Source: Prosthecomicrobium sp. N25 (GTDB lineage: Bacteria > Pseudomonadota > Alphaproteobacteria > Rhizobiales > Ancalomicrobiaceae). From it: a stretch of 64,000 bases of DNA. The notes below the pieces were generated by a model, which was not told the origin of the DNA, made no database searches, and saw only the letters and a program-made list of their open reading frames with translations. The stretch spans positions 2,577,418 through 2,641,417 of the forward strand of contig NZ_JBBCAT010000001.1 of the NCBI RefSeq assembly GCF_037203705.1, in the 5' to 3' direction. Shown here in pieces: positions 1 to 64,000 of the stretch. How positions within the stretch are numbered: the stretch's first letter is position 1; each line of letters starts with the position of its first letter. The position numbers and the translations under genes are program-made.

Positions 1-1030
1 AGCCGGGCTGGAACACCGGCCCGCTGGTCTTCCGGATCGAGTAGATCGCCGTCACGATGGCCGGCAGCGCTCCGCCGAGCGCGATGAAATACACCGCCGC
101 GTGCGCGGCGACATTGGCGAGACCCTTCAGCTCCTTCTTCTCCGGCTTGTTGATCAGGTTGCCGTGATAGACGTTGCGCCGCGAGATGAAGCGCTGCGCG
201 AAGACGAACACCATCGAGAGCAGGATCAGAGCGAGGCTGAGCGTCGTCGCCATGCCGAGGTTGGAGCCGATCTCGGCGGAATAGGCCGTGTAGGCCTCGG
301 TCGCCAGGACGTTGTAGCCGCGCCCGATCAGCCGGGGCGTGCCGAAGTCGGCGATCGAATGGATGAGGGCGAGCAGGCCGCCCGCCGACAGCGCCGGCAG
401 CACGAGCGGAAACGAGATCGCGAGCATGCGCCGGAATGGCGAGAGCCCGAGGTTCTCGGCGGCCTCCTCCAGCGACCGGTTGACGTTGGCCAGCGCCCCG
501 GCGGTCAGCAGGTAGACGTAGGGGTAGAACTTGAAGGCGAAGACGATCAGGATTCCCGTCAGGCCATAGATCGGTGGCATCTCGAAGCCGGCCGACATCA
601 GGCCCTGCCGCACGAGCCCGCCGGACCCGAACAGCACGATCCACGAATAGGCGCCGATGAACGGCGGCGACACCAGGGCCAGGATCGCCATCATCGAGAT
701 CACGCGGGAGCCGCGGATCCTGATCCGCGCCATGCAGAAGGCCATCACCGACCCGAGCAGCATGGCGCCGGCCAGCCCGCCGAACCCCACCACCAGCGTG
801 TTGACGAAGGCGTTCCAGTAGCGCGGCCGGGAGAAGAGCTGCGCCCAGTTGGCGAGCGTCAGGTGGCCGGCGTCGTCCCGCAGGCTCGAGAGCAGCACCG
901 AGCCGAGCGGAACGATGAGGAACAGCGTCAGGATCGCCCAGGCCCCGACCGAGACGAGCGTCCAGAAGCCGGGGCCGCGGGCGGCCGGCACGGCCGGGGC
1001 GGGGGAGGGCAGCGTGGCGGCGGCGGTCAC
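1..1030 (-). CDS. ABC transporter permease, AfuB/PotBC-type (partial)
   Basis: Inner-membrane permease of an importer; the C-terminal part lies beyond the left edge of the window. The visible 343 codons contain a hydrophobic segment near residues 25-45, several further membrane segments, and the EAA-loop-like stretch EEAAENLGLSPFRRM that contacts the ATPase. The start is GTG at 1030, whose GTGA overlaps the stop of the upstream ATPase gene, so the two are translationally coupled. Proteins of this kind usually carry two permease halves (about 550-700 residues), so roughly half is visible. The substrate is discussed under the binding protein at 2182. Confidence 0.85.
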   Translation of the reverse strand, partial: MTAAATLPSPAPAVPAARGPGFWTLVSVGAWAILTLFLIVPLGSVLLSSLRDDAGHLTLANWAQLFSRPRYWNAFVNTLVVGFGGLAGAMLLGSVMAFCMARIRIRGSRVISMMAILALVSPPFIGAYSWIVLFGSGGLVRQGLMSAGFEMPPIYGLTGILIVFAFKFYPYVYLLTAGALANVNRSLEEAAENLGLSPFRRMLAISFPLVLPALSAGGLLALIHSIADFGTPRLIGRGYNVLATEAYTAYSAEIGSNLGMATTLSLALILLSMVFVFAQRFISRRNVYHGNLINKPEKKELKGLANVAAHAAVYFIALGGALPAIVTAIYSIRKTSGPVFQPG

Positions 1031-2070
1031 GGACGGACCGCCCCGTCGATGCGGAGGCCCTCGGCGTCGAAGCCGTGCATCTGGCCGGCGTCGAAGGCGA
1101 GCCGGACGGTCCGCCCGGTCTCGACCGACAGGTCCGGCGAAGGTGCGGCGATCTGCGCCACGATCGGACCGGCCGGCGAGGCGACCGTGATGTGCGCCTC
1201 CCGGCCCAGATAGGTGTAGTGCGAGACGGTGCCCTCGACCTGGACGGAGCCTGCCGCCTCCCCGTCCCCGTCCGCCAGGCGCACGTGTTCCGGCCGCACG
1301 GCCCGGGTGGCCGCGCCGGGGGCGGGCGGGATCCCGCCGACGCCGGGCGCCAGGAAGTTCATCGTGCCCACGAAGCCGGCGACGAAGCGGGTGGCGGGGC
1401 GGCCGTAGATCTCCTGCGGCGTTCCGATCTGCTCGACCCGGCCCTGGTTCATCACGCAGATCCGGTCCGAGATGGCGAGCGCCTCTTCCTGGTCGTGGGT
1501 CACGTAGATGGCCGCGATCCCGACCGCCTTCTGGATGGCGCGGATCTCGGCCCTGAGCTCGATGCGCAGCTTGGCGTCGAGGTTGGACAGGGGCTCGTCC
1601 ATCAGCAGCAGGCGCGGGCGGATCACCATGGCGCGCGCGATGCCGATGCGCTGCTGCTGGCCGCCCGACATGGCCGCCGGCAGCCGGTCGGCCATCGCGC
1701 CGAGCCGGACCATGTCGAGGATCTCCCCAACGCGGGACCGGATCTCGGCCGCCGGGACCTTGCGCGCCTTGAGCCCGAAGGCGACGTTCTCGGCCACGGT
1801 CAGGTGCGGGAACACGGCATAGTCCTGGAACACCATGCCGATGTCGCGCCGGTGCGGCGGCACGCCGATCAGGCTCTCCCCGGCGATCCGGATCTCGCCC
1901 GCGGTCAGGTCCGAGAAGCCCGCGATCGAACGCAGGATCGTCGTCTTGCCGCAGCCGGACGGCCCGAGCAGGGTGAAGAACTCCCCCGGTTCCACGCCCA
2001 GGGAGACGCCGTCGAGCGCCGTGACGGGTCCGTAGCGTTTCACCGCGCCCTCGACGGTCAGATAGCCCAT
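1027..2070 (-). CDS. ABC transporter ATP-binding protein, PotA/FbpC-type
   Basis: The 347-residue ATPase energises the importer formed with the permease at 1-1030 and the binding protein at 2182. Visible motifs are Walker A GPSGCGKT near residue 37, a signature read as MSGGQQQR, Walker B LLLMDEPLSNLD and the switch region THDQEE. The roughly 110-residue C-terminal part has the TOBE-type regulatory layout of the MalK/PotA family. The ATG at 2070 is chosen because family homology begins there (MGYLTVEGAVKRYG). The reading frame stays open far upstream to 3189, but that part is antisense to the binding-protein gene. Expression is divergent from that gene across a 111-bp spacer. Confidence 0.92.
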   Translation of the reverse strand: MGYLTVEGAVKRYGPVTALDGVSLGVEPGEFFTLLGPSGCGKTTILRSIAGFSDLTAGEIRIAGESLIGVPPHRRDIGMVFQDYAVFPHLTVAENVAFGLKARKVPAAEIRSRVGEILDMVRLGAMADRLPAAMSGGQQQRIGIARAMVIRPRLLLMDEPLSNLDAKLRIELRAEIRAIQKAVGIAAIYVTHDQEEALAISDRICVMNQGRVEQIGTPQEIYGRPATRFVAGFVGTMNFLAPGVGGIPPAPGAATRAVRPEHVRLADGDGEAAGSVQVEGTVSHYTYLGREAHITVASPAGPIVAQIAAPSPDLSVETGRTVRLAFDAGQMHGFDAEGLRIDGAVRP

Positions 2071-2181
2071 GCCGCATCCGTTTTGTTTGCTCGACGGAAG
2101 CTTGCACACGTGCGCGCGCCGGATGCAAGATGACGACTGACGACCGAGCCGACGCCGAGGCCGGTCACGGGAGGACTGGAA

Positions 2182-3159
2182 ATGCGCTTCGGATCCATGG
2201 TGTTGGCGGGGCTCGGCCTCGCAGCCGCATTCACGGGTGCCGCCCACGCGGCCGGCGAGAAGGTCGTCGTCTACACGGCCCACAAGTCGTCCATCGTGCA
2301 GGCCATGATTCCCCAGTTCGAGGCCGACACGGGCCTGAAGGCCGAGGTGGTCCAGCTCGGCACCGGCGACGTCTTCAAGCGTGCTCGCGCGGAGGCCTCG
2401 GCGCCCCGCGCCGACGTGATCTGGAGCGTGACCGGCTCGCTCCTGAGCGAGAACGCCGACCTGATCGAGCCCTACAAGGTCAAGGACGCCGACGCGATCG
2501 ACCCGCGCTTCGTCGCGCATCCGTCCTGGACGCCCTACACGGCCGTCATCTACGTGCTGATGGTCAACACCAAGATGGTCAAGGACGCGGACGTCCCCAA
2601 GACCTGGAGCGAGCTCAGCGATCCGAAGTGGGCCGGCAAGGTGGCCTCCGCGCGGGCCGACAACTCCGGTTCGGCCTTCCAGCAGATGACGACCGTCCTG
2701 ACCGCCTTCGGCGACAAGGGCTGGGAGAAATACGCCGCCCTCGCCAAGAACTTCGTCTTCTCGAACTCCTCGGGCGCCGTGCCGCGCTTCGTGGCCGACG
2801 GGGAGGCCCCGCTCGGCCTCACCCTGGAGGACAACGCGCTCGAATACGTGGTCGGCGGCGCGCCCGTGAAGGTGTCTTACATCGAGGACGGCACCACCGC
2901 CTCGCCGGACGGGGTGGCGGTCGTGAAGGGCGGGCCCAATCCCGATGGCGCCCGCAAGTTCCTGGACTGGGCCCTCTCCAAGAAGACGCAGGAGACCCTG
3001 GTGCAGGCCGCCGGGCGCCGCTCGGTGCGCAAGGACGTGGACGGCCCCAAGGGCGTGAAGCCGCTCGGCGAGCTGAAGCTGATCACGCTGAAGTCCATCG
3101 ACGAGCTGGGCGGCACCAAGGCGATCATGGAGAAGTGGCGCCAGGCGACCGGCCAGTAA
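2182..3159 (+). CDS. ABC transporter periplasmic binding protein, AfuA/FbpA-like
   Basis: A 325-residue family-1 solute-binding protein with a clear Sec signal peptide (hydrophobic core to about residue 20, cleavage after AHA) and the mature start EKVVVYTAHKSS. GGAGG seven bases upstream supports the ATG. The family includes ferric-iron, 2-aminoethylphosphonate and sugar-phosphate binders. The adjacent tyrosine pair that true ferric-binding proteins use near the C-terminal third is not present here (the region reads TTASPDGVAVV), so I infer an organic phosphate or other anion rather than ferric iron; this is not certain. It is divergent from its ATPase and permease genes, and a phosphatase gene follows after one base. 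Confidence 0.88.
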   Translation: MRFGSMVLAGLGLAAAFTGAAHAAGEKVVVYTAHKSSIVQAMIPQFEADTGLKAEVVQLGTGDVFKRARAEASAPRADVIWSVTGSLLSENADLIEPYKVKDADAIDPRFVAHPSWTPYTAVIYVLMVNTKMVKDADVPKTWSELSDPKWAGKVASARADNSGSAFQQMTTVLTAFGDKGWEKYAALAKNFVFSNSSGAVPRFVADGEAPLGLTLEDNALEYVVGGAPVKVSYIEDGTTASPDGVAVVKGGPNPDGARKFLDWALSKKTQETLVQAAGRRSVRKDVDGPKGVKPLGELKLITLKSIDELGGTKAIMEKWRQATGQ

Positions 3160-3160
3160 G

Positions 3161-4168
3161 TTGCGCATCGAGGCGTTCAGCCGGGGCAAGCATCACGCGC
3201 GACCGGAGGAGAACGAGGATTGCCTCCTCGTCCTCCCCGGCCTCGGCTACGCGGTGCTCGACGGGGTGACCGACCGCAGCGCCCGCCGCTACGGCGGCAT
3301 GCGCGCCGGTCGCCACGCGTCCCGGACCGTCGCCAACCGCCTGGCCGAGGTGTTGCCCGCCAGCCTGAGGGACGCCGCCGGCCCGCGCGAGCGCGCCGCG
3401 GGCCTCGTCGCGGCCGCGGGCGCGGCCATCCGCGAATCCTACGTGGCGCACGAACTCCTGGCCGAGGCGGAAGCGCGGCCGGCGTTGCGCATGGGCTGCA
3501 CCCTGGCCATGGCGGTCCACGACCGCGACCGGCTCGTTCTCCTGTCCGTCGGCGATACCGGCCTGCGCGTCTCCCTCGCCGACGGCCGGACCGAGACGCA
3601 TGTCGAAGAGAAGCCGCTCGACCGCATCACCGCCCTGATGCGCCGGGAGGCCTGGCGCTGGGCCGAGGCGCAGGGCGCGGACGTCGAAGAGGTCCGCTCC
3701 CTCTCGGACGCCGCCTGCTGGAGCGGGCTCGCCGCCTTGCACGACCGGCTGCCGGCCGGCGAGGCCGAAGGGTTGCGCCGGCGGATCCTGGAGGTCTGCG
3801 GCGAGGAGATCCGCGGCGTGTCGCAACGCGAGATCGATCGGCTCGTCGACAGCGGGATCGCCGGGCAGCGCGCCTTCGCCAACCATCCGGAATTCGATCT
3901 CGGCTACGGCGTGCTGGACGGCTTCCCGGTCCCCGACCGCTACGTCTTCACGGCCGAACACCGTCTCGACGCGGTGGAGACGCTGGAGATCTTCTCGGAC
4001 GGCTATTTCAAGAGTCCCCAGGGCTTCGGCGTGGAGGCCTGGGAGGCGGCCTTCCGCGAGGTCGAGGCCGAGGACCCCGACAAGGTGCTGACCCATCCGA
4101 GCACCAAGGGGTCGAGCGCCACCGCCTGGGCCGACGACCGGACCTATCTCGGCGTCGTCCTCGACTGA
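3161..4168 (+). CDS. PP2C-family protein phosphatase-like protein
   Basis: A 335-residue protein starting with TTG one base after the stop of the binding-protein gene, so probably co-transcribed and translationally coupled. It carries the metal-binding acidic motifs of PP2C (PPM) phosphatases in order: NED at residues 19-20, DG at 34-35, VGD at 130-132, SDG at 280-281 and DD at 325-326. A roughly 110-residue insertion (about 155-262) separates the third and fourth motifs and resembles nothing I recognise. PPM enzymes remove phosphate from Ser/Thr or act on small molecules. Placement next to a possible phosphate-ester importer suggests, but does not show, a metabolic or signalling link. A weak GC hairpin follows the stop around 4176-4188. 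Confidence 0.75.
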   Translation: MRIEAFSRGKHHARPEENEDCLLVLPGLGYAVLDGVTDRSARRYGGMRAGRHASRTVANRLAEVLPASLRDAAGPRERAAGLVAAAGAAIRESYVAHELLAEAEARPALRMGCTLAMAVHDRDRLVLLSVGDTGLRVSLADGRTETHVEEKPLDRITALMRREAWRWAEAQGADVEEVRSLSDAACWSGLAALHDRLPAGEAEGLRRRILEVCGEEIRGVSQREIDRLVDSGIAGQRAFANHPEFDLGYGVLDGFPVPDRYVFTAEHRLDAVETLEIFSDGYFKSPQGFGVEAWEAAFREVEAEDPDKVLTHPSTKGSSATAWADDRTYLGVVLD

Positions 4169-4330
4169 GGCTGGAGCGGCGGCAGCCGCCCCCTCTTGCG
4201 GAAATGGCTCGTCCATGTGCGCCGCCGCAAAGACCGGCCGCGCCCGAGCCGGCATCCTGCGCCCCGGGACCGCCCCGCCGTTCCGGATCGGCCGGCAAAG
4301 CGGGCCCGATTTTGCACGGGAGCCCGCCAC

Positions 4331-5017
4331 ATGCCGAGCGACGCCGAAGCGGACGCCCTTCTCCTCGGGCGACTGCCCCTCTTCCGGGGCGTGCCCGACC
4401 GCGTGGTCGAGCGGCTGCTCCGCCGGCGCCATCCGGTCGCCTACCGGGAAGGCGAGGTGATCTTCCAGGAGGGCGACCCGGCCTCGCGCCTCCATGTCGT
4501 CCTGGCCGGAGTCGTGAAAATCGTGCGCGGCCGCAAGGACGGCCGCGAAGTCCTCCTCGACATCGTCAAGTGTGGCGAGACCATCGCCGAATGCGCCTTC
4601 TGCGCGTCCGAGTTTCACAGCTTCTCGGCCGAAGCCGTTACCCCCTGCCGTCTCCTCGGTATCGACGTCGACGCGATCTCGACTTGCCTCCGGGAGGAGA
4701 CCGCCTTCGGGAGCGTGCTCCTGCGCGTCCAGCAGCGCCATTTCGAACTGCTGATGGACCAGGTCGAGCAGATGAAGCTGATGACCGGGGCGCAGCGCGT
4801 CGGCCGGTTCATGCTGCGCCACACGGAAGGCGGCGACGGCGAGGTCGCGTTCGACCTGCCCTACGAGAAGGCCCTGATCGCGAGCCTGCTCGGCATGAAC
4901 CCGGAAACCTTCTCGCGCGTCCTCGCCCAGTTGAGGAAGCGCGGCGTGCGGGTGGAGGGCCGCCGCGTCGTCATCGCCTCGGTGGCCCGGCTCGCCCAGT
5001 TCGTCGATCGCGGGTGA
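4331..5017 (+). CDS. Crp/Fnr-family transcriptional regulator
   Basis: A 228-residue cytoplasmic regulator. It has an N-terminal cyclic-nucleotide-binding-like beta-barrel (about residues 12-125: LLLGRLPLFRGV ... EGEVIFQEGDPASRLHVVLAGVVKI), a long dimer helix, and a C-terminal winged helix with the recognition stretch LLGMNPETFSRVLAQLRKRG. The four N-terminal cysteines of an oxygen-sensing Fnr cluster are absent, so it is more like the Dnr/NnrR branch that answers to nitric oxide. The ATG at 4331 is chosen because the family N-terminus begins here; the frame is open 45 codons further upstream without homology. A perfect FNR-type box lies 33 bp after its stop, ahead of the next gene. Confidence 0.88.
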   Translation: MPSDAEADALLLGRLPLFRGVPDRVVERLLRRRHPVAYREGEVIFQEGDPASRLHVVLAGVVKIVRGRKDGREVLLDIVKCGETIAECAFCASEFHSFSAEAVTPCRLLGIDVDAISTCLREETAFGSVLLRVQQRHFELLMDQVEQMKLMTGAQRVGRFMLRHTEGGDGEVAFDLPYEKALIASLLGMNPETFSRVLAQLRKRGVRVEGRRVVIASVARLAQFVDRG

Positions 5018-5049
5018 CCGGCGGGGGCGGCGACACCGGACTTGCCCGA

Positions 5050-5063
5050 TTGACGGCCGTCAA
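5050..5063. promoter_or_regulatory. FNR/DNR-type operator palindrome
   Basis: TTGAC-GGCC-GTCAA is a perfect 14-bp inverted repeat. It matches the half-site and spacing of Crp/Fnr-family boxes (TTGAT-N4-ATCAA; Dnr/NnrR variants use TTGNC/GNCAA). It sits 52 bp upstream of the RIC-like gene at 5115 and directly downstream of the Crp/Fnr regulator gene, which is the obvious candidate to bind it. This is inference from sequence and context. Confidence 0.7.
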
Positions 5064-5114
5064 GGCGCGGTCCGGCCGGCGGTCCAAAGTCCTGCGACAT
5101 CGCCGGAGCCAGAC

Positions 5115-5765
5115 ATGAACATCGACGCGACGCCCCTCGGAGAGCTCGCCCGCCTGCTGCCGGGGTCGACCACCGTTCTGCACCGGTTCGGCCTCCGACC
5201 GGAGACGGAAGGCGCCCTGACGGTCTCCGATGCCGGCCGCCTGCATGGCGTCGAGCCCGACGAGCTCCGGTCCGCGCTCGAGGACCTGGAGGTTAAGGTC
5301 CGCAATTTCGACCCCGTCCGGAGCGCGGGCGCGCTGGTCGAGCTGATCGTGGCGCGTTTCCACGAGCCCCTCCGGCGCGACATGCCGAACTTGATCATGC
5401 TCGCCGACCGCGTCGAGAAGCTGCACGGCGACCACGAGCGGTGCCCGAAGGGCCTGACCCTCGTCCTCAGCGCGCTCTGGGCGGACCTGAGCGAGCACAT
5501 GGCGGTCGAGGAACGCGTCATCTTCCCGCTGATCGTCGCCCGCGACGCCCGGCTCGCCGAAGCTCCGCTGCGCCGCATGCGGGAGGAGCACCGCATCCAC
5601 CTGTCTCAACTGGAGGCGCTCGCCGCCATCACCGACTCGTTCACGCCGCCGGACGATGCCTGCCGGTCCTGGCGGAAGCTCTACGAGTCCCTGGCACGAT
5701 TCCGGGTCGAGCTGGAGGATCACGTTCGCCTCGAGGACGACGTCCTGTTCCAGGCCTTCGCCTGA
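5115..5765 (+). CDS. RIC/YtfE/ScdA-like di-iron hemerythrin protein lacking the N-terminal Cys pair
   Basis: A 216-residue protein of the repair-of-iron-centres family, which protects or restores Fe-S proteins after nitric oxide damage. The C-terminal hemerythrin domain keeps the di-iron ligands in the register of E. coli YtfE: H83, H128, E132, H159, H203 and E207, plus H104. The N-terminal ScdA_N-like part (PLGELARLLPGSTTVLHRFG) aligns with YtfE, but the diagnostic CCGG motif reads ETEG at residues 30-33, so both cysteines are missing. It follows a perfect FNR-type box and a Crp/Fnr regulator, which supports a nitrosative-stress role. The length is normal for the family. Confidence 0.85.
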   Translation: MNIDATPLGELARLLPGSTTVLHRFGLRPETEGALTVSDAGRLHGVEPDELRSALEDLEVKVRNFDPVRSAGALVELIVARFHEPLRRDMPNLIMLADRVEKLHGDHERCPKGLTLVLSALWADLSEHMAVEERVIFPLIVARDARLAEAPLRRMREEHRIHLSQLEALAAITDSFTPPDDACRSWRKLYESLARFRVELEDHVRLEDDVLFQAFA

Positions 5766-5795
5766 CGTCGGCTCCTCATGTCGGGCCGGCTCGCC

Positions 5796-7688
5796 TCAGA
5801 GGCGGCTTGCCCCGGCCGCTTGGCCCCGCCGCGGCCGCAACCCGCGGATCTGCTGAAGCCAGGCCCGCTTCGGCCGCTTCTGCACCGGTTGAGAGGCCCG
5901 TTCGAAGAGGCGGGTGCCGCTCGTCCGCTTCTCCAGCCGCAGCGTCCGCGTATGGAAGGCCTCCACCCCCGGCCGATGCGCGATCGAGAGGATGGTCGTG
6001 CCCGCGAGGTCCTCGCTGAAGAGGGACAGCATGGCGGCCTGGCTGTCGTCGTCGAGCGCGGAGGTGGCCTCGTCCATGAAGACCCATCGTGGGCGATGCA
6101 GGAGCACGCGCGTGAAGGCGACCCTCTGCTGCTGACCGAGCGACAGCGACTTGTCCCAGCGGTCCTCCCGGTCGAGCTGCTCGACGAAGTCCTCCAGCCG
6201 GCAGCGCCGCATGGCCGCCGCGATCTCCTCGTCCGTGAAGCGGTCGGGGCCGCTCGGGTACGAGAGCGCCTGCCGCAGCGAGCCGAGCGGCATGTAGGGG
6301 CGCTGCGGCATGAACATCTGGTCCTCGGCGGGCGGCACGAGGACGGTCCCCGACCCCCAGGGCCAGAGGCCCGCGACGGCCCTGAACATCGTGCTCTTGC
6401 CCGAGCCGGACTCGCCCGTGATCAGCACGCGCTCGCCCGGAGCGATCTCCACCGTCGCCTCGTCGATCACCGTGCGGCCGCCGATGAGCGAGATCGCCAC
6501 CCCGTCGAAGGTGAGCTTGCCCTCCGGATGCGGCTCGACCTTGAGCCGCTCCTGCGCATTGATGTCGTCCTCGAGGTCCGCCAGCGCGTCCCGGAACGTC
6601 GACACCCGGGTCACGGCGGAGCGCCAGTCGGCGATGCGCGGGAACTGGTCGACGAAGTAGCGCAGCGCCGTCTGGACCTGCGTGAAGGCGCCCACGACCA
6701 TCATCAGGCTGCCGAAGCTGAGGTCGCCGGAGAAGTAGCCCGGCGCGGCCGCCAGGACCGGCACCACCATCGCCAGCCAGCCGTACCCGGAGGTGATCCA
6801 GGTCAGGCGCGACAGGGCTCCGGAGAGCTTGCGCATGGAGGCGAGCACCAGCCCGAGCGAGCCGTCCAGGTTGCGCCGCTCGTCCGCCTCGCCGCCGTGC
6901 AGCGCCACCCCCTCGGCATTCTCGCCGATCCGCACCAGCGCGAAGCGGAAGTCCGCCTCGCGCGCGTAGCGCTCCGTGTTGAGCGCGATGAGGGGGCGCC
7001 CGACCAGCCAGGTGAGCCCGGATCCGAGCCCGGCATAGAGGATCGCAACCCAGACCATGTAGCCCGGGATGTGCAGCGTGTTGCCGCCGATCTCGAAGGT
7101 GACGTTCGTCGACAGGCCCCAGAGGACGCCCGTGAAGGTGACGAGCAGCAGCGTCGACTGCAGGAGACCGACGCCGAGTTCGGTCGTGAAGTCGGCCACC
7201 AGGCGGCAGTCCTCCTGCAGCCGCTGGTCCGCCGCCGATCCGCGCTCGCCGGCGAAACCGAGCCAGTAGGCGTAGCGCGGCTTCAGCCAGGTATCGAGCA
7301 GGATCTCGCTGAGCCTGGCGCGGATCCTCATCTTGAGCGTTTCCTGCAGCCAGGTCTGGGCGACGATGCAGCTCAGGAGCGCCGCCGCGATCCACAGGAA
7401 GGTCAGGAGCTGTGACCAGAAGCCCGACACGTCCTTCTTCTGGATCGCGTCGAAGAAGGCACCGTTCCAGGTGTTGAGCCGAACCTGCCCGACCATGTTG
7501 GCGACGAGCACGGCGACCAGGCCGGCCACCAGCACCTGGATGGGCCTGCCGCGCGCGCCGCGCATCAGCACGCCGAGGAGCGACGCGAGCTCGACCAGCA
7601 TGGGCCGCTCCGTCCGACGCGGTGCCTCGGCCTCCGCCTCGGTCGAAGTCGGAAGCACGTTCGCCGGCGGCGCGTCGGTCATTGCCAT
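5796..7688 (-). CDS. ABC exporter, SbmA/BacA-YddA family permease-ATPase fusion
   Basis: A 630-residue half-transporter with an N-terminal membrane domain (about residues 45-370) carrying the family pattern LNTWNGAFFDAIQKKD and RPLIALNTERYAREADFRFAL. A C-terminal ATPase follows with Walker A GESGSGKST near residue 425, signature LSLGQQQR and Walker B VFMDEATSALDD. Proteins of this branch (YddA, ABCD-like) move peptides, vitamin B12 or fatty-acyl compounds and probably act as homodimers in the inner membrane. ATGs at 7688 and 7682 are both possible. It is convergent with the RIC-like gene, 30 bp from its stop. The C-terminal tail of about 25 residues is unusually basic. Confidence 0.9.
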   Translation of the reverse strand: MAMTDAPPANVLPTSTEAEAEAPRRTERPMLVELASLLGVLMRGARGRPIQVLVAGLVAVLVANMVGQVRLNTWNGAFFDAIQKKDVSGFWSQLLTFLWIAAALLSCIVAQTWLQETLKMRIRARLSEILLDTWLKPRYAYWLGFAGERGSAADQRLQEDCRLVADFTTELGVGLLQSTLLLVTFTGVLWGLSTNVTFEIGGNTLHIPGYMVWVAILYAGLGSGLTWLVGRPLIALNTERYAREADFRFALVRIGENAEGVALHGGEADERRNLDGSLGLVLASMRKLSGALSRLTWITSGYGWLAMVVPVLAAAPGYFSGDLSFGSLMMVVGAFTQVQTALRYFVDQFPRIADWRSAVTRVSTFRDALADLEDDINAQERLKVEPHPEGKLTFDGVAISLIGGRTVIDEATVEIAPGERVLITGESGSGKSTMFRAVAGLWPWGSGTVLVPPAEDQMFMPQRPYMPLGSLRQALSYPSGPDRFTDEEIAAAMRRCRLEDFVEQLDREDRWDKSLSLGQQQRVAFTRVLLHRPRWVFMDEATSALDDDSQAAMLSLFSEDLAGTTILSIAHRPGVEAFHTRTLRLEKRTSGTRLFERASQPVQKRPKRAWLQQIRGLRPRRGQAAGASRL

Positions 7689-7777
7689 GGGCCCTCGCTT
7701 TCCGACCTACAACGAAAGCGGAGCCGTTCTGGTTTCCAATCGGGAGCCGGACCTTGCGGCGCAGGAGCGGCGGCGCC

Positions 7778-8110
7778 TCAACGGGGCACGGTCGCGCGTC
7801 CCCAGGCGTCCGTCTCGGTGCCGCAGGTCTTACATTTGTACCCGCCGAGCAGCGCCATCCGCAGGGTGGTGGGCTTGCGCAGGAACGGCATCTCGCTGCC
7901 GCAGGTCGGACAGGAAACGGCTCGGCCGATCGGGTATCCGGTCTTCCCCAAGAGCCAGATCATGAGCGGCGGAAAGACGATGGCGAGGACGATCGTCGCG
8001 AGAATCGGTTCGGCATGCGCTCCGCCGCTGCTGAAGACGACAGGCACGGCGCCGGACGCCAGGATGATGGCCGCGAGCAGGGCGTACCAGGCCAGATAGG
8101 GCTTGTTCAC
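7778..8110 (-). CDS. Small membrane protein with C-terminal zinc ribbon
   Basis: A 110-residue protein with two predicted membrane helices (about residues 8-26 and 36-54), followed by a cytoplasmic part holding two CxxC knuckles: C67/C70 (CPTC) and C93/C96 (CKTC). The cysteines suggest a structural zinc ribbon. It starts with GTG at 8110 behind a perfect AGGAGG six bases upstream, which fixes the start. No specific function is recognised. It lies 89 bp upstream of the ABC exporter on the same strand and could share its transcript. Confidence 0.75.
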   Translation of the reverse strand: MNKPYLAWYALLAAIILASGAVPVVFSSGGAHAEPILATIVLAIVFPPLMIWLLGKTGYPIGRAVSCPTCGSEMPFLRKPTTLRMALLGGYKCKTCGTETDAWGRATVPR

Positions 8111-8268
8111 GGGAAACCTCCTGTCGGAAAGAGGGACGCGGACGTGAGGCGGCCGGGACCGGCCGTCACCCGGGGGCGAGGAAGGCGATCACGCGGTCGG
8201 CACGCCCGCGAACCGAGATCTCGGGTCGGGCGGACGCGCGCCCGAGCGTCCTCGCGCGGCGGGCCAGG

Positions 8269-8358
8269 CTATCCGCAGAGCAGAAGTGCTTCCCACATCA
8301 GCCGGAGGATGCTCTTGAAGCGGTCCCAGATCGGGCCCGTCTGCGGGGACTCTTGCAT
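8269..8358 (-). CDS. Putative 29-residue membrane-associated peptide
   Basis: A short frame, ATG at 8358 with GGGAGA about seven bases upstream, ending in TAG. The product has a Trp-rich amphipathic C-terminal half (DRFKSILRLMWEALLLCG) that could insert into or lie on a membrane. The frame continues open upstream without any start that makes better sense. There is no homology I can name and the call rests on the ribosome site and composition. The flanks 8111-8268 and 8359-8563 show nothing else clear. Confidence 0.35.
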   Translation of the reverse strand: MQESPQTGPIWDRFKSILRLMWEALLLCG

Positions 8359-8563
8359 GGCCGTCTCCCGATGTCGGGCGGCACCGGATGGATTCGGGAG
8401 TCTTGCCCGTCGTTGCTGGTAGCCTGGCCGAAGCGGCCTGAATGTCGGCTGAACACGCCTTCGGCCGCGGTCGCCACCCGCAGCCCTCGCGACGATTGAC
8501 GAGCGTGCGGCGATGCGCCACCTCGTCGTCGAGGCCCGGAGCCGGGCGGCGGGAGAGCGAACC

Positions 8564-11071
8564 ATGGTCGAATCGAACGGGCCGGCGCGGCGGCCCTTGG
8601 CGGCCGGGGAGGCGATCCGCTGGTGGCAGGTCGGCGCGACCGCCGAGGAGCGCTACGACGGGCCGGACGTGCCCATGTCCGGCGGCATGGACCCGTTCTT
8701 CTTCGCCACCCGCCACAAGAACTTCATTCCCCACGAGTATCCGTGCCGAACCCGCTTCGCGGCGGAGCGGCGGGACAAGCGACCCGTCCCGCGCGGCGCC
8801 TTCGAGCCCCGGCGCCTGTGGCTTCCCTTCGGCTCGCCCCGTCTGGACCTGTCCGGCTTCTGGTTCCGGCCGACCGTGCTCGGCACCTGGGCCCGCGCCG
8901 TGATCGAGGCGACGACGGCCGGCCGCGCCCGCTTCCGGCTCTCCACCTGCGGCGGCGCGATCCTGTTCGTGGGCGGCGTCGAGGTCGGCTGGCTGGCACC
9001 CTACCGGCGCAACCTGGAGACCGCCGCCGTGATGGAGGCCGACCTGCCGGCCGGCTCTTGCGAGATCCTCGTCTGGTTCGACGACCTGGCCGAGCGCGAC
9101 GCCCGCTACTTCATCGAACTCGACTACCTGGACGGCCCGGCCGCTTCGATCCGCCTCGGAACCGAGGCGCCGGCCGCCGTCGCCGACGCGGTCGAGGCCG
9201 CCCTGACGTCGCTCCGCTTCGAGCGGCCTTCCTACGACGGCGGACCCGCCGCCCTGGTCGTCGACCGGCCGCTCCCGGTCGACGCCGCGGTCGACATCGC
9301 GGTTGCGGGCGACTTCATATCCCATGACAAGACCACCTTCCAACATACGCTGAAGACGGGTGAAACACGCCTCGTCGTTGCTGACGCGGACGACCTTCCG
9401 GCGGACTTCCGGCACTTCGCCGTGACCCTGTCGGCCGGAGCCATGACGGCGTCCCGCGGCCTCGGCATCGGGATCGCCCACGGACGCCGGCAGGGGCCGG
9501 CGCCGGCCGCCCTGCAGGACCGGGTCTCCGAGGCGCTCGCCCACGTTGCCCGGCACGGGGAGCCCGACAGCGTCACGGCCCTCGCGCGGCTCGCCCTCGG
9601 GGAGGCCGGCCCGGAGACCGAGGCCATGCTGGCCGCGGGGCTACCCGCCATCGAGGACTGCCACGACTGCGCGGACTTCATCCTGGTCCCGCTCCTCTGG
9701 TGCCGGCAGCGCTTCGGCGAACGCCTGTCCCAGGACCTGGTCGCCCGTATCGACGCCGTGACGCTGTCGTACCGCTACTGGATGGACGAGCCCGGCAACG
9801 ACGTGCAGTGGTACTTCTCGGAGAACCACGCCCTCCTGTTCCACACCGCCGCCTACCTGGCCGGCCATCGGCTGCCGGAGGCGGTGTTCCGCCGATCGGG
9901 CCGGCGGGGGGCCGAGCAGTCGGCCGTCGGGGCGGCCAGGGTCCGCGCCTGGTTCGACCACTTCGAGACCTGGGAGATGGCGGAGTTCAACTCCGCCCCC
10001 TACTTCCCGATCGACCTGAAGGGCCTCGCCGCGCTCTACGCCCTGGCGCCCGACCGCGACATCGCCGAGCGGGCCGGCCGGGCGATCCTGCGCCTCCTGG
10101 AGATCGTCGCCGCCTCGGCCCATCACGGGATCCTCACCGCGGCCCAGGGGCGCTCCTACGAGCACTCGCTCATCCCGGCCAACGCGCTCGAGCTGTCGGC
10201 CGTCGCCCGCCTCCTCTGGGGAACGGGCAGCTACGGCCGCCGCTTCCACTGCCTGCCGCTCCTCGCGCTGGCCCTCCGCGACCATGGCCTGGCGGTCCCG
10301 GACGCCCTCGCGCCGATCGCCTCGCTGCCTCCCGGCACCGCGCAGGAATGGACCTTCGTCCAGGGCCAGGACCGCTTCGCGAAGCTCTACCACCATAAGA
10401 CCGCCGACCACGCGCTCGGCACCACGGTCGGCTACCGGCCGGGGGAATGGGGCTACCAGGAGACCGTGCTGCACCTACGGATCGGACGGCACCCGGATGC
10501 GCAGGTCTGGATCAATCAGCCCGGCGAACTGATCCAGGGCGGCTTCGGCCGCCCCTCCTACTGGGGCGGCAACGCGACGATCCCCCGGGTGCACCAGTAC
10601 CGCGACCTCGCGCTGGTCCTCTTCGAGGGCCACGATGGCCAGCCGCCGCTCTCCCACGCCTGGTTCCCGACCTTCGCGTTCGACGAGTGGCAGGTCGAAG
10701 GCCCGCTCGCCCTGGCGCGGGCCGACCGCGGCCTGCTTCTCCTGAAGGGCGGCGCGGACCTCGTCCGGATCGTCGAAGGGCCGGGCGCCGGAACCGAGTT
10801 GCAGCAGCCTGGCCTGGGGACGGCCTGGATCGTCCGGGTCGGCGCCACGGACCGCCACGGAACGGTTCGCGACTTTCGCCTCAGTTTCGAAAATCTTCGC
10901 TTCACGCGGGGCGCGAAGGATGATCTGATCGTCGACGATCCGGACTACGGGCCGGTGCGGTTCGGCGCCGACGGCGTGATCGAGGCCGAGGGCAGGCGTC
11001 TCGATCCGGGTGACTGGACAGTGACGGGCGTCCGACGCACTCTGCCCGACGGCCCCCTGCGGTCAGGCTGA
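8564..11071 (+). CDS. Large unrecognised protein next to a sugar importer, possibly carbohydrate-active
   Basis: An 835-residue protein with no signal peptide and no membrane segment. The ATG at 8564 is preceded by GGGAGAG and is preferred over an upstream GTG-type start at 8513. The first 280 residues look beta-rich (GSPRLDLSGFWFRPTVLGTWARAVIEA), like a jelly-roll module. Residues of about 320-620 look helical and include the aromatic-rich stretch WYFSENHALLFHTAAYLAGH, reminiscent of the alpha/alpha-barrel of lyases and hydrolases acting on glycans. The last 200 are again beta-like. This three-part layout and the sugar ABC genes that follow suggest a cytoplasmic glycoside-processing enzyme, but I cannot assign a family or catalytic residues. 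Confidence 0.7.
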   Translation: MVESNGPARRPLAAGEAIRWWQVGATAEERYDGPDVPMSGGMDPFFFATRHKNFIPHEYPCRTRFAAERRDKRPVPRGAFEPRRLWLPFGSPRLDLSGFWFRPTVLGTWARAVIEATTAGRARFRLSTCGGAILFVGGVEVGWLAPYRRNLETAAVMEADLPAGSCEILVWFDDLAERDARYFIELDYLDGPAASIRLGTEAPAAVADAVEAALTSLRFERPSYDGGPAALVVDRPLPVDAAVDIAVAGDFISHDKTTFQHTLKTGETRLVVADADDLPADFRHFAVTLSAGAMTASRGLGIGIAHGRRQGPAPAALQDRVSEALAHVARHGEPDSVTALARLALGEAGPETEAMLAAGLPAIEDCHDCADFILVPLLWCRQRFGERLSQDLVARIDAVTLSYRYWMDEPGNDVQWYFSENHALLFHTAAYLAGHRLPEAVFRRSGRRGAEQSAVGAARVRAWFDHFETWEMAEFNSAPYFPIDLKGLAALYALAPDRDIAERAGRAILRLLEIVAASAHHGILTAAQGRSYEHSLIPANALELSAVARLLWGTGSYGRRFHCLPLLALALRDHGLAVPDALAPIASLPPGTAQEWTFVQGQDRFAKLYHHKTADHALGTTVGYRPGEWGYQETVLHLRIGRHPDAQVWINQPGELIQGGFGRPSYWGGNATIPRVHQYRDLALVLFEGHDGQPPLSHAWFPTFAFDEWQVEGPLALARADRGLLLLKGGADLVRIVEGPGAGTELQQPGLGTAWIVRVGATDRHGTVRDFRLSFENLRFTRGAKDDLIVDDPDYGPVRFGADGVIEAEGRRLDPGDWTVTGVRRTLPDGPLRSG

Positions 11072-11101
11072 CGCCGCGCGGCAGGACGGGAATAAGCACA
11101 A

Positions 11102-11124
11102 GGCGGCCCGCTCACGAGGCCGCC
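11102..11124 (+). terminator. GC-rich stem-loop between the large protein and the sugar importer
   Basis: Perfect 7-bp stem GGCGGCC / GGCCGCC with a 9-base loop, 31 bases after the stop at 11071. No clear T-run follows, so it may be a leader structure of the binding-protein gene at 11147 rather than a true terminator. Confidence 0.35.
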
Positions 11125-11146
11125 GTCGATATCGGGAGGAATTCGG

Positions 11147-12415
11147 ATGAAGCGCGTGAATTCGATTCTGGCGGCCGTCGCCTTCGGCCTCGCGGCCACC
11201 ACCGCGGCCTCGGCCGGCGACGTCCGCATCATGTGGTACTCGGACGGCGTCGAGGGCGCGGTCGTCAAGGACCTGCTGGCCCGCTTCTCCAAGGATAACC
11301 CGGACGTCAACGTCATCCTCGACGAGGTCGCCTACAAGGTCGTCCAGGAGCAGTTGCCGATCCAGCTCGAGGCCGGGCAGGGACCGGACATCGCGCGCGT
11401 CACGAACCTGAAGACGATCGCGCAGCATTGGCTCGACCTGACCCCCCACATCAAGGATCCGGCCTACTGGCAGGCCAACTACGGCAACGAATTCGACTGG
11501 ATGCGTCCGGACGGCTCCAAGGCCATCACGGGCTTCATGACCCAGATCACCCTGACCGGCGGCTTCGCCAACAAGACCCTGTTCGAGCAGGCCGGCGTGC
11601 CGCTCCCGGGCCCGAAGGCGACCTGGGACGAATGGGTCGAGGCCGCCGCCAAGGTGCAGAAGAGCCAGAAGCTCCCCGCCGCCTTCGCCATCGACCGCTC
11701 CGGCCACCGCATCTCCGGCCCGGCCGTCTCGTACGGTGCCAACTACATCGCCGCCGACGGCAAGCCGGCGCCGGTCGATGCGGGCCTGAAGGCCTTCGCG
11801 GAGCGTCTGGTCAAGTGGACGGCCGAAGGCAAGCACATGAAGGAGGTCTGGGTGTCCGCCGCCGGCTCGACCTACCGGGCCGCCGCCGAGGACTTCATCA
11901 ACGCCCAGATCGCCTACTACTACTCGGGCAGCTGGCAGATCGCCAACCTGCAGACCAAGATCGGCAACAACTTCGACTGGGTGGCGACCGGCAGCCCCTG
12001 TGGCACGGCGGGCTGCTCGGGCCTCGCCGGCGGCGCCGCGCTGGTCGGCATCAAGTACACCAAGAACCCGAAGGACGTCGGCCGGGTGATGGACTACCTG
12101 GCGCGCGAGGACGTCTACAAGGAATTCATCGAACGGACGCTGTTCCTGCCTGCCCACCGCGGTCTGATCGCCAAGGGCAACCTCGACTTCAAGACCGACA
12201 GCGCGGCCGTCAAGGCGGCCCTGCAGAAGTACGTCCAGGCCTCGCAGGACATCCTGCCGGCCGCCGGCGCGCTTCCGGCCTGGAAGTGGGCGACCCCGTA
12301 CTACGGCGCGCTGGTCAACCGCATCAGCCAGGTCATGGCCGGCGAGATGAAGCTCGACGAGGCCTGGGCCCGCATCGACAAGGACATCGCCGACCAGGTC
12401 GCACAGGCGAAGTGA
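11147..12415 (+). CDS. Sugar ABC transporter periplasmic binding protein
   Basis: A 422-residue family-1 binding protein of the MalE/UgpB size class with a Sec signal peptide (hydrophobic to about residue 20, cleavage near ASA). Mature sequence features include IMWYSDGVEGAVVKDLLARF at the start and QLPIQLEAGQGPDIARV, typical of sugar binders. GGGAGGAA sits just upstream of the ATG. It heads a four-gene set with two permeases and an ATPase. The preceding large protein gene may supply or process the sugar. The substrate cannot be read from the sequence. Confidence 0.9.
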   Translation: MKRVNSILAAVAFGLAATTAASAGDVRIMWYSDGVEGAVVKDLLARFSKDNPDVNVILDEVAYKVVQEQLPIQLEAGQGPDIARVTNLKTIAQHWLDLTPHIKDPAYWQANYGNEFDWMRPDGSKAITGFMTQITLTGGFANKTLFEQAGVPLPGPKATWDEWVEAAAKVQKSQKLPAAFAIDRSGHRISGPAVSYGANYIAADGKPAPVDAGLKAFAERLVKWTAEGKHMKEVWVSAAGSTYRAAAEDFINAQIAYYYSGSWQIANLQTKIGNNFDWVATGSPCGTAGCSGLAGGAALVGIKYTKNPKDVGRVMDYLAREDVYKEFIERTLFLPAHRGLIAKGNLDFKTDSAAVKAALQKYVQASQDILPAAGALPAWKWATPYYGALVNRISQVMAGEMKLDEAWARIDKDIADQVAQAK

Positions 12416-12443
12416 GCCCAGCCCGGCCGGGAGGCCGAACCCC

Positions 12444-13457
12444 ATGGCCGAGGTGATGCGCAAGGCGGGCGCCATGCTGACGGCGCCGTTCGCCTGGGCG
12501 GCCGCCGCGATCGACCGCCCCCTGCGGGCCCTGCAGAACGCCGCCGGCACGAACGGCATGGCGGCGTTCTTCCTCGCCCCGAACATGCTGATCTTCGGCC
12601 TCTTTGTGCTCCTGCCGCTGGTCATCAACATCGCCTACTCGACGACAGCCGGAACGGCCTTGTTCCTCCCCGACCGGACCTTCGTGGGCGCCGAGCAGTA
12701 CCAGCGGCTCCTGACCTGCACCGACTACACGGACCCGAAGAGCTGCCTGGAGGATCAATTCTGGATCGCGCTGCGCAACACCGCGCTCTTCGTGGTCCTG
12801 CAGGTGAGCCTCATGACGGTCGTCGCGATGGTGACGGCGCTCATCCTCAACCGCGAGATCATGGGGCGCAGCTTCTGGCGCGCGGTGTTCTTCTTCCCGG
12901 TCCTGCTCTCGCCCGTGGTGGTCGGCCTCATCTGGCGCTGGATCCTGCAGCGCGACGGCCTGCTCAACGCCGCGCTGCTCCAGGTCGGCCTGGAGCCGCA
13001 TGTCTGGCTGACCGACCGCTTCTGGGCCTTCGCGGCGGCCGTCGGGGTCTCGGTCTGGGCGCATGTCGGCTTCTACGCCCTCATCCTGCTCGCCGGCCTC
13101 CAGGCGATCCCCAAGGACCTCTACGAGGCCGCCGAGATGGACGGCACCCGGCCGGGCCGGGTCTTCTGGCGCATCACCCTGCCGCTCCTGATGCCGAACC
13201 TCCTGGTCGTCATCGTGCTCGCCCTGATCCGCGCGGTGCAGATCTTCGACGAGGTCTTCGTGCTGACCGGCGGCGGTCCCGGCACCAGCACGCTCTTCCT
13301 CACCCAGTACATCTACGAGATCGGCTTCGCGTCGCTCCTCAAGAATCCGGGCCTCGCCTCGGCGGCCTCGATCCTGATGGGCTCCGTGCTGGTCGTGCTG
13401 ACGCTGATCCAGCTCGCCGTCGCCCGGCGCAACGAGGCCAAGGGGAGGCGCGAATGA
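12444..13457 (+). CDS. Sugar ABC transporter permease, MalF-type
   Basis: A 337-residue inner-membrane permease with six predicted membrane segments. The first lies near residue 40 (FFLAPNMLIFGLFVLLPLVI), after a longer than usual 35-residue cytoplasmic head. The EAA loop reads LYEAAEMDGTRPGRVFWRITLPLL. Its stop overlaps the next permease start by ATGA, so the two are coupled. It partners the 13454 permease and the binding protein at 11147. Confidence 0.92.
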   Translation: MAEVMRKAGAMLTAPFAWAAAAIDRPLRALQNAAGTNGMAAFFLAPNMLIFGLFVLLPLVINIAYSTTAGTALFLPDRTFVGAEQYQRLLTCTDYTDPKSCLEDQFWIALRNTALFVVLQVSLMTVVAMVTALILNREIMGRSFWRAVFFFPVLLSPVVVGLIWRWILQRDGLLNAALLQVGLEPHVWLTDRFWAFAAAVGVSVWAHVGFYALILLAGLQAIPKDLYEAAEMDGTRPGRVFWRITLPLLMPNLLVVIVLALIRAVQIFDEVFVLTGGGPGTSTLFLTQYIYEIGFASLLKNPGLASAASILMGSVLVVLTLIQLAVARRNEAKGRRE

Positions 13458-14509
13458 CGGCGGCCTTGCGGACCTTCCTGTTCCGGCGGCGCGGCGGCGA
13501 GCGGTGGCACTGGACCGACGTCGTCACTTGGGTGTGGCTGGTCGGCGGCACGATCCTGATGTTCGGCCCCGCCCTGTGGCTCGTCGGCTCGTCCTTCAAG
13601 TCCCCCGCCCAGCTCGCCGAGTTCCCGCCGACGATCCTGCCCTACGTCTCGCGCACCGTCGTCGTCCCCGGCCAGGACAAGCCGCTGCCGCTCTACGTGG
13701 TCAAGCTGGACAACGGCGAGACCAGGGAGATGGCCGAGATCCGCCGCATCGGCATCATGGCCCAGATGGTCGACCCGGCGAAGCCGACCGAGATCGTCCG
13801 GGTCAACATCCAGAGCCGCACCCCCGCCCGCGAGATCGGGCTGGCGCTCAGCAACTACACCGAGCCCTTCACCCATTTCGACTTCCTGACCTATCTCGGG
13901 AACTCCGTCTTCGTGACGGCGGTGGCGACCCTGATCACGCTGATCACCAACTCGATGGCCGCCTTCGCGCTGTCGAAGTACCAGTTCCGGGGCCGGAACG
14001 CGGTGATGCTCCTGATCCTGGCGACCCTGATGGTGCCGCTCTCCGTCATCCTGGTCCCGCTCTACTCGATCATCAGCGCCGTCGGGCTGTTCAACTCCCT
14101 CTGGGGCGTGATCCTGCCGACCGTCGCCACCCCGACCGGCGTCTTCATGCTGCGCCAGTACATGCTGACGATCCCCGACGAACTCATGGACGCCGCCCGG
14201 ATGGACAAGGCGTCCGAGTGGCAGATCTACTGGCGCATCGTGCTGCCCTTGACGGCGCCGGCGCTCGCCGTGCTCGCCATATTCTCGGTCGTCTGGCGCT
14301 GGAACGACTTCCTGTGGCCGCTGATCGTGCTGTCCCGCAAGGAGCTCTACACGCTCCAGGTCGGCCTCAACACCTATGCGGGCGAGCTCAACGTCCAGTG
14401 GCACTACATCCTGGCCATGACGGTCGTGACCATGATCCCGGTCGTCCTCGTCTTCGTCTTCCTCCAGCGCTTCATCACGACCGGCATCGCCGGCTCCGGC
14501 CTGAAGTAG
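13454..14509 (+). CDS. Sugar ABC transporter permease, MalG-type
   Basis: A 351-residue permease, longer than the usual 280 because about 90 periplasmic residues sit between the first membrane segment (near residues 28-48) and the second. This inserted loop is mostly beta-like (VVPGQDKPLPLYVVKLDNGE). The EAA loop reads LMDAARMDKASEWQIYWRIVLPL. The C-terminus has the VVWRWNDFLWPLIVL pattern of MalG-type permeases. It starts within the end of the MalF-type gene (ATGA) and is followed after 8 bp by the ATPase. Confidence 0.92.
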   Translation: MTAALRTFLFRRRGGERWHWTDVVTWVWLVGGTILMFGPALWLVGSSFKSPAQLAEFPPTILPYVSRTVVVPGQDKPLPLYVVKLDNGETREMAEIRRIGIMAQMVDPAKPTEIVRVNIQSRTPAREIGLALSNYTEPFTHFDFLTYLGNSVFVTAVATLITLITNSMAAFALSKYQFRGRNAVMLLILATLMVPLSVILVPLYSIISAVGLFNSLWGVILPTVATPTGVFMLRQYMLTIPDELMDAARMDKASEWQIYWRIVLPLTAPALAVLAIFSVVWRWNDFLWPLIVLSRKELYTLQVGLNTYAGELNVQWHYILAMTVVTMIPVVLVFVFLQRFITTGIAGSGLK

Positions 14510-14517
14510 GGTCCGCC

Positions 14518-15603
14518 ATGGGTCAGATCTCGCTCTCGGGCATCGACAAGGACTTCGGCGTCGTGAAGGTGCTGAAGGGCATCGACCTCGACATCCGCAA
14601 GGGCGAGTTGGTCGTCTTCGTCGGCCCCTCGGGCTGCGGCAAGTCCACCCTGCTGCGCCTCATCGCCGGCCTCGACCGGCCGACGGCGGGCACGATCTCG
14701 ATCGACGGCAAGGACGTGACGCGCATGCCCGCCGCCGACCGCGGCCTCGCCATGGTGTTCCAGTCCTACGCGCTCTACCCCCACATGAGCGTCCGGCAGA
14801 ACCTCGCTTTCGGGCTGGAGAACGCGCACCTGCCGCGCCCCGAGATCGACAAGCGGATCGCGGAGGCCGCCCGCATGCTCGAGATCGCCGTCCTGCTGGA
14901 CCGCCGGCCCGGCCAGCTGTCCGGCGGCCAGCGCCAGCGCGTCGCGATCGGCCGGGCCATCGTCCGCAACCCGACCGCCTTCCTGCTCGACGAGCCGCTG
15001 TCCAACCTGGACGCCGAGCTGCGCGTCAGCATGCGCGCCGAACTCGCCGGCCTCCACGCCCGGCTGGGCACGACGATGATCTACGTCACCCACGACCAGG
15101 TCGAAGCCATGACGCTGGCGGACCGGATCGTGGTCCTGCGGGCGGGCCGGATCGAACAGGTCGACACGCCCCTCGGGCTCTTCAACAAGCCCGCCAACCT
15201 CTTCGTCGCCGGCTTCATCGGAGCCCCGAACATGAATTTCGTCCCCGCCGTCGTGAAGGGCCCGACCGCGGGGGGCGTCGAGGTCGAAGCCTTCGACGGC
15301 CGCCTCGTGCCCGTCGACGCCGCCCCCGGCGCGCTCGCGCCCGGCGATGCCGTCACGCTCGGGGTCCGCCCGCATCACCTCCACCGCGCCGCGGACGGCT
15401 CGGGGATCGCCGTCTCGGTCGCGCTCGTCGAGGCGCTCGGGGCCGAGACGGTCGTGCATGGCCGCACGGCCGAGGGGCAGAAGATCCTGGCCGTCCTCGC
15501 CGGGCAGGAACGGCTGGCGATGGGCGACACCATCGCGCTGACCTTCGACCGCAGCCAGACGCACGCCTTCGACAAGGACGGGCTGCGGGTCAGGGGCAAT
15601 TGA
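14518..15603 (+). CDS. Sugar ABC transporter ATPase, UgpC/MsmK-type
   Basis: A 361-residue MalK-family ATPase with Walker A GPSGCGKS near residue 38, Q-loop MVFQSYALYPHM, signature LSGGQRQR, Walker B FLLDEPLSNLD and switch THDQVEAM. The C-terminal 120 residues form the TOBE/regulatory region (TLGVRPHHLH). Such ATPases can serve more than one sugar importer. The ATG at 14518 is the first of the family-homologous sequence; the same frame is open far upstream only as a shadow of the permease gene. It is the last gene of the sugar operon. Confidence 0.93.
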   Translation: MGQISLSGIDKDFGVVKVLKGIDLDIRKGELVVFVGPSGCGKSTLLRLIAGLDRPTAGTISIDGKDVTRMPAADRGLAMVFQSYALYPHMSVRQNLAFGLENAHLPRPEIDKRIAEAARMLEIAVLLDRRPGQLSGGQRQRVAIGRAIVRNPTAFLLDEPLSNLDAELRVSMRAELAGLHARLGTTMIYVTHDQVEAMTLADRIVVLRAGRIEQVDTPLGLFNKPANLFVAGFIGAPNMNFVPAVVKGPTAGGVEVEAFDGRLVPVDAAPGALAPGDAVTLGVRPHHLHRAADGSGIAVSVALVEALGAETVVHGRTAEGQKILAVLAGQERLAMGDTIALTFDRSQTHAFDKDGLRVRGN

Positions 15604-15704
15604 GCGGGGATTGTTCGTGTCCGGCGGAGCTGAGCGGGGATGGCCTGGGTACCGGCCTGGGTTCTGCTCCGATATCGGTCGAATAGGACCCAACGGTTCA
15701 GTCT

Positions 15705-15787
15705 GTCATTGCCGGGCTAGTCCCGGCAATCCACATCACGAGGACTGAGCCTGTGGCCTGGATGCCCCGGACGAGCCCGGGCATGAC
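15705..15787. repeat. Paired inverted GTCATGCCCGGGC-type palindromic repeats
   Basis: One copy (15705-15734) reads GTCATTGCCGGGC-TAG-TCCCGGCAATCCAC. A second, at 15759-15787, is the reverse complement of the same motif with a few changes, so the two face each other across a 24-bp spacer. Each copy can itself form a hairpin. The motif is a common extragenic repeat in many Alphaproteobacteria, and a further copy lies at 32544. It sits between convergent gene ends (15603 and 15863). Confidence 0.7.
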
Positions 15788-15862
15788 AAAGGGTCAATTG
15801 TGCCGATACTCACGGAACCCACGATCGCACCCCCGTCGCGCCCTGATGCGGGCCCGGGGCCC

Positions 15863-16753
15863 TCAGTCGGCGAGCCGCGCCGTCAGGAAGTCCAGCAGCC
15901 GGGCGCGCATGGCCGGCGTCTCGACGTGCCCCGTCTCGGTCTCCCGAAGAAGCTCGAGCGCTCCGGCCGCACCCGCCTCCTCGTAGGCGCGGAGCGTCTC
16001 GGCGAGCGCGCGGTCGACGGCGGTCGGCGGGGTCAGGGGATCGCGGTCGCCGACCATGACGAGCTGCGGCCGGGGCGCGACGAGCCCGGCGATCGCGCCG
16101 GTGCTGGTGCGCTCGAGGAGGCCCGGGACCGTCAAGTAGATGCCGTGCAAATCGTGGGCGCCGGTCTCCACCAGGGTGGCGAAGTCGGCGTAGCAGCACG
16201 TGTGGGCGATCCAGGCGATGCGCTCGTCGGCGGCGGCGAGCCAATACGCGAAGGTCGCCCCCATCGAGAGCCCGAAGGCGCCGATCCGCTGCCCGTCGAT
16301 GTCGGGGCGGGCGGCGAGCCAGCCTGCCGCGGCGGCCAGTTCCCCGAGCATCTGGCCAGCGAGGCTGCGGCCATGCCAGAGCCGCGCCTTGGCGGCGGCG
16401 CTCTCGGTCTCCCCGGCCCTGAGCCCGAAGCAGGGCAGGTCGATCGCGAGGACCGCGAAGCCGAGCCCCGCCAGTAACGGGCCGAGCGGCGACTGCAGGG
16501 CCGGGCGGCCGTCCGTCAGCTCCGCGGCGCCGATCTCGTAGCGGCCGCCGTGGGCGTGGATGTAGAGCACCGCCGGCAGCGGCCCCGCCGCGGCTCCGGG
16601 CCTGAGCAGGATGCCGCGGACGGGCTCCCCGGCGCCGGTCTCGAAGGTCAGCCGCTCGGTCGCGCAGGCGCCGGGCTCGACGTCCCGGCCGACCTCCCGG
16701 AGGGTGTGGCGGCCGATCTCGAACCTCTCGCGAAGCCAGGCGCGGAGCAGCAT
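15863..16753 (-). CDS. Alpha/beta hydrolase, dienelactone hydrolase/acyl-peptidase-like
   Basis: A 296-residue serine hydrolase. Visible are the oxyanion region VLYIHAHGGRYEIG, the nucleophile elbow GLSMGATF with serine near residue 187, the acid region VMVGDRDPLTPP and a late histidine in ETGHVETPAM. The ATG at 16753 follows GGGAGG; the frame runs further upstream, but that stretch is antisense to the next gene and low in complexity. The substrate is unknown; relatives hydrolyse esters, lactones or acyl-peptides. It lies downstream of the flavoprotein gene on the same strand with a 118-bp gap. Confidence 0.85.
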   Translation of the reverse strand: MLLRAWLRERFEIGRHTLREVGRDVEPGACATERLTFETGAGEPVRGILLRPGAAAGPLPAVLYIHAHGGRYEIGAAELTDGRPALQSPLGPLLAGLGFAVLAIDLPCFGLRAGETESAAAKARLWHGRSLAGQMLGELAAAAGWLAARPDIDGQRIGAFGLSMGATFAYWLAAADERIAWIAHTCCYADFATLVETGAHDLHGIYLTVPGLLERTSTGAIAGLVAPRPQLVMVGDRDPLTPPTAVDRALAETLRAYEEAGAAGALELLRETETGHVETPAMRARLLDFLTARLAD

Positions 16754-16871
16754 GGCGAACCTCCCGGTCGTCCGGCCCGGGGCCGGGCGGCCCGGGAGAG
16801 TGCCATCGGGAGATCGCCGGGTCGATGGCCCTGCGGCCGGAAGGGTCGCCGGCGCTCCGCCGACGGGACGC

Positions 16872-18260
16872 TCAGGCCTCCGCGGCCTCCGCGCCGGCGA
16901 GCCACCCGTACGCGACGGCCGTAAGCAGGCCGTTACCGGACAGGTAGCCACTCGCCTCCGCGCCGGATACTCCGCAGGCCGCCCCGCCGGCGGCGAACAG
17001 GTTGGGAAAGGCCGTCCCGTCCCGGGCGAGAACGCGGGCCTCCGCGTCGACGACGAGGCCGCCCTGCGTGTGGAAGAGGGCGCCTGTGACCTTGACGGCG
17101 GCGAACGGTGCGGCGAGCGGCGGCACGCCCGAGAAGTCGCGCCCGAAGCCGTCCCGCGCACCGGCCGCCTTGAGGGCGGAGACCTCCGCGAAGGTGTCCG
17201 CGAGCGCGTCGGCAGGCACGTGCATGCGCGCCGCGAGGCTTTCGACGCTGTCGGCGACGATGACCGCCCCGGCCGCCTCGGCGTTGCGGAAGTCCTCGAA
17301 CTGGCGCGCGATGCCGGCGATCCGCGAATCGAAGACGGTGAACGCGACCCCGTCCGGCTGGGCGATCACCGAGGCGGCGGACTCCGAGTAGCCCCGTGCC
17401 TCGTCGGCGAAGCGGCGGCCGAGCCGGTTCACCTGGAACCCGCCCTCCGTGATGGTCGCCCAGGTGATCAGGATGCCGTGCGGATGCGCCACCGAGCCGT
17501 GCCCCTGGTGGCCGGACAGGTGCCGGGTCGCCGCCCCGAGCGCCTCGCCCCACAGGAGCGCGTCGCCCTGGTTGCCCGGGTGCCCGAAATAGAGCGCGTC
17601 CCTCAGCGCCGGGATATGCGCGGCGACGAGATCCCGGTTGCCGCCGTAGCCGTTGCAGGCGAGCACCAGGGCGCGGCAGCCGATCCGGTCCGTGGAGCCG
17701 TCCGGGCGCACGAGCCCGACGCCCGTGATCCGCCGGCCCGCGACATGGAGCGTGGTGGCCGTCGCCTCGGTGACGATCGCCACGCCGGCGGCCTCGGCCG
17801 CGCTCCGCAGCCGGTCCATCAGCTCCGCCCCAGACCGGCTCGGAAGCCCGTGCATCCGGCGCGCCGAGTGGCCCGGATAGGTGAAGTTGTCGATGACCGA
17901 GAAGGGCAGCCCGTGCCGGTCGGCGAGCCACTCGAGCGCATCGCCCACCACGTCGACCACCCGCTCCACGGCTGCCCGGTCCGGTTCGCCATGGGCCTTG
18001 GCCAGGATATCGCTCACGAATCCGGCCTTGCTGTCCCGGATCCCGGCCTCCCTCTGGAACCGAGTGCCCGCGGCCGGGATGAGCCCGGCCGACAGCGCCG
18101 TCGAGCCGCTCGGGACCGGGTCGCGCTCGATCACCACCACCTCGGCCCCGGCTTCCCGGGCCCGGAGCGCGGCCACGAGCCCGGCCGCGCCCGCGCCGAT
18201 CACCAGGACGTCGCAGGTCGCCTCGAACGCCGTTCCGTCATCCTGCTCGATCCGTGCCAT
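16872..18260 (-). CDS. FAD-dependent oxidoreductase, fumarate reductase/tricarballylate dehydrogenase-like
   Basis: A 462-residue flavoprotein of the succinate dehydrogenase/fumarate reductase flavoprotein superfamily. The N-terminal dinucleotide fold CDVLVIGAGAAGLVAALRA is followed by ERDPVPSGSTALSAG. A capping domain with the RRFADEARGYSES region follows, and the C-terminal FLFAAGGAACGVSGA-like segment closes the FAD site. Members desaturate or reduce dicarboxylates, tricarballylate and 3-ketosteroids. ATG at 18260 is preferred; an in-frame GTG at 18281 has no ribosome site. It is divergent from the GntR-type regulator at 18370, which probably controls it together with the long operon to the right. 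Confidence 0.85.
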   Translation of the reverse strand: MARIEQDDGTAFEATCDVLVIGAGAAGLVAALRAREAGAEVVVIERDPVPSGSTALSAGLIPAAGTRFQREAGIRDSKAGFVSDILAKAHGEPDRAAVERVVDVVGDALEWLADRHGLPFSVIDNFTYPGHSARRMHGLPSRSGAELMDRLRSAAEAAGVAIVTEATATTLHVAGRRITGVGLVRPDGSTDRIGCRALVLACNGYGGNRDLVAAHIPALRDALYFGHPGNQGDALLWGEALGAATRHLSGHQGHGSVAHPHGILITWATITEGGFQVNRLGRRFADEARGYSESAASVIAQPDGVAFTVFDSRIAGIARQFEDFRNAEAAGAVIVADSVESLAARMHVPADALADTFAEVSALKAAGARDGFGRDFSGVPPLAAPFAAVKVTGALFHTQGGLVVDAEARVLARDGTAFPNLFAAGGAACGVSGAEASGYLSGNGLLTAVAYGWLAGAEAAEA

Positions 18261-18280
18261 GGCTGCCGCGACCTCATTCA

Positions 18281-18321
18281 CCTGTCTGCTCTTGACGACA
18301 GGAGAATGTACTATTTCTAAT
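18281..18321. promoter_or_regulatory. Candidate promoter and operator of the GntR-led operon
   Basis: TTGACG (18292-18297) and TCTAAT (18316-18321) form a sigma-70-like pair with an 18-bp spacer reading rightward. An inverted repeat CCTGTC-N10-GACAGG (18281-18302) overlaps the -35 box, and an imperfect GTA...TAC palindrome covers the -10 region. Both are plausible binding sites for the GntR/HutC regulator encoded 49 bp downstream, or for RNA polymerase on the opposite strand serving the flavoprotein gene. Confidence 0.45.
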
Positions 18322-18369
18322 ACCGCCGTGAAGCCCCGAGGCGGGGCGCCGTGAACGGGAGCGCGGCTG

Positions 18370-19212
18370 GTGGACGCCGTCGAATCCTCGAAGACCCACC
18401 GGCTCTATCTGCTCCTGAAGGAGCGGATCCTGTCGGGCGCGCTGGCGCCGGGCGAACGGCTCCCCGGCGAGCCGAGCCTCGCGGCCGCCCACGGTCTCTC
18501 CCGCGTCACCGTGCGCCGCGCGCTCGACGGCCTCGCCCGCGACGGTCTCGTCACCCGCCTGCCGGGGACCGGCACCTTCGTCAGCGAGCCGCCCGGCCGG
18601 CCGAAGGTGGTGGCCGACCTCGCCAACATGTTCGCCCATCTCGTGGCGATGGGCCGGGCCACCAAGGTCAAGCTCCTGTCCTTCTCCTACGTCGTGCCGC
18701 CGCCCGCCGTCGCCGCCCAGCTCCACTTGGCCCCCGGCGAGCGCACCCAGGCCTCGCTGCGCGTGCGCTACTACGAGGACGTGCCCTTCTCGTATCTCTC
18801 CACCCACGTGCCCGAGCGGATCGGCGTCACCTATTCCGAGGCCGATCTCGCCAACCGTCCGCTGCTCGAGCTCCTGGAGCGGTCGGGCGTGGTGGCGGCG
18901 CGCGCCGAGCAGACGATCTCCGCCACGCTGGCCGGGCCCGAGAGCGCGGCGGCCCTCGGCGTCGAGCTCGGCTCGCCGCTCATCTCGCTGACCCGCATCG
19001 TTCTCGACCAGGAGGGCAGGGGCGTCGAGCATCTCTCGGCGCTCTACCGGCCCGACCAGCACGCCTTTCACATGGAGCTCGTCCGCGCCGGCGACGGCCT
19101 GGACAGGCATTGGCGGCCGACCACCGGGGCACCGTCGCCGGCCGCCAACGTCAACGCGACCGGCAGCGCCCCCGCGCAACGCCCGAAGGTCCGACCAGGG
19201 AGGAAGACATGA
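18370..19212 (+). CDS. GntR-family transcriptional regulator, HutC/UTRA type
   Basis: A 280-residue regulator with an N-terminal GntR winged helix (residues 8-75: LLLKERILSGALAPGERLPGE then LSRVTVRRALDGLARDGLV). A C-terminal UTRA ligand-binding domain spans about 90-240. The start is GTG at 18370 with GGGAGC upstream. The C-terminus carries a basic extension of about 35 residues. Its stop overlaps the next start by ATGA, so the regulator is translationally coupled to the importer it presumably controls. HutC-type proteins usually repress and are released by a pathway metabolite. Confidence 0.9.
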   Translation: MDAVESSKTHRLYLLLKERILSGALAPGERLPGEPSLAAAHGLSRVTVRRALDGLARDGLVTRLPGTGTFVSEPPGRPKVVADLANMFAHLVAMGRATKVKLLSFSYVVPPPAVAAQLHLAPGERTQASLRVRYYEDVPFSYLSTHVPERIGVTYSEADLANRPLLELLERSGVVAARAEQTISATLAGPESAAALGVELGSPLISLTRIVLDQEGRGVEHLSALYRPDQHAFHMELVRAGDGLDRHWRPTTGAPSPAANVNATGSAPAQRPKVRPGRKT

Positions 19213-20414
19213 CCGAAGTCACCCGCCGTACGCTTCTGAAGGCCGGCAGCGCCACCGGCGCCGTGCTGGCCATGCCCGCCGTGCTCCGGGCCCAGCCCGC
19301 GCCGGTGAGGATCGGCATCCTGCAGCCCGTCACCGGCGCCCTCGCGCAGGACGGCGAATACGGCCGCCTCGGCGCCCAGATCGCCTTCGACGAGATCAAC
19401 GCGGCCGGCGGCCTCAAGGCGCTCGGCGGCGCCAAGCTGGAGATGGTCTTCGGCGACGCGCGCTCGACGCCCGAGGGCGGCACCCAGGAGGTGGAACGCA
19501 TGGAGGCCGAGAAGGTGGCCGCGATCGTCGGCGGCTTCGCGTCGCCCATCGTGCTCGCCGCCTCCCAGGCCGCGAGCCGATACGCCATCCCGTACATCTG
19601 CGACGTCGGCGTCGCGGACAACATCGTCACCCGCGGCCTGACCAACACCTTCCGATTCGGCCCGGGCTTCGGCATCGTCACGTCGACCGCGCTCGACAAC
19701 CTCGTGAAGCTCAACGAGGCCGCCGGCAAACCCGCCAAGACCGTGGTGATCGTCCACGAGGACGGCCTCTTCGGCTCCGGCATGGCGAAGCTCCTGCAGG
19801 CGCAGCTCCCCGGCCGCGGCTTCGAGATCCTGGAGACCATCGCGCATCCGACGCCCTCGCGCGACATGTCCAACGTGGCGCTGCGCATCCGGGCCCTCAA
19901 CCCGGACCTCGTCATCCCGTCGAGCTACTACGCCGAATTCGTGCTGCTCGCCCGCACCATGCAGCAGCAGCGCATCCGGCCGAAGGGCATCTACGCCATC
20001 CTCAACGGCGCGGCCTCCAACTTCCGTTTCGTCAAGGAATTCCCGGACGCCGCCAACCTGGTGATGGACTGCAACCACTGGGCCGACCCGCGCAAGCCGA
20101 AGACCGCCGAGGTCCGCAAGCTCGCCGAGGCCGGCGGCCGCTTCTGGCTCTACAACACGGCCCTCAACTACTCCTGCGTGAAGCTCCTCGCCGACGCGAT
20201 CGAGCGTGCCGGGTCGACGGACCGCGCCAAGGTCACCGAGGCGATCGCCAACTCGACCTTCGCCGACCACATCATGCCCTACGGCCCGACGAAGTTCGTC
20301 AACGGCCAGAACCAGGGCGCCGCCCCGGTCAACACCCAGGTGCAGAACGGCGACATCAAGGTGATCTTCCCGGACGCCTTCGCGGACGCCAAGCCGATCT
20401 TCCCGGCGACCTGA
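19209..20414 (+). CDS. Branched-chain amino-acid-type ABC binding protein
   Basis: A 401-residue periplasmic type-I binding protein of the LivJ/LivK kind. The N-terminus is a twin-arginine-like signal (RRTLLKAGSATGAVLAMPAV). The mature part begins VRIGILQPVTGALAQDGEYG. Liv-type binding proteins in Alphaproteobacteria carry many ligands besides leucine: aromatic acids, ureides, amides. The coupled catabolic genes downstream suggest such a ligand here. ATGA overlap with the regulator gene fixes the start. Confidence 0.9.
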   Translation: MTEVTRRTLLKAGSATGAVLAMPAVLRAQPAPVRIGILQPVTGALAQDGEYGRLGAQIAFDEINAAGGLKALGGAKLEMVFGDARSTPEGGTQEVERMEAEKVAAIVGGFASPIVLAASQAASRYAIPYICDVGVADNIVTRGLTNTFRFGPGFGIVTSTALDNLVKLNEAAGKPAKTVVIVHEDGLFGSGMAKLLQAQLPGRGFEILETIAHPTPSRDMSNVALRIRALNPDLVIPSSYYAEFVLLARTMQQQRIRPKGIYAILNGAASNFRFVKEFPDAANLVMDCNHWADPRKPKTAEVRKLAEAGGRFWLYNTALNYSCVKLLADAIERAGSTDRAKVTEAIANSTFADHIMPYGPTKFVNGQNQGAAPVNTQVQNGDIKVIFPDAFADAKPIFPAT

Positions 20415-20432
20415 CCGACGCCGGACGCCTCC

Positions 20433-20455
20433 GCCGCCCGGCCCGGCCGGGCGGC
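20433..20455 (+). terminator. Intra-operon GC stem-loop after the binding-protein gene
   Basis: A perfect 11-bp inverted repeat (GCCGCCCGGCC / GGCCGGGCGGC around one base) followed by CTTTCCCC, 18 bases after the stop at 20414 and 29 bases before the permease gene. It could attenuate transcription into the permeases or stabilise the upstream mRNA, giving more binding protein than membrane parts. A similar structure is found at 34455. Confidence 0.5.
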
Positions 20456-20484
20456 TTTCCCCATGCGCGAGACCCCGAAAGCCG

Positions 20485-21357
20485 ATGCTCCCCATCGACA
20501 TCTTCCTGTCGGCGCTTGCCAACGGACTGATGACCGGCGCGGTCTACGCCCTGGTGGCGCTCGGCCTGACGCTCGTCTACGGGGTCCTGCACATTATCAA
20601 CTTCGCCCACGGCGCCACGCTGACCGCCGCCATGTACGCCGTCTGGGTCGCCCACGACCGCTTCGGGCTCGATCCCTACGTGGCGGTCTTCCCCCTGACG
20701 GTCCTCTTCTTCGCGCTCGGCTACGCGCTGCAGCGCTACGTCATCGGCCCGGCCAGCCACGGCTCCGACAGCAACATCCTGCTCGTCACGCTCGGCCTGT
20801 CGATCCTCATCGAGAACGCGCTCCTCGCAGGCTTCCGGTCCGACACCCGCTCCATCGACGTGCCCTACGGCTTCTCCGTGGTCGAGATCGGCGCTCTCTT
20901 CCTGTCGCTGCCGAAGGTGATCGCCTTCGCGGCCTCCTTCGTGGTGGCCGGCCTGCTCTGGCTCCTCATGGCGCACACCGACATCGGCAAGGCGATCCGG
21001 GCCGTGTCCCGGGAGAAGACCGGCGCGGCGCTCTCCGGCATCCATGTGGAACACGTCTACGCCGTCACCTTCGGGCTCGGCGCCGCCTGCCTGGCGATCG
21101 CCGCCGCGCTCCTCATGCCGACCTTCCTGGTCAATCCGCGCGTCGGCAACGCCTTCGTGCTCGTCGCCTTCACGATCGTGGTCCTCGGCGGCATGGGCTC
21201 CGTCGCCGGCGCGCTCCTCGGCGGCCTGATCATCGGCGTGGTCGAAAGCCTGTCCGGCCTCTATTTCGGCGAGAGCCTGGGGCAGATCGGCATCTTTCTC
21301 ATCTTCATCCTGGTCCTGCTCGTGCGGCCCTCCGGCCTCTTCGGAGCGCGGGCATGA
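20485..21357 (+). CDS. livH: Branched-chain amino-acid-type ABC permease LivH
   Basis: A 290-residue inner-membrane permease of the LivH family. The opening MLPIDIFLSALANGLMTGAV and YALVALGLTLVYGVLHIINFAHGA are diagnostic, and eight or so hydrophobic segments follow. The loop GKAIRAVSREKTGAALSGI lies in the ATPase-contact position. The stop overlaps livM by ATGA. It forms the membrane channel with LivM. Confidence 0.94.
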   Translation: MLPIDIFLSALANGLMTGAVYALVALGLTLVYGVLHIINFAHGATLTAAMYAVWVAHDRFGLDPYVAVFPLTVLFFALGYALQRYVIGPASHGSDSNILLVTLGLSILIENALLAGFRSDTRSIDVPYGFSVVEIGALFLSLPKVIAFAASFVVAGLLWLLMAHTDIGKAIRAVSREKTGAALSGIHVEHVYAVTFGLGAACLAIAAALLMPTFLVNPRVGNAFVLVAFTIVVLGGMGSVAGALLGGLIIGVVESLSGLYFGESLGQIGIFLIFILVLLVRPSGLFGARA

Positions 21358-22349
21358 AGGGCGCCACCCCCTATCTCCCGATCCTCGTCGCCGTCGCGGC
21401 CTTGGCCGTGCTGCCGGTCTCGGCGACCTCGAACACGCTGCTCAACTTCCTGACCTTCGCCCTCATCGTGACCCTCGCGGCACAGGGCTGGAACCTGCTC
21501 GCCGGCTACGGCGGGCAGTTCTCCTTCGGGCATGCGGCCTTCTTCGGCACGGGCGCCTACGCGATGGCGCTCCTGCAGGTGCGCTTCGGCGTGAACGCCT
21601 GGGCGGCCCTGCCGGTCGCCGTGCTGCTCGGCGCCGCGGTCGGCTTCGCGATCGGCTTTCTCGCCTTCCGGGCCCGGCTCCGCGGCGCCTATTTCGCCCT
21701 GGTGACGCTCGCCTTCGCGGAGGTCTTCCGCATCCTCGCCAACGCCTGGGCCTTCACGGGCGGCGCCGCCGGCGTGCTGGTGCCGCTGCGCCTGCAGGTC
21801 TCCGCCATGCAGTTCGAGGACAAGCGCGCGCTCTACTGGCTGGCGCTCGGCTTCGTGGCCGCCGTGCTGGTCCTGACCGCCGCCGTCGCCCGCTCGCGCT
21901 TCGGCGCCCGCCTCGTCGCGCTGCGCGAGAACGAGGACGCCGCCCGCGCGCTCGGGGTCGACACGCTCCGGGTGAAGCTCGGCGCCATCACGCTCTCGGC
22001 CGGCATCACCGCGCTCGCCGGCTGCCTCTACACCCAGAAGTTCCTCTATCTCGACGCCGGCCTCGCCTACGGCACCTGGATCTCGGTCGAAGCCCTGCTG
22101 GCGCCGATCGTCGGCGGCCTCGGCACCGTCTTCGGCCCCCTCATCGGCGCCCTGGTGCTGCTCGGCCTTGGCGAGACGACCAAGATCGCCATCGGACATG
22201 TCCTTTCCGGCTCGCTGCCGGGCATCGACCTCGTCGTCTTCGGGGCCCTGCTCGTGCTGGTCGTCGCCTATGCGCCGAACGGCGTGATCGGCCTCGCCGA
22301 CCGGCTCCTCCGGCGCCGGCCCCGACCGGCCGGGGAGGGCGCCCCATGA
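21354..22349 (+). CDS. livM: Branched-chain amino-acid-type ABC permease LivM
   Basis: A 331-residue permease of the LivM family with the hallmark segments GWNLLAGYGGQFSFGHAAFFGTGAYA and RGAYFALVTLAFAEVFRI. The cytoplasmic loop is LVALRENEDAARALGVDTLRVKL and the conserved late segment is APIVGGLGTVFGPLIGA. It is coupled on both sides: ATG inside the livH stop and stop overlapping the livG start. Confidence 0.94.
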   Translation: MKGATPYLPILVAVAALAVLPVSATSNTLLNFLTFALIVTLAAQGWNLLAGYGGQFSFGHAAFFGTGAYAMALLQVRFGVNAWAALPVAVLLGAAVGFAIGFLAFRARLRGAYFALVTLAFAEVFRILANAWAFTGGAAGVLVPLRLQVSAMQFEDKRALYWLALGFVAAVLVLTAAVARSRFGARLVALRENEDAARALGVDTLRVKLGAITLSAGITALAGCLYTQKFLYLDAGLAYGTWISVEALLAPIVGGLGTVFGPLIGALVLLGLGETTKIAIGHVLSGSLPGIDLVVFGALLVLVVAYAPNGVIGLADRLLRRRPRPAGEGAP

Positions 22350-23111
22350 ACGGGCCGCTGCTCCGGGTCGAGGCCGTCACCAAGCGCTTCGGCGGCCTCG
22401 TCGCCGTCGACGCCGCCTCCGTGGCGGTCGCCGAGGGCTCGATCACCGGCCTCATCGGCCCGAACGGCGCCGGCAAGACCACCCTCTTCGCGGTGATCTC
22501 CGGCTTCGAGGCGCCGACGGCCGGCCGGATCCTGTTCCGGGGCGCCGACGTCACCGCGGAGCCCGTGCACCGGCGCACGCTCGCCGGCATCGCCCGGACG
22601 TTCCAGATCGTGCAGCCCTTCGCGGGGCTCTCCGTCCGCGAGAACATCGCCGTGGGCGCCTACCTGCGCCATCCCGCGCGCGCCGACGCGCTCGCCCATG
22701 CGGAGGCGGTCGGCCGGGCGGTCGGCCTCGGCCCGCTGCTCGACCAGCCGGCCGGGGCCTTGACGGTGGCCGGGCGCAAGCGCCTGGAACTCGCCCGCGC
22801 GCTCGCCACCGACCCGAAGCTCCTCCTGCTCGACGAGGTGCTGGCCGGCCTGAACCCGTCCGAGATCCGCGACATGATCCCGGTGGTCCGCCGCATCCGC
22901 GACGGCGGCGTCACCATCCTGATGGTCGAGCACGTGATGCAGGCGGTCATGAGCCTCTGCGACACCGTCCACGTGCTCGCCCAGGGCCGCCTGATCGCCG
23001 CCGGCACGCCCGCCGAGGTGGCCCGCGACCCGGCCGTCATGGAGGCCTATCTCGGCCACGGCGCCGCCGCGCGCATCGCCGCTGCGGCGGCCGGGACCGC
23101 GGGGGCCGCCC

Positions 23112-23119
<8 letters not shown>
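22346..23119 (+). CDS. livG: Branched-chain amino-acid-type ABC ATPase LivG
   Basis: A 257-residue ATPase with Walker A GPNGAGKT near residue 40, the LivG-typical ARTFQIVQPF Q-loop, and Walker B KLLLLDEVLAGLNPSE. The ABC signature, usually LSGGQ or LSYGQ, reads LTVAGRKRLELARAL; this looser form occurs in some LivG proteins. The last 20 residues are Ala-rich. It overlaps livF by 8 bp. Confidence 0.93.
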
Positions 23120-23813
<694 letters not shown>

Positions 23814-23816
23814 ACC

Positions 23817-25190
23817 ATGGCCATCGTCACCCCCGGCGTCGTCCCCGCCTCGGTCCTGGTCACCCACCGGCGCCCCGAGTGGCTCGACACCTTCGCCCGC
23901 TTCGCCCGTAGGACCCGCTTCGCCGACCTGCCCGACGAGGTCGTGTCGCGCACGCGCCTCGTCGTGCTGGATTGCATCGGGGCGATCCTCGCCGGCCGGC
24001 GCGAGCCCGAGGTCGCCGAGGCCGGGCGGCGGCTCTCCCGCACCGGCAAGCCGGGCTCGCGCCTGATGCGCGCCTTCCTGAACGGCACGGCCGGGACCAT
24101 GCTGGAGATCGACGAGGGCAACCAGTATGCCCGCGGCCACCCCGGCATCCACGTGGTGCCGGCGGTGCTGGCGCTCGCGGGCGGGCGCAAGGTGACGGGC
24201 GCGGACGCCATCGTGGCGACGGCGCTCGGCTACGAGATCGGCGCCCGCATCGGCATCGCGTCGAAGCTGCGCGTCACTATGCATCCGCACGGCACCTGGG
24301 GCACGGTTGGCGCGGCGCTCGCGGTCGCCCGTCTGCGCGGCGCCTCCGCGCGCGAGATCGCCGAGACCGTCAACGTGGCCTCCTCGCTCGGCCTGACGAC
24401 GAGCCGCCGCACCATGCTCGAGGGCGCGACGGTCCGGAACACCTATGCGGGCTTCTCCAACATGCTCGGCATCATGGCCCACGACCTCGTCCGCGCCGGC
24501 TTCACCGGCGAAGCGGACGGGGTGGCGGCCGTCTACGGCGGCATCGCGGCCGACGACTGGCGCCCCGAGGAGATGACCCGCGACCTCGGCACCCGCTGGG
24601 AGATCGCCCGCAACTACTTCAAGCGCCATGCCGCCTGCCGCTACAACCACGGTGCCCTGGACGCGTTGGGCGAGATCGTCGCCCGGGCCGGCGGGCGGAT
24701 CGACCCGGCCTCGGTCGCCGCCATCGAGGTGAAGACCTACGTCTGGGCCGCCCAGCTCGACCACCCCGAGCCGGCCAGCATGCTGGCCGCCAAGTTCTCC
24801 ATGCCGTTCTCGCTGGCGACCTTCATCGTCAACGGCGCCGCCTCCCTCGACGCCTTCCGCGACCCGGCCCGGCGCGACGAGGCCACCCGGGCGCTCGCCC
24901 GGCTCGTGCGCGTCGACGAGGATCCGGCCCTGACCGCGAAGCTCCCCGGCCTGCGCCCCGCCCGCGTCACCGTCAGCCTGAAGGACGGGCGCACCTTCAG
25001 CGCCGAGGCGCTCACCAACAAGGGCGACACCGAGGACCCCTACACGGCCGACGAGGTCGTGGCCAAATTCATGGAGGTCGCATCGCCCTCCGTCGGCCCG
25101 GGGCGGGCGGAGGACATCGTCCGCCACGGGCTCGCCCTCGACAGCGCCGCCTCGCTCGCCGACCTCCTCGAACTCTGCGAGACCCGATGA
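23817..25190 (+). CDS. MmgE/PrpD-family protein
   Basis: A 457-residue MmgE/PrpD-fold protein. The family contains 2-methylcitrate dehydratase, cis-aconitate decarboxylase and iminodisuccinate epimerase, all working on small polycarboxylates. Family features include LDCIGAILAGRREPEVAEAG, GNQYARGHPGIHVVPAVLALA and the KRHAACRYNHGALDAL region. It starts three bases after livF and overlaps the lyase gene by ATGA. Within the operon it could dehydrate or isomerise a tri- or dicarboxylate intermediate. The exact reaction cannot be read from the sequence. Confidence 0.85.
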   Translation: MAIVTPGVVPASVLVTHRRPEWLDTFARFARRTRFADLPDEVVSRTRLVVLDCIGAILAGRREPEVAEAGRRLSRTGKPGSRLMRAFLNGTAGTMLEIDEGNQYARGHPGIHVVPAVLALAGGRKVTGADAIVATALGYEIGARIGIASKLRVTMHPHGTWGTVGAALAVARLRGASAREIAETVNVASSLGLTTSRRTMLEGATVRNTYAGFSNMLGIMAHDLVRAGFTGEADGVAAVYGGIAADDWRPEEMTRDLGTRWEIARNYFKRHAACRYNHGALDALGEIVARAGGRIDPASVAAIEVKTYVWAAQLDHPEPASMLAAKFSMPFSLATFIVNGAASLDAFRDPARRDEATRALARLVRVDEDPALTAKLPGLRPARVTVSLKDGRTFSAEALTNKGDTEDPYTADEVVAKFMEVASPSVGPGRAEDIVRHGLALDSAASLADLLELCETR

Positions 25191-26056
25191 TCCAGTCCCT
25201 CAAGGCGCGCCTCCGGGCGAAGCCCATCCTGCTCGCACCGGGCGTCTACGACCCGCTGACCGCGCTCCTCGCCGCCCGTGCCGGCGCCGAGGCGCTCTAC
25301 GTGTCGGGCGCCGCGATCTCCTACACGCGCCTCGGCCGGCCCGACATCGGGCTCGCCACCATGACGGAGGTGGCCGAGACCGTCGCGCTCATCCGCGACC
25401 GGGTGGCGACCCCGCTCGTGGTCGACGCCGACAACGGCCACGGCAATGCCCTCAACATGCAGCGCACCATGCGGCTCTACGAGCGCGCGGGCGCGAACGC
25501 CCTGCAGATCGAGGACCAGAGCTACCCGAAGCGCTGCGGCCACCTCGCCGAGAAGCGGCTGATCTCCGCGGCCGAGATGGCGGGCAAGATCAAGGCGGCC
25601 GTTGACGCGCGCGCCAGCGCCGAAACCCTCGTCATCGCCCGGACCGACGCGATCGCGGTGGAGGGCTTCGACGCGGCCGTCGAACGCGCCTCCCGCTATG
25701 CCGAGGCCGGTGCCGACGCGCTCTTCGTCGAGGCGCCGGGCTCGCGCGACCAGCTGGCCGCGGTCGCCGCCGCGCTGGGCACCCGGCTGCCCCTGATGGC
25801 CAACATGGTCGAGGGCGGCCGGACGCCCCTCTTCACCGCCGCCGAACTGGAGGCGCTCGGCTACGCGCTGGTGATCTTTCCGGGCGGCATCGTGCGGGCC
25901 GTCGCCCGCGCCGCGGAGGAGTTCTACGCCACGCTCCTGCGCGACGGCGGCACCGGTGCCTTCCGCAACCGCATGTTCGACTTCGAGGCCCTGAACGCCA
26001 CCATCGGCACGCCCGAGATGCTGGCGATCGGCAAGCGCTACGAGGGCGGCGAATGA
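25187..26056 (+). CDS. Isocitrate lyase/PEP mutase-family C-C lyase (methylisocitrate or dimethylmalate lyase-like)
   Basis: A 289-residue TIM-barrel enzyme. Visible features are the opening APGVYDPLTALLAARAGAEALYVSG, the Mg-binding acidic run VVDADNGHGN and the KRCGH motif near residue 108, which marks the C-C-bond-cleaving branch (PrpB, 2,3-dimethylmalate lyase) with its catalytic cysteine. Such enzymes split 2-methylisocitrate, dimethylmalate or oxaloacetate to pyruvate or glyoxylate plus an acid. Together with the LeuC/LeuD-type hydratase at 30463 this matches the last two steps of dimethylmaleate-type degradation. ATGA overlaps occur at both ends. Confidence 0.88.
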   Translation: MIQSLKARLRAKPILLAPGVYDPLTALLAARAGAEALYVSGAAISYTRLGRPDIGLATMTEVAETVALIRDRVATPLVVDADNGHGNALNMQRTMRLYERAGANALQIEDQSYPKRCGHLAEKRLISAAEMAGKIKAAVDARASAETLVIARTDAIAVEGFDAAVERASRYAEAGADALFVEAPGSRDQLAAVAAALGTRLPLMANMVEGGRTPLFTAAELEALGYALVIFPGGIVRAVARAAEEFYATLLRDGGTGAFRNRMFDFEALNATIGTPEMLAIGKRYEGGE

Positions 26057-27807
26057 CCGGCGCGACCCTGGCGGGCCTCGATCCCGTCGTCTTCTCGATC
26101 CTCACCGGCCGGCTGGAGCAGGTCGCCGACGAGATGGACGCGACCCTCTACCGCTCGGCCTTCAACCCTATCATCGCCGAGGCGCGCGACGCCTGCCACG
26201 GCCTTTACCACGCCGAGACGGGCGCGACCCTGGTGCAGGGCTCGAAGGGCCTGCCCATCTTCGTCGGCGCCATGGCCTTCGCGGTCCAGGCGGTGATCGA
26301 GAAGGTCCGCGCCGGCGCGGGCGTCGAGCCCGGCGACACCTTCATCTTCAACGACCCCTACGCGGGCGGCACCCACCTGAACGACTTCCGACTGGTCCGG
26401 CCGCTGATGCGCCAGGGCCGGCTCTTCGCCTGGCTCGCCTCGGTCGGCCACTGGCTCGACATCGGCGGCAACGTGCCGGGCGGCTATAACCCGCAGGCGA
26501 CCGAAATCTTCCAGGAGGGCGTCCTGATCCCGCCCGTGAAGCTTTTCCGCGCCGGCGTCCTGCAGCAGGACGTGATCGACATCATCCAGGCCAACTCGCG
26601 CCTGCCGCGCTCCAACTGGGGCGACCTCAATGGCCAGCTCAACGCGCTCGACCTCGGCGAGCGGCGCTTCCACGCCCTGATCGACGAATACGGGGAGGAG
26701 GTCGTCGCCGCGACCCTGGACGCCGCCTCGGCCCGCGCCGCCGCGCTCATGCGCGAGAACATCCGCGCCCTGCCGGACGGCACCTACTCGTTCGAGGACA
26801 AGCTCGACAACGACGGCATCGTCGACGAGCCCCTGACGATCGCGCTCGACCTGACGGTGGCGGGCGACGCCATGACGCTCGACTTCTCCCGCTCCTCGCC
26901 GCCCTGCCTGGGGCCGGTGAACATCGCCCGGTCGACCGCCGTCGCGGCCTGCTACGTGGCGCTGAAGCACGTCTTCACGACCGTGCCCGCCAATGCGGGC
27001 TGCCTGGAGCCGATCCGCTTCGACATCCCGTCGACCACCTTCCTCGGCGTCAGCGCCCCCCGGCCCGTCGCCGGCTACACGGAGACGATCCTGCGCATGA
27101 TCGGCGTCGTCTTCGGGGCGCTCGCCGAGGCCGATCCCGCCCGCGCCACGGCCGCGCCCTTCGGCACCATCAACGCCCTGTCGGTCGCCGGCCACCGGGC
27201 GGACGGAGAGCGCTTCGTGCTGTTCTCCTTCTTCGGCGGCGGTCTCGGGGGCAGCCCCGTGTCGGACGGCCTCAACCACGCCAACAACCCGATTTCCACC
27301 GCCACCATGCCGCCCGCCGAAATCCTGGAGGCCGCCCACCCCGTGATGTTCACCGAATGGGGCCTGCGCCCCGACAGCGCCGGCCCGGGCCTGCACCGCG
27401 GCGGTGTCGGCGCCGTCTATGCCCTCGAGGTGCTCGCGCCCGCCGGCGCCGACGTCGCGCTCCTCGGCGAGCGGGGCCGCTTCGCCCCCTTCGGGGTGGC
27501 GGGAGGCGGCCCGGCGGCGCTCAACCGCTTCGTCTACGACGGCCCGGACGGCCCGCGCGAGCCCGCCATGGCCTCCAAGATCACCGGCGTCCGCCTGAAG
27601 GCCGGCCAGCGGCTGCGCCTGGAGACACCCGGGGGAGGGGGCTGGGGCGATCCCTTCGCGCGCGACCCCGCCGCCGTCGCCCGCGACGTCCGGCGGGGGT
27701 TCGTCTCCCCCGCCCGGGCGAGGACCGACTACGGCGTCGCCCTGACCGCCGCCGGGGAGATCGACCACGACGGCACGCGCGAGCTCCGCGCCGGGAGGCC
27801 GGCATGA
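26053..27807 (+). CDS. hyuB: Hydantoinase B/oxoprolinase-family protein HyuB
   Basis: A 584-residue HyuB subunit. Family landmarks are LDPVVFSILTGRLEQVADEMD at the start, FNDPYAGGTHLNDFRLVRP, HWLDIGGNVPGGYNP and the C-terminal GGGGWGDPFARDP. With HyuA it forms ATP-dependent cyclic amidases (N-methylhydantoinase, 5-oxoprolinase, caprolactamase) or related carboxylases. It is coupled by ATGA overlaps to the lyase gene before and hyuA after. Here B precedes A. The substrate is unknown. Confidence 0.92.
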   Translation: MTGATLAGLDPVVFSILTGRLEQVADEMDATLYRSAFNPIIAEARDACHGLYHAETGATLVQGSKGLPIFVGAMAFAVQAVIEKVRAGAGVEPGDTFIFNDPYAGGTHLNDFRLVRPLMRQGRLFAWLASVGHWLDIGGNVPGGYNPQATEIFQEGVLIPPVKLFRAGVLQQDVIDIIQANSRLPRSNWGDLNGQLNALDLGERRFHALIDEYGEEVVAATLDAASARAAALMRENIRALPDGTYSFEDKLDNDGIVDEPLTIALDLTVAGDAMTLDFSRSSPPCLGPVNIARSTAVAACYVALKHVFTTVPANAGCLEPIRFDIPSTTFLGVSAPRPVAGYTETILRMIGVVFGALAEADPARATAAPFGTINALSVAGHRADGERFVLFSFFGGGLGGSPVSDGLNHANNPISTATMPPAEILEAAHPVMFTEWGLRPDSAGPGLHRGGVGAVYALEVLAPAGADVALLGERGRFAPFGVAGGGPAALNRFVYDGPDGPREPAMASKITGVRLKAGQRLRLETPGGGGWGDPFARDPAAVARDVRRGFVSPARARTDYGVALTAAGEIDHDGTRELRAGRPA

Positions 27808-29855
27808 CGCGCCTCGTCGGGGTGGATGTGGGCGGCACCTTCACGGACCTCGCCTATTTTGATGAGGCGACGCGGACCTTCCGGACCGCCAAGGCGCCGT
27901 CGAACCGCGGCGACGAGGCCGTCGGCTTCATGGACGGCCTGTCCCGCTTCGGCGCGATCGACGGTCTCGACGCCATCGTGCATGGGACGACGGTCGGCAC
28001 CAACGCCCTGCTCGAGCGCAAGGGCGCGCGGGTCGGCATCATCACCACCCCGGGCTTCCGCGATGCGCTGGAGATGCGCCGCCGCGACCGCCCGCACACC
28101 TGGGGCCTGTGGGGCGACTTCGAGCCGGTCGTGCCCCGCGACCTGCGCCTCGAGGTGCCCGAGCGGACCCTGGCCGACGGCACCGTGCGGGTTCCCGTCG
28201 ACGTCGTGGCCGTCCGCCGCGCCGCCGAGGACCTGATCGCCCGCGGCGCCGAGGCGCTCGCCATCGTGTTCGTCAACGCCTACGCCAATCCGGCGAACGA
28301 GCGCGCCGCCTTCGAGGCGGCCCGGTCCGTCTGGCCCAATCCGCACATCGGCCATTCGGCCCAGGTCCTGCCCGAGATCCGCGAGTTCGAGCGGACCTCG
28401 ACGACCACCCTCAACGCCTACCTGCAGCCGGTCGTGGCGAGCTACCTCGCCAAGCTGGAGGACGCCCTCGGCTCGGCGGGCTTCGAGGGGTCGTTCCACA
28501 TCGTCCAGTCGAACGGCGGCGTGATGTCGACCGCCACGGCCAGGCGCCTGCCGGTCAGGACGGCCCTATCCGGCCCGGCGGCCGGCGTCATCGCGGCGGC
28601 GGCCATCGCGGGCGCGGCGGGCTACGCCGACATCGTGACGGCCGACCTCGGCGGCACCTCCTTCGACGTCTCGCTCGTCGCCGCCGGCAAGGCCGCGCTC
28701 GCCGCCCAGACGACGATCGACTTCGGGCTGGTGGTGCGCACGCCCATGATCGAGATCACCACCATCGGCGCCGGCGGCGGCTCGATCGCCCATGTCGACG
28801 CGGGCGGGCTGATCGCGGTCGGTCCCGAAAGCGCCGGCTCGCGACCGGGCCCGGTCGCCTACGGGCAGGGCAACACCCGGCCCACCCTGACCGACGCCAA
28901 CCTGGTGCTCGGCCGCATCAACGCCGAGCGGCCGATCGGCGGCAAGCTCGCCCGCCTCGACGTGGAGGCCGCCCGCGCAGCCATCGCGGCCGCCATCGGC
29001 GACCCGCTCGGCCTCTCCCCCGAGGCGGCCGCGGAGGCCGTCGTGCGCGTGGCGAACGCCAGGATGGCGGGCGCCATCCGCCTCGTCTCCATCGAGCGCG
29101 GCCATGATCCGACCCGTTTCACCGCCGTTCCCTTCGGGGGCGGCGGGGCGCTCCACGTCGGCGCGCTGATCCGCGACGTCGGCCTCAAGGCCGCGCTGGT
29201 GCCCCGCTACCCGGGCATCACCTCCGCGCTCGGCTGCATCATCGCCGACATCCGCCACGACCAGGTCTCGACCGTGAACCTCGGCCTCGCCGGACTGGAC
29301 GCCGCCCGCCTCGACGCCCGCATGGCGGAGGCAGGCGAGGAGGCCCGGCGGGTGGTCGCCGGAGCGGGGCTGGCGGTCGACGGGATCGACGTGGTCTACG
29401 AACTCGACATGCACTACCAGGGCCAGACCCACACGGTCTCGGTGTCCCTGCCGGTGACCCTCGGCGCGGGCACCACGGGCGTCACCGAGGCGATCGTCCG
29501 GGAGGCCTTCGAGACGGCCTACGCCAGGGCCTTCTCCCGTCTCCTGCCGGGCATCCCGGTGCGCATCGTCAACCTGCGGACCGCCGCCATCGGCCGCCGC
29601 CCGGCCTTCGACCTGATGGCGCTGGCCCCCGCCGCCGACGCGAGCCTGGAGACGGCCCGGCGGGGCAGCCGCCCCGTCTTCTTCGCCGGCGCGTGGCACG
29701 AGGCGTCGATCTGGGACCGCCTCGCGCTGCCCGTCGGCGCCGAGATCGCCGGCCCGGCGATCCTGGAGCAGCCCGACGCCACCACCGTCATCGATCCGGG
29801 CCTCGCCGCGCGCGTCGACCGCTTCGGCAACCTCGTCGTGGAGCGCAAGCCATGA
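27804..29855 (+). CDS. hyuA: Hydantoinase A/oxoprolinase-family protein HyuA
   Basis: A 683-residue HyuA subunit of the ASKHA ATPase fold. The phosphate-binding opening is VGVDVGGTFTDLAYFD, followed by VHGTTVGTNALLERKGARVGIITTPGF, the segment VQSNGGVMS, and the second ATP motif TADLGGTSFDVSLV. It is thought to phosphorylate the amide oxygen so that HyuB can hydrolyse it. The start overlaps the hyuB stop (ATGA) and the end overlaps the isochorismatase-like gene. Length is normal for the family. Confidence 0.93.
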   Translation: MTRLVGVDVGGTFTDLAYFDEATRTFRTAKAPSNRGDEAVGFMDGLSRFGAIDGLDAIVHGTTVGTNALLERKGARVGIITTPGFRDALEMRRRDRPHTWGLWGDFEPVVPRDLRLEVPERTLADGTVRVPVDVVAVRRAAEDLIARGAEALAIVFVNAYANPANERAAFEAARSVWPNPHIGHSAQVLPEIREFERTSTTTLNAYLQPVVASYLAKLEDALGSAGFEGSFHIVQSNGGVMSTATARRLPVRTALSGPAAGVIAAAAIAGAAGYADIVTADLGGTSFDVSLVAAGKAALAAQTTIDFGLVVRTPMIEITTIGAGGGSIAHVDAGGLIAVGPESAGSRPGPVAYGQGNTRPTLTDANLVLGRINAERPIGGKLARLDVEAARAAIAAAIGDPLGLSPEAAAEAVVRVANARMAGAIRLVSIERGHDPTRFTAVPFGGGGALHVGALIRDVGLKAALVPRYPGITSALGCIIADIRHDQVSTVNLGLAGLDAARLDARMAEAGEEARRVVAGAGLAVDGIDVVYELDMHYQGQTHTVSVSLPVTLGAGTTGVTEAIVREAFETAYARAFSRLLPGIPVRIVNLRTAAIGRRPAFDLMALAPAADASLETARRGSRPVFFAGAWHEASIWDRLALPVGAEIAGPAILEQPDATTVIDPGLAARVDRFGNLVVERKP

Positions 29856-30466
29856 GCCCCGGCCCCCTCGACCTCACCGCCACCGCCCTCCTGACGGTGG
29901 ACCTGCAGAACGACTTCATCGATCCGAACGGCGCCTACGCCCGCGGCGGCCAGTCCTCGCCCGCCATCGCGGCCCTGCCGGGGCGGGTCCGCCCCCTCGC
30001 GGAGGCCCTGCGCGCCCGCGGCGGGCTCGTGGTGGCCACGCAGTTCACGCTGGTCCCCGGCCGCGGCGGGGAGCCGCTGATCTCTCCCCACCTCAAGGCC
30101 CTGCGCCCCTTTCTCCGCAAGGGCGATTTCGCGCCCGGCTCCTGGGGCAACGCCACCGTCGACGCGCTCCAGCCGGTCGACGTGGTGATCGAGAAGATCG
30201 CCTATTCGGCCTTCTACATGACCCGGCTGGAATGGGTGCTGCGCAAGCTCGGGGTCACGCGGCTGCTCGTCGGCGGCATCGTCACCAACGGCGGGGTTGC
30301 CTCCACGGTGCGCGAGGCCCATGTGCGCGACATCGACGCGATCGTGCTGGAGGACGGCTGCGCCGCCTTCTCCGAAGCGGTGCACGCGACGGCCATCGAG
30401 GCGCTCCGCCCCGTGGCGCGGATCGCCACCATCGCCGAGATGCTGAAGGAGGTCGAGGCGGCATGA
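29852..30466 (+). CDS. Isochorismatase-fold hydrolase lacking the nucleophilic cysteine
   Basis: A 204-residue isochorismatase-fold protein. The catalytic Asp is D17 (VDLQND) and the lysine K115 (IEKIAYSAF), but the nucleophile position in the usual TNVCV motif reads TNGGV, with G148 where amidases of this family have Cys. True isochorismatases (EntB, PhzD) also have Gly there and act on enol ethers, so this is either a non-amidase hydrolase or an altered maleamate-amidase relative. Its place between hyuA and leuC suggests action on the ring-opened product. ATGA overlaps occur on both sides. Confidence 0.88.
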   Translation: MSPGPLDLTATALLTVDLQNDFIDPNGAYARGGQSSPAIAALPGRVRPLAEALRARGGLVVATQFTLVPGRGGEPLISPHLKALRPFLRKGDFAPGSWGNATVDALQPVDVVIEKIAYSAFYMTRLEWVLRKLGVTRLLVGGIVTNGGVASTVREAHVRDIDAIVLEDGCAAFSEAVHATAIEALRPVARIATIAEMLKEVEAA

Positions 30467-31872
30467 CCGGACCGCGCACGCTCTTCGACAAGCTGTGGGA
30501 CGCCCATGTCGTCCTGACCCGCGAGGACGGCGAGAGCCTGCTCTGGGTCGACCGCCATTTCGTCCACGAGGGCTCCCACCACGCCTTCCGGAAGGTGGAC
30601 GAGCGCGGCGCCCGGCTGGCCGAGCCCGGCCTCACCTTCGGCGTCGCCGACCACTACGTACCGACGCGGGGGCGCCCGGTGATCGCCAACCGGGAGATCG
30701 CCGGGATGGTCGAGCGCCTCTCCGCCAACGCCGCCCGGCACGGCTTCCGCCTCTTCGGCCTGGACGACCCGGCCCAGGGCATCGTCCATGTGGTCGGCCC
30801 CGAGCAGGGACTGACCCTGCCGGGCCTCGTCATCGTCTGCGGCGACAGCCACACCTCCACGCACGGCGCCTTCGGGGCCTATGCCTTCGGGATCGGCGCC
30901 TCCGAGGTCGCCCACGTGCTGATGACCCAGACGCTCTGGCAGAAGAAGCCGAAGCGCATGCGCATCACGGTCGAGGGCGCGCTGCCGCCGCATGTGTCCG
31001 CCAAGGACCTCGCCCTCCACGTGATCGCCGCCATCGGCGCCGACGGGGCCCGCGGGCATGCCGTCGAATACCAGGGCGAGGCCATCCGCGCCCTGTCGAT
31101 GGAGGGCCGGCTCACCCTCTGCAACATGTCGATCGAGGCCGGCGCGCGTACGGCCCTGGTGGCCCCCGACGAGACGACCTTCGCGTGGATCCGCGGCCGC
31201 CCGTTCGCCCCCGAGGGCGACGCGTTCGACCGGGCCGTCGCCCACTGGCGCAGCCTCGCGAGCGACCCGGGCGCCGTCTTCGACACCGAGATCGCGATCC
31301 GCGCCGCCGACGTCGCCCCGACCGTCACATGGGGTACGAGCCCCGAGCAGGCGCTACCGGTGACCGCCGCCGTGCCGGCGCCCTCCGGCCTGGACGAGGC
31401 CCGCGCCGCCGCCCTCGCCGCCGACCTCGACTACATGGGCCTGACACCCGGCATGGCCCTCGCCGACATCCGGGTCGACCGCGTCTTCATCGGCTCCTGC
31501 ACCAACGGCCGCCTGGAGGACCTGCGCGCGGCCGCCGCCGTGCTGAAGGGCCGCAAGTCGGCCGTGCCCGGCCTCGTTGCGCCCGGCTCCTCGGTCGTCA
31601 AGCGCGCCGCCGAGGCCGAGGGCCTCGATCGCATCTTCGTCGACGCGGGCCTGACCTGGGCGGACTCGGGCTGCTCCATGTGCGTCGGCATGAACGGCGA
31701 CCTCGTGCCCTCCGGGGAGCGCTGCGCCTCGACCACCAACCGCAACTTCCGCGGCCGACAGGGGCTCGGTGCGCGCACCCACCTGATGTCGCCCGCCATG
31801 GTGGCCGCCGCCGCGGTCACCGGCCGGATCACCGACGTGCGGCGCCTCGGCCCGGCCGGGACGGGAGACTGA
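30463..31872 (+). CDS. leuC: LeuC-type aconitase-family hydratase, large subunit
   Basis: A 469-residue large subunit of the isopropylmalate-isomerase type with all three [4Fe-4S] cysteines: FIGSCTN and CSMCVGMN. The CGDSHTSTHGAFGA segment and TTNRNFRGRQG are also intact. In true LeuC the early motif reads DHNV; here it is DHYVPTRGR, a change near the substrate-binding region. Context (no leuA or leuB, but a lyase, hydantoinase genes and a transporter) argues for a catabolic hydratase acting on maleate, citraconate or dimethylmaleate rather than leucine synthesis. Coupled to the preceding gene by ATGA. Confidence 0.88.
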   Translation: MTGPRTLFDKLWDAHVVLTREDGESLLWVDRHFVHEGSHHAFRKVDERGARLAEPGLTFGVADHYVPTRGRPVIANREIAGMVERLSANAARHGFRLFGLDDPAQGIVHVVGPEQGLTLPGLVIVCGDSHTSTHGAFGAYAFGIGASEVAHVLMTQTLWQKKPKRMRITVEGALPPHVSAKDLALHVIAAIGADGARGHAVEYQGEAIRALSMEGRLTLCNMSIEAGARTALVAPDETTFAWIRGRPFAPEGDAFDRAVAHWRSLASDPGAVFDTEIAIRAADVAPTVTWGTSPEQALPVTAAVPAPSGLDEARAAALAADLDYMGLTPGMALADIRVDRVFIGSCTNGRLEDLRAAAAVLKGRKSAVPGLVAPGSSVVKRAAEAEGLDRIFVDAGLTWADSGCSMCVGMNGDLVPSGERCASTTNRNFRGRQGLGARTHLMSPAMVAAAAVTGRITDVRRLGPAGTGD

Positions 31873-31873
31873 C

Positions 31874-32488
31874 ATGGAGCCCTTCGTCCGCATCACCGCC
31901 ACGGCCTGCCCGCTCGGCCTCGCCAACGTCGACACCGACCAGTTGATTCCGGCCCGGTTCATGAGCCGCCCGCGCTCCGCCGGCTACGGCTCCTTCCTCC
32001 TCCACGACCTGCGCTTCGCCCCGGACGGCACGCCCGTCCCCGGCTTCGTGCTCGACGATCCGCGCTGGTCGGGTGCCCGGATCCTGGTCGCTCGTCGCAA
32101 CTTCGGCACCGGCTCCTCGCGCGAGGCGGCCGTCTACGCCCTGGCCGATTACGGCATCCGGGCGGTCGTCGCCCCGTCCTTCGGGGATATCTTCGCCTCC
32201 AACGCGGTCAAGAACGGCCTCCTGCCGGCGGTCGTCACCGAAGCGGAGGCAGAGGCCCTGATTGCCGCCCTGGAGGCCGACCCGGACGGCGACGTCACCG
32301 TGGACCTCGAGGCCCTGACGATCGCCCGCGGCCCCCTGCGCCTCGGCTTCGCGATCGATCCGGCCCGCCGCCTGCAACTCCTCAACGGCTGGGACGATAT
32401 CGACCTCACGCTTCGCCACGCCCCCGAAATTGCCGACTTCGCGCGCCGGCGCCGGAATGCCGAGCCCTGGGTCGATCCGCGCCACTGA
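31874..32488 (+). CDS. leuD: LeuD-type aconitase-family hydratase, small subunit
   Basis: A 204-residue swivelling-domain subunit pairing with the large subunit one base upstream. Family landmarks are ANVDTDQLIPARFMSRPRSAGYGSFLLHDLRF, RNFGTGSSREAAVYALADYGIRAVVAPSFGDIF and NGLLPAVV. It is the last gene of the coupled operon that begins at 18370. After its stop there is no strong terminator; a palindromic repeat follows at 32544. Confidence 0.9.
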   Translation: MEPFVRITATACPLGLANVDTDQLIPARFMSRPRSAGYGSFLLHDLRFAPDGTPVPGFVLDDPRWSGARILVARRNFGTGSSREAAVYALADYGIRAVVAPSFGDIFASNAVKNGLLPAVVTEAEAEALIAALEADPDGDVTVDLEALTIARGPLRLGFAIDPARRLQLLNGWDDIDLTLRHAPEIADFARRRRNAEPWVDPRH

Positions 32489-32543
32489 GGCCCCTCAGAC
32501 CCGGCTTCCTGAAGTCTCAACCCCTTGTACTACCTTCGTTTCT

Positions 32544-32574
32544 GTCATGCCCGGGCTTGTCCCGGGCATCCACG
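32544..32574. repeat. GTCATGCCCGGGC-type palindromic extragenic repeat
   Basis: The repeat reads GTCATGCCCGGGC-TTG-TCCCGGGCATCCACG and forms an 11-bp hairpin stem (ATGCCCGGG/CCCGGGCAT core). It matches the paired copies at 15705-15787. It lies between the convergent ends of the LeuD-type gene (32488) and the FadR-type gene (32698), where it may also serve as a two-way terminator. Confidence 0.7.
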
Positions 32575-32697
32575 ACGGCCGCACCGCCCCCGTGGACCGG
32601 ATTTCCGGGTCGAGCCCTGCAAGGACAGACCGATCGGCGGGACCTCGGCGCGACCGGCACTGAAAGGCCGAGAAGCCGGACCGTCGTCCGGCCGGCC

Positions 32698-33417
32698 TCA
32701 GATCGCCACGCCGTAGCGGGCGGCGGCCCGGCGGATGTGATCCGTCATGGCGCTCTCCGCGGCGGCCGGGTCGCCGGACCGCACGGCCGCCAGGATGGCC
32801 TCGTGCTCCCGGACGGTGTCGCCGAGCGTCTCGGGTGCGGCCAGGGGCAGCCGCTGGCTGGCGACCATGACCTCCCGCACGGCCCGGTACATGTCGGCCA
32901 GGACCGGATTGCCGCAGAGCTCGAAGACGAGGTCGTGGAAGGCGGAATCGGCCGCCGTGGCGCCCGCGAGGTCCCCGCGCCCCGCCGCCGAGGCGAGTTC
33001 CGCGACGGCGGCCTCGAGCCGCGCGAGCCCCGATGGCTCGATCCGCGCCGCGGCGAGCCGGGTCGCGTGGCCCTCCAGGCAGATGCGGGCTTCGTAGACG
33101 TCCGAGGGGCTGCCCCGCGCCCCGAAGCGCCACACCGCCTTGCGGTGGTCGAGATCCTGCACGAAGACGCCGAGCCCCGGCCGGACCACCACGAGCCCGA
33201 GGGTCTCCAGCGCCGTCATCGCCTCGCGCAGCGACGGCCGGCTCACGCCGAGTTCGGCGGCGAGCTCGCGCTGGGAGGGCAGCCGCTCCCCGGGTCGCAG
33301 GACCCCGTCCCGGATCATCCGCTCCAGCCGCCCGACCACGCTGCGGGGCACGGGCGAGCGGTCGTGCGAGATCGGGAGCTCGCTTCGCAGGCGTATGTCC
33401 GACCTGATGCGATTCAT
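32698..33417 (-). CDS. GntR-family transcriptional regulator, FadR/FCD type
   Basis: A 239-residue regulator with an N-terminal winged helix (about residues 22-90: VVGRLERMIRDGVLRPGERLPSQRELAAELGVSRPSLREAMTALE) and a C-terminal all-helical FCD domain. The FCD metal and ligand residues are visible as D in the ADSAFHDLVFELCGN segment and H in TVREHEAILAAV and MTDHIRRA. ATG at 33417 follows GGGGGGAG. It is divergent from the amino-acid importer at 33626 with a tandem FadR-type operator between them, so it most likely represses that operon until an organic acid or amino-acid ligand binds. Confidence 0.9.
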   Translation of the reverse strand: MNRIRSDIRLRSELPISHDRSPVPRSVVGRLERMIRDGVLRPGERLPSQRELAAELGVSRPSLREAMTALETLGLVVVRPGLGVFVQDLDHRKAVWRFGARGSPSDVYEARICLEGHATRLAAARIEPSGLARLEAAVAELASAAGRGDLAGATAADSAFHDLVFELCGNPVLADMYRAVREVMVASQRLPLAAPETLGDTVREHEAILAAVRSGDPAAAESAMTDHIRRAAARYGVAI

Positions 33418-33541
33418 GCTCCCCCCTCGGCGGACTGACACGACCGGCTTTTCGTCCCGCAAGCCAAATCCGATCAGCGCTTTTCCGGAGTCCCACGCTT
33501 GACCCGGTCCCCTGGCTCCGCCCAAGATAGGCCGATCTGGC

Positions 33542-33560
33542 CGGTCAGACCAGTCAGACC
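33542..33560. promoter_or_regulatory. Tandem FadR/FCD-type operator
   Basis: CGGTCAGACCA contains the perfect odd-centred palindrome GGTC-A-GACC, matching the TGGTNNNACCA consensus of FCD-type GntR regulators. The following nine bases repeat it as AGTCAGACC. The pair lies 125 bp upstream of the FadR-type gene start and 66 bp upstream of the binding-protein gene, downstream of a possible TTGACC -35 box at 33499. Confidence 0.55.
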
Positions 33561-33625
33561 GCCGGCGCGCGGGCCTTCATGACGGCCCGGCGCGAGCCCT
33601 GCCATAAACAGAAGGGGATACCAGG

Positions 33626-34411
33626 ATGCGGATCGCTTGGAAGCTGCTGACGGCCGTGGCGGCCGTCCTCGTCTCGGCCTCCATGGCCGGCGCCCAGACC
33701 ATGAAGGTCGGGGCCAACATCGGCAACGTGCCCTGGGAGTTCCAGAACGAGAAGGGCGAGTTCGTCGGCTTCGAGATCGACCTGATGAACGAGGTCGGCA
33801 AGCGGCTCGGCCAGAAGGTCGAGATCGTCAACATCCCGTTCCAGGGGCTCTTCGCGGCCGTGCAGTCGGGCCAGATCGACGCCGCGGTGTCGTCGATCAC
33901 CATCACGGCGAAGCGCCTCCAGTCGGTGTCCTTCGCCCAGCCCTACTACGATTCCGACCAGTCCCTGACCGTCACCAAGGCCTCCGGCATCAAGGACCTC
34001 GCCGGCATGGCCGGCAAGACCGTCGGCGTCGACACCGGCTCGACCGGCGACATGTGGACGACGCAGAACCAGGCAACGACCAAGATCAAGGAGATCCGCC
34101 GCTACGAGGGCCTGAACCCGGCCATGCTCGACCTGGCCGCCGGCCGCATCGACGGCTACATCTCCGATATCCCGGCGCTGCTCTACTATGTGAAGGACAA
34201 GCCCCAGTTCGCCGTCATCGAGCGGATCAAGACCACCGAGCAGTACTCGGTGATGTTCGCCAAGGACGCTCCGCTCGCCACCAAGGTGAACGGCGTGATC
34301 ACGGAGATGAAGAAGGACGGCACCCTGGCGAAGATCCACAAGACCTGGTTCGGCACCGATCCGGACCCGGCGCTCGCGACCGCCAAGGTCCTGGACATGC
34401 CCAAGCCCTGA
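33626..34411 (+). CDS. Polar amino-acid-type ABC binding protein
   Basis: A 261-residue family-3 periplasmic binding protein (GlnH/HisJ-like) with a Sec signal cleaved after AGA near residue 23. Typical segments are KVGANIGNVPWEFQNEKGEFVGFEIDLMNEVGK, DAAVSSITITAKR and the GKTVGVDTGSTGD hinge. AAGGGG precedes the ATG. It is the first gene of a set divergent from the FadR-type regulator. No dedicated ATPase gene for this importer is present nearby, so it must borrow one. Confidence 0.92.
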   Translation: MRIAWKLLTAVAAVLVSASMAGAQTMKVGANIGNVPWEFQNEKGEFVGFEIDLMNEVGKRLGQKVEIVNIPFQGLFAAVQSGQIDAAVSSITITAKRLQSVSFAQPYYDSDQSLTVTKASGIKDLAGMAGKTVGVDTGSTGDMWTTQNQATTKIKEIRRYEGLNPAMLDLAAGRIDGYISDIPALLYYVKDKPQFAVIERIKTTEQYSVMFAKDAPLATKVNGVITEMKKDGTLAKIHKTWFGTDPDPALATAKVLDMPKP

Positions 34412-34454
34412 GCCCGTAGGGCGCCCCGGCTCCGACCGGGCCTGACGACACGCG

Positions 34455-34476
34455 GAGCCCGGCCCAGGCCGGGCTC
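34455..34476 (+). terminator. Intra-operon stem-loop after the amino-acid binding-protein gene
   Basis: A perfect 10-bp stem GAGCCCGGCC / GGCCGGGCTC with a CA centre, 43 bases after the stop at 34411 and 69 bases before the permease gene. There is no T-run. It probably attenuates read-through or protects the upstream mRNA, as proposed for the structure at 20433. Confidence 0.5.
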
Positions 34477-34545
34477 CCGCATCGATGCAGGGTGTGCCCG
34501 GCCGCGGCCGGGCCCGTTTCACGAACGCGAGGCTGGCGGCCGCCC

Positions 34546-35214
34546 TTGTCCCTCATCGACACCTTCTTCAACCCGCGAGTCTTCGTCGACACCCTGCCGC
34601 TGCTCCTGTCGGGGCTCAGCACGACGATCCTGCTCGGCCTGGTCTCGAACGTCGTCGGCCTCCTGCTCGGCCTGGGGCTGGCGCTCGGCCGCCTCTACGG
34701 AGCGAAGCCGCTCCGCTGGTCGGCCATCGCCTACATCGACGTCTTCCGCGCCATCCCGCTGCTCGTCCTGCTGGTCGTCGTCTACTACGCCTTGCCCTTC
34801 GTCGGCATCAGGCTGTCCCCCTTCGCGGCCGCCACGACGGCCATCTCGATGGTCGCCGGCGCCTATTCGGCGGAGATCTTCCGGGCCGGCATCGAGGCGA
34901 TCCCGAAGGGCCAGTTCGAGGCCGCGCGGGCGCTCGGCCTCTCGCCGGCCGTGACGCTCTACAAGGTGATCCTTCCGCAGGCGCTGAGGCTGGTCGTGCC
35001 GCCCATCACGTCGAACGCGGTCAGCGTCCTCAAGGACACGGCGCTGGCCTCGGTCGTCGCCATGCCCGACCTCCTCAAGCAGGCGACGCAGGCCCAGGCG
35101 CTCGCCGCCAATCCGACCCCGCTCATCGTCGCCGCCGGGATCTACATCCTCCTCTTGCTGCCGTTGGTGAGGCTGGTCGGCGTCATCGAGCGCAATTGGA
35201 AGCAGGGCCGGTAG
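34546..35214 (+). CDS. Polar amino-acid-type ABC permease
   Basis: A 222-residue HisM/GlnP-type permease with four to five membrane segments and the EAA-type loop EIFRAGIEAIPKGQFEAARALGLSPAVTLYKVILPQALR. The start is uncertain: TTG at 34546 (SLIDTFFNPRVF) fits family length, while an in-frame GTG at 34492 would add a poor 18-residue extension. The 3' end is one base from the next gene. Only one permease is present, so it presumably works as a homodimer. Confidence 0.88.
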   Translation: MSLIDTFFNPRVFVDTLPLLLSGLSTTILLGLVSNVVGLLLGLGLALGRLYGAKPLRWSAIAYIDVFRAIPLLVLLVVVYYALPFVGIRLSPFAAATTAISMVAGAYSAEIFRAGIEAIPKGQFEAARALGLSPAVTLYKVILPQALRLVVPPITSNAVSVLKDTALASVVAMPDLLKQATQAQALAANPTPLIVAAGIYILLLLPLVRLVGVIERNWKQGR

Positions 35215-35215
35215 C

Positions 35216-35740
35216 ATGCGGACCCGCTCGCCCGTCCCGGTCCGCCCGCTCGACGCGCCGTCCTTCGCGCCCTTCGGCGCCGTCATCGCGGCCGGCGGGG
35301 CCGAGGGGCGCCCGGTCAACCAGGGCCGCGCGCTCCGCTTCGATGCCGATGTCGCCATCGCGCACCGCTCCCCCGCGGACCGGCTTGCCGTGTCGACCTA
35401 CCGCGTCTCGTCCTCGACGCTGCCGCTGGCCGTCGAACTCGTCGAGCGGCATCCCTTCTCCGATCAGCTCTTCGTGCCCATGACGGCACGGTCCTACCTC
35501 GTCGCCGTCGTCCCGTCCGGACCCGGCGGCGCGCCGGACTGGGACGCCGCCCGAGCCTTCCTGGCCCGGCCCGACCAAGCCATCCTGTACCGGGCCGGCA
35601 TCTGGCACTACCCGCTGGCCGCCCTCGGGGCGACGGCGGACTTCCACATGTGCATGTGGGAATCCGGTCTCGCGGCGGATACGGAAACGGCCGACGCCCC
35701 GCCCGGTCTCATGCTCGTCCGCGAAGCCGAGCGTTCCTGA
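35216..35740 (+). CDS. allA: Ureidoglycolate lyase-like (AllA family) protein
   Basis: A 174-residue cupin-fold protein of the AllA family. Landmarks are FAPFGAVIAAGG near the start, HPFSDQLFVPMTARSYLVAVVPSG and the RPDQAILYRAGIWHYPLAAL segment that closes the active site. AllA splits ureidoglycolate to glyoxylate and urea in purine/allantoin breakdown. No other allantoin gene is nearby, so its substrate may be another ureido acid. Start ATG is one base after the permease stop, so it is part of the FadR-controlled operon. Confidence 0.82.
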   Translation: MRTRSPVPVRPLDAPSFAPFGAVIAAGGAEGRPVNQGRALRFDADVAIAHRSPADRLAVSTYRVSSSTLPLAVELVERHPFSDQLFVPMTARSYLVAVVPSGPGGAPDWDAARAFLARPDQAILYRAGIWHYPLAALGATADFHMCMWESGLAADTETADAPPGLMLVREAERS

Positions 35741-35763
35741 ACGCTCGAGAACAAGGAGCCGCC

Positions 35764-36984
35764 ATGGCCCTCGACATCGGTTACGTCCGCTCGCAGTTCC
35801 CGGCCCTCGCGGGCGGCTTCGCGTTCTTCGACAACGCGGGCGGCTCGCAGGTGTTGAAGTCGGTCGCCGACCGCGTCGCCGACTACCTGCTGACCAGCAG
35901 CGTCCAGACCGGCGCCACCTATCCGCTGTCACGGCTGGCGACCGAACGGGTGGCGACGGCGCGCGAGGCAGTGGCGCGGCTCGTCAACGCCGCGCGCCCC
36001 GAGGAGATCGTGCTCGGCCCGAACACGACCACCATGATGCGCAACCTGGCGACCGCCATGGCCGGCCGCCTGCGCCCCGGGGACGAGATTGTCCTGACCG
36101 TCTTCGACCACGAGTCCAACATCGGCCCCTGGCTGACGCTCGCCGACAAGGGCGTGACCTTCAAGTTCTGGAGCCTCGACCCGGACACGCTGGAGCCGGA
36201 CCTTGAGGAACTCGGCCGCCTGATGTCGCCGCGCACGCGGCTCGTCGCCGTCACCCACACCTCGAACATCCTCGGCACCATCATGCCGATCGCCGAGATC
36301 GCGCGCTTCGTGCACGAGCGCGGGGCGGAGATCGCCGTCGACGCCGTCGCGTATGCGCCGCACCGCGCCGTCGACGTCCAGGCGCTCGACGTCGACTACT
36401 ACGCCTTCTCCTTCTACAAGACCTACGGTCCGCACTTCGCAGTGCTCTACGGCAAGTACGACAAGCTCCTGGAGCTCGACGGCCTCTATCACTACTTCTA
36501 CGGCAAGGACCGCGTCCCGGCGAAGCTGGAGCCCGGTAACACCAACTACGAACTGGCCTGGGGCGTGGTCGGCATCGTCGACTATCTCGAGGCCCTCGGC
36601 GGCGGCGGCGGGCGCCCCGCCATCGAGCGGGCCTTCGCCGACATCGCTGCCCACGAGGCCGTGATCGGCGAGCGCCTCCTCGCCTATCTGCGCGACCGCA
36701 ACGACCTGCGCGTGATCGGCCGCCCCGACGCGGACGCCCGGCATCGCGTCCCGACCATCTCCTTCAAGCTCACGGGCCGCGAGGCCGAGTCGGTCGTCGC
36801 CGCCGTCGACGCCGCCGAGGTCGGCATGCGCCACGGGGACTTCCACTCGCGCCGGCTGGTCGAGCATCTCGGCCTGGACCGCGCCGGCGGGGTCTGCCGT
36901 GTCTCGATGGTCCACTACAACACGGTCGAGGAGGTCGACCGCCTCGTCCGGGCCCTCGACGAGGCGCTGGCGCGCAACCCTTGA
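35764..36984 (+). CDS. Class V aminotransferase, cysteine desulfurase-like
   Basis: A 406-residue PLP enzyme of the NifS/SufS-like superfamily. Visible are FFDNAGGSQV at the N-terminus, VFDHESNIGPWL, TSNILGTIMPI, the aspartate of VDAVAYAPH and the PLP lysine in FYKTYGPH near residue 222. In desulfurases a flexible loop holds a catalytic Cys; here the matching region shows no such Cys, which argues for another beta-elimination or transamination reaction. AAGGAG lies before the ATG. As the last gene of the importer operon it probably acts on the imported amino acid. Confidence 0.85.
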   Translation: MALDIGYVRSQFPALAGGFAFFDNAGGSQVLKSVADRVADYLLTSSVQTGATYPLSRLATERVATAREAVARLVNAARPEEIVLGPNTTTMMRNLATAMAGRLRPGDEIVLTVFDHESNIGPWLTLADKGVTFKFWSLDPDTLEPDLEELGRLMSPRTRLVAVTHTSNILGTIMPIAEIARFVHERGAEIAVDAVAYAPHRAVDVQALDVDYYAFSFYKTYGPHFAVLYGKYDKLLELDGLYHYFYGKDRVPAKLEPGNTNYELAWGVVGIVDYLEALGGGGGRPAIERAFADIAAHEAVIGERLLAYLRDRNDLRVIGRPDADARHRVPTISFKLTGREAESVVAAVDAAEVGMRHGDFHSRRLVEHLGLDRAGGVCRVSMVHYNTVEEVDRLVRALDEALARNP

Positions 36985-37009
36985 GCCCGCGCCGGCCCGG
37001 GGGGAGCGG

Positions 37010-37861
37010 TCAGCTTCTGCCGATGCGGCTGCGCGCCCAGTCGCCGATGACGCTGACCGCCAGCGTGCACATGAAGATGGCGACGCCCGGGGTGACCGCG
37101 ATCCACCAGCCGGTCAGGAGATAGTTGCGGCCGAAGCCCAGCATGTTGCCGAGGCTCGAGGCCGGCGGCTGCACGCCGAGGCCGAGGAAGCTCAGCGAGG
37201 TCTCCAGCAGGATCACCTCGGGAAAGTTGATGGTGGCGGTCACCAGGAGGGCGCTGATGATGTTCGGCAGCACGTGCCGGAGATAGATGCGCGTCCAGGA
37301 AAACCCGAGCGTCTGCATCGCCAGCACGTAGCCGCGCCCCTTGGAGGCGAGCGTCATGGCGCGCGAGAGCCGCGCAAAGCGCTCCCAGCCGAAAATCGAC
37401 AGGATGAACAGGAAGAGCACCAGGTTGGTGCCGAAGAAGGCCGTGATCGTGAGCGACACGATCACGAAGGGCACGGACGCCTGCGCGTCGACGGCGCCGA
37501 CCACCAGTTCGTCGGCGAGCCCGCCGAAATGCGCCGCCGCGATCCCGAGGCTGGTGCCGATGATGGCCGACAGGATCGTGGCGCCGAGGGCGAGGACGAG
37601 GCTGGTGCGCATCGAGGAGATCAGCCGGGCGAGGATGTCGCGGCCGAGGTCGTCGGTTCCGAGCGGGTGGGCGAGCTCGCCGCCGAGCCCGTAGGGTGGC
37701 TTCAGCCGGGCGAGGAGATCGAGCTGGGATTCGCTCGGGATCGGCAGGAGGGGGCTCAGCGTCACGAGGAAAAGGCAGAGCACCAGCCACGCCATGGCGA
37801 GGACCACCGAGACGGGCATCCCGGCGATGCCGCGGCCGGCGATGCGCAGGGCAGGGGTCAT
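37010..37861 (-). CDS. Dipeptide-type ABC permease, DppC-like
   Basis: A 283-residue permease with an N-terminal membrane helix (residues 13-40) and the DppC hallmark HPLGTDDLGRDILARLISSMRTSLVLAL, then five membrane segments. The EAA-type loop is LAMQTLGFSWTRIYLRHVLPN, and the late segment LLETSLSFLGLGVQPPASSLGNML is also typical. It ends the leftward run that begins at the MFS gene (43575). The set supplies uptake for the Rieske-oxygenase island. Confidence 0.93.
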   Translation of the reverse strand: MTPALRIAGRGIAGMPVSVVLAMAWLVLCLFLVTLSPLLPIPSESQLDLLARLKPPYGLGGELAHPLGTDDLGRDILARLISSMRTSLVLALGATILSAIIGTSLGIAAAHFGGLADELVVGAVDAQASVPFVIVSLTITAFFGTNLVLFLFILSIFGWERFARLSRAMTLASKGRGYVLAMQTLGFSWTRIYLRHVLPNIISALLVTATINFPEVILLETSLSFLGLGVQPPASSLGNMLGFGRNYLLTGWWIAVTPGVAIFMCTLAVSVIGDWARSRIGRS

Positions 37862-37872
37862 GGGCGCCTCCC

Positions 37873-38796
37873 TCAGTGCGCGACCGCCGCGGCGGTGCGC
37901 GGGTCGAGCCAGCCGTAGAGAATGTCGACGATCAGGTTGGTGGTGACCATCAGGATCGCCACCAGGAGTATGATCACCTGCACGACCGCGAGGTTGCGCT
38001 GGGCGACCGATTCCACGATGAGCCGGCCGATCCCCGGCCAGGCGAACACCGCCTCCACCACGGACCCGGCGCTGATCATGGCCCCGACGAGCAGCGGCAG
38101 GATGGTGACCAGCGGGATCAGGCAGTTGGGTGCGACATGGCGGACCATGATGGCCGTCTCCGACAGGCCGCGGGCGCGCGCCGCCGTGATGCAGGGCAGC
38201 CGGAGCGCGTCGATCATCCCGGAACGGACGAAGCGCGTGAAGATCGCCGCCTTGGCGAGGCCGATGGTCAGCACCGGCATGACCAGGTGGGCGGCGCTGC
38301 CCGTGCCGCCGCTCGGCAGGAGCGAGAGCCAGACCGAGAAGGTCAGGATCAGCAGGAGGCCCAGGAAGAAGTTCGGCAGCGCGAAGCCGAGGGTCGTGGC
38401 GGCCATGACCAGACCGTCGAGGCGGCTGCCGGGGCGGAGGGCCGCGATGGTGCCGAGCGGAACACCGACGCCGAGCATGACCAGCGCCGAGCAGCCGACC
38501 AGCTGCAGGGTCGCCGGTACGCGTTCGAGCACCACCGTCAGGGCGTCCTGCCCGTTCATCGTCGACCTGCCGAAATGGCCGTGCGCCACATTGACCAGAT
38601 AGACGACGTACTGGTCCCAGATCGTCCCCTCGAAGCCCCACTGCCGGCGGAAGCTCTCGATCACGTCCCGCGTCAGGTCGTCCGGGTTGAGAACCGCGAG
38701 CACCGGGTCGCCGGTCAGGCGGAGCGCGACGAAGACCAGGGTGACGATCACCCAGAGTGAGATGGCGGCGCGGAGGAGGCGGAGGCCGAGGCGCAT
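37873..38796 (-). CDS. Dipeptide-type ABC permease, DppB-like
   Basis: A 307-residue permease with the DppB signature opening LRLLRAAISLWVIVTLVFVALRLTGDPV and the FVRSGMIDALRLPCITAARARGLSETAIMVRHVAPN loop. The end VDILYGWLDPR is also typical. It lies 9 bp from the ATPase gene and 11 bp from the DppC-like gene, and forms the channel with the latter. Confidence 0.93.
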   Translation of the reverse strand: MRLGLRLLRAAISLWVIVTLVFVALRLTGDPVLAVLNPDDLTRDVIESFRRQWGFEGTIWDQYVVYLVNVAHGHFGRSTMNGQDALTVVLERVPATLQLVGCSALVMLGVGVPLGTIAALRPGSRLDGLVMAATTLGFALPNFFLGLLLILTFSVWLSLLPSGGTGSAAHLVMPVLTIGLAKAAIFTRFVRSGMIDALRLPCITAARARGLSETAIMVRHVAPNCLIPLVTILPLLVGAMISAGSVVEAVFAWPGIGRLIVESVAQRNLAVVQVIILLVAILMVTTNLIVDILYGWLDPRTAAAVAH

Positions 38797-38805
38797 GGCT
38801 TCACC

Positions 38806-40479
38806 CTATCCGTAGATGATGCGGGAGGGGGAGGGGCTCCAGTCCACCGGCGGCCGGCGGTCCGGATCGGGGGCGGCCTCGAAGTCCCGCCCCGGGATCG
38901 CGTCGATGAGCTTCTGCGTGTAGGGGTCGCGCGCGCCGTCCGAGAAGAGCGCGAGGGGAACGTCCTCTACGATCCGGCCGGAGCGCATGACGACCACGCG
39001 GTCGGCGATGTCGAGCACGATGCGCAGGTCGTGGGTGATGAGCAGGATGGCGATGCCGCGCTTCTCCCGGAGCCCCCGGAAGCAGTCCAGGATCTGCTTC
39101 TGCAGGCAGACGTCGACCGCCGAGAGCGGCTCGTCGGCGATCAGCAGGGGCGGCCCGAGCATGATCGCCCGCGCGATCACGACGCGCTGCGCCTCCCCGC
39201 CCGACAGGAAGGTGGGCCGCCTCTCCAGCACGCCCGCGTCGAGGCCGACGTCGGCGATGATCTCCCGGATGCGCGTCTCGCGCGCCGCGCGGTCCTTCCA
39301 CCCGTGCACCATCAGCACCTCGTGGAGCTGCGCCCCGACCTTCATGAGAGGGTCCAGGGAGTCCTTCGGGTGCTGGAACACCATCTGCGGACCGACCGCA
39401 TGGCGCGCCTTGTCGGTGACCGAGCCGACCGTGATGCGGCCCGCATCGGGCTTGACGAGGCCCATCGCCATCTTGGCCGCGGTGGTCTTCCCGCTCCCGC
39501 TCTCGCCGACCAGTGCGACGATCTCGCCCTCCGCGACCGAGAAGCTGATGCGGTCGGCGGCCACGACCGGCTCGCCGTGCCGGCCGCTCGGCCGGAAGAC
39601 CTTGTCGACGCCTTCGAAGGCGAGGCAGAGCTTCGGGGCACGGGCCGGCCGGGCCGCCGGCTCCCGCAGCTTGCCCAGGCTCGCCGCTTCGAACAGGGCG
39701 ACCGTGTAGTCGTGCGCCGGGGCGGCCAGGATCCGGTCCGTCGGGCCCTGCTCGACGATCCGGCCGGACTGCATGACCGCGATCGACGTCGCCCGGTCGG
39801 CGACGATGCCAAGGTCATGGGTGACCATCAGGACGCTGATGCCCGACGTCGCCCTGAGCTCGTCGAGAAGGTCGAGGATCTCCGCCTGCACCGACATGTC
39901 GAGCGCGGTCGTCGGCTCGTCGGCGATCAGCAGCGACGGATCGCCCATGAGCGCGAGCGCGATCGTCACGCGCTGGTTCAGGCCGCCGGAGAGCTGGTGC
40001 GGGTAGGCCGACAGCCGCGCTGACGGCTGGGGCACGTGGACGCGCGAGAGCGCATCGATCGCCCGCTCGCGCAGGTCGTCCCCGCCCGCCTCGGGATGGT
40101 GCAGCCGGAGCGTCTCGATCATCTGCGACCCGATCGTCCGCACCGGGTTGAGGGCGGCGAGCGGGTCCTGGAAGATCATGCCGACGGAATGCCGGCGATA
40201 CGCCCTCAGGGCGCCCGGCGACAGCGACCAGACGTCGGTGCCGTCGACCCGGATGCTGCCCTCCACCTCCGCCGCGAAGGGCAGCAGGCGCATGAGGGCG
40301 TGGCAGGTCACGCTCTTGCCGCTGCCGCTCTCCCCGACCAGGGCGAAGTAGGCGCCCCGGCCGAAGGAGAAGGACACGTCGTCGACCACGACCTTGCGCC
40401 CCTGCTCGGTCAGGGCGGTGACCTTGAGATGGTCGACCGCGCAGAGGGGGGCGCCGGAGCCGGTCGCGTCGCTCGTCAT
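38806..40479 (-). CDS. Dipeptide-type ABC ATPase, DppD-DppF fusion
   Basis: A 557-residue protein with two ATPase domains. The first (about residues 12-260) has Walker A GESGSGKS, signature LSGGLNQR and Walker B LLIADEPTTALD. The second (about 300-540) has GESGSGKT, LSGGEAQR and LLIADEPLSAVD. Such fused ATPases serve oligopeptide, nickel and opine-type importers. The ATG at 40479 starts the recognisable protein; the frame upstream to 40539 lacks homology. Its substrate is likely an amide or peptide-like aromatic given the neighbouring Rieske system. Confidence 0.92.
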   Translation of the reverse strand: MTSDATGSGAPLCAVDHLKVTALTEQGRKVVVDDVSFSFGRGAYFALVGESGSGKSVTCHALMRLLPFAAEVEGSIRVDGTDVWSLSPGALRAYRRHSVGMIFQDPLAALNPVRTIGSQMIETLRLHHPEAGGDDLRERAIDALSRVHVPQPSARLSAYPHQLSGGLNQRVTIALALMGDPSLLIADEPTTALDMSVQAEILDLLDELRATSGISVLMVTHDLGIVADRATSIAVMQSGRIVEQGPTDRILAAPAHDYTVALFEAASLGKLREPAARPARAPKLCLAFEGVDKVFRPSGRHGEPVVAADRISFSVAEGEIVALVGESGSGKTTAAKMAMGLVKPDAGRITVGSVTDKARHAVGPQMVFQHPKDSLDPLMKVGAQLHEVLMVHGWKDRAARETRIREIIADVGLDAGVLERRPTFLSGGEAQRVVIARAIMLGPPLLIADEPLSAVDVCLQKQILDCFRGLREKRGIAILLITHDLRIVLDIADRVVVMRSGRIVEDVPLALFSDGARDPYTQKLIDAIPGRDFEAAPDPDRRPPVDWSPSPSRIIYG

Positions 40480-40519
40480 CGATGCTGCTCCGGATGGGCC
40501 TGCGGGGCGTTCGCTCGGT

Positions 40520-42061
40520 TCAGGTCGCAATGCTCGCATTTTCCTTTCGGAAGTCCATGTAGACGTGCTTGTAGGGCGTCCACTTGACCTTCTTGTTCAT
40601 GCCGTAGAAGAGCCCCATCGTGTGCAGGATGATGGAGGGCGGATCGGCGTCGAAGATGTCGAGCATCTGCCCCATCGCCTTCTTGCGCTCCGCCGGGTCC
40701 ATGCTCGATTCGAGCACATGGCCGGCCTTGTAGAAGTCCTCGTTCGACCAGACGTCCTTCTCGGCCTCGTTGTAGGAGCGCCAGAGGGAGAAGAGCGGGT
40801 CGTTGATCAGGACCGGGTCGACGCCGTTGCGCATGCCGGTGCCCGGATAGGCCAGCATCTGACCGAAGTTTTCTTTGATCTGAAGGTCGATGTTGACCCC
40901 GACCGCATTCCACATCGAGACGAGGATCTGGGCCGTCGCCAGCTCCGGCCCGTAAGCGTTGGTGCGGATCCGGTAGGGGATCACCTCGCCCTTGTAGCCG
41001 CCCGCCGCGAGGAGCTTCTTGGCCTTGTCCGGGTCGTACACGAGGGCCGGCCGGTTCTTGTCGTAGAGCTCGCCGTAGGACGCCAGCTGGTGGCCGCGCG
41101 GGATCTCGACCAAGTCCTGCCAGAGCGCCTTGACGATTGCGGCCCGGTCGATGGCGAAGCCGAGCGCCTGCCGGACGCGGGGGTCCTTCAGGGCCGCATT
41201 GCGGGTGTCGAACTTGACCACCCGGATGCTGGCGATCGGGCCGCCCGCGATGACGAGGTTGGGGGACCGGGTCACGGCCGGGAACTGGTCCGGGGGCACG
41301 TCGGCGATCAGGTCGAAGTCGCCCGCCGCAAGGCCGGCGATTCGGGAGGAGAGCTCCGGCGAGGACCGGTAGACGAGGGTCGGGATCGACGGGGCGCCGC
41401 CCCAGTATTGCGGGAATGCGGCGAGCCGCACCTCCTCGGGGCTCAGGTTGACGACCGAGAACGGCCCCGTCCCGACGGGCTTGCGGGCGAAGCCGTCCCA
41501 TCCGCCGGCCTTCTGGAAGGCCGACTTGCTGATGATCTGCGAGCCCCAGGCGGTCAGGCGGAGTTCGAGCGCGGGATCGGCGATCTTCGAGACCACGCGC
41601 ACGGTCTTGCCGTCGACGGCCTCCACCTTGGCGATGGTGGAGAGGAGCTGCTGGGCGACGGCGAAGCCCGGCGAGGCCTTGTCGAACATGCGCTCGGTCG
41701 AGAAGGTGAAGAGCACGTCGTCGACCGTCAGCGGCGAGCCGTCGTGGAAGAGGACTCCGTCGCGCAGGGTGACGTCGATGGTCTTCTCGTCGACCCGCTT
41801 CCAGGACGACGCCAGCGCGGGCTTCAGCGCCCCGTCCTTCTTGAAGTCGACGTCGAGCAGGGTGTCGTAGATGTTGTACATGACCCGGTAGCCCGGGTTC
41901 GTCAGGTAGCGCAGCGGGTCGAGCTGCTTCGGGATCTCCTCGAGCGCGACCGTCAGGGGCTTGGTCTGGGCTCGTGCGAAGCCGGCCCCGAAGGGCCCGA
42001 GAAGACTGCCGGCGAGACTGCTGCCGAGCATTCCGTTGAACGTGCGTCTGGAAAGCTGCAT
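40520..42061 (-). CDS. Dipeptide-type ABC binding protein
   Basis: A 513-residue family-5 periplasmic binding protein with a twin-arginine-type signal (LSRRTFNGMLGSSLAGSLLG ... ARA). The mature part begins KPLTVALEEIPKQLDPLRYL and contains YDTLLDVDFKKDGALKPALASSWK and LRDGVLFHDGSPLTVDDV. It defines the ligand of the importer at 37010-40479. It is 68 bp downstream of the MFS gene, probably on the same transcript. Confidence 0.92.
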   Translation of the reverse strand: MQLSRRTFNGMLGSSLAGSLLGPFGAGFARAQTKPLTVALEEIPKQLDPLRYLTNPGYRVMYNIYDTLLDVDFKKDGALKPALASSWKRVDEKTIDVTLRDGVLFHDGSPLTVDDVLFTFSTERMFDKASPGFAVAQQLLSTIAKVEAVDGKTVRVVSKIADPALELRLTAWGSQIISKSAFQKAGGWDGFARKPVGTGPFSVVNLSPEEVRLAAFPQYWGGAPSIPTLVYRSSPELSSRIAGLAAGDFDLIADVPPDQFPAVTRSPNLVIAGGPIASIRVVKFDTRNAALKDPRVRQALGFAIDRAAIVKALWQDLVEIPRGHQLASYGELYDKNRPALVYDPDKAKKLLAAGGYKGEVIPYRIRTNAYGPELATAQILVSMWNAVGVNIDLQIKENFGQMLAYPGTGMRNGVDPVLINDPLFSLWRSYNEAEKDVWSNEDFYKAGHVLESSMDPAERKKAMGQMLDIFDADPPSIILHTMGLFYGMNKKVKWTPYKHVYMDFRKENASIAT

Positions 42062-42129
42062 CGTCGACTCTCCCTCGTTCCTGGCCGTCGGGCGCCGCAT
42101 CGCGGCCGGCTCTTCCTCTGTGGATTCCG

Positions 42130-43575
42130 TCAGGTCTTCGGTGGCGGCTTGCGTCCGTGTCCGCTGACGTCCGCCCCGGCGGCCGGATCGAGCCGCAGGA
42201 ACAGGAGCGCGGAGCAGCCCGCAACGCCGCCGACCGCGAAGAGGGCGGCGCTGAGGTCCGACGCCGTCACGGTCGCGCTGCCTGGGCCGACGAGAGCCTG
42301 AAGGATCAGGGCGCTCCCGGCCACGCCCGCAGCGTTGCCGACCTGCCGCGTCATTCCCGCGAAGGTCGTCGCCGCGCTCATCCGCTCGGGGGGCACGTTG
42401 GCATACGCGATGGTGTTCAGCGCCACGAACTGCAGGGAGCGGGCGAAGCCGAAGGCGAGCAGCACCGCCGCGATGGCGGCCGCCGGCGTGGCTTGGGTAA
42501 ACAGTGCGCACAGGATCGTCGCGACGGCGACCAGGAGCCCGTTGCCGACGAGCACGGTCCGGAAGCCGTACCGGCGCAGGATCGCCGGCGACGCCGCCTT
42601 CATGGCGAGCGCCCCGGCGGCCCCCGTGAAGGTCATCAGCCCGGAGGCGAAGGCCGAGAAGCCGAACCCGACCTGGAGCATCAGCGGCATGAGGAACGGC
42701 ACGGCCGCGGCCGCGACGATGAATAGGTTCCCCGAGCCGACCGAGCGGGCGAAGGTGTCGATGCGCAGCAGCGACGGATCGATCAGGGGCGCCGGATGCC
42801 GCGACGCATGCAGGACCGCGACGGTCAGCACCGCCGCCCCGGCACCGAGCAGCGCCAGCGGCAGGGCCGCCCCGGTTTCGCCCCGCGCGGCGATCTCCAG
42901 CGCCGCCACCAGGAGCGCGATCCCCGGTCCGATCGAAAGGAAACCGACCCAGTCGAGCGGCCGGCGGTCGCGGCCGCGATCCGGCGCGAAGTAGCGGGTC
43001 ACCAGGATGATGCCGAGAAGGCCGACCGGGACCTGAAGGAGGAACACCCAGCGCCAGGACACGTAGGTGGTCAGGAAGCCGCCGACCGGCGGGCCGATGA
43101 CGCTGCCGACCAGCGCGGGCGTGGTCACCCAGGACATGGCGCGCACGAACTCCGCCTTCTCGACGGCGCGCAACACCGCAAGCCGGCCGACCGGCACCAG
43201 CATGGCCCCGCCGGCGCCCTGGACGATCCGGGCGGCGATGAACTGCTCCAGGCTCTGGCAGAGCCCGCAGGCCACGGAGGCGAGCGTGAACAGCGCCATG
43301 GAAAGGCGGAACACCGTCTTCACGCCGAAGCGGTCCGCCGCCCAGCCGCTGACCGGAATGAAGGCGGCGAGCGCGACGAAATAGGCCGTCATGCCTGTGC
43401 CGGCCTCCACGGCGGACACGCCGAACGTCTGGCCGATCGACGGGAGCGCCGTGGTGATGACGGTCGCGTCGAAGTTCTCCATGAAGAACGCGCAGGCGAC
43501 GATCAGGGGCACGGTCATCGGTGTCGCCGCGCGACCCTCCGCCATCCCGGTCCCGTCCGCCCGTTGCACCGACAT
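42130..43575 (-). CDS. MFS transporter, DHA2/EmrB-QacA-like
   Basis: A 481-residue major-facilitator permease with about 14 hydrophobic segments. It has the motif-A-like loop GWAADRFGVKTVFR after segment two and the antiporter motif C-like region ALVGSVIGPPVGGFLTTYVSW near segment five. Relatives export drugs or aromatic compounds by proton exchange. ATG at 43575 is chosen (GGAGG upstream); an in-frame GTG at 43593 and ATG at 43545 are alternatives. The gene follows one of the three 45-bp promoter elements and heads the uptake part of the island. Confidence 0.88.
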   Translation of the reverse strand: MSVQRADGTGMAEGRAATPMTVPLIVACAFFMENFDATVITTALPSIGQTFGVSAVEAGTGMTAYFVALAAFIPVSGWAADRFGVKTVFRLSMALFTLASVACGLCQSLEQFIAARIVQGAGGAMLVPVGRLAVLRAVEKAEFVRAMSWVTTPALVGSVIGPPVGGFLTTYVSWRWVFLLQVPVGLLGIILVTRYFAPDRGRDRRPLDWVGFLSIGPGIALLVAALEIAARGETGAALPLALLGAGAAVLTVAVLHASRHPAPLIDPSLLRIDTFARSVGSGNLFIVAAAAVPFLMPLMLQVGFGFSAFASGLMTFTGAAGALAMKAASPAILRRYGFRTVLVGNGLLVAVATILCALFTQATPAAAIAAVLLAFGFARSLQFVALNTIAYANVPPERMSAATTFAGMTRQVGNAAGVAGSALILQALVGPGSATVTASDLSAALFAVGGVAGCSALLFLRLDPAAGADVSGHGRKPPPKT

Positions 43576-43648
43576 CCCGCAGCCGTCCTCCACGGGCAGG
43601 CCCTCAGGCCGAACCCGTACGTGGATTCATGCACGCCGGCACGCGCCC

Positions 43649-43693
43649 GTCTAATATAAGTTCGACGTCCAATTATTTAGCGGGGCAAATGAC
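43649..43693 (-). promoter_or_regulatory. 45-bp shared promoter element, copy A (before the MFS gene)
   Basis: On the plus strand the order is GTCTAATAT, then TTAT at offset 25, then GGGCAAAT ending at offset 42. Copies at 48361 and 52065 have the same blocks in the same register. Read on the minus strand, the end block gives TATATTAGAC, a good -10 box 71-78 bp before the MFS start. I infer an activator-dependent promoter, most simply under the LysR protein at 48408. The rest of the 312-bp gap (43576-43887) holds only a hairpin at 43793. Confidence 0.6.
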
Positions 43694-43792
43694 ATGGCCC
43701 CGCGAAGTCGACGCCCCGTAAAGGCAGGCGCCTTTCGCCGCGGCCGTCCGACCTTGCGCAAGCGACCGCCAGTTGTCGGCACAGTGGAATAT

Positions 43793-43809
43793 TTGGGCGG
43801 CTCGCCCAA
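43793..43809 (-). terminator. Hairpin after the Rieske operon
   Basis: Perfect 7-bp stem TTGGGCG / CGCCCAA around a 3-base loop, 79 bases past the stop at 43888. On the minus strand it is followed by ATATTCC. It may end the 48313-43888 transcript and so separate it from the MFS/ABC unit. Confidence 0.4.
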
Positions 43810-43887
43810 GTTCCGGTCAGTGGGACGCCCACGGCCTAACGGCGGCTCCGCCGAGCTGAGCCCGGTCCGGGGCGCGGGGGGCGCGTG

Positions 43888-44310
43888 TCAGCTCGAGAGG
43901 TTGGCGACGAGGTCGCGCAGGAAGTCCTCGTCGGGCGTCGTCACGAGGAGGTCCGCCGCCGCCCTGAGGTCGGCGAGCGCCGGGTCGCGGCCGGCATGCA
44001 TCCGGTCGAGCGGCTCGATCACCACGAAACTCAGCGAGCTCGGCGGCCGCTGCGGCACCGGGAAGGCGTCCGTCGGATCGCCGGAGACGTGGACCACGAC
44101 CGTCAGGTTGGGATGCGCGGGCTCCGCCCCGGGCGGCGACGCCTCCAGCCGGGGGCGGTCCGCCACCCGCAGGTTCGGCAGTTCGGCCCCGAGCCGGCCG
44201 ACGAGGTCGCGCGCCCGCGGCCCGACCCCGACCACGTCCACCACGCGCGGCGTGGAGTTGCGGTAGCCGGTGACGCGGACCCCGGGCCAGTCCTTCGGGA
44301 AGATGTGCAA
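43888..44310 (-). CDS. Hypothetical 140-residue protein of the Rieske operon
   Basis: TTG start at 44310 with a perfect AGGAGG five bases upstream, 23 bp after the SDR-like gene. The N-terminal half has a short glycine-containing alpha/beta stretch (VVDVVGVGPRARDLVGRLGAELPNL). The middle has VVVHVSGDPTDAFPVP and the rest is helical. No domain is recognised and there is no signal peptide or membrane helix. It is the last gene of the leftward unit beginning at 48313, so a role in the pathway or its regulation is likely but undefined. Confidence 0.7.
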   Translation of the reverse strand: MHIFPKDWPGVRVTGYRNSTPRVVDVVGVGPRARDLVGRLGAELPNLRVADRPRLEASPPGAEPAHPNLTVVVHVSGDPTDAFPVPQRPPSSLSFVVIEPLDRMHAGRDPALADLRAAADLLVTTPDEDFLRDLVANLSS

Positions 44311-44333
44311 GCGGGCCTCCTAGGAACCGAGGG

Positions 44334-45029
44334 TCAATCCATGAAGCGGCCGCCGGAGAGGTTCAGGCATTCGCCGGTGACGAAGCCCGAGTTCCGGGAT
44401 GCGAGGTAGAGGACCGCATGCGCGGCCTCCTCGGACCGGCCGAAGCGGCCGACCGGGATGCCCTTGACCAGCGTGTTGCGCCGCTCCTCCGTCATGGTCG
44501 CGACCTGCGGCTCGAACAGCGCGGTGGCGATCCCGTTCACGGTAACGCCGTGCTCGGCGAGCTCGCTCGCCATCACGCGCACGAAGGCGAGGAGCCCGCC
44601 CTTGGCCGCCGCGAAGGGGCCGACATTGTGGTGCGCCCCGGTCTTCGCCGACATCGACGCGAAGACGACGATGCGTCCGTGGCCGCGCGCGGCCATGCGC
44701 CGCCCGGCCTCCTGCATCAGGAAGGCGGGGGCCAGCAAGTCCGTCTCGACCACCTCGCGGAACTCGTCCGCGCCGATCGACAGGACCGGCTTGTTGCGCA
44801 CCGGCCGCGCGGAGATCACCAGGAGGTCGAGCCCGCCGAGCGCAGCCTCGACGCGATCGAGGAAAGCGACGGCCGCGTCCGGCTCCACCAGCACCGCCTC
44901 GCCCCCGCAGGGCTCGTCGACCGCCACGCGTGCGCCCGCCGCGACCAGCGCGTCGACCACCGCGGGACCGACGCCCTGGGCCGCCGCGACCACGACGGCC
45001 TTCATGCCCTTGAATTCGTCGGCGATCAT
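44334..45029 (-). CDS. SDR-fold protein with altered catalytic tetrad
   Basis: A 231-residue short-chain dehydrogenase-like protein. The dinucleotide loop is weak (AAAQGVGPAV instead of TGxxxGIG). The catalytic tetrad N-S-Y-K appears as D97, S125/S127, F139 and K143: the Asn and the Tyr are both replaced (TDLLAP; PFAAAKGG). The end AVLYLASRNSGFVTGECLNLSGG is fully family-like. The protein therefore may not be an active dehydrogenase of the usual kind; it could bind substrate or use another acid. It lies 14 bp downstream of the reductase gene. ATG at 45029 is preferred over 45005. Confidence 0.85.
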   Translation of the reverse strand: MIADEFKGMKAVVVAAAQGVGPAVVDALVAAGARVAVDEPCGGEAVLVEPDAAVAFLDRVEAALGGLDLLVISARPVRNKPVLSIGADEFREVVETDLLAPAFLMQEAGRRMAARGHGRIVVFASMSAKTGAHHNVGPFAAAKGGLLAFVRVMASELAEHGVTVNGIATALFEPQVATMTEERRNTLVKGIPVGRFGRSEEAAHAVLYLASRNSGFVTGECLNLSGGRFMD

Positions 45030-45043
45030 CGGCGTGGCCCTCG

Positions 45044-46270
45044 TCAGCGGCAGAGAGATTGAAGCGGGACGGCGGGGTCGGCGAGGGCCGTGGGATCCAC
45101 GACCGTACCCCCGGCGATCAGCGCCTTGACGGCGCGCATGTCCCGCGGGTTGTTCAAGGTGTTGCCCGCGACCACCCGGCCCTCGGCGAGGTAGAGCGCC
45201 GTGAACTTCGGCTCGTCCGGACCGCCGCGGAAGATAACCCGGTCCCAGCCGAGCGGAGCCCCGGCGATCTGCAGGTTGAAGTCGTACTGGTGGGTCCAGA
45301 ACCAGGGCACCTCGGCATAGGGCTCGCGCCGTCCGCCGACGATCCGGCCGACCGCGATCGCCTGGTTTTGCGCGTTCTGCCAGCTCTCCAGCCGGATGCT
45401 CCGCCCGAGGATGGGGTTGAAGTGGCGCGTCACGTCGCCGGCCGCGGAAATCGCCGAATCGGACGTCTGCCCGAAGGCGTCGACCACGATCCCGTCGTCC
45501 ACCACAAGGCCCGCCGCAGCGGCCAGCTCCGTGTTCGGGACGGCGCCGATCCCGGCGACCACCACATCGGCGTCGAGGGGCGGGCCTTCGGCGAAGTGCA
45601 GCCGGAGCCCGGACGCTCCCGGCTCGATGCCGGTGAGCCTCGCGCCGAACCGGAACGCCACGCCTTCCCGCTCGTGACGGCGCGCCATGGCGGCCCCGAC
45701 CTCGGGCGCGACCACCCGGGAGAGGGCAGCCGCCGCCACGTCGACAACCGTGACGGCGAGCCCGCGTTTGCGCGCCACCGAGGCGGCCTCGAGGCCGATG
45801 AATCCGGCGCCCACGACCGCCAGATGCCGCTCCGGCTGCAACTCGACCCTGAGGGCGAGCGAGTCGTCGACCGTGCGGATCACGTGGACCCGCGAGTCGT
45901 CCGCCCCGGGCACCGTCAGGCGGCGCGGCCGGGCCCCCGTCGCCAGGATCAGGCTGTCGTAGGCGATCCGCTCGCCGCCCGCGAGTTCGATCCGCGCCGC
46001 GGCCCGGTCGATGCCGGCGACGCGCTGGCCCAGGCGGAGGTCGATCCTGTTGTCGACGAACCACGTGTCCGGCCGGATCAGGGCCTTCTCGATCCCGCTC
46101 TCGCCCGCGAGGATCCCTTTCGAGACGGGCGGGCGCTCGTAGGGCAGGTGCGCCTCATCGCCGATCATGACGATCTCGCGCGCCGGATCGGTCTCGCGCA
46201 AGGCGATCACGGCCCAGGCGCCGGCCTGGCCGGCCCCGACCACCACGGTTCTCGATCGCTCGCTTCCCAT
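45044..46270 (-). CDS. FAD-dependent ferredoxin reductase of the Rieske oxygenase
   Basis: A 408-residue reductase of the HcaD/BphA4 family. The FAD site is VVVGAGQAGAWAVIAL near residue 9, followed by LPYERPPVSKGIL. The NAD site is LAVVGAGFIGLEAASVARKRG near residue 150 and the late FAD motif is ISAAGDVTRHFNP. It passes electrons from NADH to the small Rieske ferredoxin (gene at 49328), which feeds the oxygenase at 46318. It lies 47 bp downstream of the oxygenase gene. Confidence 0.92.
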   Translation of the reverse strand: MGSERSRTVVVGAGQAGAWAVIALRETDPAREIVMIGDEAHLPYERPPVSKGILAGESGIEKALIRPDTWFVDNRIDLRLGQRVAGIDRAAARIELAGGERIAYDSLILATGARPRRLTVPGADDSRVHVIRTVDDSLALRVELQPERHLAVVGAGFIGLEAASVARKRGLAVTVVDVAAAALSRVVAPEVGAAMARRHEREGVAFRFGARLTGIEPGASGLRLHFAEGPPLDADVVVAGIGAVPNTELAAAAGLVVDDGIVVDAFGQTSDSAISAAGDVTRHFNPILGRSIRLESWQNAQNQAIAVGRIVGGRREPYAEVPWFWTHQYDFNLQIAGAPLGWDRVIFRGGPDEPKFTALYLAEGRVVAGNTLNNPRDMRAVKALIAGGTVVDPTALADPAVPLQSLCR

Positions 46271-46317
46271 TTCGTCTCCTGCGGGCCCGCCGGGGCGCGG
46301 CGCCGGGCGACGCCCGC

Positions 46318-47598
46318 TCAGACCGCGACCGGTTCCTCGCCCTCGCGAACCCTCACGGCGTCGAGGGCCGCCTCCTTGAACGCCCCGCCGGCCGGCAGGA
46401 TGAAGGAAGCGGATCGCACGTTCTGGGCCGCGCTGTCGAGGCCGGGTGCCTTCTTGCCGGCCTGCACCGCCTGCGCCGCCTTCCTGAGGCGCATGCGCGC
46501 CATGATGATGGCGTTGTCGGTGGAGACGAGGTTCTCCCGGGTCCGGTCGGCGATCGGCCCCATGCTTTCCTGCAGGGAGGAATCCTGGATGGCGATGCCC
46601 TTGACGCCACTGTAGGTGCGCCCTGCCTTCTGGGCGGCCCGGTCCATCAGGTAGTCGTTGTCCATGTTGGCCTTGGGCCGGAACGTGCCGGGAATGAGGT
46701 CAGCGTGCACCCCGGCGCCGGCCTTCATGCCCTCGACCTCCTTGTCGGTGAGCGGCCGGGTCGGATGGAAGGTCATGGTCCAGGCCATGCAGTTGTGGTC
46801 GTCCATCGGCACCCAGGCGTGGCCGTTGATGGCGTTGCCCTTGTAGGGCGGGATCAGCGTGTACCAGGGGAACATCCACTGGGTGACGCGCCAGTAGTGG
46901 AAGCCCGGATCGGCGTCGCGGCGCGCGCCGATCAGCAGCCCACCGGGGCTTTCCAGGATGTCGAACACCGTGTTGGTCGACCGGGCGTACTTGGCGCCCG
47001 CGGTGTTCTTGTGCAGCGGGTCGGTGTTGAGGTCGCTGCGGTGCAGGAACGAGACGTGGCTGGAGTCGATACCGCCTTCCATCGCCTGCAGGTAGTTGCT
47101 CTCCTGCCAGCGCTTGGAGAGGAAGATGTGGCTCTGCGGCACCCGCATCCACTCGAAGTCCGGCAGCGGCGGCTGCTCCTCCGGCGGGCCCATGTAGGCC
47201 CAGACGACGCCGTTCTTCTCGACGACCGGATAGGACTTCAGCCGGATCTTCTGGCAGAAGCCGCTCGCCGCCGGCTCGGACGGCACCTCGATGCACTGCC
47301 CGGTCACGTCGTATTTCCAGCCGTGGTAGGGGCAGCGCAGCCCGTTCTCCTCGTTGCGCCCGAACCAGAGGGACACGCCGCGATGGGCACAGAACTCGTC
47401 CATCAGGCCGACCCGCCCGGACGTGTCCCTGATCGCGATGAGCCGCTCGGAGAGGAGCGCGACGCGCACCGGCGGGCAATCCGGTTCCGGCAGCTCCACC
47501 GACATCATGGCCGGGATCCAGTACCGGCGCATCAGTTCGCCCATCGGGGTTCCCGGCCCCGTGGCGCAGAGATACTCGTTCTGTTCGGCTGTGATCAT
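46318..47598 (-). CDS. Rieske non-heme iron oxygenase, phthalate 4,5-dioxygenase-like alpha subunit
   Basis: A 426-residue oxygenase. The Rieske cluster ligands are C70/H72 (FCAHRG) and C89/H92 (RCPYHG). The mononuclear iron site follows the phthalate-dioxygenase pattern EGGIDSSHVSFLH with D178, H181 and H186. This branch has only an alpha subunit and attacks aromatic acids and chloro- or alkoxy-benzoates, by dioxygenation or O-demethylation. The family partner is usually a two-domain FMN reductase, whereas here a separate FAD reductase and ferredoxin are present. The gene lies 26 bp after the fumarylpyruvate-hydrolase-like gene. Confidence 0.93.
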   Translation of the reverse strand: MITAEQNEYLCATGPGTPMGELMRRYWIPAMMSVELPEPDCPPVRVALLSERLIAIRDTSGRVGLMDEFCAHRGVSLWFGRNEENGLRCPYHGWKYDVTGQCIEVPSEPAASGFCQKIRLKSYPVVEKNGVVWAYMGPPEEQPPLPDFEWMRVPQSHIFLSKRWQESNYLQAMEGGIDSSHVSFLHRSDLNTDPLHKNTAGAKYARSTNTVFDILESPGGLLIGARRDADPGFHYWRVTQWMFPWYTLIPPYKGNAINGHAWVPMDDHNCMAWTMTFHPTRPLTDKEVEGMKAGAGVHADLIPGTFRPKANMDNDYLMDRAAQKAGRTYSGVKGIAIQDSSLQESMGPIADRTRENLVSTDNAIIMARMRLRKAAQAVQAGKKAPGLDSAAQNVRSASFILPAGGAFKEAALDAVRVREGEEPVAV

Positions 47599-47623
47599 GG
47601 CGATTGTCCTGGCGGTGGCCGGT

Positions 47624-48313
47624 TCAGGAAATGGTCACGTGGAGGTCGTCCAGCCCGTCGATGTGGCCGTGCATGCGGTCGCCGGGCTGCACCGGGCCGA
47701 CGCCCTCGGGGGTGCCGGTCATGATCAGGTCGCCCGGCACCAGTTCCACGTAGCCGGAGAGATAGGAGATCGTCTCCGCCACGTTCCAGATCTGGTCGGC
47801 GAGGTCGCCCGCCTGACGCCGCTCGCCGTTGACCGTCAGCCAGATCGCGCCCGCGCCCGGGTGTCCGACCGCGGAGACGGGCGAGAGGGCGGTGCAGGGC
47901 GCCGACTGGTCGAAGCCCTTGGAGAGGTCCCACGGGCGTTGCAGCTTCTTGGCGGTCGCCTGCAGGTCGCGGCGCGTCATGTCGAGCCCGACGCCGTATC
48001 CGAAGACGCAGTCGAGGGCCTTGTCGACGGGTATGTCCCGCCCGCCCTTGCCGATCGCCACCACGAGCTCGATCTCGTGCTGGTAGTCGGACGTCTTGGT
48101 GGGGTAGGGCACGGTCGCGTGGTTCGGCACGATGGCGTCGGCCGGCTTCATGAAGAAGAACGGCGGATCGCGGTTCGGGTCGCCGCCCATCTCGCGGGCA
48201 TGGGCCGCATAGTTGCGGCCGACGCAGTAGATGCGGCGGACCGGGAACTCGCCGCCTCCCACGACCGGGATGGTGGTGACGGGGGGCGGGGGAATGACCA
48301 TCGACATCGGCAC
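47624..48313 (-). CDS. Fumarylacetoacetate hydrolase-family protein, fumarylpyruvate hydrolase-like
   Basis: A 229-residue FAH-fold enzyme. Landmarks are IYCVGRNYAAHAREMG near residue 30, the FFFMKPADAIV segment, the metal-binding HEIELVVAIG (two Glu) and YGVGLDMTRRDLQ. Members hydrolyse C-C bonds of acyl-pyruvates made by gentisate-type ring cleavage, or decarboxylate oxaloacetate. It is the first gene of the leftward unit and is read from the element at 48361. No ring-cleavage dioxygenase is visible in the window, so that step must be elsewhere or replaced. Confidence 0.88.
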   Translation of the reverse strand: MPMSMVIPPPPVTTIPVVGGGEFPVRRIYCVGRNYAAHAREMGGDPNRDPPFFFMKPADAIVPNHATVPYPTKTSDYQHEIELVVAIGKGGRDIPVDKALDCVFGYGVGLDMTRRDLQATAKKLQRPWDLSKGFDQSAPCTALSPVSAVGHPGAGAIWLTVNGERRQAGDLADQIWNVAETISYLSGYVELVPGDLIMTGTPEGVGPVQPGDRMHGHIDGLDDLHVTIS

Positions 48314-48360
48314 GTCCTCTCGAGCGGATCAGGCGAGATTGGCATTGCCGGATATCGCTA

Positions 48361-48405
48361 GTCCAATATACCGTGTCGCCGGTCTTATGTGGTCAGGCAA
48401 ATAAG
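48361..48405. promoter_or_regulatory. 45-bp shared promoter element, copy B (between the FAH-family gene and lysR)
   Basis: Plus-strand GTCCAATAT, TTAT at offset 25 and GGCAAAT at offset 36-42 match copies A and C. On the minus strand GGTATATTGGAC gives a TATATT -10 box about 50 bp before the hydrolase gene. The right-hand block ends three bases before the lysR start (48408), so a bound protein could also control lysR itself. Confidence 0.6.
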
Positions 48406-48407
48406 TC

Positions 48408-49349
48408 ATGGAACTCCGGCAGTTCCGCTACTTCGTCGCGGTTGCGGAAGAGCTGCATTTCAGCCGTGCGGCACAGCGTCTCAACATCGGGCAGCCGCCC
48501 CTCACGCTGCAGATCCAGTCCATCGAGCGCGAGCTCGGCGTCGCGCTCCTCAAGCGCAACCGACGGAAGGTCGAGCTGACCGAGGCCGGCCGGCTCTTCC
48601 TGGACGAGGCGCGAGCCGCGCTCGCCCAGGCCGCCCGGGCGGTGGAAACCGCCAAGCGGGCCGCGCGCGGCGAGGTCGGCACCCTGCGGCTCAGCTTCAC
48701 CACCTCGGCCCCGATGCTGCGCGTGTTCACCCGCGCCGTCCGGCACTACCGCGCGATCATGCCCGACGTGCACCTGGAGCTGCGTATCCAGACCAGCCAG
48801 CAGATCCTGGACGGACTGCTCCTGGAGAAGATCGACCTCGGCTTCATCCGCCCGGCCGCCTCGGCGGTGATCCCGAAGGGGATCGAGGCGATCCCGGTCG
48901 TCACCGACCGGCTCATGCTGGCGCTTCCCGCCCAGCATGCGCTGGCGGCGGTGCCCGAACCGGTCCCGCTCGGCCTCCTCGCCGGGGTGCCCTTCGTGCT
49001 GCGTCCGCGCGGCACCGGGGCGGGCTTCTACGAGCAGGTCTTCGAGCTCTGCCACCGCGCCGGCTTCGTCCCCAGCATCGCCCAGGAGGCCTCCGAGGCG
49101 CCGACCATCCTCGGCCTCGTCGCGGCCGGGCTCGGCGTCACCATCGCGCCGGCCTCCCTGCAGGCCATGGCGGTCGAGGACATCGTCTGGCGCGAGCTCG
49201 ACCTCGGCCCCGAGGCGCTCTCCAGCATCCTGCTCGTCATCGCCGACAAGCAGCCGAGCGGCATCCGCTCGTCCTTCGTCAAGGTGGTGCGCGAGATGGT
49301 CGAAGCCGAGCGGCGCGGCTGGCTGCCTCAGGCGGGGTCCGCGATGTAG
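48408..49349 (+). CDS. LysR-family transcriptional regulator
   Basis: A 313-residue regulator with an N-terminal winged helix (residues 1-60: MELRQFRYFVAVAEELHFSRAAQRL ... QSIERELGVALLKR). The periplasmic-binding-like effector domain begins near residue 90. The opening is typical of the BenM/CatM branch controlling aromatic catabolism. It is divergent from the FAH-Rieske operon and its 3' end overlaps the ferredoxin gene tail-to-tail by 22 bp. I infer that it binds the 45-bp elements and responds to a pathway intermediate. Confidence 0.92.
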   Translation: MELRQFRYFVAVAEELHFSRAAQRLNIGQPPLTLQIQSIERELGVALLKRNRRKVELTEAGRLFLDEARAALAQAARAVETAKRAARGEVGTLRLSFTTSAPMLRVFTRAVRHYRAIMPDVHLELRIQTSQQILDGLLLEKIDLGFIRPAASAVIPKGIEAIPVVTDRLMLALPAQHALAAVPEPVPLGLLAGVPFVLRPRGTGAGFYEQVFELCHRAGFVPSIAQEASEAPTILGLVAAGLGVTIAPASLQAMAVEDIVWRELDLGPEALSSILLVIADKQPSGIRSSFVKVVREMVEAERRGWLPQAGSAM

Positions 49350-49654
49350 ATCCGCCCGTCCGCCACGGTGGGCGTCCAGACCCGGATCGGCTCCATGCAG
49401 GGCGGCGCGGTCGGCGCCCCGGTGCGCAGGTCGAAGCGACCCTGGTGGAACGGGCACTCGACCTCGCAGCCCTCGACGAAGCCGTCGGAGAGCTGGCCGG
49501 GCCCGTGCGAGCACAGGTCCGCGGTGACGTAGTACTGGCCGTCGGCGAGGAAGACCGCATAGGCGAAGCCGTCCCGCTCGACGCGGAACGGCAGGTCTTC
49601 GGAGACGTCCGAGGTATCGCAGAGATGCACGAGGGTGTCTGTCACGTCGGTCAT
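49328..49654 (-). CDS. Rieske-type [2Fe-2S] ferredoxin
   Basis: A 108-residue Rieske ferredoxin with cluster ligands C48/H50 (CSHG) and C67/H70 (CPFH). The intervening GPGQLSDGFVEGCEVE and following GRFDLRTGAPTAPP are as in biphenyl-type ferredoxins. ATG at 49654 is chosen from family length; the open frame upstream is not conserved. It should link the FAD reductase (45044) to the oxygenase (46318), although it lies in a different transcript, downstream of the PrpD- and aldolase-like genes. Confidence 0.92.
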   Translation of the reverse strand: MTDVTDTLVHLCDTSDVSEDLPFRVERDGFAYAVFLADGQYYVTADLCSHGPGQLSDGFVEGCEVECPFHQGRFDLRTGAPTAPPCMEPIRVWTPTVADGRIYIADPA

Positions 49655-49697
49655 GATCCGGGTCCGCGGGGCGCGGGCGCTCGCCGCCCGCCCTGCC

Positions 49698-51176
49698 TCA
49701 GGCCGCCTTGTTGACCGGCCACTGGGATTCGTCAAACGCCATGAGCGACGTGAGCGCCTTCACCGACTCCGCCTCCTCGATCGAGAAGAGCACCCGCGCG
49801 AGTGTCTCGGTCACCGCGCGTCCCGCATACGGGGCCGCGTTGGCGTGGAGCTTCTCCTCCAGGTCGGCTTCCGAGAAGGGCGCCTTCGGATGGCCCGGGA
49901 AGGGCTTCGCCGCCCCGTGATGGACGACGCCGTCGACCGTCTCGATCTCCACGCGCGACAGGTAGCCGTCCTCGGCGCGCTTCAGCTTGCCGCTGGCGAT
50001 CGTGCCGAGCTCCGGCGCCGGCACCACCTTGACCCGGTCGCGCACGAAGGCGCGGCGGGACGGCTCGAGCACCCGCTCGCGGGCGAAGCTGTCGACATGG
50101 ATGTAGCCGTCGAGGACGGCCGCGCCGACGATGTAGGGCATCGAATGGTCCGCCGTCTCCCGCGAGATCGGGTTCCACGGGTCCTGGCGCAGCTCGACCA
50201 GATGGTGGTAGGCGCCCTCCTCGGAGAACACCCGCACCTCCTTGATGCGCGAGACGTCCCCGACCTTGGCGCGGGCCTCCAGCGCCGCCCGGATCGCGCT
50301 CTGCCCGACGGAGCCGACCGGCCAGAGCTTCATGTAGGTCTCGGCGATCCGGCCGAGCGGCCGCGACGCATCGAGCCGCTCGCGCAGTATCGGCAGCGGG
50401 TCGTCCTTGGCCTGCAGCTTGGCGCTGAAGCCCATCTTGCCCGTGAAGGGCCGCACGGCGGCCTCCACGCCGACCGATGCGAGAAGCGCGGCCTGCAGCG
50501 CGTTGCGCACCGCGTCGGAGCCGTTGAAGCGCTTCCACATGGTGAGGTCGCCGCGGCGGTTGAGCTCGCAGGACTCCACCTCGTCGCTGGCGAAGTGCGG
50601 GATCACGGTCATCCCGTAGGCCTCACGCGCCTGCGTCTCGTCGAGCTTCAGGAGCCGCGCGAAGGCCGCGGTGGCGCCCGGGCCGACGAGGTTCGTGTAG
50701 TCCCAGCCGCCCGGCGCCGTCGAATAGGCGTCGAACAGGGCGGCCACCACCTCGTAGCCGACCGCCAGCGCCGACAGGGTCTCGGCCCCGCTGGCCCCGG
50801 TCCACTCCGCGCAGGCGATCACGCCCGCCACGATGTCGCTCGGATGGCCGCTGTTGCGCCGGCCGACGAAGAAATCGTTGTAGTCGTAGCAGCGCAGCAG
50901 CACGCCGTTGGCGAGTGCTGCGAGCTCCGGCGTGGTACGCACCGTGGAACCCCAGACGGTCTGGCCGCCGGGCACGGGAAAGCGCTCCACGTGGCGGCGG
51001 GCCGCCCGGGCCGCCGGATGGTCGAGCGCGCCGAGCGAGACCGCGATGGAATCGCCCAGCACGCGCTTCGCCGCGCCGGTGATCTCGGGCGACAGGCTGC
51101 CCGAGACCCCGACCGTGAAGGCGGCCAGGTGCTCGGCGATCTCGTCGCGGTAGACCGGGATCTGACCCTCGATCAT
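49698..51176 (-). CDS. MmgE/PrpD-family protein (second copy)
   Basis: A 492-residue MmgE/PrpD-fold protein, distinct in sequence from the one at 23817. Segments include GDSIAVSLGALDHPAARAARRHVERF, DYNDFFVGRRNSGHPSDIVAGVIA and MWKRFNGSDAVRNALQAALLA. It starts within the stop of the aldolase gene (ATGA overlap), so the two are coupled; the ferredoxin gene follows 43 bp on. A dehydratase, epimerase or decarboxylase step on a carboxylic acid from the aromatic pathway is inferred. Confidence 0.85.
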   Translation of the reverse strand: MIEGQIPVYRDEIAEHLAAFTVGVSGSLSPEITGAAKRVLGDSIAVSLGALDHPAARAARRHVERFPVPGGQTVWGSTVRTTPELAALANGVLLRCYDYNDFFVGRRNSGHPSDIVAGVIACAEWTGASGAETLSALAVGYEVVAALFDAYSTAPGGWDYTNLVGPGATAAFARLLKLDETQAREAYGMTVIPHFASDEVESCELNRRGDLTMWKRFNGSDAVRNALQAALLASVGVEAAVRPFTGKMGFSAKLQAKDDPLPILRERLDASRPLGRIAETYMKLWPVGSVGQSAIRAALEARAKVGDVSRIKEVRVFSEEGAYHHLVELRQDPWNPISRETADHSMPYIVGAAVLDGYIHVDSFARERVLEPSRRAFVRDRVKVVPAPELGTIASGKLKRAEDGYLSRVEIETVDGVVHHGAAKPFPGHPKAPFSEADLEEKLHANAAPYAGRAVTETLARVLFSIEEAESVKALTSLMAFDESQWPVNKAA

Positions 51177-51973
51177 CAGGTATATCCTCTGTCCTTGAAC
51201 GTGTCGGCCGCGGTGCCGCGTGCTGCCGTCAGTTCCTTCTCGACGAAGGCGGGCAGGATCGCGGTGTCCTTGGCGAAGGTGATGAAGCGGTAGCCCATGT
51301 CGGCGAATTTGCGCGCCGCCTTGCCGGACCCGCACTGGATGCCGGGCACGATGCCGTGCCGCTGGCAGGCCTCCAGGATCCGCCGCACGGCGGCGACGTG
51401 CTCCGGCTCCTCCTTGTCGAGGTTGGGCGGCAGCCCGAGCCCCAGCGCGAGGTCGGCCGGCCCCACATAGATCCCGTCGAGCCCCGGGGTGGCGCAGATC
51501 TCGTCGATGTTCTCGAGCCCCTTGCGGGTCTCGACCATCACGAGGCACATCACCTCGTCGCCGACCACCGCCATGTCCCGGCTGTCCATCACCATAGAGG
51601 CGCGCGCCGGGCCGAAGGACCGATGCCCCTTGGGGTAGTAGCGGCAGGAGCGCACCGCGCGGGCGGCCTCCTCGGCCGTCTCGATCATCGGGACGACGAC
51701 GCCCTGCATGCCGGCGTCGAGCGCCTTGCCGATCATCCAGGCCTCGTTGGCCGGCACGCGGGTCATGCCCACGACGCCGCGACCCTCGATGGCGCGCAGC
51801 ATCTCCACCGCCACCGAGTAGTCGATCAGCCCGTGTTGCTGGTCGATGCAGACATAGTCGATGTCCCCGACGCACATCAGCTCGGCCGCGAAGGCGGTCG
51901 GAAGCACCGCCCAGGCCCCGAAGACCGTGCCGCCCGACTTCAACTTCGACCGCAGAACGCGAGCCAGTGCCAT
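51176..51973 (-). CDS. HpcH/HpaI aldolase/citrate lyase-family protein
   Basis: A 265-residue class II aldolase of the HpcH/HpaI type. Landmarks are LKSGGTVFGAWAVLP near residue 15, CIDQQHGLIDY, the metal-binding MVETRKGLENIDEI, and GIYVGPADLALGLG. Such enzymes split 4-hydroxy-2-oxo acids into pyruvate and an aldehyde, a usual last step of meta-type aromatic degradation. ATG at 51973 suits the family; an ATG at 51994 is also open. It is the first gene of the unit read from element C (52065) and is coupled by ATGA to the PrpD-family gene. Confidence 0.87.
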   Translation of the reverse strand: MALARVLRSKLKSGGTVFGAWAVLPTAFAAELMCVGDIDYVCIDQQHGLIDYSVAVEMLRAIEGRGVVGMTRVPANEAWMIGKALDAGMQGVVVPMIETAEEAARAVRSCRYYPKGHRSFGPARASMVMDSRDMAVVGDEVMCLVMVETRKGLENIDEICATPGLDGIYVGPADLALGLGLPPNLDKEEPEHVAAVRRILEACQRHGIVPGIQCGSGKAARKFADMGYRFITFAKDTAILPAFVEKELTAARGTAADTFKDRGYT

Positions 51974-52064
51974 CCCGAGGGTCCATTGCTGCATGCGGCC
52001 CGATGGAATGCGCTGCAGCCTGCGACATTCATCTGGATCGAATTAAGTCTCTGCCGGCATGCCC

Positions 52065-52109
52065 GTCCAATATGGATTCGCGCGGGATTTATTCGGGGCG
52101 ACGAATGAC
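52065..52109 (-). promoter_or_regulatory. 45-bp shared promoter element, copy C (before the aldolase gene)
   Basis: Plus strand: GTCCAATAT, TTCG at offset 13, TTTATT at offset 24-29 and CGAATGAC at the end. This copy is closest to copy A, sharing the first and last blocks, TTCG and the AT-rich middle in the same register. On the minus strand CATATTGGAC could be the -10 region 92-99 bp before the aldolase start. Confidence 0.6.
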
Positions 52110-52146
52110 CGGGGGCATTTCACGGAATCCACGCGGTGGGGGACCG

Positions 52147-52470
52147 TCACCCCTCCGCCGGCACCCACAGGCAGATCGTCCTGCCTTTCCTGAGTCCGCT
52201 CACCGAACAACGGTGGTAGCGGCCGTCCGGGGACACGTTGGTGCGGTTGCGGGACCAGTATTCCCCGGTCGCCCTGATGCGCCACCCGCCGCCGACGGGC
52301 TCGATCTCCTCGCGTGCGATCTCGTAGCAGTCCATCTCGGAGCAGCAGTAGGGCGGATAGCGCCAGCCGGAGTCGGCCACATGAGCCACAGCGGGAGGCG
52401 CAAGGAGACAGGATACCGAAAGCAAGGAAGCCACTTGGACCAATGTCTTCGCAAACAAGGTCAAGTTCAT
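52147..52470 (-). CDS. Secreted cysteine-containing protein of unknown function
   Basis: A 107-residue protein with an N-terminal signal peptide (hydrophobic to residue 25, cleavage after AVA near residue 29). The mature part is aromatic-rich and holds five cysteines: YPPYCCSEMDCYEI, then RYHRCS and RTICLW. The cysteines could form disulfides in the periplasm. No family name can be given. It is 68 bp from the aldolase promoter element and probably unrelated to the island. Confidence 0.75.
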   Translation of the reverse strand: MNLTLFAKTLVQVASLLSVSCLLAPPAVAHVADSGWRYPPYCCSEMDCYEIAREEIEPVGGGWRIRATGEYWSRNRTNVSPDGRYHRCSVSGLRKGRTICLWVPAEG

Positions 52471-52667
52471 TCCTCCTCGCGTCGCCCACCCGCCGCTTCG
52501 GCCCGTCCCCGGCCGCGCATCCGCTCCGGCTGGGCCGGCGACCGGACGCTCCGCGCAGCTCGAAGCCGGCTGCCGAAATCCAGCGCCTCTCGATCCTGGA
52601 ATTCAAGTGGTCTCGCACGAGCCAGACCGCGCGAGCCGCAGGCCCTCGACCGTGGGAGGCTCGTGCG

Positions 52668-53708
52668 TCAGCGGCGACGGGCCTTCGGCGCCGGTCGCAC
52701 CTTCCGGCTCCGGAAGCCGCGGAAGCGGTCGACGAGACCGAAGGGGATCTTCCACCCGGCGCCGCCGTCGCGCATCAGGTAGCGGACGTCGTCCTGGCGC
52801 TTCTGGATCTTGTCGGCGTCCCAGGTGTGCTTCAGCGCGTCCCATTCCCCCTTGGTGTAGTCGCCGCCCAGATAGTGGCCCGCCTCGTGCGCGAAGGTCG
52901 TCTCCGTGCGCCGCTTGGCGATGAGCACGATGCCGGTGTCGAGGTCGACGCCGTTCGGAATGTCGCCGTCCCGCAGGTCGTCGACGAACAGAAAGGTGAT
53001 GTCGGCGCCCGGCACCAGGTGGGGATCGTAGACGTGCAGCACCTCGCGCCGGTAGGGAAGCGACGACGGGATGGCGACCGCATCCGCGCTCTTCAGCCCG
53101 AGCGCCGCCGCCCAGGCGGCCCGCGTCTCCGCCTTGCCGAGGTCGATGACCGCCGGCTCGGAGGGGACCAGTACGAAGCGGATGTTCGTCTGCGGGGTCC
53201 AGACGAAGTTCATGCCGACGAGTTCGTCGGCCGGCACGCAGGGCGTCTGCGCATGGTTCGCCAAGGTTCCGTCCCGCTGGCGGACCTGCAGGTTGCGGAT
53301 CGCGATCTTGATCTCCAGGGGCGGCACCACCGCGACCCGCATTCGCGCCCGCGGCGTGGGGCCGTCGAGCGCCCGGACCTCGGCCTTGTCGAAGGCGACC
53401 GCGTTCGGGCCGAAGACCTGGAAGATCCGGCTGGCCGCCGGCAGCACCGGCGGGGTCAGGGCCGCCACGGCCTGCTTGTCGGTCAGCTTGGCGAGGCTCT
53501 CGCGCAGCTTCTGCTGGTTTTCGCGGAAACCCGAGGCGTCGACCTCCTTGACCTCGATCGTCGGATCCGTGGCCCGGACCTTCAGCCCCTTGCCGTCCAG
53601 GAGGGCGACGAAGTTGGAACCGCCCTTGGCGACCACCATCCCGGGCACGCCTGAGGGCGTGTCCTCGTCCATGCCGAGACAGCGGAAGACCTCTCCGAAC
53701 CGTGCCAT
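52668..53708 (-). CDS. Unrecognised protein with HExxH metalloprotease motif
   Basis: A 346-residue protein without signal peptide. The first 270 residues are beta-rich and unassigned. A zinc-peptidase motif TFAHEAGHYLGG (H274, E275, H278) follows, with D283 or H294 available as a third ligand, and the tail ends in a basic patch. The layout suggests an N-terminal non-catalytic module and a C-terminal catalytic one. HEAGH occurs in many metallopeptidase clans, so no target is offered. A 197-bp gap with nothing recognisable lies between it and the secreted protein. Confidence 0.72.
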   Translation of the reverse strand: MARFGEVFRCLGMDEDTPSGVPGMVVAKGGSNFVALLDGKGLKVRATDPTIEVKEVDASGFRENQQKLRESLAKLTDKQAVAALTPPVLPAASRIFQVFGPNAVAFDKAEVRALDGPTPRARMRVAVVPPLEIKIAIRNLQVRQRDGTLANHAQTPCVPADELVGMNFVWTPQTNIRFVLVPSEPAVIDLGKAETRAAWAAALGLKSADAVAIPSSLPYRREVLHVYDPHLVPGADITFLFVDDLRDGDIPNGVDLDTGIVLIAKRRTETTFAHEAGHYLGGDYTKGEWDALKHTWDADKIQKRQDDVRYLMRDGGAGWKIPFGLVDRFRGFRSRKVRPAPKARRR

Positions 53709-53817
53709 GACCCTCGTCTCCTCACCGCCATCGATAGGCCCGCGCGGCTGAACGGCGTTTGACGGAAGCGTTCAGGCGGATCCGCCGTCATGAACGTCGC
53801 TCACCGGTGCGCGGGGC

Positions 53818-54657
53818 TCAGGCGAGCCCGTCCGCCCAGGTCCGCACGGCCTCGCAGAAGCCGTCCGGATCGTCCTCCGGCCATAGGTGGCCCGCCTCCA
53901 CCGGCCCGCTTCCCGCATCGCCGACGAGCGCCGCCACGGCGACGGCCGGCAGCCGCGAGAAGGGCCGGGACCGGCTTCCCCAATGCACCCGCGTCGGCAC
54001 GCGCAGGCCGCGCAGCGCCTCCGGGGAGATGGGCGGCGGAGGCTCCTGCCCGACGAGGCGGGGCAGCGTGTGGGCGTTTTCCAGGTAGACCGCACGCCGG
54101 CCCGACGGCAGCGCGTCGAAGCATCCGTCCCCGCCGGAACTGTCGATCAGGAGCCGGACGGCCCGCTCCAGGTCTCCGGCCCCGATCGCCCCGACGATGG
54201 GCCCGAACACCGTCCCGGCATCGGCCGCGAAGCTGTCCTGGTCCGCTGGCTCGAGCGGGATCGTGCGCACGCCCGGCTCGTAGAGGAAGAGCCCGGCGAA
54301 GAGGTCCGGCCGGCCGAGGGCCGCCTCGAGGGCGACATGGCCGGCATAGGACCAGGCGACCACGCGCAGCGGCCCGGCGCCGAGCCCCTCGGCCAGCGCG
54401 ACCAGATCCGCCGCATGGGTTCCGACCCCGAAGGCCGGCCCGTCCGCTCGCCACCGCCCGGTTCCGCACCAGCGCTGGGTCACGGCCAGGCTGCGCCGCT
54501 CCGGGCCGAGCCGTGCGACATGCGGAGCGAACGTGCGCAGGTCCCCGAGCGCACCATGCAGGAACAGGACGGGCACGCCCTTGTCGCCGGACGCCGCCAC
54601 CGGGAACCGGTCCCCCGCGGGTGTCCGGATGGACGTAACGGAAAGCCCCTCGATCAT
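53818..54657 (-). CDS. Alpha/beta-fold hydrolase
   Basis: A 279-residue serine hydrolase with oxyanion loop LFLHGALGDLRTFAPHV, nucleophile elbow VVAWSYAGHVAL (Ser near residue 105) and the late histidine in EAGHLWPEDDP. The family covers haloalkane dehalogenases, esterases and C-C hydrolases. ATG at 54657 follows GGAGG nine bases upstream. It is 70 bp downstream of the flavin monooxygenase gene on the same strand, a pair that could act in sequence (oxidation then ester hydrolysis, as in Baeyer-Villiger pathways). Confidence 0.85.
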   Translation of the reverse strand: MIEGLSVTSIRTPAGDRFPVAASGDKGVPVLFLHGALGDLRTFAPHVARLGPERRSLAVTQRWCGTGRWRADGPAFGVGTHAADLVALAEGLGAGPLRVVAWSYAGHVALEAALGRPDLFAGLFLYEPGVRTIPLEPADQDSFAADAGTVFGPIVGAIGAGDLERAVRLLIDSSGGDGCFDALPSGRRAVYLENAHTLPRLVGQEPPPPISPEALRGLRVPTRVHWGSRSRPFSRLPAVAVAALVGDAGSGPVEAGHLWPEDDPDGFCEAVRTWADGLA

Positions 54658-54727
54658 CGGCCAACCTCCGGCGGTCGCGCCGCCTCCTCCGTCACGTACG
54701 CTTTTTCCGCCGTCGCGGGAAGCGGCG

Positions 54728-55993
54728 TCAACCGAGGGCCGCACGGCGCCCCGCCCCTGGACCCGGTCGGCACCGCGCCGCCCCGAGATGGGCCGCGATC
54801 TCGTCCCCGAGCGCCTCCGCGTCGGCCCCGCAACCGCAGATGAAGTGGGACTGCCGCCGCCGCATGAAGGTGAGTCCGAGCGTATAGAGACCCGGCTCGG
54901 ACGTGATCCCGCCCTCCTGCCGGATCTCGCCGGTACCGTCGAGCACGGGAAGGTGCAGCCAGGGATAGGTCCGCCGATACCCGGTCGCCCAGACGACCGT
55001 CCGGATCCCCTCGGCGGCGAGGTCCAGCGCCTCGGGCGCCGGGGGCAGGCGCAGCGGGGCCGGCCTTTCGGCGGGCGGCCCCGGATGTGGGGGCGGCATG
55101 GCCGCGAGCGCGCGGTCGATCCGGTCGAGCGTGCGCTCCATCCGGGCCTGCGCGCGCGCCACGGCCCCCGCGAGATCGCCGAGCCGCGCGACGCCGTCCG
55201 CGACCCCGAGAAGGCGCCCGGCCACACGGGCCCCGGCCTGCGCCAGGAAGCCGAGGTCGATGTCGCGCCGGTCCGGCCGTCCGGCGAGCTGCATGGAGGG
55301 AGCCCTGGCGAGCTGCCCCGCTTCGCCGGGCGGCGGAACGTCGTCCAGGACACCGGCCTGCGCGAGCCGGACGTAGATGTCCTCGCCGCGCCAGCGCCGC
55401 GGCATGCGCGTGTGTTCGCCGGCGGCGATCGTCACGGGACGGCCCGAGCCAAGGATTTCCTCGGCGATCTGCAGGCCCGTGGCCGATGCCCCGACCACCA
55501 GGACGCCGCCGTCGGGCAGTGCGGACGGCCGGCGGTATCGCGCGGCCGCGACCTGGAGGATGCCGCGGGGCAAGCCCGTCGCGACGGGCGGCACGTAGGG
55601 CGTCTGGTAGGCCCCCGTCGCGACCACGACCGCGCGGGCCGCCCAGACCGCGCCGCCGACCTCGACCCGGAAGCGGGCGCCCGCCCGGGTCACGGACCGG
55701 ACCGGCGCCGCCTCGATCACGGGAGCCCCGAGGAAATCGGCATAGCGCTCCAGGTAGTCGACGAAGGCGCGCGCGGGCAGGAACTCCGGACCGGACCTGT
55801 GCGGCAGGCCGGGGAGGGCGCTCATGCGATCCGGCGTCAGCAGGCGGAGGCTGTCCCAGGAGCCGCGCCGCCACCGCTCGCCGACGCGGCCCCGCTCCAG
55901 GACGACATGCTCGATCCCGCGCGCCGCCAGGCTCCGGCTCATGGCGAGCCCGGCCTGTCCGGCGCCGATCACGACGGTGTCGATCGGGGTCAT
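54728..55993 (-). CDS. Flavin-containing monooxygenase-like NAD(P)/FAD oxidoreductase
   Basis: A 421-residue flavoprotein of the FMO/Baeyer-Villiger/lysine-hydroxylase kind. The FAD motif is VVIGAGQAGLAMSRSL at residues 7-22, followed by ERGRVGERWRRGSWDSLRLLTPDRMSALPG. The NADPH motif is GVLVVGASATGLQIAEEI near residue 170, and the late segment VVWATGYRRTYPWLHLP is also present. The N-hydroxylating, S-oxidising and BVMO branches cannot be separated by eye. It lies between the hydrolase and OsmC genes. Confidence 0.86.
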   Translation of the reverse strand: MTPIDTVVIGAGQAGLAMSRSLAARGIEHVVLERGRVGERWRRGSWDSLRLLTPDRMSALPGLPHRSGPEFLPARAFVDYLERYADFLGAPVIEAAPVRSVTRAGARFRVEVGGAVWAARAVVVATGAYQTPYVPPVATGLPRGILQVAAARYRRPSALPDGGVLVVGASATGLQIAEEILGSGRPVTIAAGEHTRMPRRWRGEDIYVRLAQAGVLDDVPPPGEAGQLARAPSMQLAGRPDRRDIDLGFLAQAGARVAGRLLGVADGVARLGDLAGAVARAQARMERTLDRIDRALAAMPPPHPGPPAERPAPLRLPPAPEALDLAAEGIRTVVWATGYRRTYPWLHLPVLDGTGEIRQEGGITSEPGLYTLGLTFMRRRQSHFICGCGADAEALGDEIAAHLGAARCRPGPGAGRRAALG

Positions 55994-56046
55994 GCTGGTC
56001 TCCGGAAGCGGGAAGGGGCCGCCGGACCGCATCCGGCGGCCGGCAT

Positions 56047-56640
56047 TCAGGCGGACGGCTCGGCGTCGACGTCGACCGTGACGGGGAGGCCGCGCGTGAC
56101 GATGTCGTAGACGGCGGAGCGCGCGACGGACTGGCGGACGATCTCGGCGAGCTTCTCGCGCGGGGCGTCGCCCTCGACCATGAAGCGCACGCGGATGGCG
56201 GTGAAACCGTTCCGCACTTCGTTGGAGAGGCCCAGGATGCCCCGCAGGTCGATGTCGCCCTCGACCTCGGACTCGACGCGCGACAGCTTCACGCCACGGA
56301 CCGCCGAGATGTTGCCGATGCCCGCGGTCAGGCAGGCGGCGAGCGCGTGCAGGACCCACTCGACCGGCGTCGGCGCCTGGTCCTTGCCGCAGAGCACGGC
56401 CGGATGGTCGCCGTCCGCGAAGGTGCTGCGCTCGCGCTGGTGCTCGGCCCCGGCGCCGTAGAAGCCGTTCATGGCGGAGCGGCTGTGCGTGCCGTGGATC
56501 CAGCGGTTGGCGGCCCGGAAGGTGAAACGGGCGAGCGGCGGGTTGGCCCCGACGGCATTGATGGTGGCGATGAGGGTCGGCGTGTCGACGCCGTTCATCG
56601 GCATGCGGGCGGGACGGCTCTCGGTCGGATGCATGGTCAT
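56047..56640 (-). CDS. OsmC-family protein
   Basis: A 197-residue OsmC/Ohr-fold protein. The family uses cysteines to reduce organic hydroperoxides. The first conserved Cys site is visible in APTPVEWVLHALAACLTAG. The second, usually about 60 residues later, is replaced, since the later half contains no Cys. This points to a non-classical OsmC protein rather than a standard Ohr peroxidase. Strong helical stretch PREKLAEIVRQSVARSAVYDIV near the end. It lies 53 bp upstream of the flavin monooxygenase gene. Confidence 0.85.
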   Translation of the reverse strand: MTMHPTESRPARMPMNGVDTPTLIATINAVGANPPLARFTFRAANRWIHGTHSRSAMNGFYGAGAEHQRERSTFADGDHPAVLCGKDQAPTPVEWVLHALAACLTAGIGNISAVRGVKLSRVESEVEGDIDLRGILGLSNEVRNGFTAIRVRFMVEGDAPREKLAEIVRQSVARSAVYDIVTRGLPVTVDVDAEPSA

Positions 56641-56752
56641 GGCGGTTCTGTCCTCTCGGGCGGTTTGCGGGGGCCGTCGTCTGCGGACGGCCGGGTCCGG
56701 CCGGCGCAGGGCTGGCTGCCCGGGGCCGGCGGCGGAACGGGAAGGGGGGCCG

Positions 56753-57010
56753 TCAGAGCGCGCCGCGCGCGATCCGGCGGGTGTCGTCGGGGGCCGGCCG
56801 GGTGACCGAGCCGATCTCGCTGCGGTCGATGCCGATGTCCTTCAGGGCGCGGTCGCTGAGAGCCCCGAGGTCGGCGGCGGCCCGCCGGGCCTCCCGGTGC
56901 TCCGCCCAGGCGCGCAGCCGGTCGAGGAGGCGGGCGGCCAGCGAGCGGGCCGGGGTGGCGGGGGGCGACCTGAAGCAGTTGGTCGGCGGGGCTGTGAGGG
57001 AAGCGGGCAT
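56753..57010 (-). CDS. DUF1127 (YjiS-like) small protein
   Basis: An 85-residue protein with the DUF1127 C-terminus: helix LLDRLRAWAEHREARRAAADLGALSDRALKDIGIDRSEI. This small basic fold is widespread in Alphaproteobacteria and is linked to phosphate, carbon and RNA metabolism. The N-terminus is Pro/Thr-rich. Start at 57010; an earlier in-frame ATG at 57046 is less likely. Confidence 0.8.
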   Translation of the reverse strand: MPASLTAPPTNCFRSPPATPARSLAARLLDRLRAWAEHREARRAAADLGALSDRALKDIGIDRSEIGSVTRPAPDDTRRIARGAL

Positions 57011-57162
57011 GATCGTCTCTCCAGGTGAGGTCCGGGGCGATCGCATCGCCGCCGTTTCCCAGAGCCTCGGCCGGTCGCGTTTGAGCGGCAGTGGGAGTGG
57101 GGGTGGAAACGCGGGTCCGGGCGTGGAATTCGCCGTTCCGAGGATCCGTCCCCTGAACGAGA

Positions 57163-57189
57163 ACGGCCCCGGCGGTGGGCCGGGGCCGT
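57163..57189 (-). terminator. Rho-independent-type hairpin after the small gene
   Basis: An 11-bp perfect stem ACGGCCCCGGC / GCCGGGGCCGT around a 5-base loop, starting five bases after the stop of the 44-residue frame. On the minus strand it is followed by TTCTCGTTC. This supports the small frame as a real, separately ended gene. Confidence 0.6.
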
Positions 57190-57193
57190 GTCT

Positions 57194-57328
57194 TCAGCGG
57201 CCGCGCGCGGGGCCGTATCCGGCGAGCTTCGCCACATGAGCGCGGACGGCGGCGAGGCTGGGGCCGCGCCGGATCTGCTGCCAGTCGGTGGATTTCGTGG
57301 TGCCTTCGAAGCCAAAGGAACGATGCAT
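57194..57328 (-). CDS. Putative 44-residue basic protein
   Basis: ATG at 57328 with GGAGA about eight bases upstream and a strong terminator hairpin just after its stop. The product is basic and partly helical (QIRRGPSLAAVRAHVAKLAGYG). No family is recognised. It is divergent from the large regulator gene at 57489, so the 160-bp gap must hold promoters for both. Confidence 0.5.
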   Translation of the reverse strand: MHRSFGFEGTTKSTDWQQIRRGPSLAAVRAHVAKLAGYGPARGR

Positions 57329-57488
57329 CGGGTGTCTCCGTCTTGCGGGTTTACGGCATGGCGCCGATCGCCGCGGAGGCTGGGGCGTCCCCATGGCATC
57401 GAGGGTTTGAACGACCGTTGAATTTACATCCCGTCGGCCCGCGGCGGATTTCGACGCCGGCCGGGGCGTGCTACGATTCCACTCGGGG

Positions 57489-60400
57489 ATGTGCGGAAGA
57501 CGGGACGACGAGGCCTTGCTCGAGATCCGCATGCTGGGCGATCTGCTGGTTCTCCGCGGGGGAGAGGTCCAGGAACTGCCGCCATCCAGGAAGACCCGCG
57601 CGCTCCTCGCCTACCTTGCCGTGACCGGCCGCCCGGAGCGCCGGGAGCGACTCTGCGAGATGTTCTGGGACGTGCCCGACGACCCGCGCGGGGCGCTGCG
57701 CTGGAGCCTTTCCAAGATTCGCGGCATCGTGAACCGCGAGGGCGCCGAGGTACTCCGCGCCGACCGCAACACCGTCGCCTTCGACCACGCCGCCCTGGCG
57801 ACCGACCTCGCCCGGGTGCGGGCGCTCGCCGGCCGCTCGGCGGACGGCCTCGGCACCGACGAGCTGAGGGCGGTGGCGGACAACTTCCGCGGCCTCTTCC
57901 TCGACGACCTGTCCCTGCCGCGCTGCCCGGACTTCGAGGCCTGGCGCGTCGCCCACGTCAACGACATGGAGCTCCTCCGGCTCGGCGTGCTGCGCCGTCT
58001 CCTGGACCGGCTGGAGGACGACCCGGACGCCGCGCTGCCCTACGCCCACCAGCTCCAGCGGCTCGCCCCCGAGGACCGCGGCGTTCCCGCCCGCATCGCC
58101 TCACTGCTCGAGGCCGCCCGGCGCCGCTCGATGGCGGCCCCGCCGCCCTCGCGCCCGGGGGCGCGCGACCCGGCCCCCGCGCCCCCGTCCGCCGAACCGA
58201 CGCTGGAGGCCGCGACGCCGACCCCGTCCGCCCCGCCTCCCGAGGCTCCGGTTGCCCAGGACATCCGCTCCTGCGCCGCCCCCGACGGCACCCGGCTCGC
58301 CTACGCGGTGACCGGCTCCGGTCCGCCGATCGTGCGCGCCGCGCACTGGCTGTCGCATCTCGAGTTCGACCTGGAGAGCCCCGTCTGGCGCCACTGGATC
58401 CAGGCGCTGTCCGAAGAGACGATGCTGGTCCGCTACGACGAGCGCGGCAACGGCATGTCCGAGTGGGACGTCGGCGACATCGACTTCGAGGCCATGGTGA
58501 CGGACCTCGAGACCGTCATGGATGCCGCCGGCCTCGGCGAGGCGGTGCTGCTCGGCGTGTCCCAGGGCTGCGCCATCTCGGCCGCCTACGCGGCGCGCCA
58601 TCCCGAGCGGGTCCGCGGCCTCGTGCTCTACGGCGGCTACGTCAAGGGCTGGCGCGCGCGCGGCGAGCCGGGCGAGATCGCCGTGCGCGAGGCCATGGGC
58701 ACGCTCATGCGCGAGGGCTGGGGCCGCGACGACCCGGTCTTCCGCCAGCTCTTCACCTCGATCTTCGTGCCCGGCGGCTCGCGCGAGCAGATGGACTGGT
58801 TCAACGACCTGCAGCGCCGGTCGGTCACGCCCGAAAACGCCTTCCGGTTGTCGGAAAGCTTCTCGCGGATCGACGTCTCGGCCCTGCTGCCGGAGGTGCG
58901 CTGCCCGACCCTGGTGATCCACGCCCGTGGCGACCGGGTGGCGCCGCTCGAGTCCGGCCGGGCCTTCGCGACCGGGATTCCCGGGGCGCGATTCGTGCTC
59001 CTGGAGAGCGACAACCACATCCTGCTCGAGCACGAGCCGGCATTCGACCGCTTCATCGCCGAGATCCGGGCCTTCGTCGCCGCCCTGCCGCCGCCGGCGC
59101 GGGCATCCGCAGTGCGGCAGGCCGCGCCCGCCAAGCGGCCGGTCAGCATCCTCGTCGCCGATCTCGCCCCCGTCGCCCGCGACCTCGACGAGTTCGCCGA
59201 TCCGGAAGCGGCCGACCTCGCCCTCGAGCCGATCGTCGAGGCCGGGCGCCAGGCGCTGCATCGTCACGGCGCCGTGGTCCTGGATAGCCGCGAGGGGGTG
59301 CTGACCGCCGCCTTCGGGGCGGAGCGGGCCATCGAGGACCATGCCCTCCAGGCCTGCCGTGCCGCCGACGATCTGAGGCATGCGGTCGCCCGGGCCGCCC
59401 CGGGCGCGACCGCCAAGATCGCGATCGACTCGGGCGAGGCGGTCATCCGAACGGCCTCGGACGGCTCCGGCCGGCGGGAGGCGAGCGGGCCCGTGGTCAA
59501 GGCCGCCACCCGCCTCTGCGCCCTGCTCGCCCGCGACGCCATCGCCCTGACGGCCCGCGCCGCCGCCGCGGCCGGCGGTGCCGTGGAGGTGAGGCCCATC
59601 GACCCGCGCGACTGCCCGGGCCTCGGCGCCGACGAGATCGTCCACGCCTTCGCGGCGGAGCGGCGCGTCCTCTCGCGCTGGCGCCGGCGGGCCCGGCACG
59701 GGCTGACCCCGCTCGTCGGGCGGCGCGCCGAGTTCGACCGTCTCGCCCGCGCCGGCGCGGAGGCCGCGGCGGGCCGCGGCCGGGCGGTCGGCCTCGTCGC
59801 CGGGCCGGGACTGGGCAAATCCCGCCTCGCCGAGGAATTCTTCGCCGGCCTGCCCGCCGCGGGCTGGACCGTGGCCGAGGCCGGCGCGCAGGAACTGGAC
59901 GAGAACGCCAGCCACAGCCTGCTGAAGCGCGTGCTCCTCGCCTTCCTCGGCCTCGACGGCAGCGAGGCCCCCGACCTGGCCCGGGCCGCGATCGAGGAGC
60001 GGATCGCCGACGCCGGCGCGGACCTCGCGACGCCCCTGGCCTGGGTGATCGGCGCCACCCTGGACGACCCGGATTGGCAGGCCGCCTCCGGAACCGACCG
60101 GGCCCGCCGCATCCGCGACGCGGTGGTTCGCCTCGTGCTCCTCGTCGCGGCCGAGCGCCCGGTCGCGCTCCTGGTCGAGGACCTGCACTGGGCCGATCCC
60201 GAGAGCCGCCGCGCCATCGACCGGCTGGTCCGCGCGGTCGCCGACCGGCGCGTCCTGGTCGTGACCACGAGCCGGCCCGAGTTCCGCCCCTCCTGGTCCG
60301 ACGCCGCCGGCTACGAGCCGCTCCCGCTCGGCCCCCTGCCGCCCGCCGAGAGCCGCGCCTTCCTGCGCGGCCTTCTCGGCCCGGACGAGAGCCTGGACGG

Positions 60401-62063
60401 GCTCGTCGAGATGATCGGCGCGCGCACCGAGGGCGTCCCGCTCTTCATGGAGGAGACGGTCAACAGCCTCGTGCAGAGCCGGCGTCTCGTCGGCCGTCCG
60501 GGCGCCCTGGCGATCCGCGAGCCGATCCGCACCCTCGATATCCCGGCGAGCGTCCAGTCGGTCATCGCGGCCCGTCTCGACAGCCTCGACGAAGCGGCCC
60601 GCAGCCTCATCGACATCGCCTCGGCGATCGGCCCCTCCGCCCCCGACCCGCTCCTGCGCGACCTCTCCGGCCTCGGCCCCGCCTTCGACGGCGCCCTCGC
60701 CCGGCTGCGCGCGGCCGACCTCCTGCGCGACGGCACGGCGGGGGGCGAGCCCGGCTCGGCCTTCCGGCACGCCCTCATCCAGGACGCCACGTACGGCTCC
60801 CTCCCGGCCGCCCGGCGCAAGGCGCTGCACGGCGCCATCCTGGACGCGGTCGAGCGGCTCTACCCCGGCCGGGCCGAGGAGGACGTCGAGCGCATGGCCT
60901 TCCATGCCCTGCGCGCCGAAGCCTGGGGCAGGGCGGTCCGCTACCTCGTGGCCGCCGCCGACCGGGCGATCGATCGGTCCGCCTATCCCGCCGCGGCGCG
61001 CTTCCTGGAGGAGGCGGTGCGCGCGCTCGAACATCGCCCGGCCGACCGGGAGACCTGGACGCTCGGCGTCGACATCCGCATGCGCATGCGCATTGCCTAC
61101 ATGGTGACCGGCGACTTCGACCGCGCCATCGAGCGCCTGAAGGAGGCGCAGGACCTCGCCCGCGACGCCGGCGATCCCGGTCGGCTCGCCTACACGCTGC
61201 TGCACACGAGCTACGTCTACTCGACCTACGGGCGCGTCGAACTCGCCCTCGACGCCGCCGAGGACGCCCGCGGCATCGGCCTCGCGCTCGCCGACGAGCG
61301 TCTGGCCGCCGAGGCCGACCTCGCGGCCGCGCAGGCGCACATGATCCGCGGCGAGGCCGTGCCCTCCCTGCGCCGCCTCCTGCCGCACGCCGAAGGCTTC
61401 CAGACCCGCTGGGCCGACGACCGGCTCGGCTTTCTCGTGACGCGCTCGGTCTGGTATCTCGGCTCGCTCGCCTCGACCCGGGCGCTCCTCGGCGATAGGG
61501 ACGCGGCGCTCGCCGAGATGGCGCTCGCGAGCCGGCTCGCGGAGGCCGGCCGGCGGCCCATCGACCGCTACGCGGCGGCCTATTTCGAAAGCCTGGTCCG
61601 CATCGTGGAGGGTCCCGGCCCGGACTTCCTGGATCGTCTCGCCGCGCTTCCGGCGGAGTGCCGCGAGCGCGCGCCGTTCCCCTTCCACCCGTGGCTCCTG
61701 GCGACGCTCGGCCATGCTGAGCTGGCGGCCGGCCGGCCCAGCGCGGTCGCGACCCTGGAAGCGGCATTCGAGGCCGCCGAGCGGGCCAACATGCCGCATT
61801 TCCTCACCTACGTGGCGGCCCTGCTGGCCATCGCCAACGCCCGCCCGGACGACCCGGGCAGCCGCGAGGACCTGCTCGACGCCCTGCGCAGCGCCCGCCT
61901 GAGCCTGGACAGCTGGATCGAGATCGAGGTCCTGGAGGCCCTCGCCCGTCTGGACGGCGGGGAGGCTGCCAGGACCTGGCTCGGCGAGGCGCTGGCGAGC
62001 GCGGAGATCTCCGGCTACAAGCCCTTCGCCGCTCGCATCCGGGCGGCGCTGGCCTCGCTCTGA
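57489..62063 (+). CDS. Multidomain regulator: SARP-like HTH/BTAD + alpha/beta hydrolase + degenerate cyclase + AAA ATPase + helical repeats
   Basis: A 1,524-residue protein. In order (numbers from the ATG at 57489): SARP/OmpR-like winged helix, about 12-95; BTAD helical domain, 100-213; Pro/Ala linker, 217-257; alpha/beta hydrolase, 260-535; cyclase-like domain, 550-725; AAA ATPase; TPR-like helices from about 1000 to the end. The hydrolase has a complete triad candidate: S358 in GVSQG, D482 in RGDR and H510 in SDNH. The cyclase-like part keeps VADLAP but has SREG instead of the metal-binding GDG-type motif and GPVVKAATRL at the N(L)AARL position, so catalysis is unlikely. The ATPase has Walker A GPGLGKS (773-778) and Walker B VEDLHWAD. 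GTG at 57468 and TTG near 57516 are alternative starts. The architecture suggests a signal-sensing transcription activator. Confidence 0.88.
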   Translation: MCGRRDDEALLEIRMLGDLLVLRGGEVQELPPSRKTRALLAYLAVTGRPERRERLCEMFWDVPDDPRGALRWSLSKIRGIVNREGAEVLRADRNTVAFDHAALATDLARVRALAGRSADGLGTDELRAVADNFRGLFLDDLSLPRCPDFEAWRVAHVNDMELLRLGVLRRLLDRLEDDPDAALPYAHQLQRLAPEDRGVPARIASLLEAARRRSMAAPPPSRPGARDPAPAPPSAEPTLEAATPTPSAPPPEAPVAQDIRSCAAPDGTRLAYAVTGSGPPIVRAAHWLSHLEFDLESPVWRHWIQALSEETMLVRYDERGNGMSEWDVGDIDFEAMVTDLETVMDAAGLGEAVLLGVSQGCAISAAYAARHPERVRGLVLYGGYVKGWRARGEPGEIAVREAMGTLMREGWGRDDPVFRQLFTSIFVPGGSREQMDWFNDLQRRSVTPENAFRLSESFSRIDVSALLPEVRCPTLVIHARGDRVAPLESGRAFATGIPGARFVLLESDNHILLEHEPAFDRFIAEIRAFVAALPPPARASAVRQAAPAKRPVSILVADLAPVARDLDEFADPEAADLALEPIVEAGRQALHRHGAVVLDSREGVLTAAFGAERAIEDHALQACRAADDLRHAVARAAPGATAKIAIDSGEAVIRTASDGSGRREASGPVVKAATRLCALLARDAIALTARAAAAAGGAVEVRPIDPRDCPGLGADEIVHAFAAERRVLSRWRRRARHGLTPLVGRRAEFDRLARAGAEAAAGRGRAVGLVAGPGLGKSRLAEEFFAGLPAAGWTVAEAGAQELDENASHSLLKRVLLAFLGLDGSEAPDLARAAIEERIADAGADLATPLAWVIGATLDDPDWQAASGTDRARRIRDAVVRLVLLVAAERPVALLVEDLHWADPESRRAIDRLVRAVADRRVLVVTTSRPEFRPSWSDAAGYEPLPLGPLPPAESRAFLRGLLGPDESLDGLVEMIGARTEGVPLFMEETVNSLVQSRRLVGRPGALAIREPIRTLDIPASVQSVIAARLDSLDEAARSLIDIASAIGPSAPDPLLRDLSGLGPAFDGALARLRAADLLRDGTAGGEPGSAFRHALIQDATYGSLPAARRKALHGAILDAVERLYPGRAEEDVERMAFHALRAEAWGRAVRYLVAAADRAIDRSAYPAAARFLEEAVRALEHRPADRETWTLGVDIRMRMRIAYMVTGDFDRAIERLKEAQDLARDAGDPGRLAYTLLHTSYVYSTYGRVELALDAAEDARGIGLALADERLAAEADLAAAQAHMIRGEAVPSLRRLLPHAEGFQTRWADDRLGFLVTRSVWYLGSLASTRALLGDRDAALAEMALASRLAEAGRRPIDRYAAAYFESLVRIVEGPGPDFLDRLAALPAECRERAPFPFHPWLLATLGHAELAAGRPSAVATLEAAFEAAERANMPHFLTYVAALLAIANARPDDPGSREDLLDALRSARLSLDSWIEIEVLEALARLDGGEAARTWLGEALASAEISGYKPFAARIRAALASL

Positions 62064-62070
62064 GGCCTTG

Positions 62071-63315
62071 TCAGGCCGCGCGGGCCCGGCCCCGGCGGAT
62101 CAGCCCCGCCAGGAGCGCCAGCGCGCCGAGGTTGACGAGCCCGGAGGCGGCCGCCAGACCGTAGGAGAGCGCGTAGCCGCCGGTCAGGTCGAAGCAGAGC
62201 CCGCCCTGGTACCCGCCCGCACCCATCCCGCCCCAGGCCAGCAGGCCCACGACCGACATCGCCGTGCCGAGCCGCCGCGCCGGCACCGCGTCGCGGGTGC
62301 AGCAGACGAGGGCCGTCATGGCGCCGCCGAAGCCGAAGCCGTAGAGGATCCCGAAGGCCGCGACGGGCGCGAAGCCCTGCGCCATCGCGAGGCCGAGCAC
62401 GGCGGTGGTCTGCATTGCCGACACGACCATGTAGCTCGCCAGCGATCCGAGCCGGTCGATGATCAGGCCCGCCGTGATCCGCCCGGCGCAGGCCGACACC
62501 ATCGTCAGCGTCACCACCAGCGTGGCCGCCGCGGTACCGAGCCCGCGCGCCTCGCCGAGCGGCAGCAGGTGCACGGTCGGCACGCCCATCAGGCCGCAGC
62601 AGAAGAGCCCCGCCACCGCCACCAGCCCCGTCGCGAGCACCGGCGAGACCGGCCAGGCCCCGGCCGCGGCGGCGCCCGCCGCCGGCTCCGCCTCGCCCGG
62701 CTCCGGCTTGCGGATGCCCAGCATGACGGGCGACACCACCGCCACGTAGCCGAGCCCGAGGATCAAGGTCGCCTCGCGCCAGCCGGCCCAGACGACCAGC
62801 ATCTGGAAGACCGCCGGCACGATCGCCTGGCCGGCGGCCCCGCCGGCCGTCAGGATGCCGAGCGCGAGCCCGCCGCCGCTGCGCCGGTGCCAGAGCGAGA
62901 CGGTCGTCAGCAGCGGCGCGTAGAGGCACGAGAAGCCGAGGAGCCCCATGCCGAAATAGACGAGCTGCATCCGCTCGACGGTCGGCTGCAACTGCAGGAT
63001 CATCAGCCCGAGACCCATGATCACGATCCCAACCGCGGCGATCGGCCCGGTGGCGAGCCGGTCGGTCAGCCGTCCGGCGATGAGCCCCCCGGCCGCCGCC
63101 CCCATGGTCATGGCGAGATACGCGAAGGAGGTCTCCGCCCGCGGCCAGCCGAGTTCCGCCTGGAAGGGCTGGATCAGAACGCCGACCGTGCCGAGGCCAC
63201 CGAAGGCGGCGGCCATGCCGAAGGTGGAGAGCGCCAGGACGGCACGCCGGCTGGAGGCCGGATCGGCACCGGCCTGCTGCACCGCGTGGGCGGGGAAGGC
63301 GGAAGGAATGGACAT
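62071..63315 (-). CDS. MFS transporter, monocarboxylate/oxalate-formate-like
   Basis: A 414-residue permease with about 12 hydrophobic segments. It has the motif-A-type loop AGRLTDRLATGPI after segment two, VYFGMGLLGFSCLYAPLLTTVSLWHRRSGGGLALGI in the fourth-to-fifth segment region, and the later RITAGLIIDRLGSL. Relatives carry monocarboxylates or exchange oxalate for formate. It is convergent with the large regulator gene, the two stops being 8 bp apart. The 185-bp upstream gap (63316-63500) has nothing clear. Confidence 0.88.
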   Translation of the reverse strand: MSIPSAFPAHAVQQAGADPASSRRAVLALSTFGMAAAFGGLGTVGVLIQPFQAELGWPRAETSFAYLAMTMGAAAGGLIAGRLTDRLATGPIAAVGIVIMGLGLMILQLQPTVERMQLVYFGMGLLGFSCLYAPLLTTVSLWHRRSGGGLALGILTAGGAAGQAIVPAVFQMLVVWAGWREATLILGLGYVAVVSPVMLGIRKPEPGEAEPAAGAAAAGAWPVSPVLATGLVAVAGLFCCGLMGVPTVHLLPLGEARGLGTAAATLVVTLTMVSACAGRITAGLIIDRLGSLASYMVVSAMQTTAVLGLAMAQGFAPVAAFGILYGFGFGGAMTALVCCTRDAVPARRLGTAMSVVGLLAWGGMGAGGYQGGLCFDLTGGYALSYGLAAASGLVNLGALALLAGLIRRGRARAA

Positions 63316-63500
63316 CGGATCTGCTCCTGCCGCCCTCTGGCGGCGCTGGGTCTGTCAGAGCAGGAAAACCGAGGGCCGTGGTTGCGCGCGTTGAACGCTG
63401 CGTGGAATTGGGCGGTCGCGGGGGCGTGATTGTTGGAACGGCGTTGCGGCTGGCGGCCGCGCGGTGGAACGGCCTGCCCCGGCCGCCCGCGGATTGTCCC

Positions 63501-63809
63501 CTAGCGAGCGGAGCGCGCCACGGGGTCTCCGAGCAGGGCGGCCGCGATGGCGTCTCGCTCCTCCTCCAGCCCGCCGCGTGCGACCGGGCGACCCGCGAGT
63601 CGGTACCAGTAGGCGGCGTTGCCGAGGTCGCCCTCCATGCGGTGGAGATGGGCGTGCACCCAGGCCGCGTCCGGGCCGTCTGCGTCCTGGACGATGCGGT
63701 GGGCCCGGTCCCAGTCCCCTTTGGCTGTCCACCACAGGGCCTCGACCGGCGCGGCAAGGGCGGGCGGGGCGGCGTCGGCGAGGCTGGCGCGGAAGTCGTC
63801 GAGTGTCAT
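63501..63809 (-). CDS. Conserved small helical protein
   Basis: A 102-residue soluble protein with a regular helical pattern and the Trp-rich stretch WWTAKGDWDRAHRIVQDADGPDAAWVHAHLHRMEGDLGNAAYWYRLAG. It reads like a short tetratricopeptide or Sel1-like repeat protein and resembles unnamed proteins seen in other Alphaproteobacteria. AAGGGC precedes the ATG. No function is known to me. It lies 22 bp downstream of the partial gene at the right edge. Confidence 0.75.
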   Translation of the reverse strand: MTLDDFRASLADAAPPALAAPVEALWWTAKGDWDRAHRIVQDADGPDAAWVHAHLHRMEGDLGNAAYWYRLAGRPVARGGLEEERDAIAAALLGDPVARSAR

Positions 63810-63831
63810 GGCGGGCTGCCCTTAAAGCCCC

Positions 63832-64000
63832 TCAACGGCCGGCGAGCGCCCGCCGTTCCGCCTGCATCTCCGCGGCCCGGCGGTCGACCCAGCTCCGGTC
63901 CGGGTTGCCGCCCGGCGTGGTGCGGCTCGGCAGCGCCTCCATGAAGGCGGCGAAGCGCTCGTACGCCACCTCGTGCAGACGGCGCAGTTCGACCAGCGGC
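63832..64000 (-). CDS. Hypothetical protein (partial, C-terminal end only)
   Basis: Only the last 55 codons are inside the window; the gene continues beyond 64000. The tail is charged and helical (LVELRRLHEVAYERFAAFMEALPSRT ... WVDRRAAEMQAERRALAGR) and ends in TGA at 63832. It is 22 bp upstream of the gene at 63809 on the same strand and may share its transcript. Nothing more can be said. Confidence 0.6.
   Translation of the reverse strand, partial: PLVELRRLHEVAYERFAAFMEALPSRTTPGGNPDRSWVDRRAAEMQAERRALAGR

Follow-up and report, generated by a model that had tools for sequence, protein, structure and literature searches.

Three short elements that resemble one another lie in front of three leftward groups of genes in the 64,000-nucleotide stretch of Prosthecomicrobium sp. 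N25 DNA analyzed here (the window), and one of them also adjoins a lysR gene. The locus raises the question of whether a single LysR-family regulator governs an importer and a Rieske-oxygenase pathway together. Below we consider how well the three elements match, whether they are tied to the LysR protein, and which parts of them would serve as promoter and as recognition site.

Three matching elements in the window

Alignment of the 45-bp copies A, B, and C, found at 43649, 48361, and 52065, bore out the blocks, coordinates, register, and single orientation given in the original prediction. All three share GTCYAATAT-N15-TTAT-N7-GNCRAAT in exact register, having GTCYAATAT at offset 1, TTAT at offset 25, and GNCRAAT at offset 36-42, and 20 of the 45 columns are invariant.

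When up to three mismatches were allowed, this pattern had three matches in the window versus none in every one of 100 dinucleotide shuffles. The same three were the sole matches at that threshold in the genome (5,951,857 bases, 5.95 Mb, in 17 contigs), and the reversed-pattern control gave none. The best ungapped three-way score of the three intergenic regions, in which identical columns are weighted by rarity, was 48.65, versus a mean of 25.8 (sd 1.5, maximum 31.0) for the 242 dinucleotide shuffles done of 300 planned. Shuffling and a matrix scan were the checks named in the original prediction; the shuffles fell far below the observed score, and a profile derived from copies A, B, and C returned these three alone from the genome at E≤10, with unrelated sites absent. 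The GTCYAATAT block by itself, with up to one mismatch, had four matches in the window versus 2.0 expected, which was not significant (at least four were found in 13 of 100 shuffles). The pattern searched with up to two mismatches in 100 other genomes was at chance level, with ten matches other than its own versus nine for the reversed control. The observation of three matching elements is real.

Pairwise identity of the copies was 0.53-0.62 within the 45 bp, versus 0.20-0.35 in the 60-bp flanks, and therefore the copies are not a recent duplication; duplication of an intergenic region is ruled out by the same values. The three copies do share one orientation and span no more than 8.5 kb, as might a recent DNA repeat or the remnant of a mobile element lacking any regulatory role, but we give this explanation almost no credence, since identity is limited to 45 bp with the flanks at chance, and copies are found at corresponding genes in two other families.

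Features of the locus; promoter and recognition-site entries and operon assignments are predictions
Feature	Position	Strand	Basis or remark
lysR, presumed regulator, 313 aa	48408-49349	+	Pfam HTH_1 and LysR_substrate; solved-structure relatives
MFS transporter, first gene of operon A	42130-43593	-	Pfam PF07690
ABC importer, operon A: binding protein SBP_bac_5, fused ATPases, two permeases	37010-42100	-	Pfam
Fumarylacetoacetate-hydrolase (FAH) family enzyme, first gene of operon B	47624-48313	-	Pfam PF01557
Rieske oxygenase (Rieske + LigXa_C), operon B	46318-47598	-	75% identical in G210, 72% in G774
FAD-dependent ferredoxin reductase, operon B	45044-46270	-	Pfam; best NCBIfam AndAa, below cut-off
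Short-chain dehydrogenase, operon B	44334-45092	-	Pfam
HpcH/HpaI aldolase, first gene of operon C	51176-51994	-	Pfam PF03328
MmgE/PrpD-family protein, operon C	49698-51200 (stretch searched, slightly longer than gene)	-	Pfam
Rieske-type ferredoxin, operon C	49328-49735	-	Pfam PF00355
-35/activation block A, ATATTAGAC	43649-43657	-	Equivalent of the ATATTGGAC block near relatives' lysR genes
-35/activation block B, ATATTGGAC	48361-48369	-	Comparison with relatives
-35/activation block C, ATATTGGAC	52065-52073	-	Comparison with relatives
Promoter A, weak -10 (ATGAAT) after an 18-bp spacer	43625-43630	-	Relatives' -10 position; of two diagnostic letters, last T alone fits
Promoter B, weak -10 (CCAATC after 18 bp or CAATCT after 19 bp)	48336-48342	-	CAATCT is the G210a hexamer
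Promoter C, weak -10 (TTAATT) after an 18-bp spacer	52041-52046	-	Of two diagnostic letters, last T alone fits
LysR recognition palindrome A, ATTTG-N6-TAAAT	43675-43690	-	Best inverted repeat; centre at element position 11.5
LysR recognition palindrome B, CTTAT-N12-ATAAG	48384-48405	-	Also in G610, G774
LysR recognition palindrome C, ATTCG-N6-CGAAT	52091-52106	-	Best inverted repeat

The neighboring LysR protein and related clusters

The presumed regulator is a member of the LysR family, having an N-terminal HTH_1 domain (E 8e-22) and a C-terminal LysR_substrate domain (E 1.3e-33). Its best solved relative is 7w06 (E 1.8e-55), followed by CbnR (1ixc), BenM, and CatM. Element B is situated between the FAH gene and the divergent lysR, and elements A and C are without an adjacent lysR.

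The element is also present in clusters of two other families whose LysR is 59-63% identical to that of the window. The three copies in the G210 cluster (LysR identity 59%) differ from the pattern by 1, 3, and 4 mismatches. The G610 and G774 clusters (62-63%) have two copies each at 1-2 mismatches; in each of the three clusters, one element lies beside lysR. These clusters were located through their LysR, so that the link of element to LysR is partly a product of that search. A model trained on nothing but the window copies (the window-only model) gave six matches at E≤10 in 19 other genomes, the best five of which (E 0.005 to 0.66) were in those clusters, and it recovered one of the three G210 elements. 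G671 and G748 had none when scanned with this model at E≤10. Among 14 genomes of the window's own family, the best LysR match was 43% identical, a match at E≤1e-40 was found in two, and the window-only model made one weak match (E 0.98).

More distant relatives carry part of the element. GTCCAATAT, at no fewer than 8 of 9 letters and within 100 bp of the start, was found at 22 of the 79 more distant LysR genes, where controls averaged 0.5 and never exceeded 4. In the order to which the window belongs, 9 of 29 loci had it, where controls averaged 0.17 and never exceeded 2. Since the 9-mer was absent at 8/9 letters from the remaining 57/79 and 20/29 relatives, the block marks part of the LysR family alone. 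Two loci were excluded from these counts: an Azospirillum LysR (L102, 47%) lacking the 9-mer, with 6/9 as its best, and a Cupriavidus LysR (L103, 44%) having it at 9/9. For pAKD34, the LysR upstream region alone was used. In many relatives of 35-48% identity, this block likewise stands next to the relative's own lysR, commonly together with a palindrome. Contigs with ATATTGGAC beside lysR are labelled Proteobacteria, Chloroflexi, Verrucomicrobia, Cyanobacteria, and Eremiobacterota, several being metagenome bins.

A different regulator might bind the element, with the neighboring LysR a mere passenger, given that the tie between them rests on sequence and the related clusters were found via their LysR. 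We judge this highly improbable, as the five best matches of the window-only model fall in clusters with a 59-63% identical LysR, the 14 same-family genomes without such a LysR yielded a single weak match, and many relatives of 35-48% identity have the block at their own lysR, commonly with a palindrome. Recurrence of the element in clusters with a 59-63% identical LysR gives good support to the single regulon of three leftward operons that had been proposed. The three elements are very likely copies of one LysR-type-regulator-dependent promoter through which the neighboring LysR would drive these operons, and it is probably this protein that runs the regulon.

Proposed promoter and recognition-site geometry

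The block had been taken for a -10-like (T/C)ATATT lacking a good -35. This was not supported, as in relatives a -10-like signal lies 18 bp beyond the block. When spacers of 5-63 bp were scanned for the -10 letters A2 and T6, 18 bp was the single preferred spacer in both sets of relatives, with 30 of 34 letters present across 17 elements and 14 of 18 across nine; the runner-up spacer had 14 letters in the first set and 8 in the second. The full TAnnnT hexamer was present at 18 bp in just 7/17 and 2/9 relatives. Because the -10-like signal of the relatives peaks 18 bp further downstream, ATATTGGAC on the minus strand is best read as the -35 region, with hexamer TTGGAC, which would exclude a -10 for that block. 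This correction calls for caution in that it rests on the relatives, the window's own -10s being weak (2/6 diagnostic letters at 18 bp, versus 11/14 for the seven elements of the related clusters). For promoter B, the CAATCT hexamer of G210a has an 18-bp spacer in G210a itself.

The earlier reading would have (T/C)ATATT as the -10, no -35, and the upstream blocks as an activator site near -35. In copies A and B, TATATT does look like a -10 hexamer, and the weakness of the predicted -10s at 18 bp is in its favor. We nonetheless find it improbable, since the A2/T6 peak of the relatives occurs at one spacer alone beyond TTGGAC, and TATATT as the -10 would centre the palindrome near -37 and not about -65, against the LysR norm in the available portions of PMC5002191 and PMC12609908.

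In addition to a -35 role, ATATTGGAC possibly doubles as the activation site or holds an activation half-site. It is conserved at the activation-site place near -35 in elements that had been chosen by that 9-mer, and contact by the regulator and contact by RNA polymerase appear inseparable there from conservation.

TTAT and GNCRAAT would be parts of the two arms of an inverted repeat, ATTYG-N6-CRAAT, the predicted LysR recognition site. By our own scoring, the best palindrome in all three copies was T-N12-A with its centre at 11.5, by a narrow margin for A; the canonical T-N11-A was present off-centre in window copies but was not the best repeat. T-N12-A was found in 9/10 elements of the window's clade and a T-N11-A-like palindrome in 17/26 outgroup elements. 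Among elements chosen for the 9-mer, columns -32 and -20 formed a T-N11-A pair, at 14/18 each. Inverted-repeat scoring found no clear palindrome in G210c. In G610 and G774, the aldolase frame has a palindrome resembling C at its 5' end. The original prediction that copy B abuts the lysR start was upheld, palindrome B being two bases from the start codon. T-n10-A, T-n12-A, and T-n13-A variants are cited for OccR, PcaQ, and IlvY in the portion of PMC12609908 at hand, and because such variants are known, T-N12-A lowers the claim to canonical form alone. The binding-site spacing is slightly unusual. A specificity code pairing Leu after PPL[S/T] with ATT half-sites was ruled out by L144, L148, L153, and L154, which have Leu and ATA half-sites.

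A probable LysR-dependent regulon and its known counterparts

On the minus strand, the proposed order is a palindrome some 65 bp upstream of where the transcript is predicted to start, a 14-17 bp spacer, ATATTGGAC, about 18 bp, and a weak -10; the -65 position is itself a prediction, because the start is set by the -10 position in relatives. LysR would bind all three sites, as ATTYG-N6-CRAAT in A and C and, in B, as CTTAT-N12-ATAAG, which has the same centre. With a pathway metabolite as the presumed inducer, it would activate three putative operons, for the importer, for hydrolase-Rieske oxygenase-reductase-dehydrogenase, and for aldolase-PrpD-ferredoxin. Since site B abuts the lysR start, autorepression is expected, and LysR may repress its own gene.

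This wiring is of a familiar bacterial kind. As described in the available text of PMC6449761, promoters of the CatR/ClcR/CbnR/BenM type similarly have divergent lysR and target genes, a palindrome near the regulator start, and a second element nearer the target promoter, and CbnR, BenM, and CatM are relatives of the window's LysR. The published motif there is AkACC-N5-GGTAT, versus ATTYG-N6-CRAAT in the window, and those systems serve a catechol pathway, whereas the window's three operons include a Rieske oxygenase and PrpD. According to the part of PMC12609908 seen, T-N12-A sites are known for CutR and, as cited there, PcaQ, and the palindrome of CutR of Mycobacterium sp. JC1, TTAAG-N6-CTTAA, is likewise even in length with 6 bp between its arms. 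The CutR IR1 at -60 is close to the -65 predicted here. CutR differs in being a dimer for which that text identifies no activation site, whereas the window elements have the ATATTGGAC block, and in residue 30 (A30, versus P30 in the window's LysR). Escherichia coli CynR-cynTSX is also a divergent LysR system, for which the part of PMC5002191 available places inverted repeats at -66 (IR1), -44, and -34. By our reading, the cynR-cynT intergenic sequence did not contain ATATTGGAC, and therefore CynR neither supports nor refutes the -35 reading. In literature text, TATTGGAC with LysR-type retrieved nothing, although a published figure may still show the block, and ATATTGGA with LysR retrieved matches on other subjects by title.

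At the level of sequence, we could demonstrate that the element exists, that it is unique in the genome, that related clusters carry it, and that the relatives have the -35/-10 geometry. The whole uptake-and-breakdown pathway is probably switched on together by one LysR-family regulator, which predicts one inducible regulon for an uncharacterized Rieske-oxygenase pathway with its own importer. The promoter map is corrected, an exact operator is now defined for testing, and the conserved -35 block offers a simple handle for targets of part of the LysR group. In the BenM/CbnR-like group, the chances seem evenly balanced that ATATTGGAC is an ancient fixed promoter block beside which the palindrome drifts, the right arm having moved out one base (T-N12-A) in the window's clade. 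If true, this would be a testable case of operator geometry evolving beside a constant core promoter.

Three elements and the genes they precede

The segments A, B and C share GTCYAATAT-N15-TTAT-N7-GNCRAAT in identical register and orientation, with 20 of their 45 columns invariant, and the identity between their flanks is at chance level beyond the element. They were the sole matches when the 5.95-Mb genome was searched with the pattern at up to three mismatches, and the only ones found at E ≤ 10 with a sequence profile built from them. The best three-way ungapped score was 48.65 for the elements, compared to a maximum of 31.0 among 242 dinucleotide shuffles. Since the shuffles fell far below and the genome held just these matches, neither equally good shuffles nor many unrelated sites were found, and the three-copy element of the original prediction is borne out as being in one register, unique in the genome and above every shuffle.

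Elements and genes of the cluster, in window positions
Feature	Position	Placement	Content
Element A	43649		45 bp
Element B	48361		45 bp
Element C	52065		45 bp
Operon A		leftward of A	MFS transporter (42130-43593, minus); ABC importer (SBP_bac_5 binding protein, fused ATPases, two permeases)
Operon B		leftward of B	FAH-family hydrolase, Rieske oxygenase with LigXa_C domain, FAD reductase, short-chain dehydrogenase
Small ORF	43888-44310 (minus)	end of operon B	
Operon C		leftward of C	HpcH/HpaI aldolase, MmgE/PrpD protein, Rieske-type ferredoxin
lysR	ATG at 48408	rightward of B	LysR protein

The operon limits are predicted from gene spacing. A scan of eight cluster proteins against NCBIfam left every family listed (the best 25 for three proteins) below its cut-off; the top-scoring models for the MFS protein were efflux-type (MdtD, EmrB family) and below cut-offs, yet its gene lies beside an importer. 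The small ORF product matched no Pfam family at E ≤ 0.001 and shares 40% identity across 150 residues with an ORF adjoining the dehydrogenase in G210, a genome of the same order, and would thus be a conserved protein of no recognized Pfam family. The lysR leader may be very short or absent, because the ATG lies two bases past element B with no Shine-Dalgarno sequence visible in between (48384-48410), a tight arrangement also seen in a number of LysR relatives.

Related clusters in other genomes

Sampled genomes of the order (397) and the class (385) were searched for LysR, and related clusters were located through their LysR. That of the window was 59% identical to the LysR of G210 and 62-63% to those of G610 and G774, which belong to one genus of the same class. 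The clusters have many genes in common with that of the window, encoding PrpD (63%), ABC importer parts (57-74%) and the Rieske oxygenase (75% in G210, 72% in G774, no match in the fetched G610 stretch). FAH (70%) and aldolase (71%) were present in G610 and G774 and not found within the fetched G210 stretches; the reductase and dehydrogenase (approximately 50%) were present in G210 and not found within the fetched G610 and G774 stretches.

The G210 stretches hold three elements, one of them on the opposite strand ahead of a rightward operon, and G610 and G774 hold two each, one in the gap between lysR and its divergent neighbor, the other at the 5' end of the aldolase reading frame, where the start codon is provisional. 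Two G210 elements stand back to back within one intergenic region (L135:12437-12539), leftward to PrpD and rightward to an operon for a 2-hydroxyacid dehydrogenase, an SBD_N-NBD_C protein, a class II aldolase and an MFS protein; presumably the same regulator serves partly different pathway genes there.

A model trained on A, B and C, and on none of the relatives' elements, gave six matches at E ≤ 10 in 19 other genomes. The best five lay inside the related clusters, recovering 2/2 elements of G774, 2/2 of G610 and 1/3 of G210. The 14 same-family genomes gave a single weak match (E 0.98), and there was none at E ≤ 10 in G671 or G748 (LysR 52% and 49%). A model of all ten elements, run on eight genomes with 150 first-look candidates scored per genome in seven of them, returned its ten training elements, which match by construction, and two weak matches (E 0.28 in G610, E 2.75 in G671), with none in two same-genus genomes. 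The cluster distribution looks patchy, as a LysR search of those two genomes yielded nothing at E ≤ 1e-40. The recurrence of the element in clusters with 59-63% identical LysR proteins, where the window-only model placed its best five matches, strongly supports the proposal of a single regulon.

Promoter geometry

The first conserved block, on the minus strand, was compared with regions upstream of more distant lysR genes, taken from genome contigs for the best 80 of 394 relatives (33-48% identity; 79 regions usable), and with 29 loci from order and family searches, the G210 locus among them. At least 8/9 letters of GTCCAATAT occurred no more than 100 bp from the start of lysR in 22/79 regions (control windows drawn 300 times at these loci: mean 0.5, maximum 4) and in 9/29 loci (control mean 0.17, maximum 2). 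Alignment anchored on this 9-mer gave 23 elements within 130 bp, or 18 without near-duplicates, in which columns 28 and 32 past the start of ATATTGGAC were A and T in 16/18 each. When spacers of 5-63 bp were tested, 18 bp was the sole peak for -10 diagnostic letters in two sets, with 30/34 letters (17 elements) and 14/18 (9 elements) against 14 and 8 for the runner-up spacer. The block, originally taken for a -10, is therefore read as a putative -35 region (TTGGAC), and this 18-bp peak in the relatives replaces the earlier assignment with a -35 plus recognition-site architecture. A complete TAnnnT at 18 bp occurred in a minority of relatives (7/17 and 2/9). At this spacing the related clusters show 11/14 diagnostic letters across their seven elements; the window hexamers are weak at 2/6 (ATGAAT for A, CCAATC for B, TTAATT for C), and B has CAATCT at 19 bp.

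A T-N11-A pair (T and A in 14/18 each) is centered 26 columns ahead of the block in the anchored alignment, so that the upstream palindrome would fall near -65 once the block is at -35. Published work places CynR repeats at -66, -44 and -34 (PMC5002191) and describes recognition and activation sites for CatR/ClcR (PMC6449761, PMC9705993), a LysR layout that the predicted geometry would match. On plasmid pAKD34 (L104:2946-2954), where a LysR gene is divergent from a dihydroxy-acid dehydratase gene, TTCCAATCC at -40 may represent the block in degenerate form.

Palindrome spacing and proposed regulation

By our own scoring of inverted repeats, the best palindrome centers on element position 11.5 (even; ATTYG-N6-CRAAT type, T-N12-A) in 9/10 elements of the window, G210, G610 and G774 clusters, or 7/8 with G610/G774 near-duplicates counted once; the exception, G210c, has no clear palindrome. 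Among 26 outgroup elements, the center was 11.0 (odd, T-N11-A) in 17, 11.5 in none and elsewhere in nine, with 11.0 tying in two (L015, L120). As CutR and PcaQ are known to have sites of the T-N12-A form (PMC12609908), the spacing is in itself not new to the LysR family. The right-arm ATAA is invariant (10/10). Here the arms have gone from ATA, the usual type in the outgroup, to ATT, with ATATTGGAC retained. We infer that the block more probably belongs to the core promoter than duplicates the recognition half-site.

We consider a single LysR regulon with -35 plus recognition-site architecture at all three elements highly probable, our confidence being slightly reduced because fewer than half of the relatives carry the full -10 hexamer and because LysR was itself the means of locating the related clusters. 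The closest solved relatives of the window LysR are 7w06, CbnR, BenM and CatM. The LysR protein most likely occupies the palindrome and, with inducer, would contact the -35 block region and recruit RNA polymerase at three weak promoters. At site B it would also repress lysR. Uptake, oxidation and later steps would thereby rise together.
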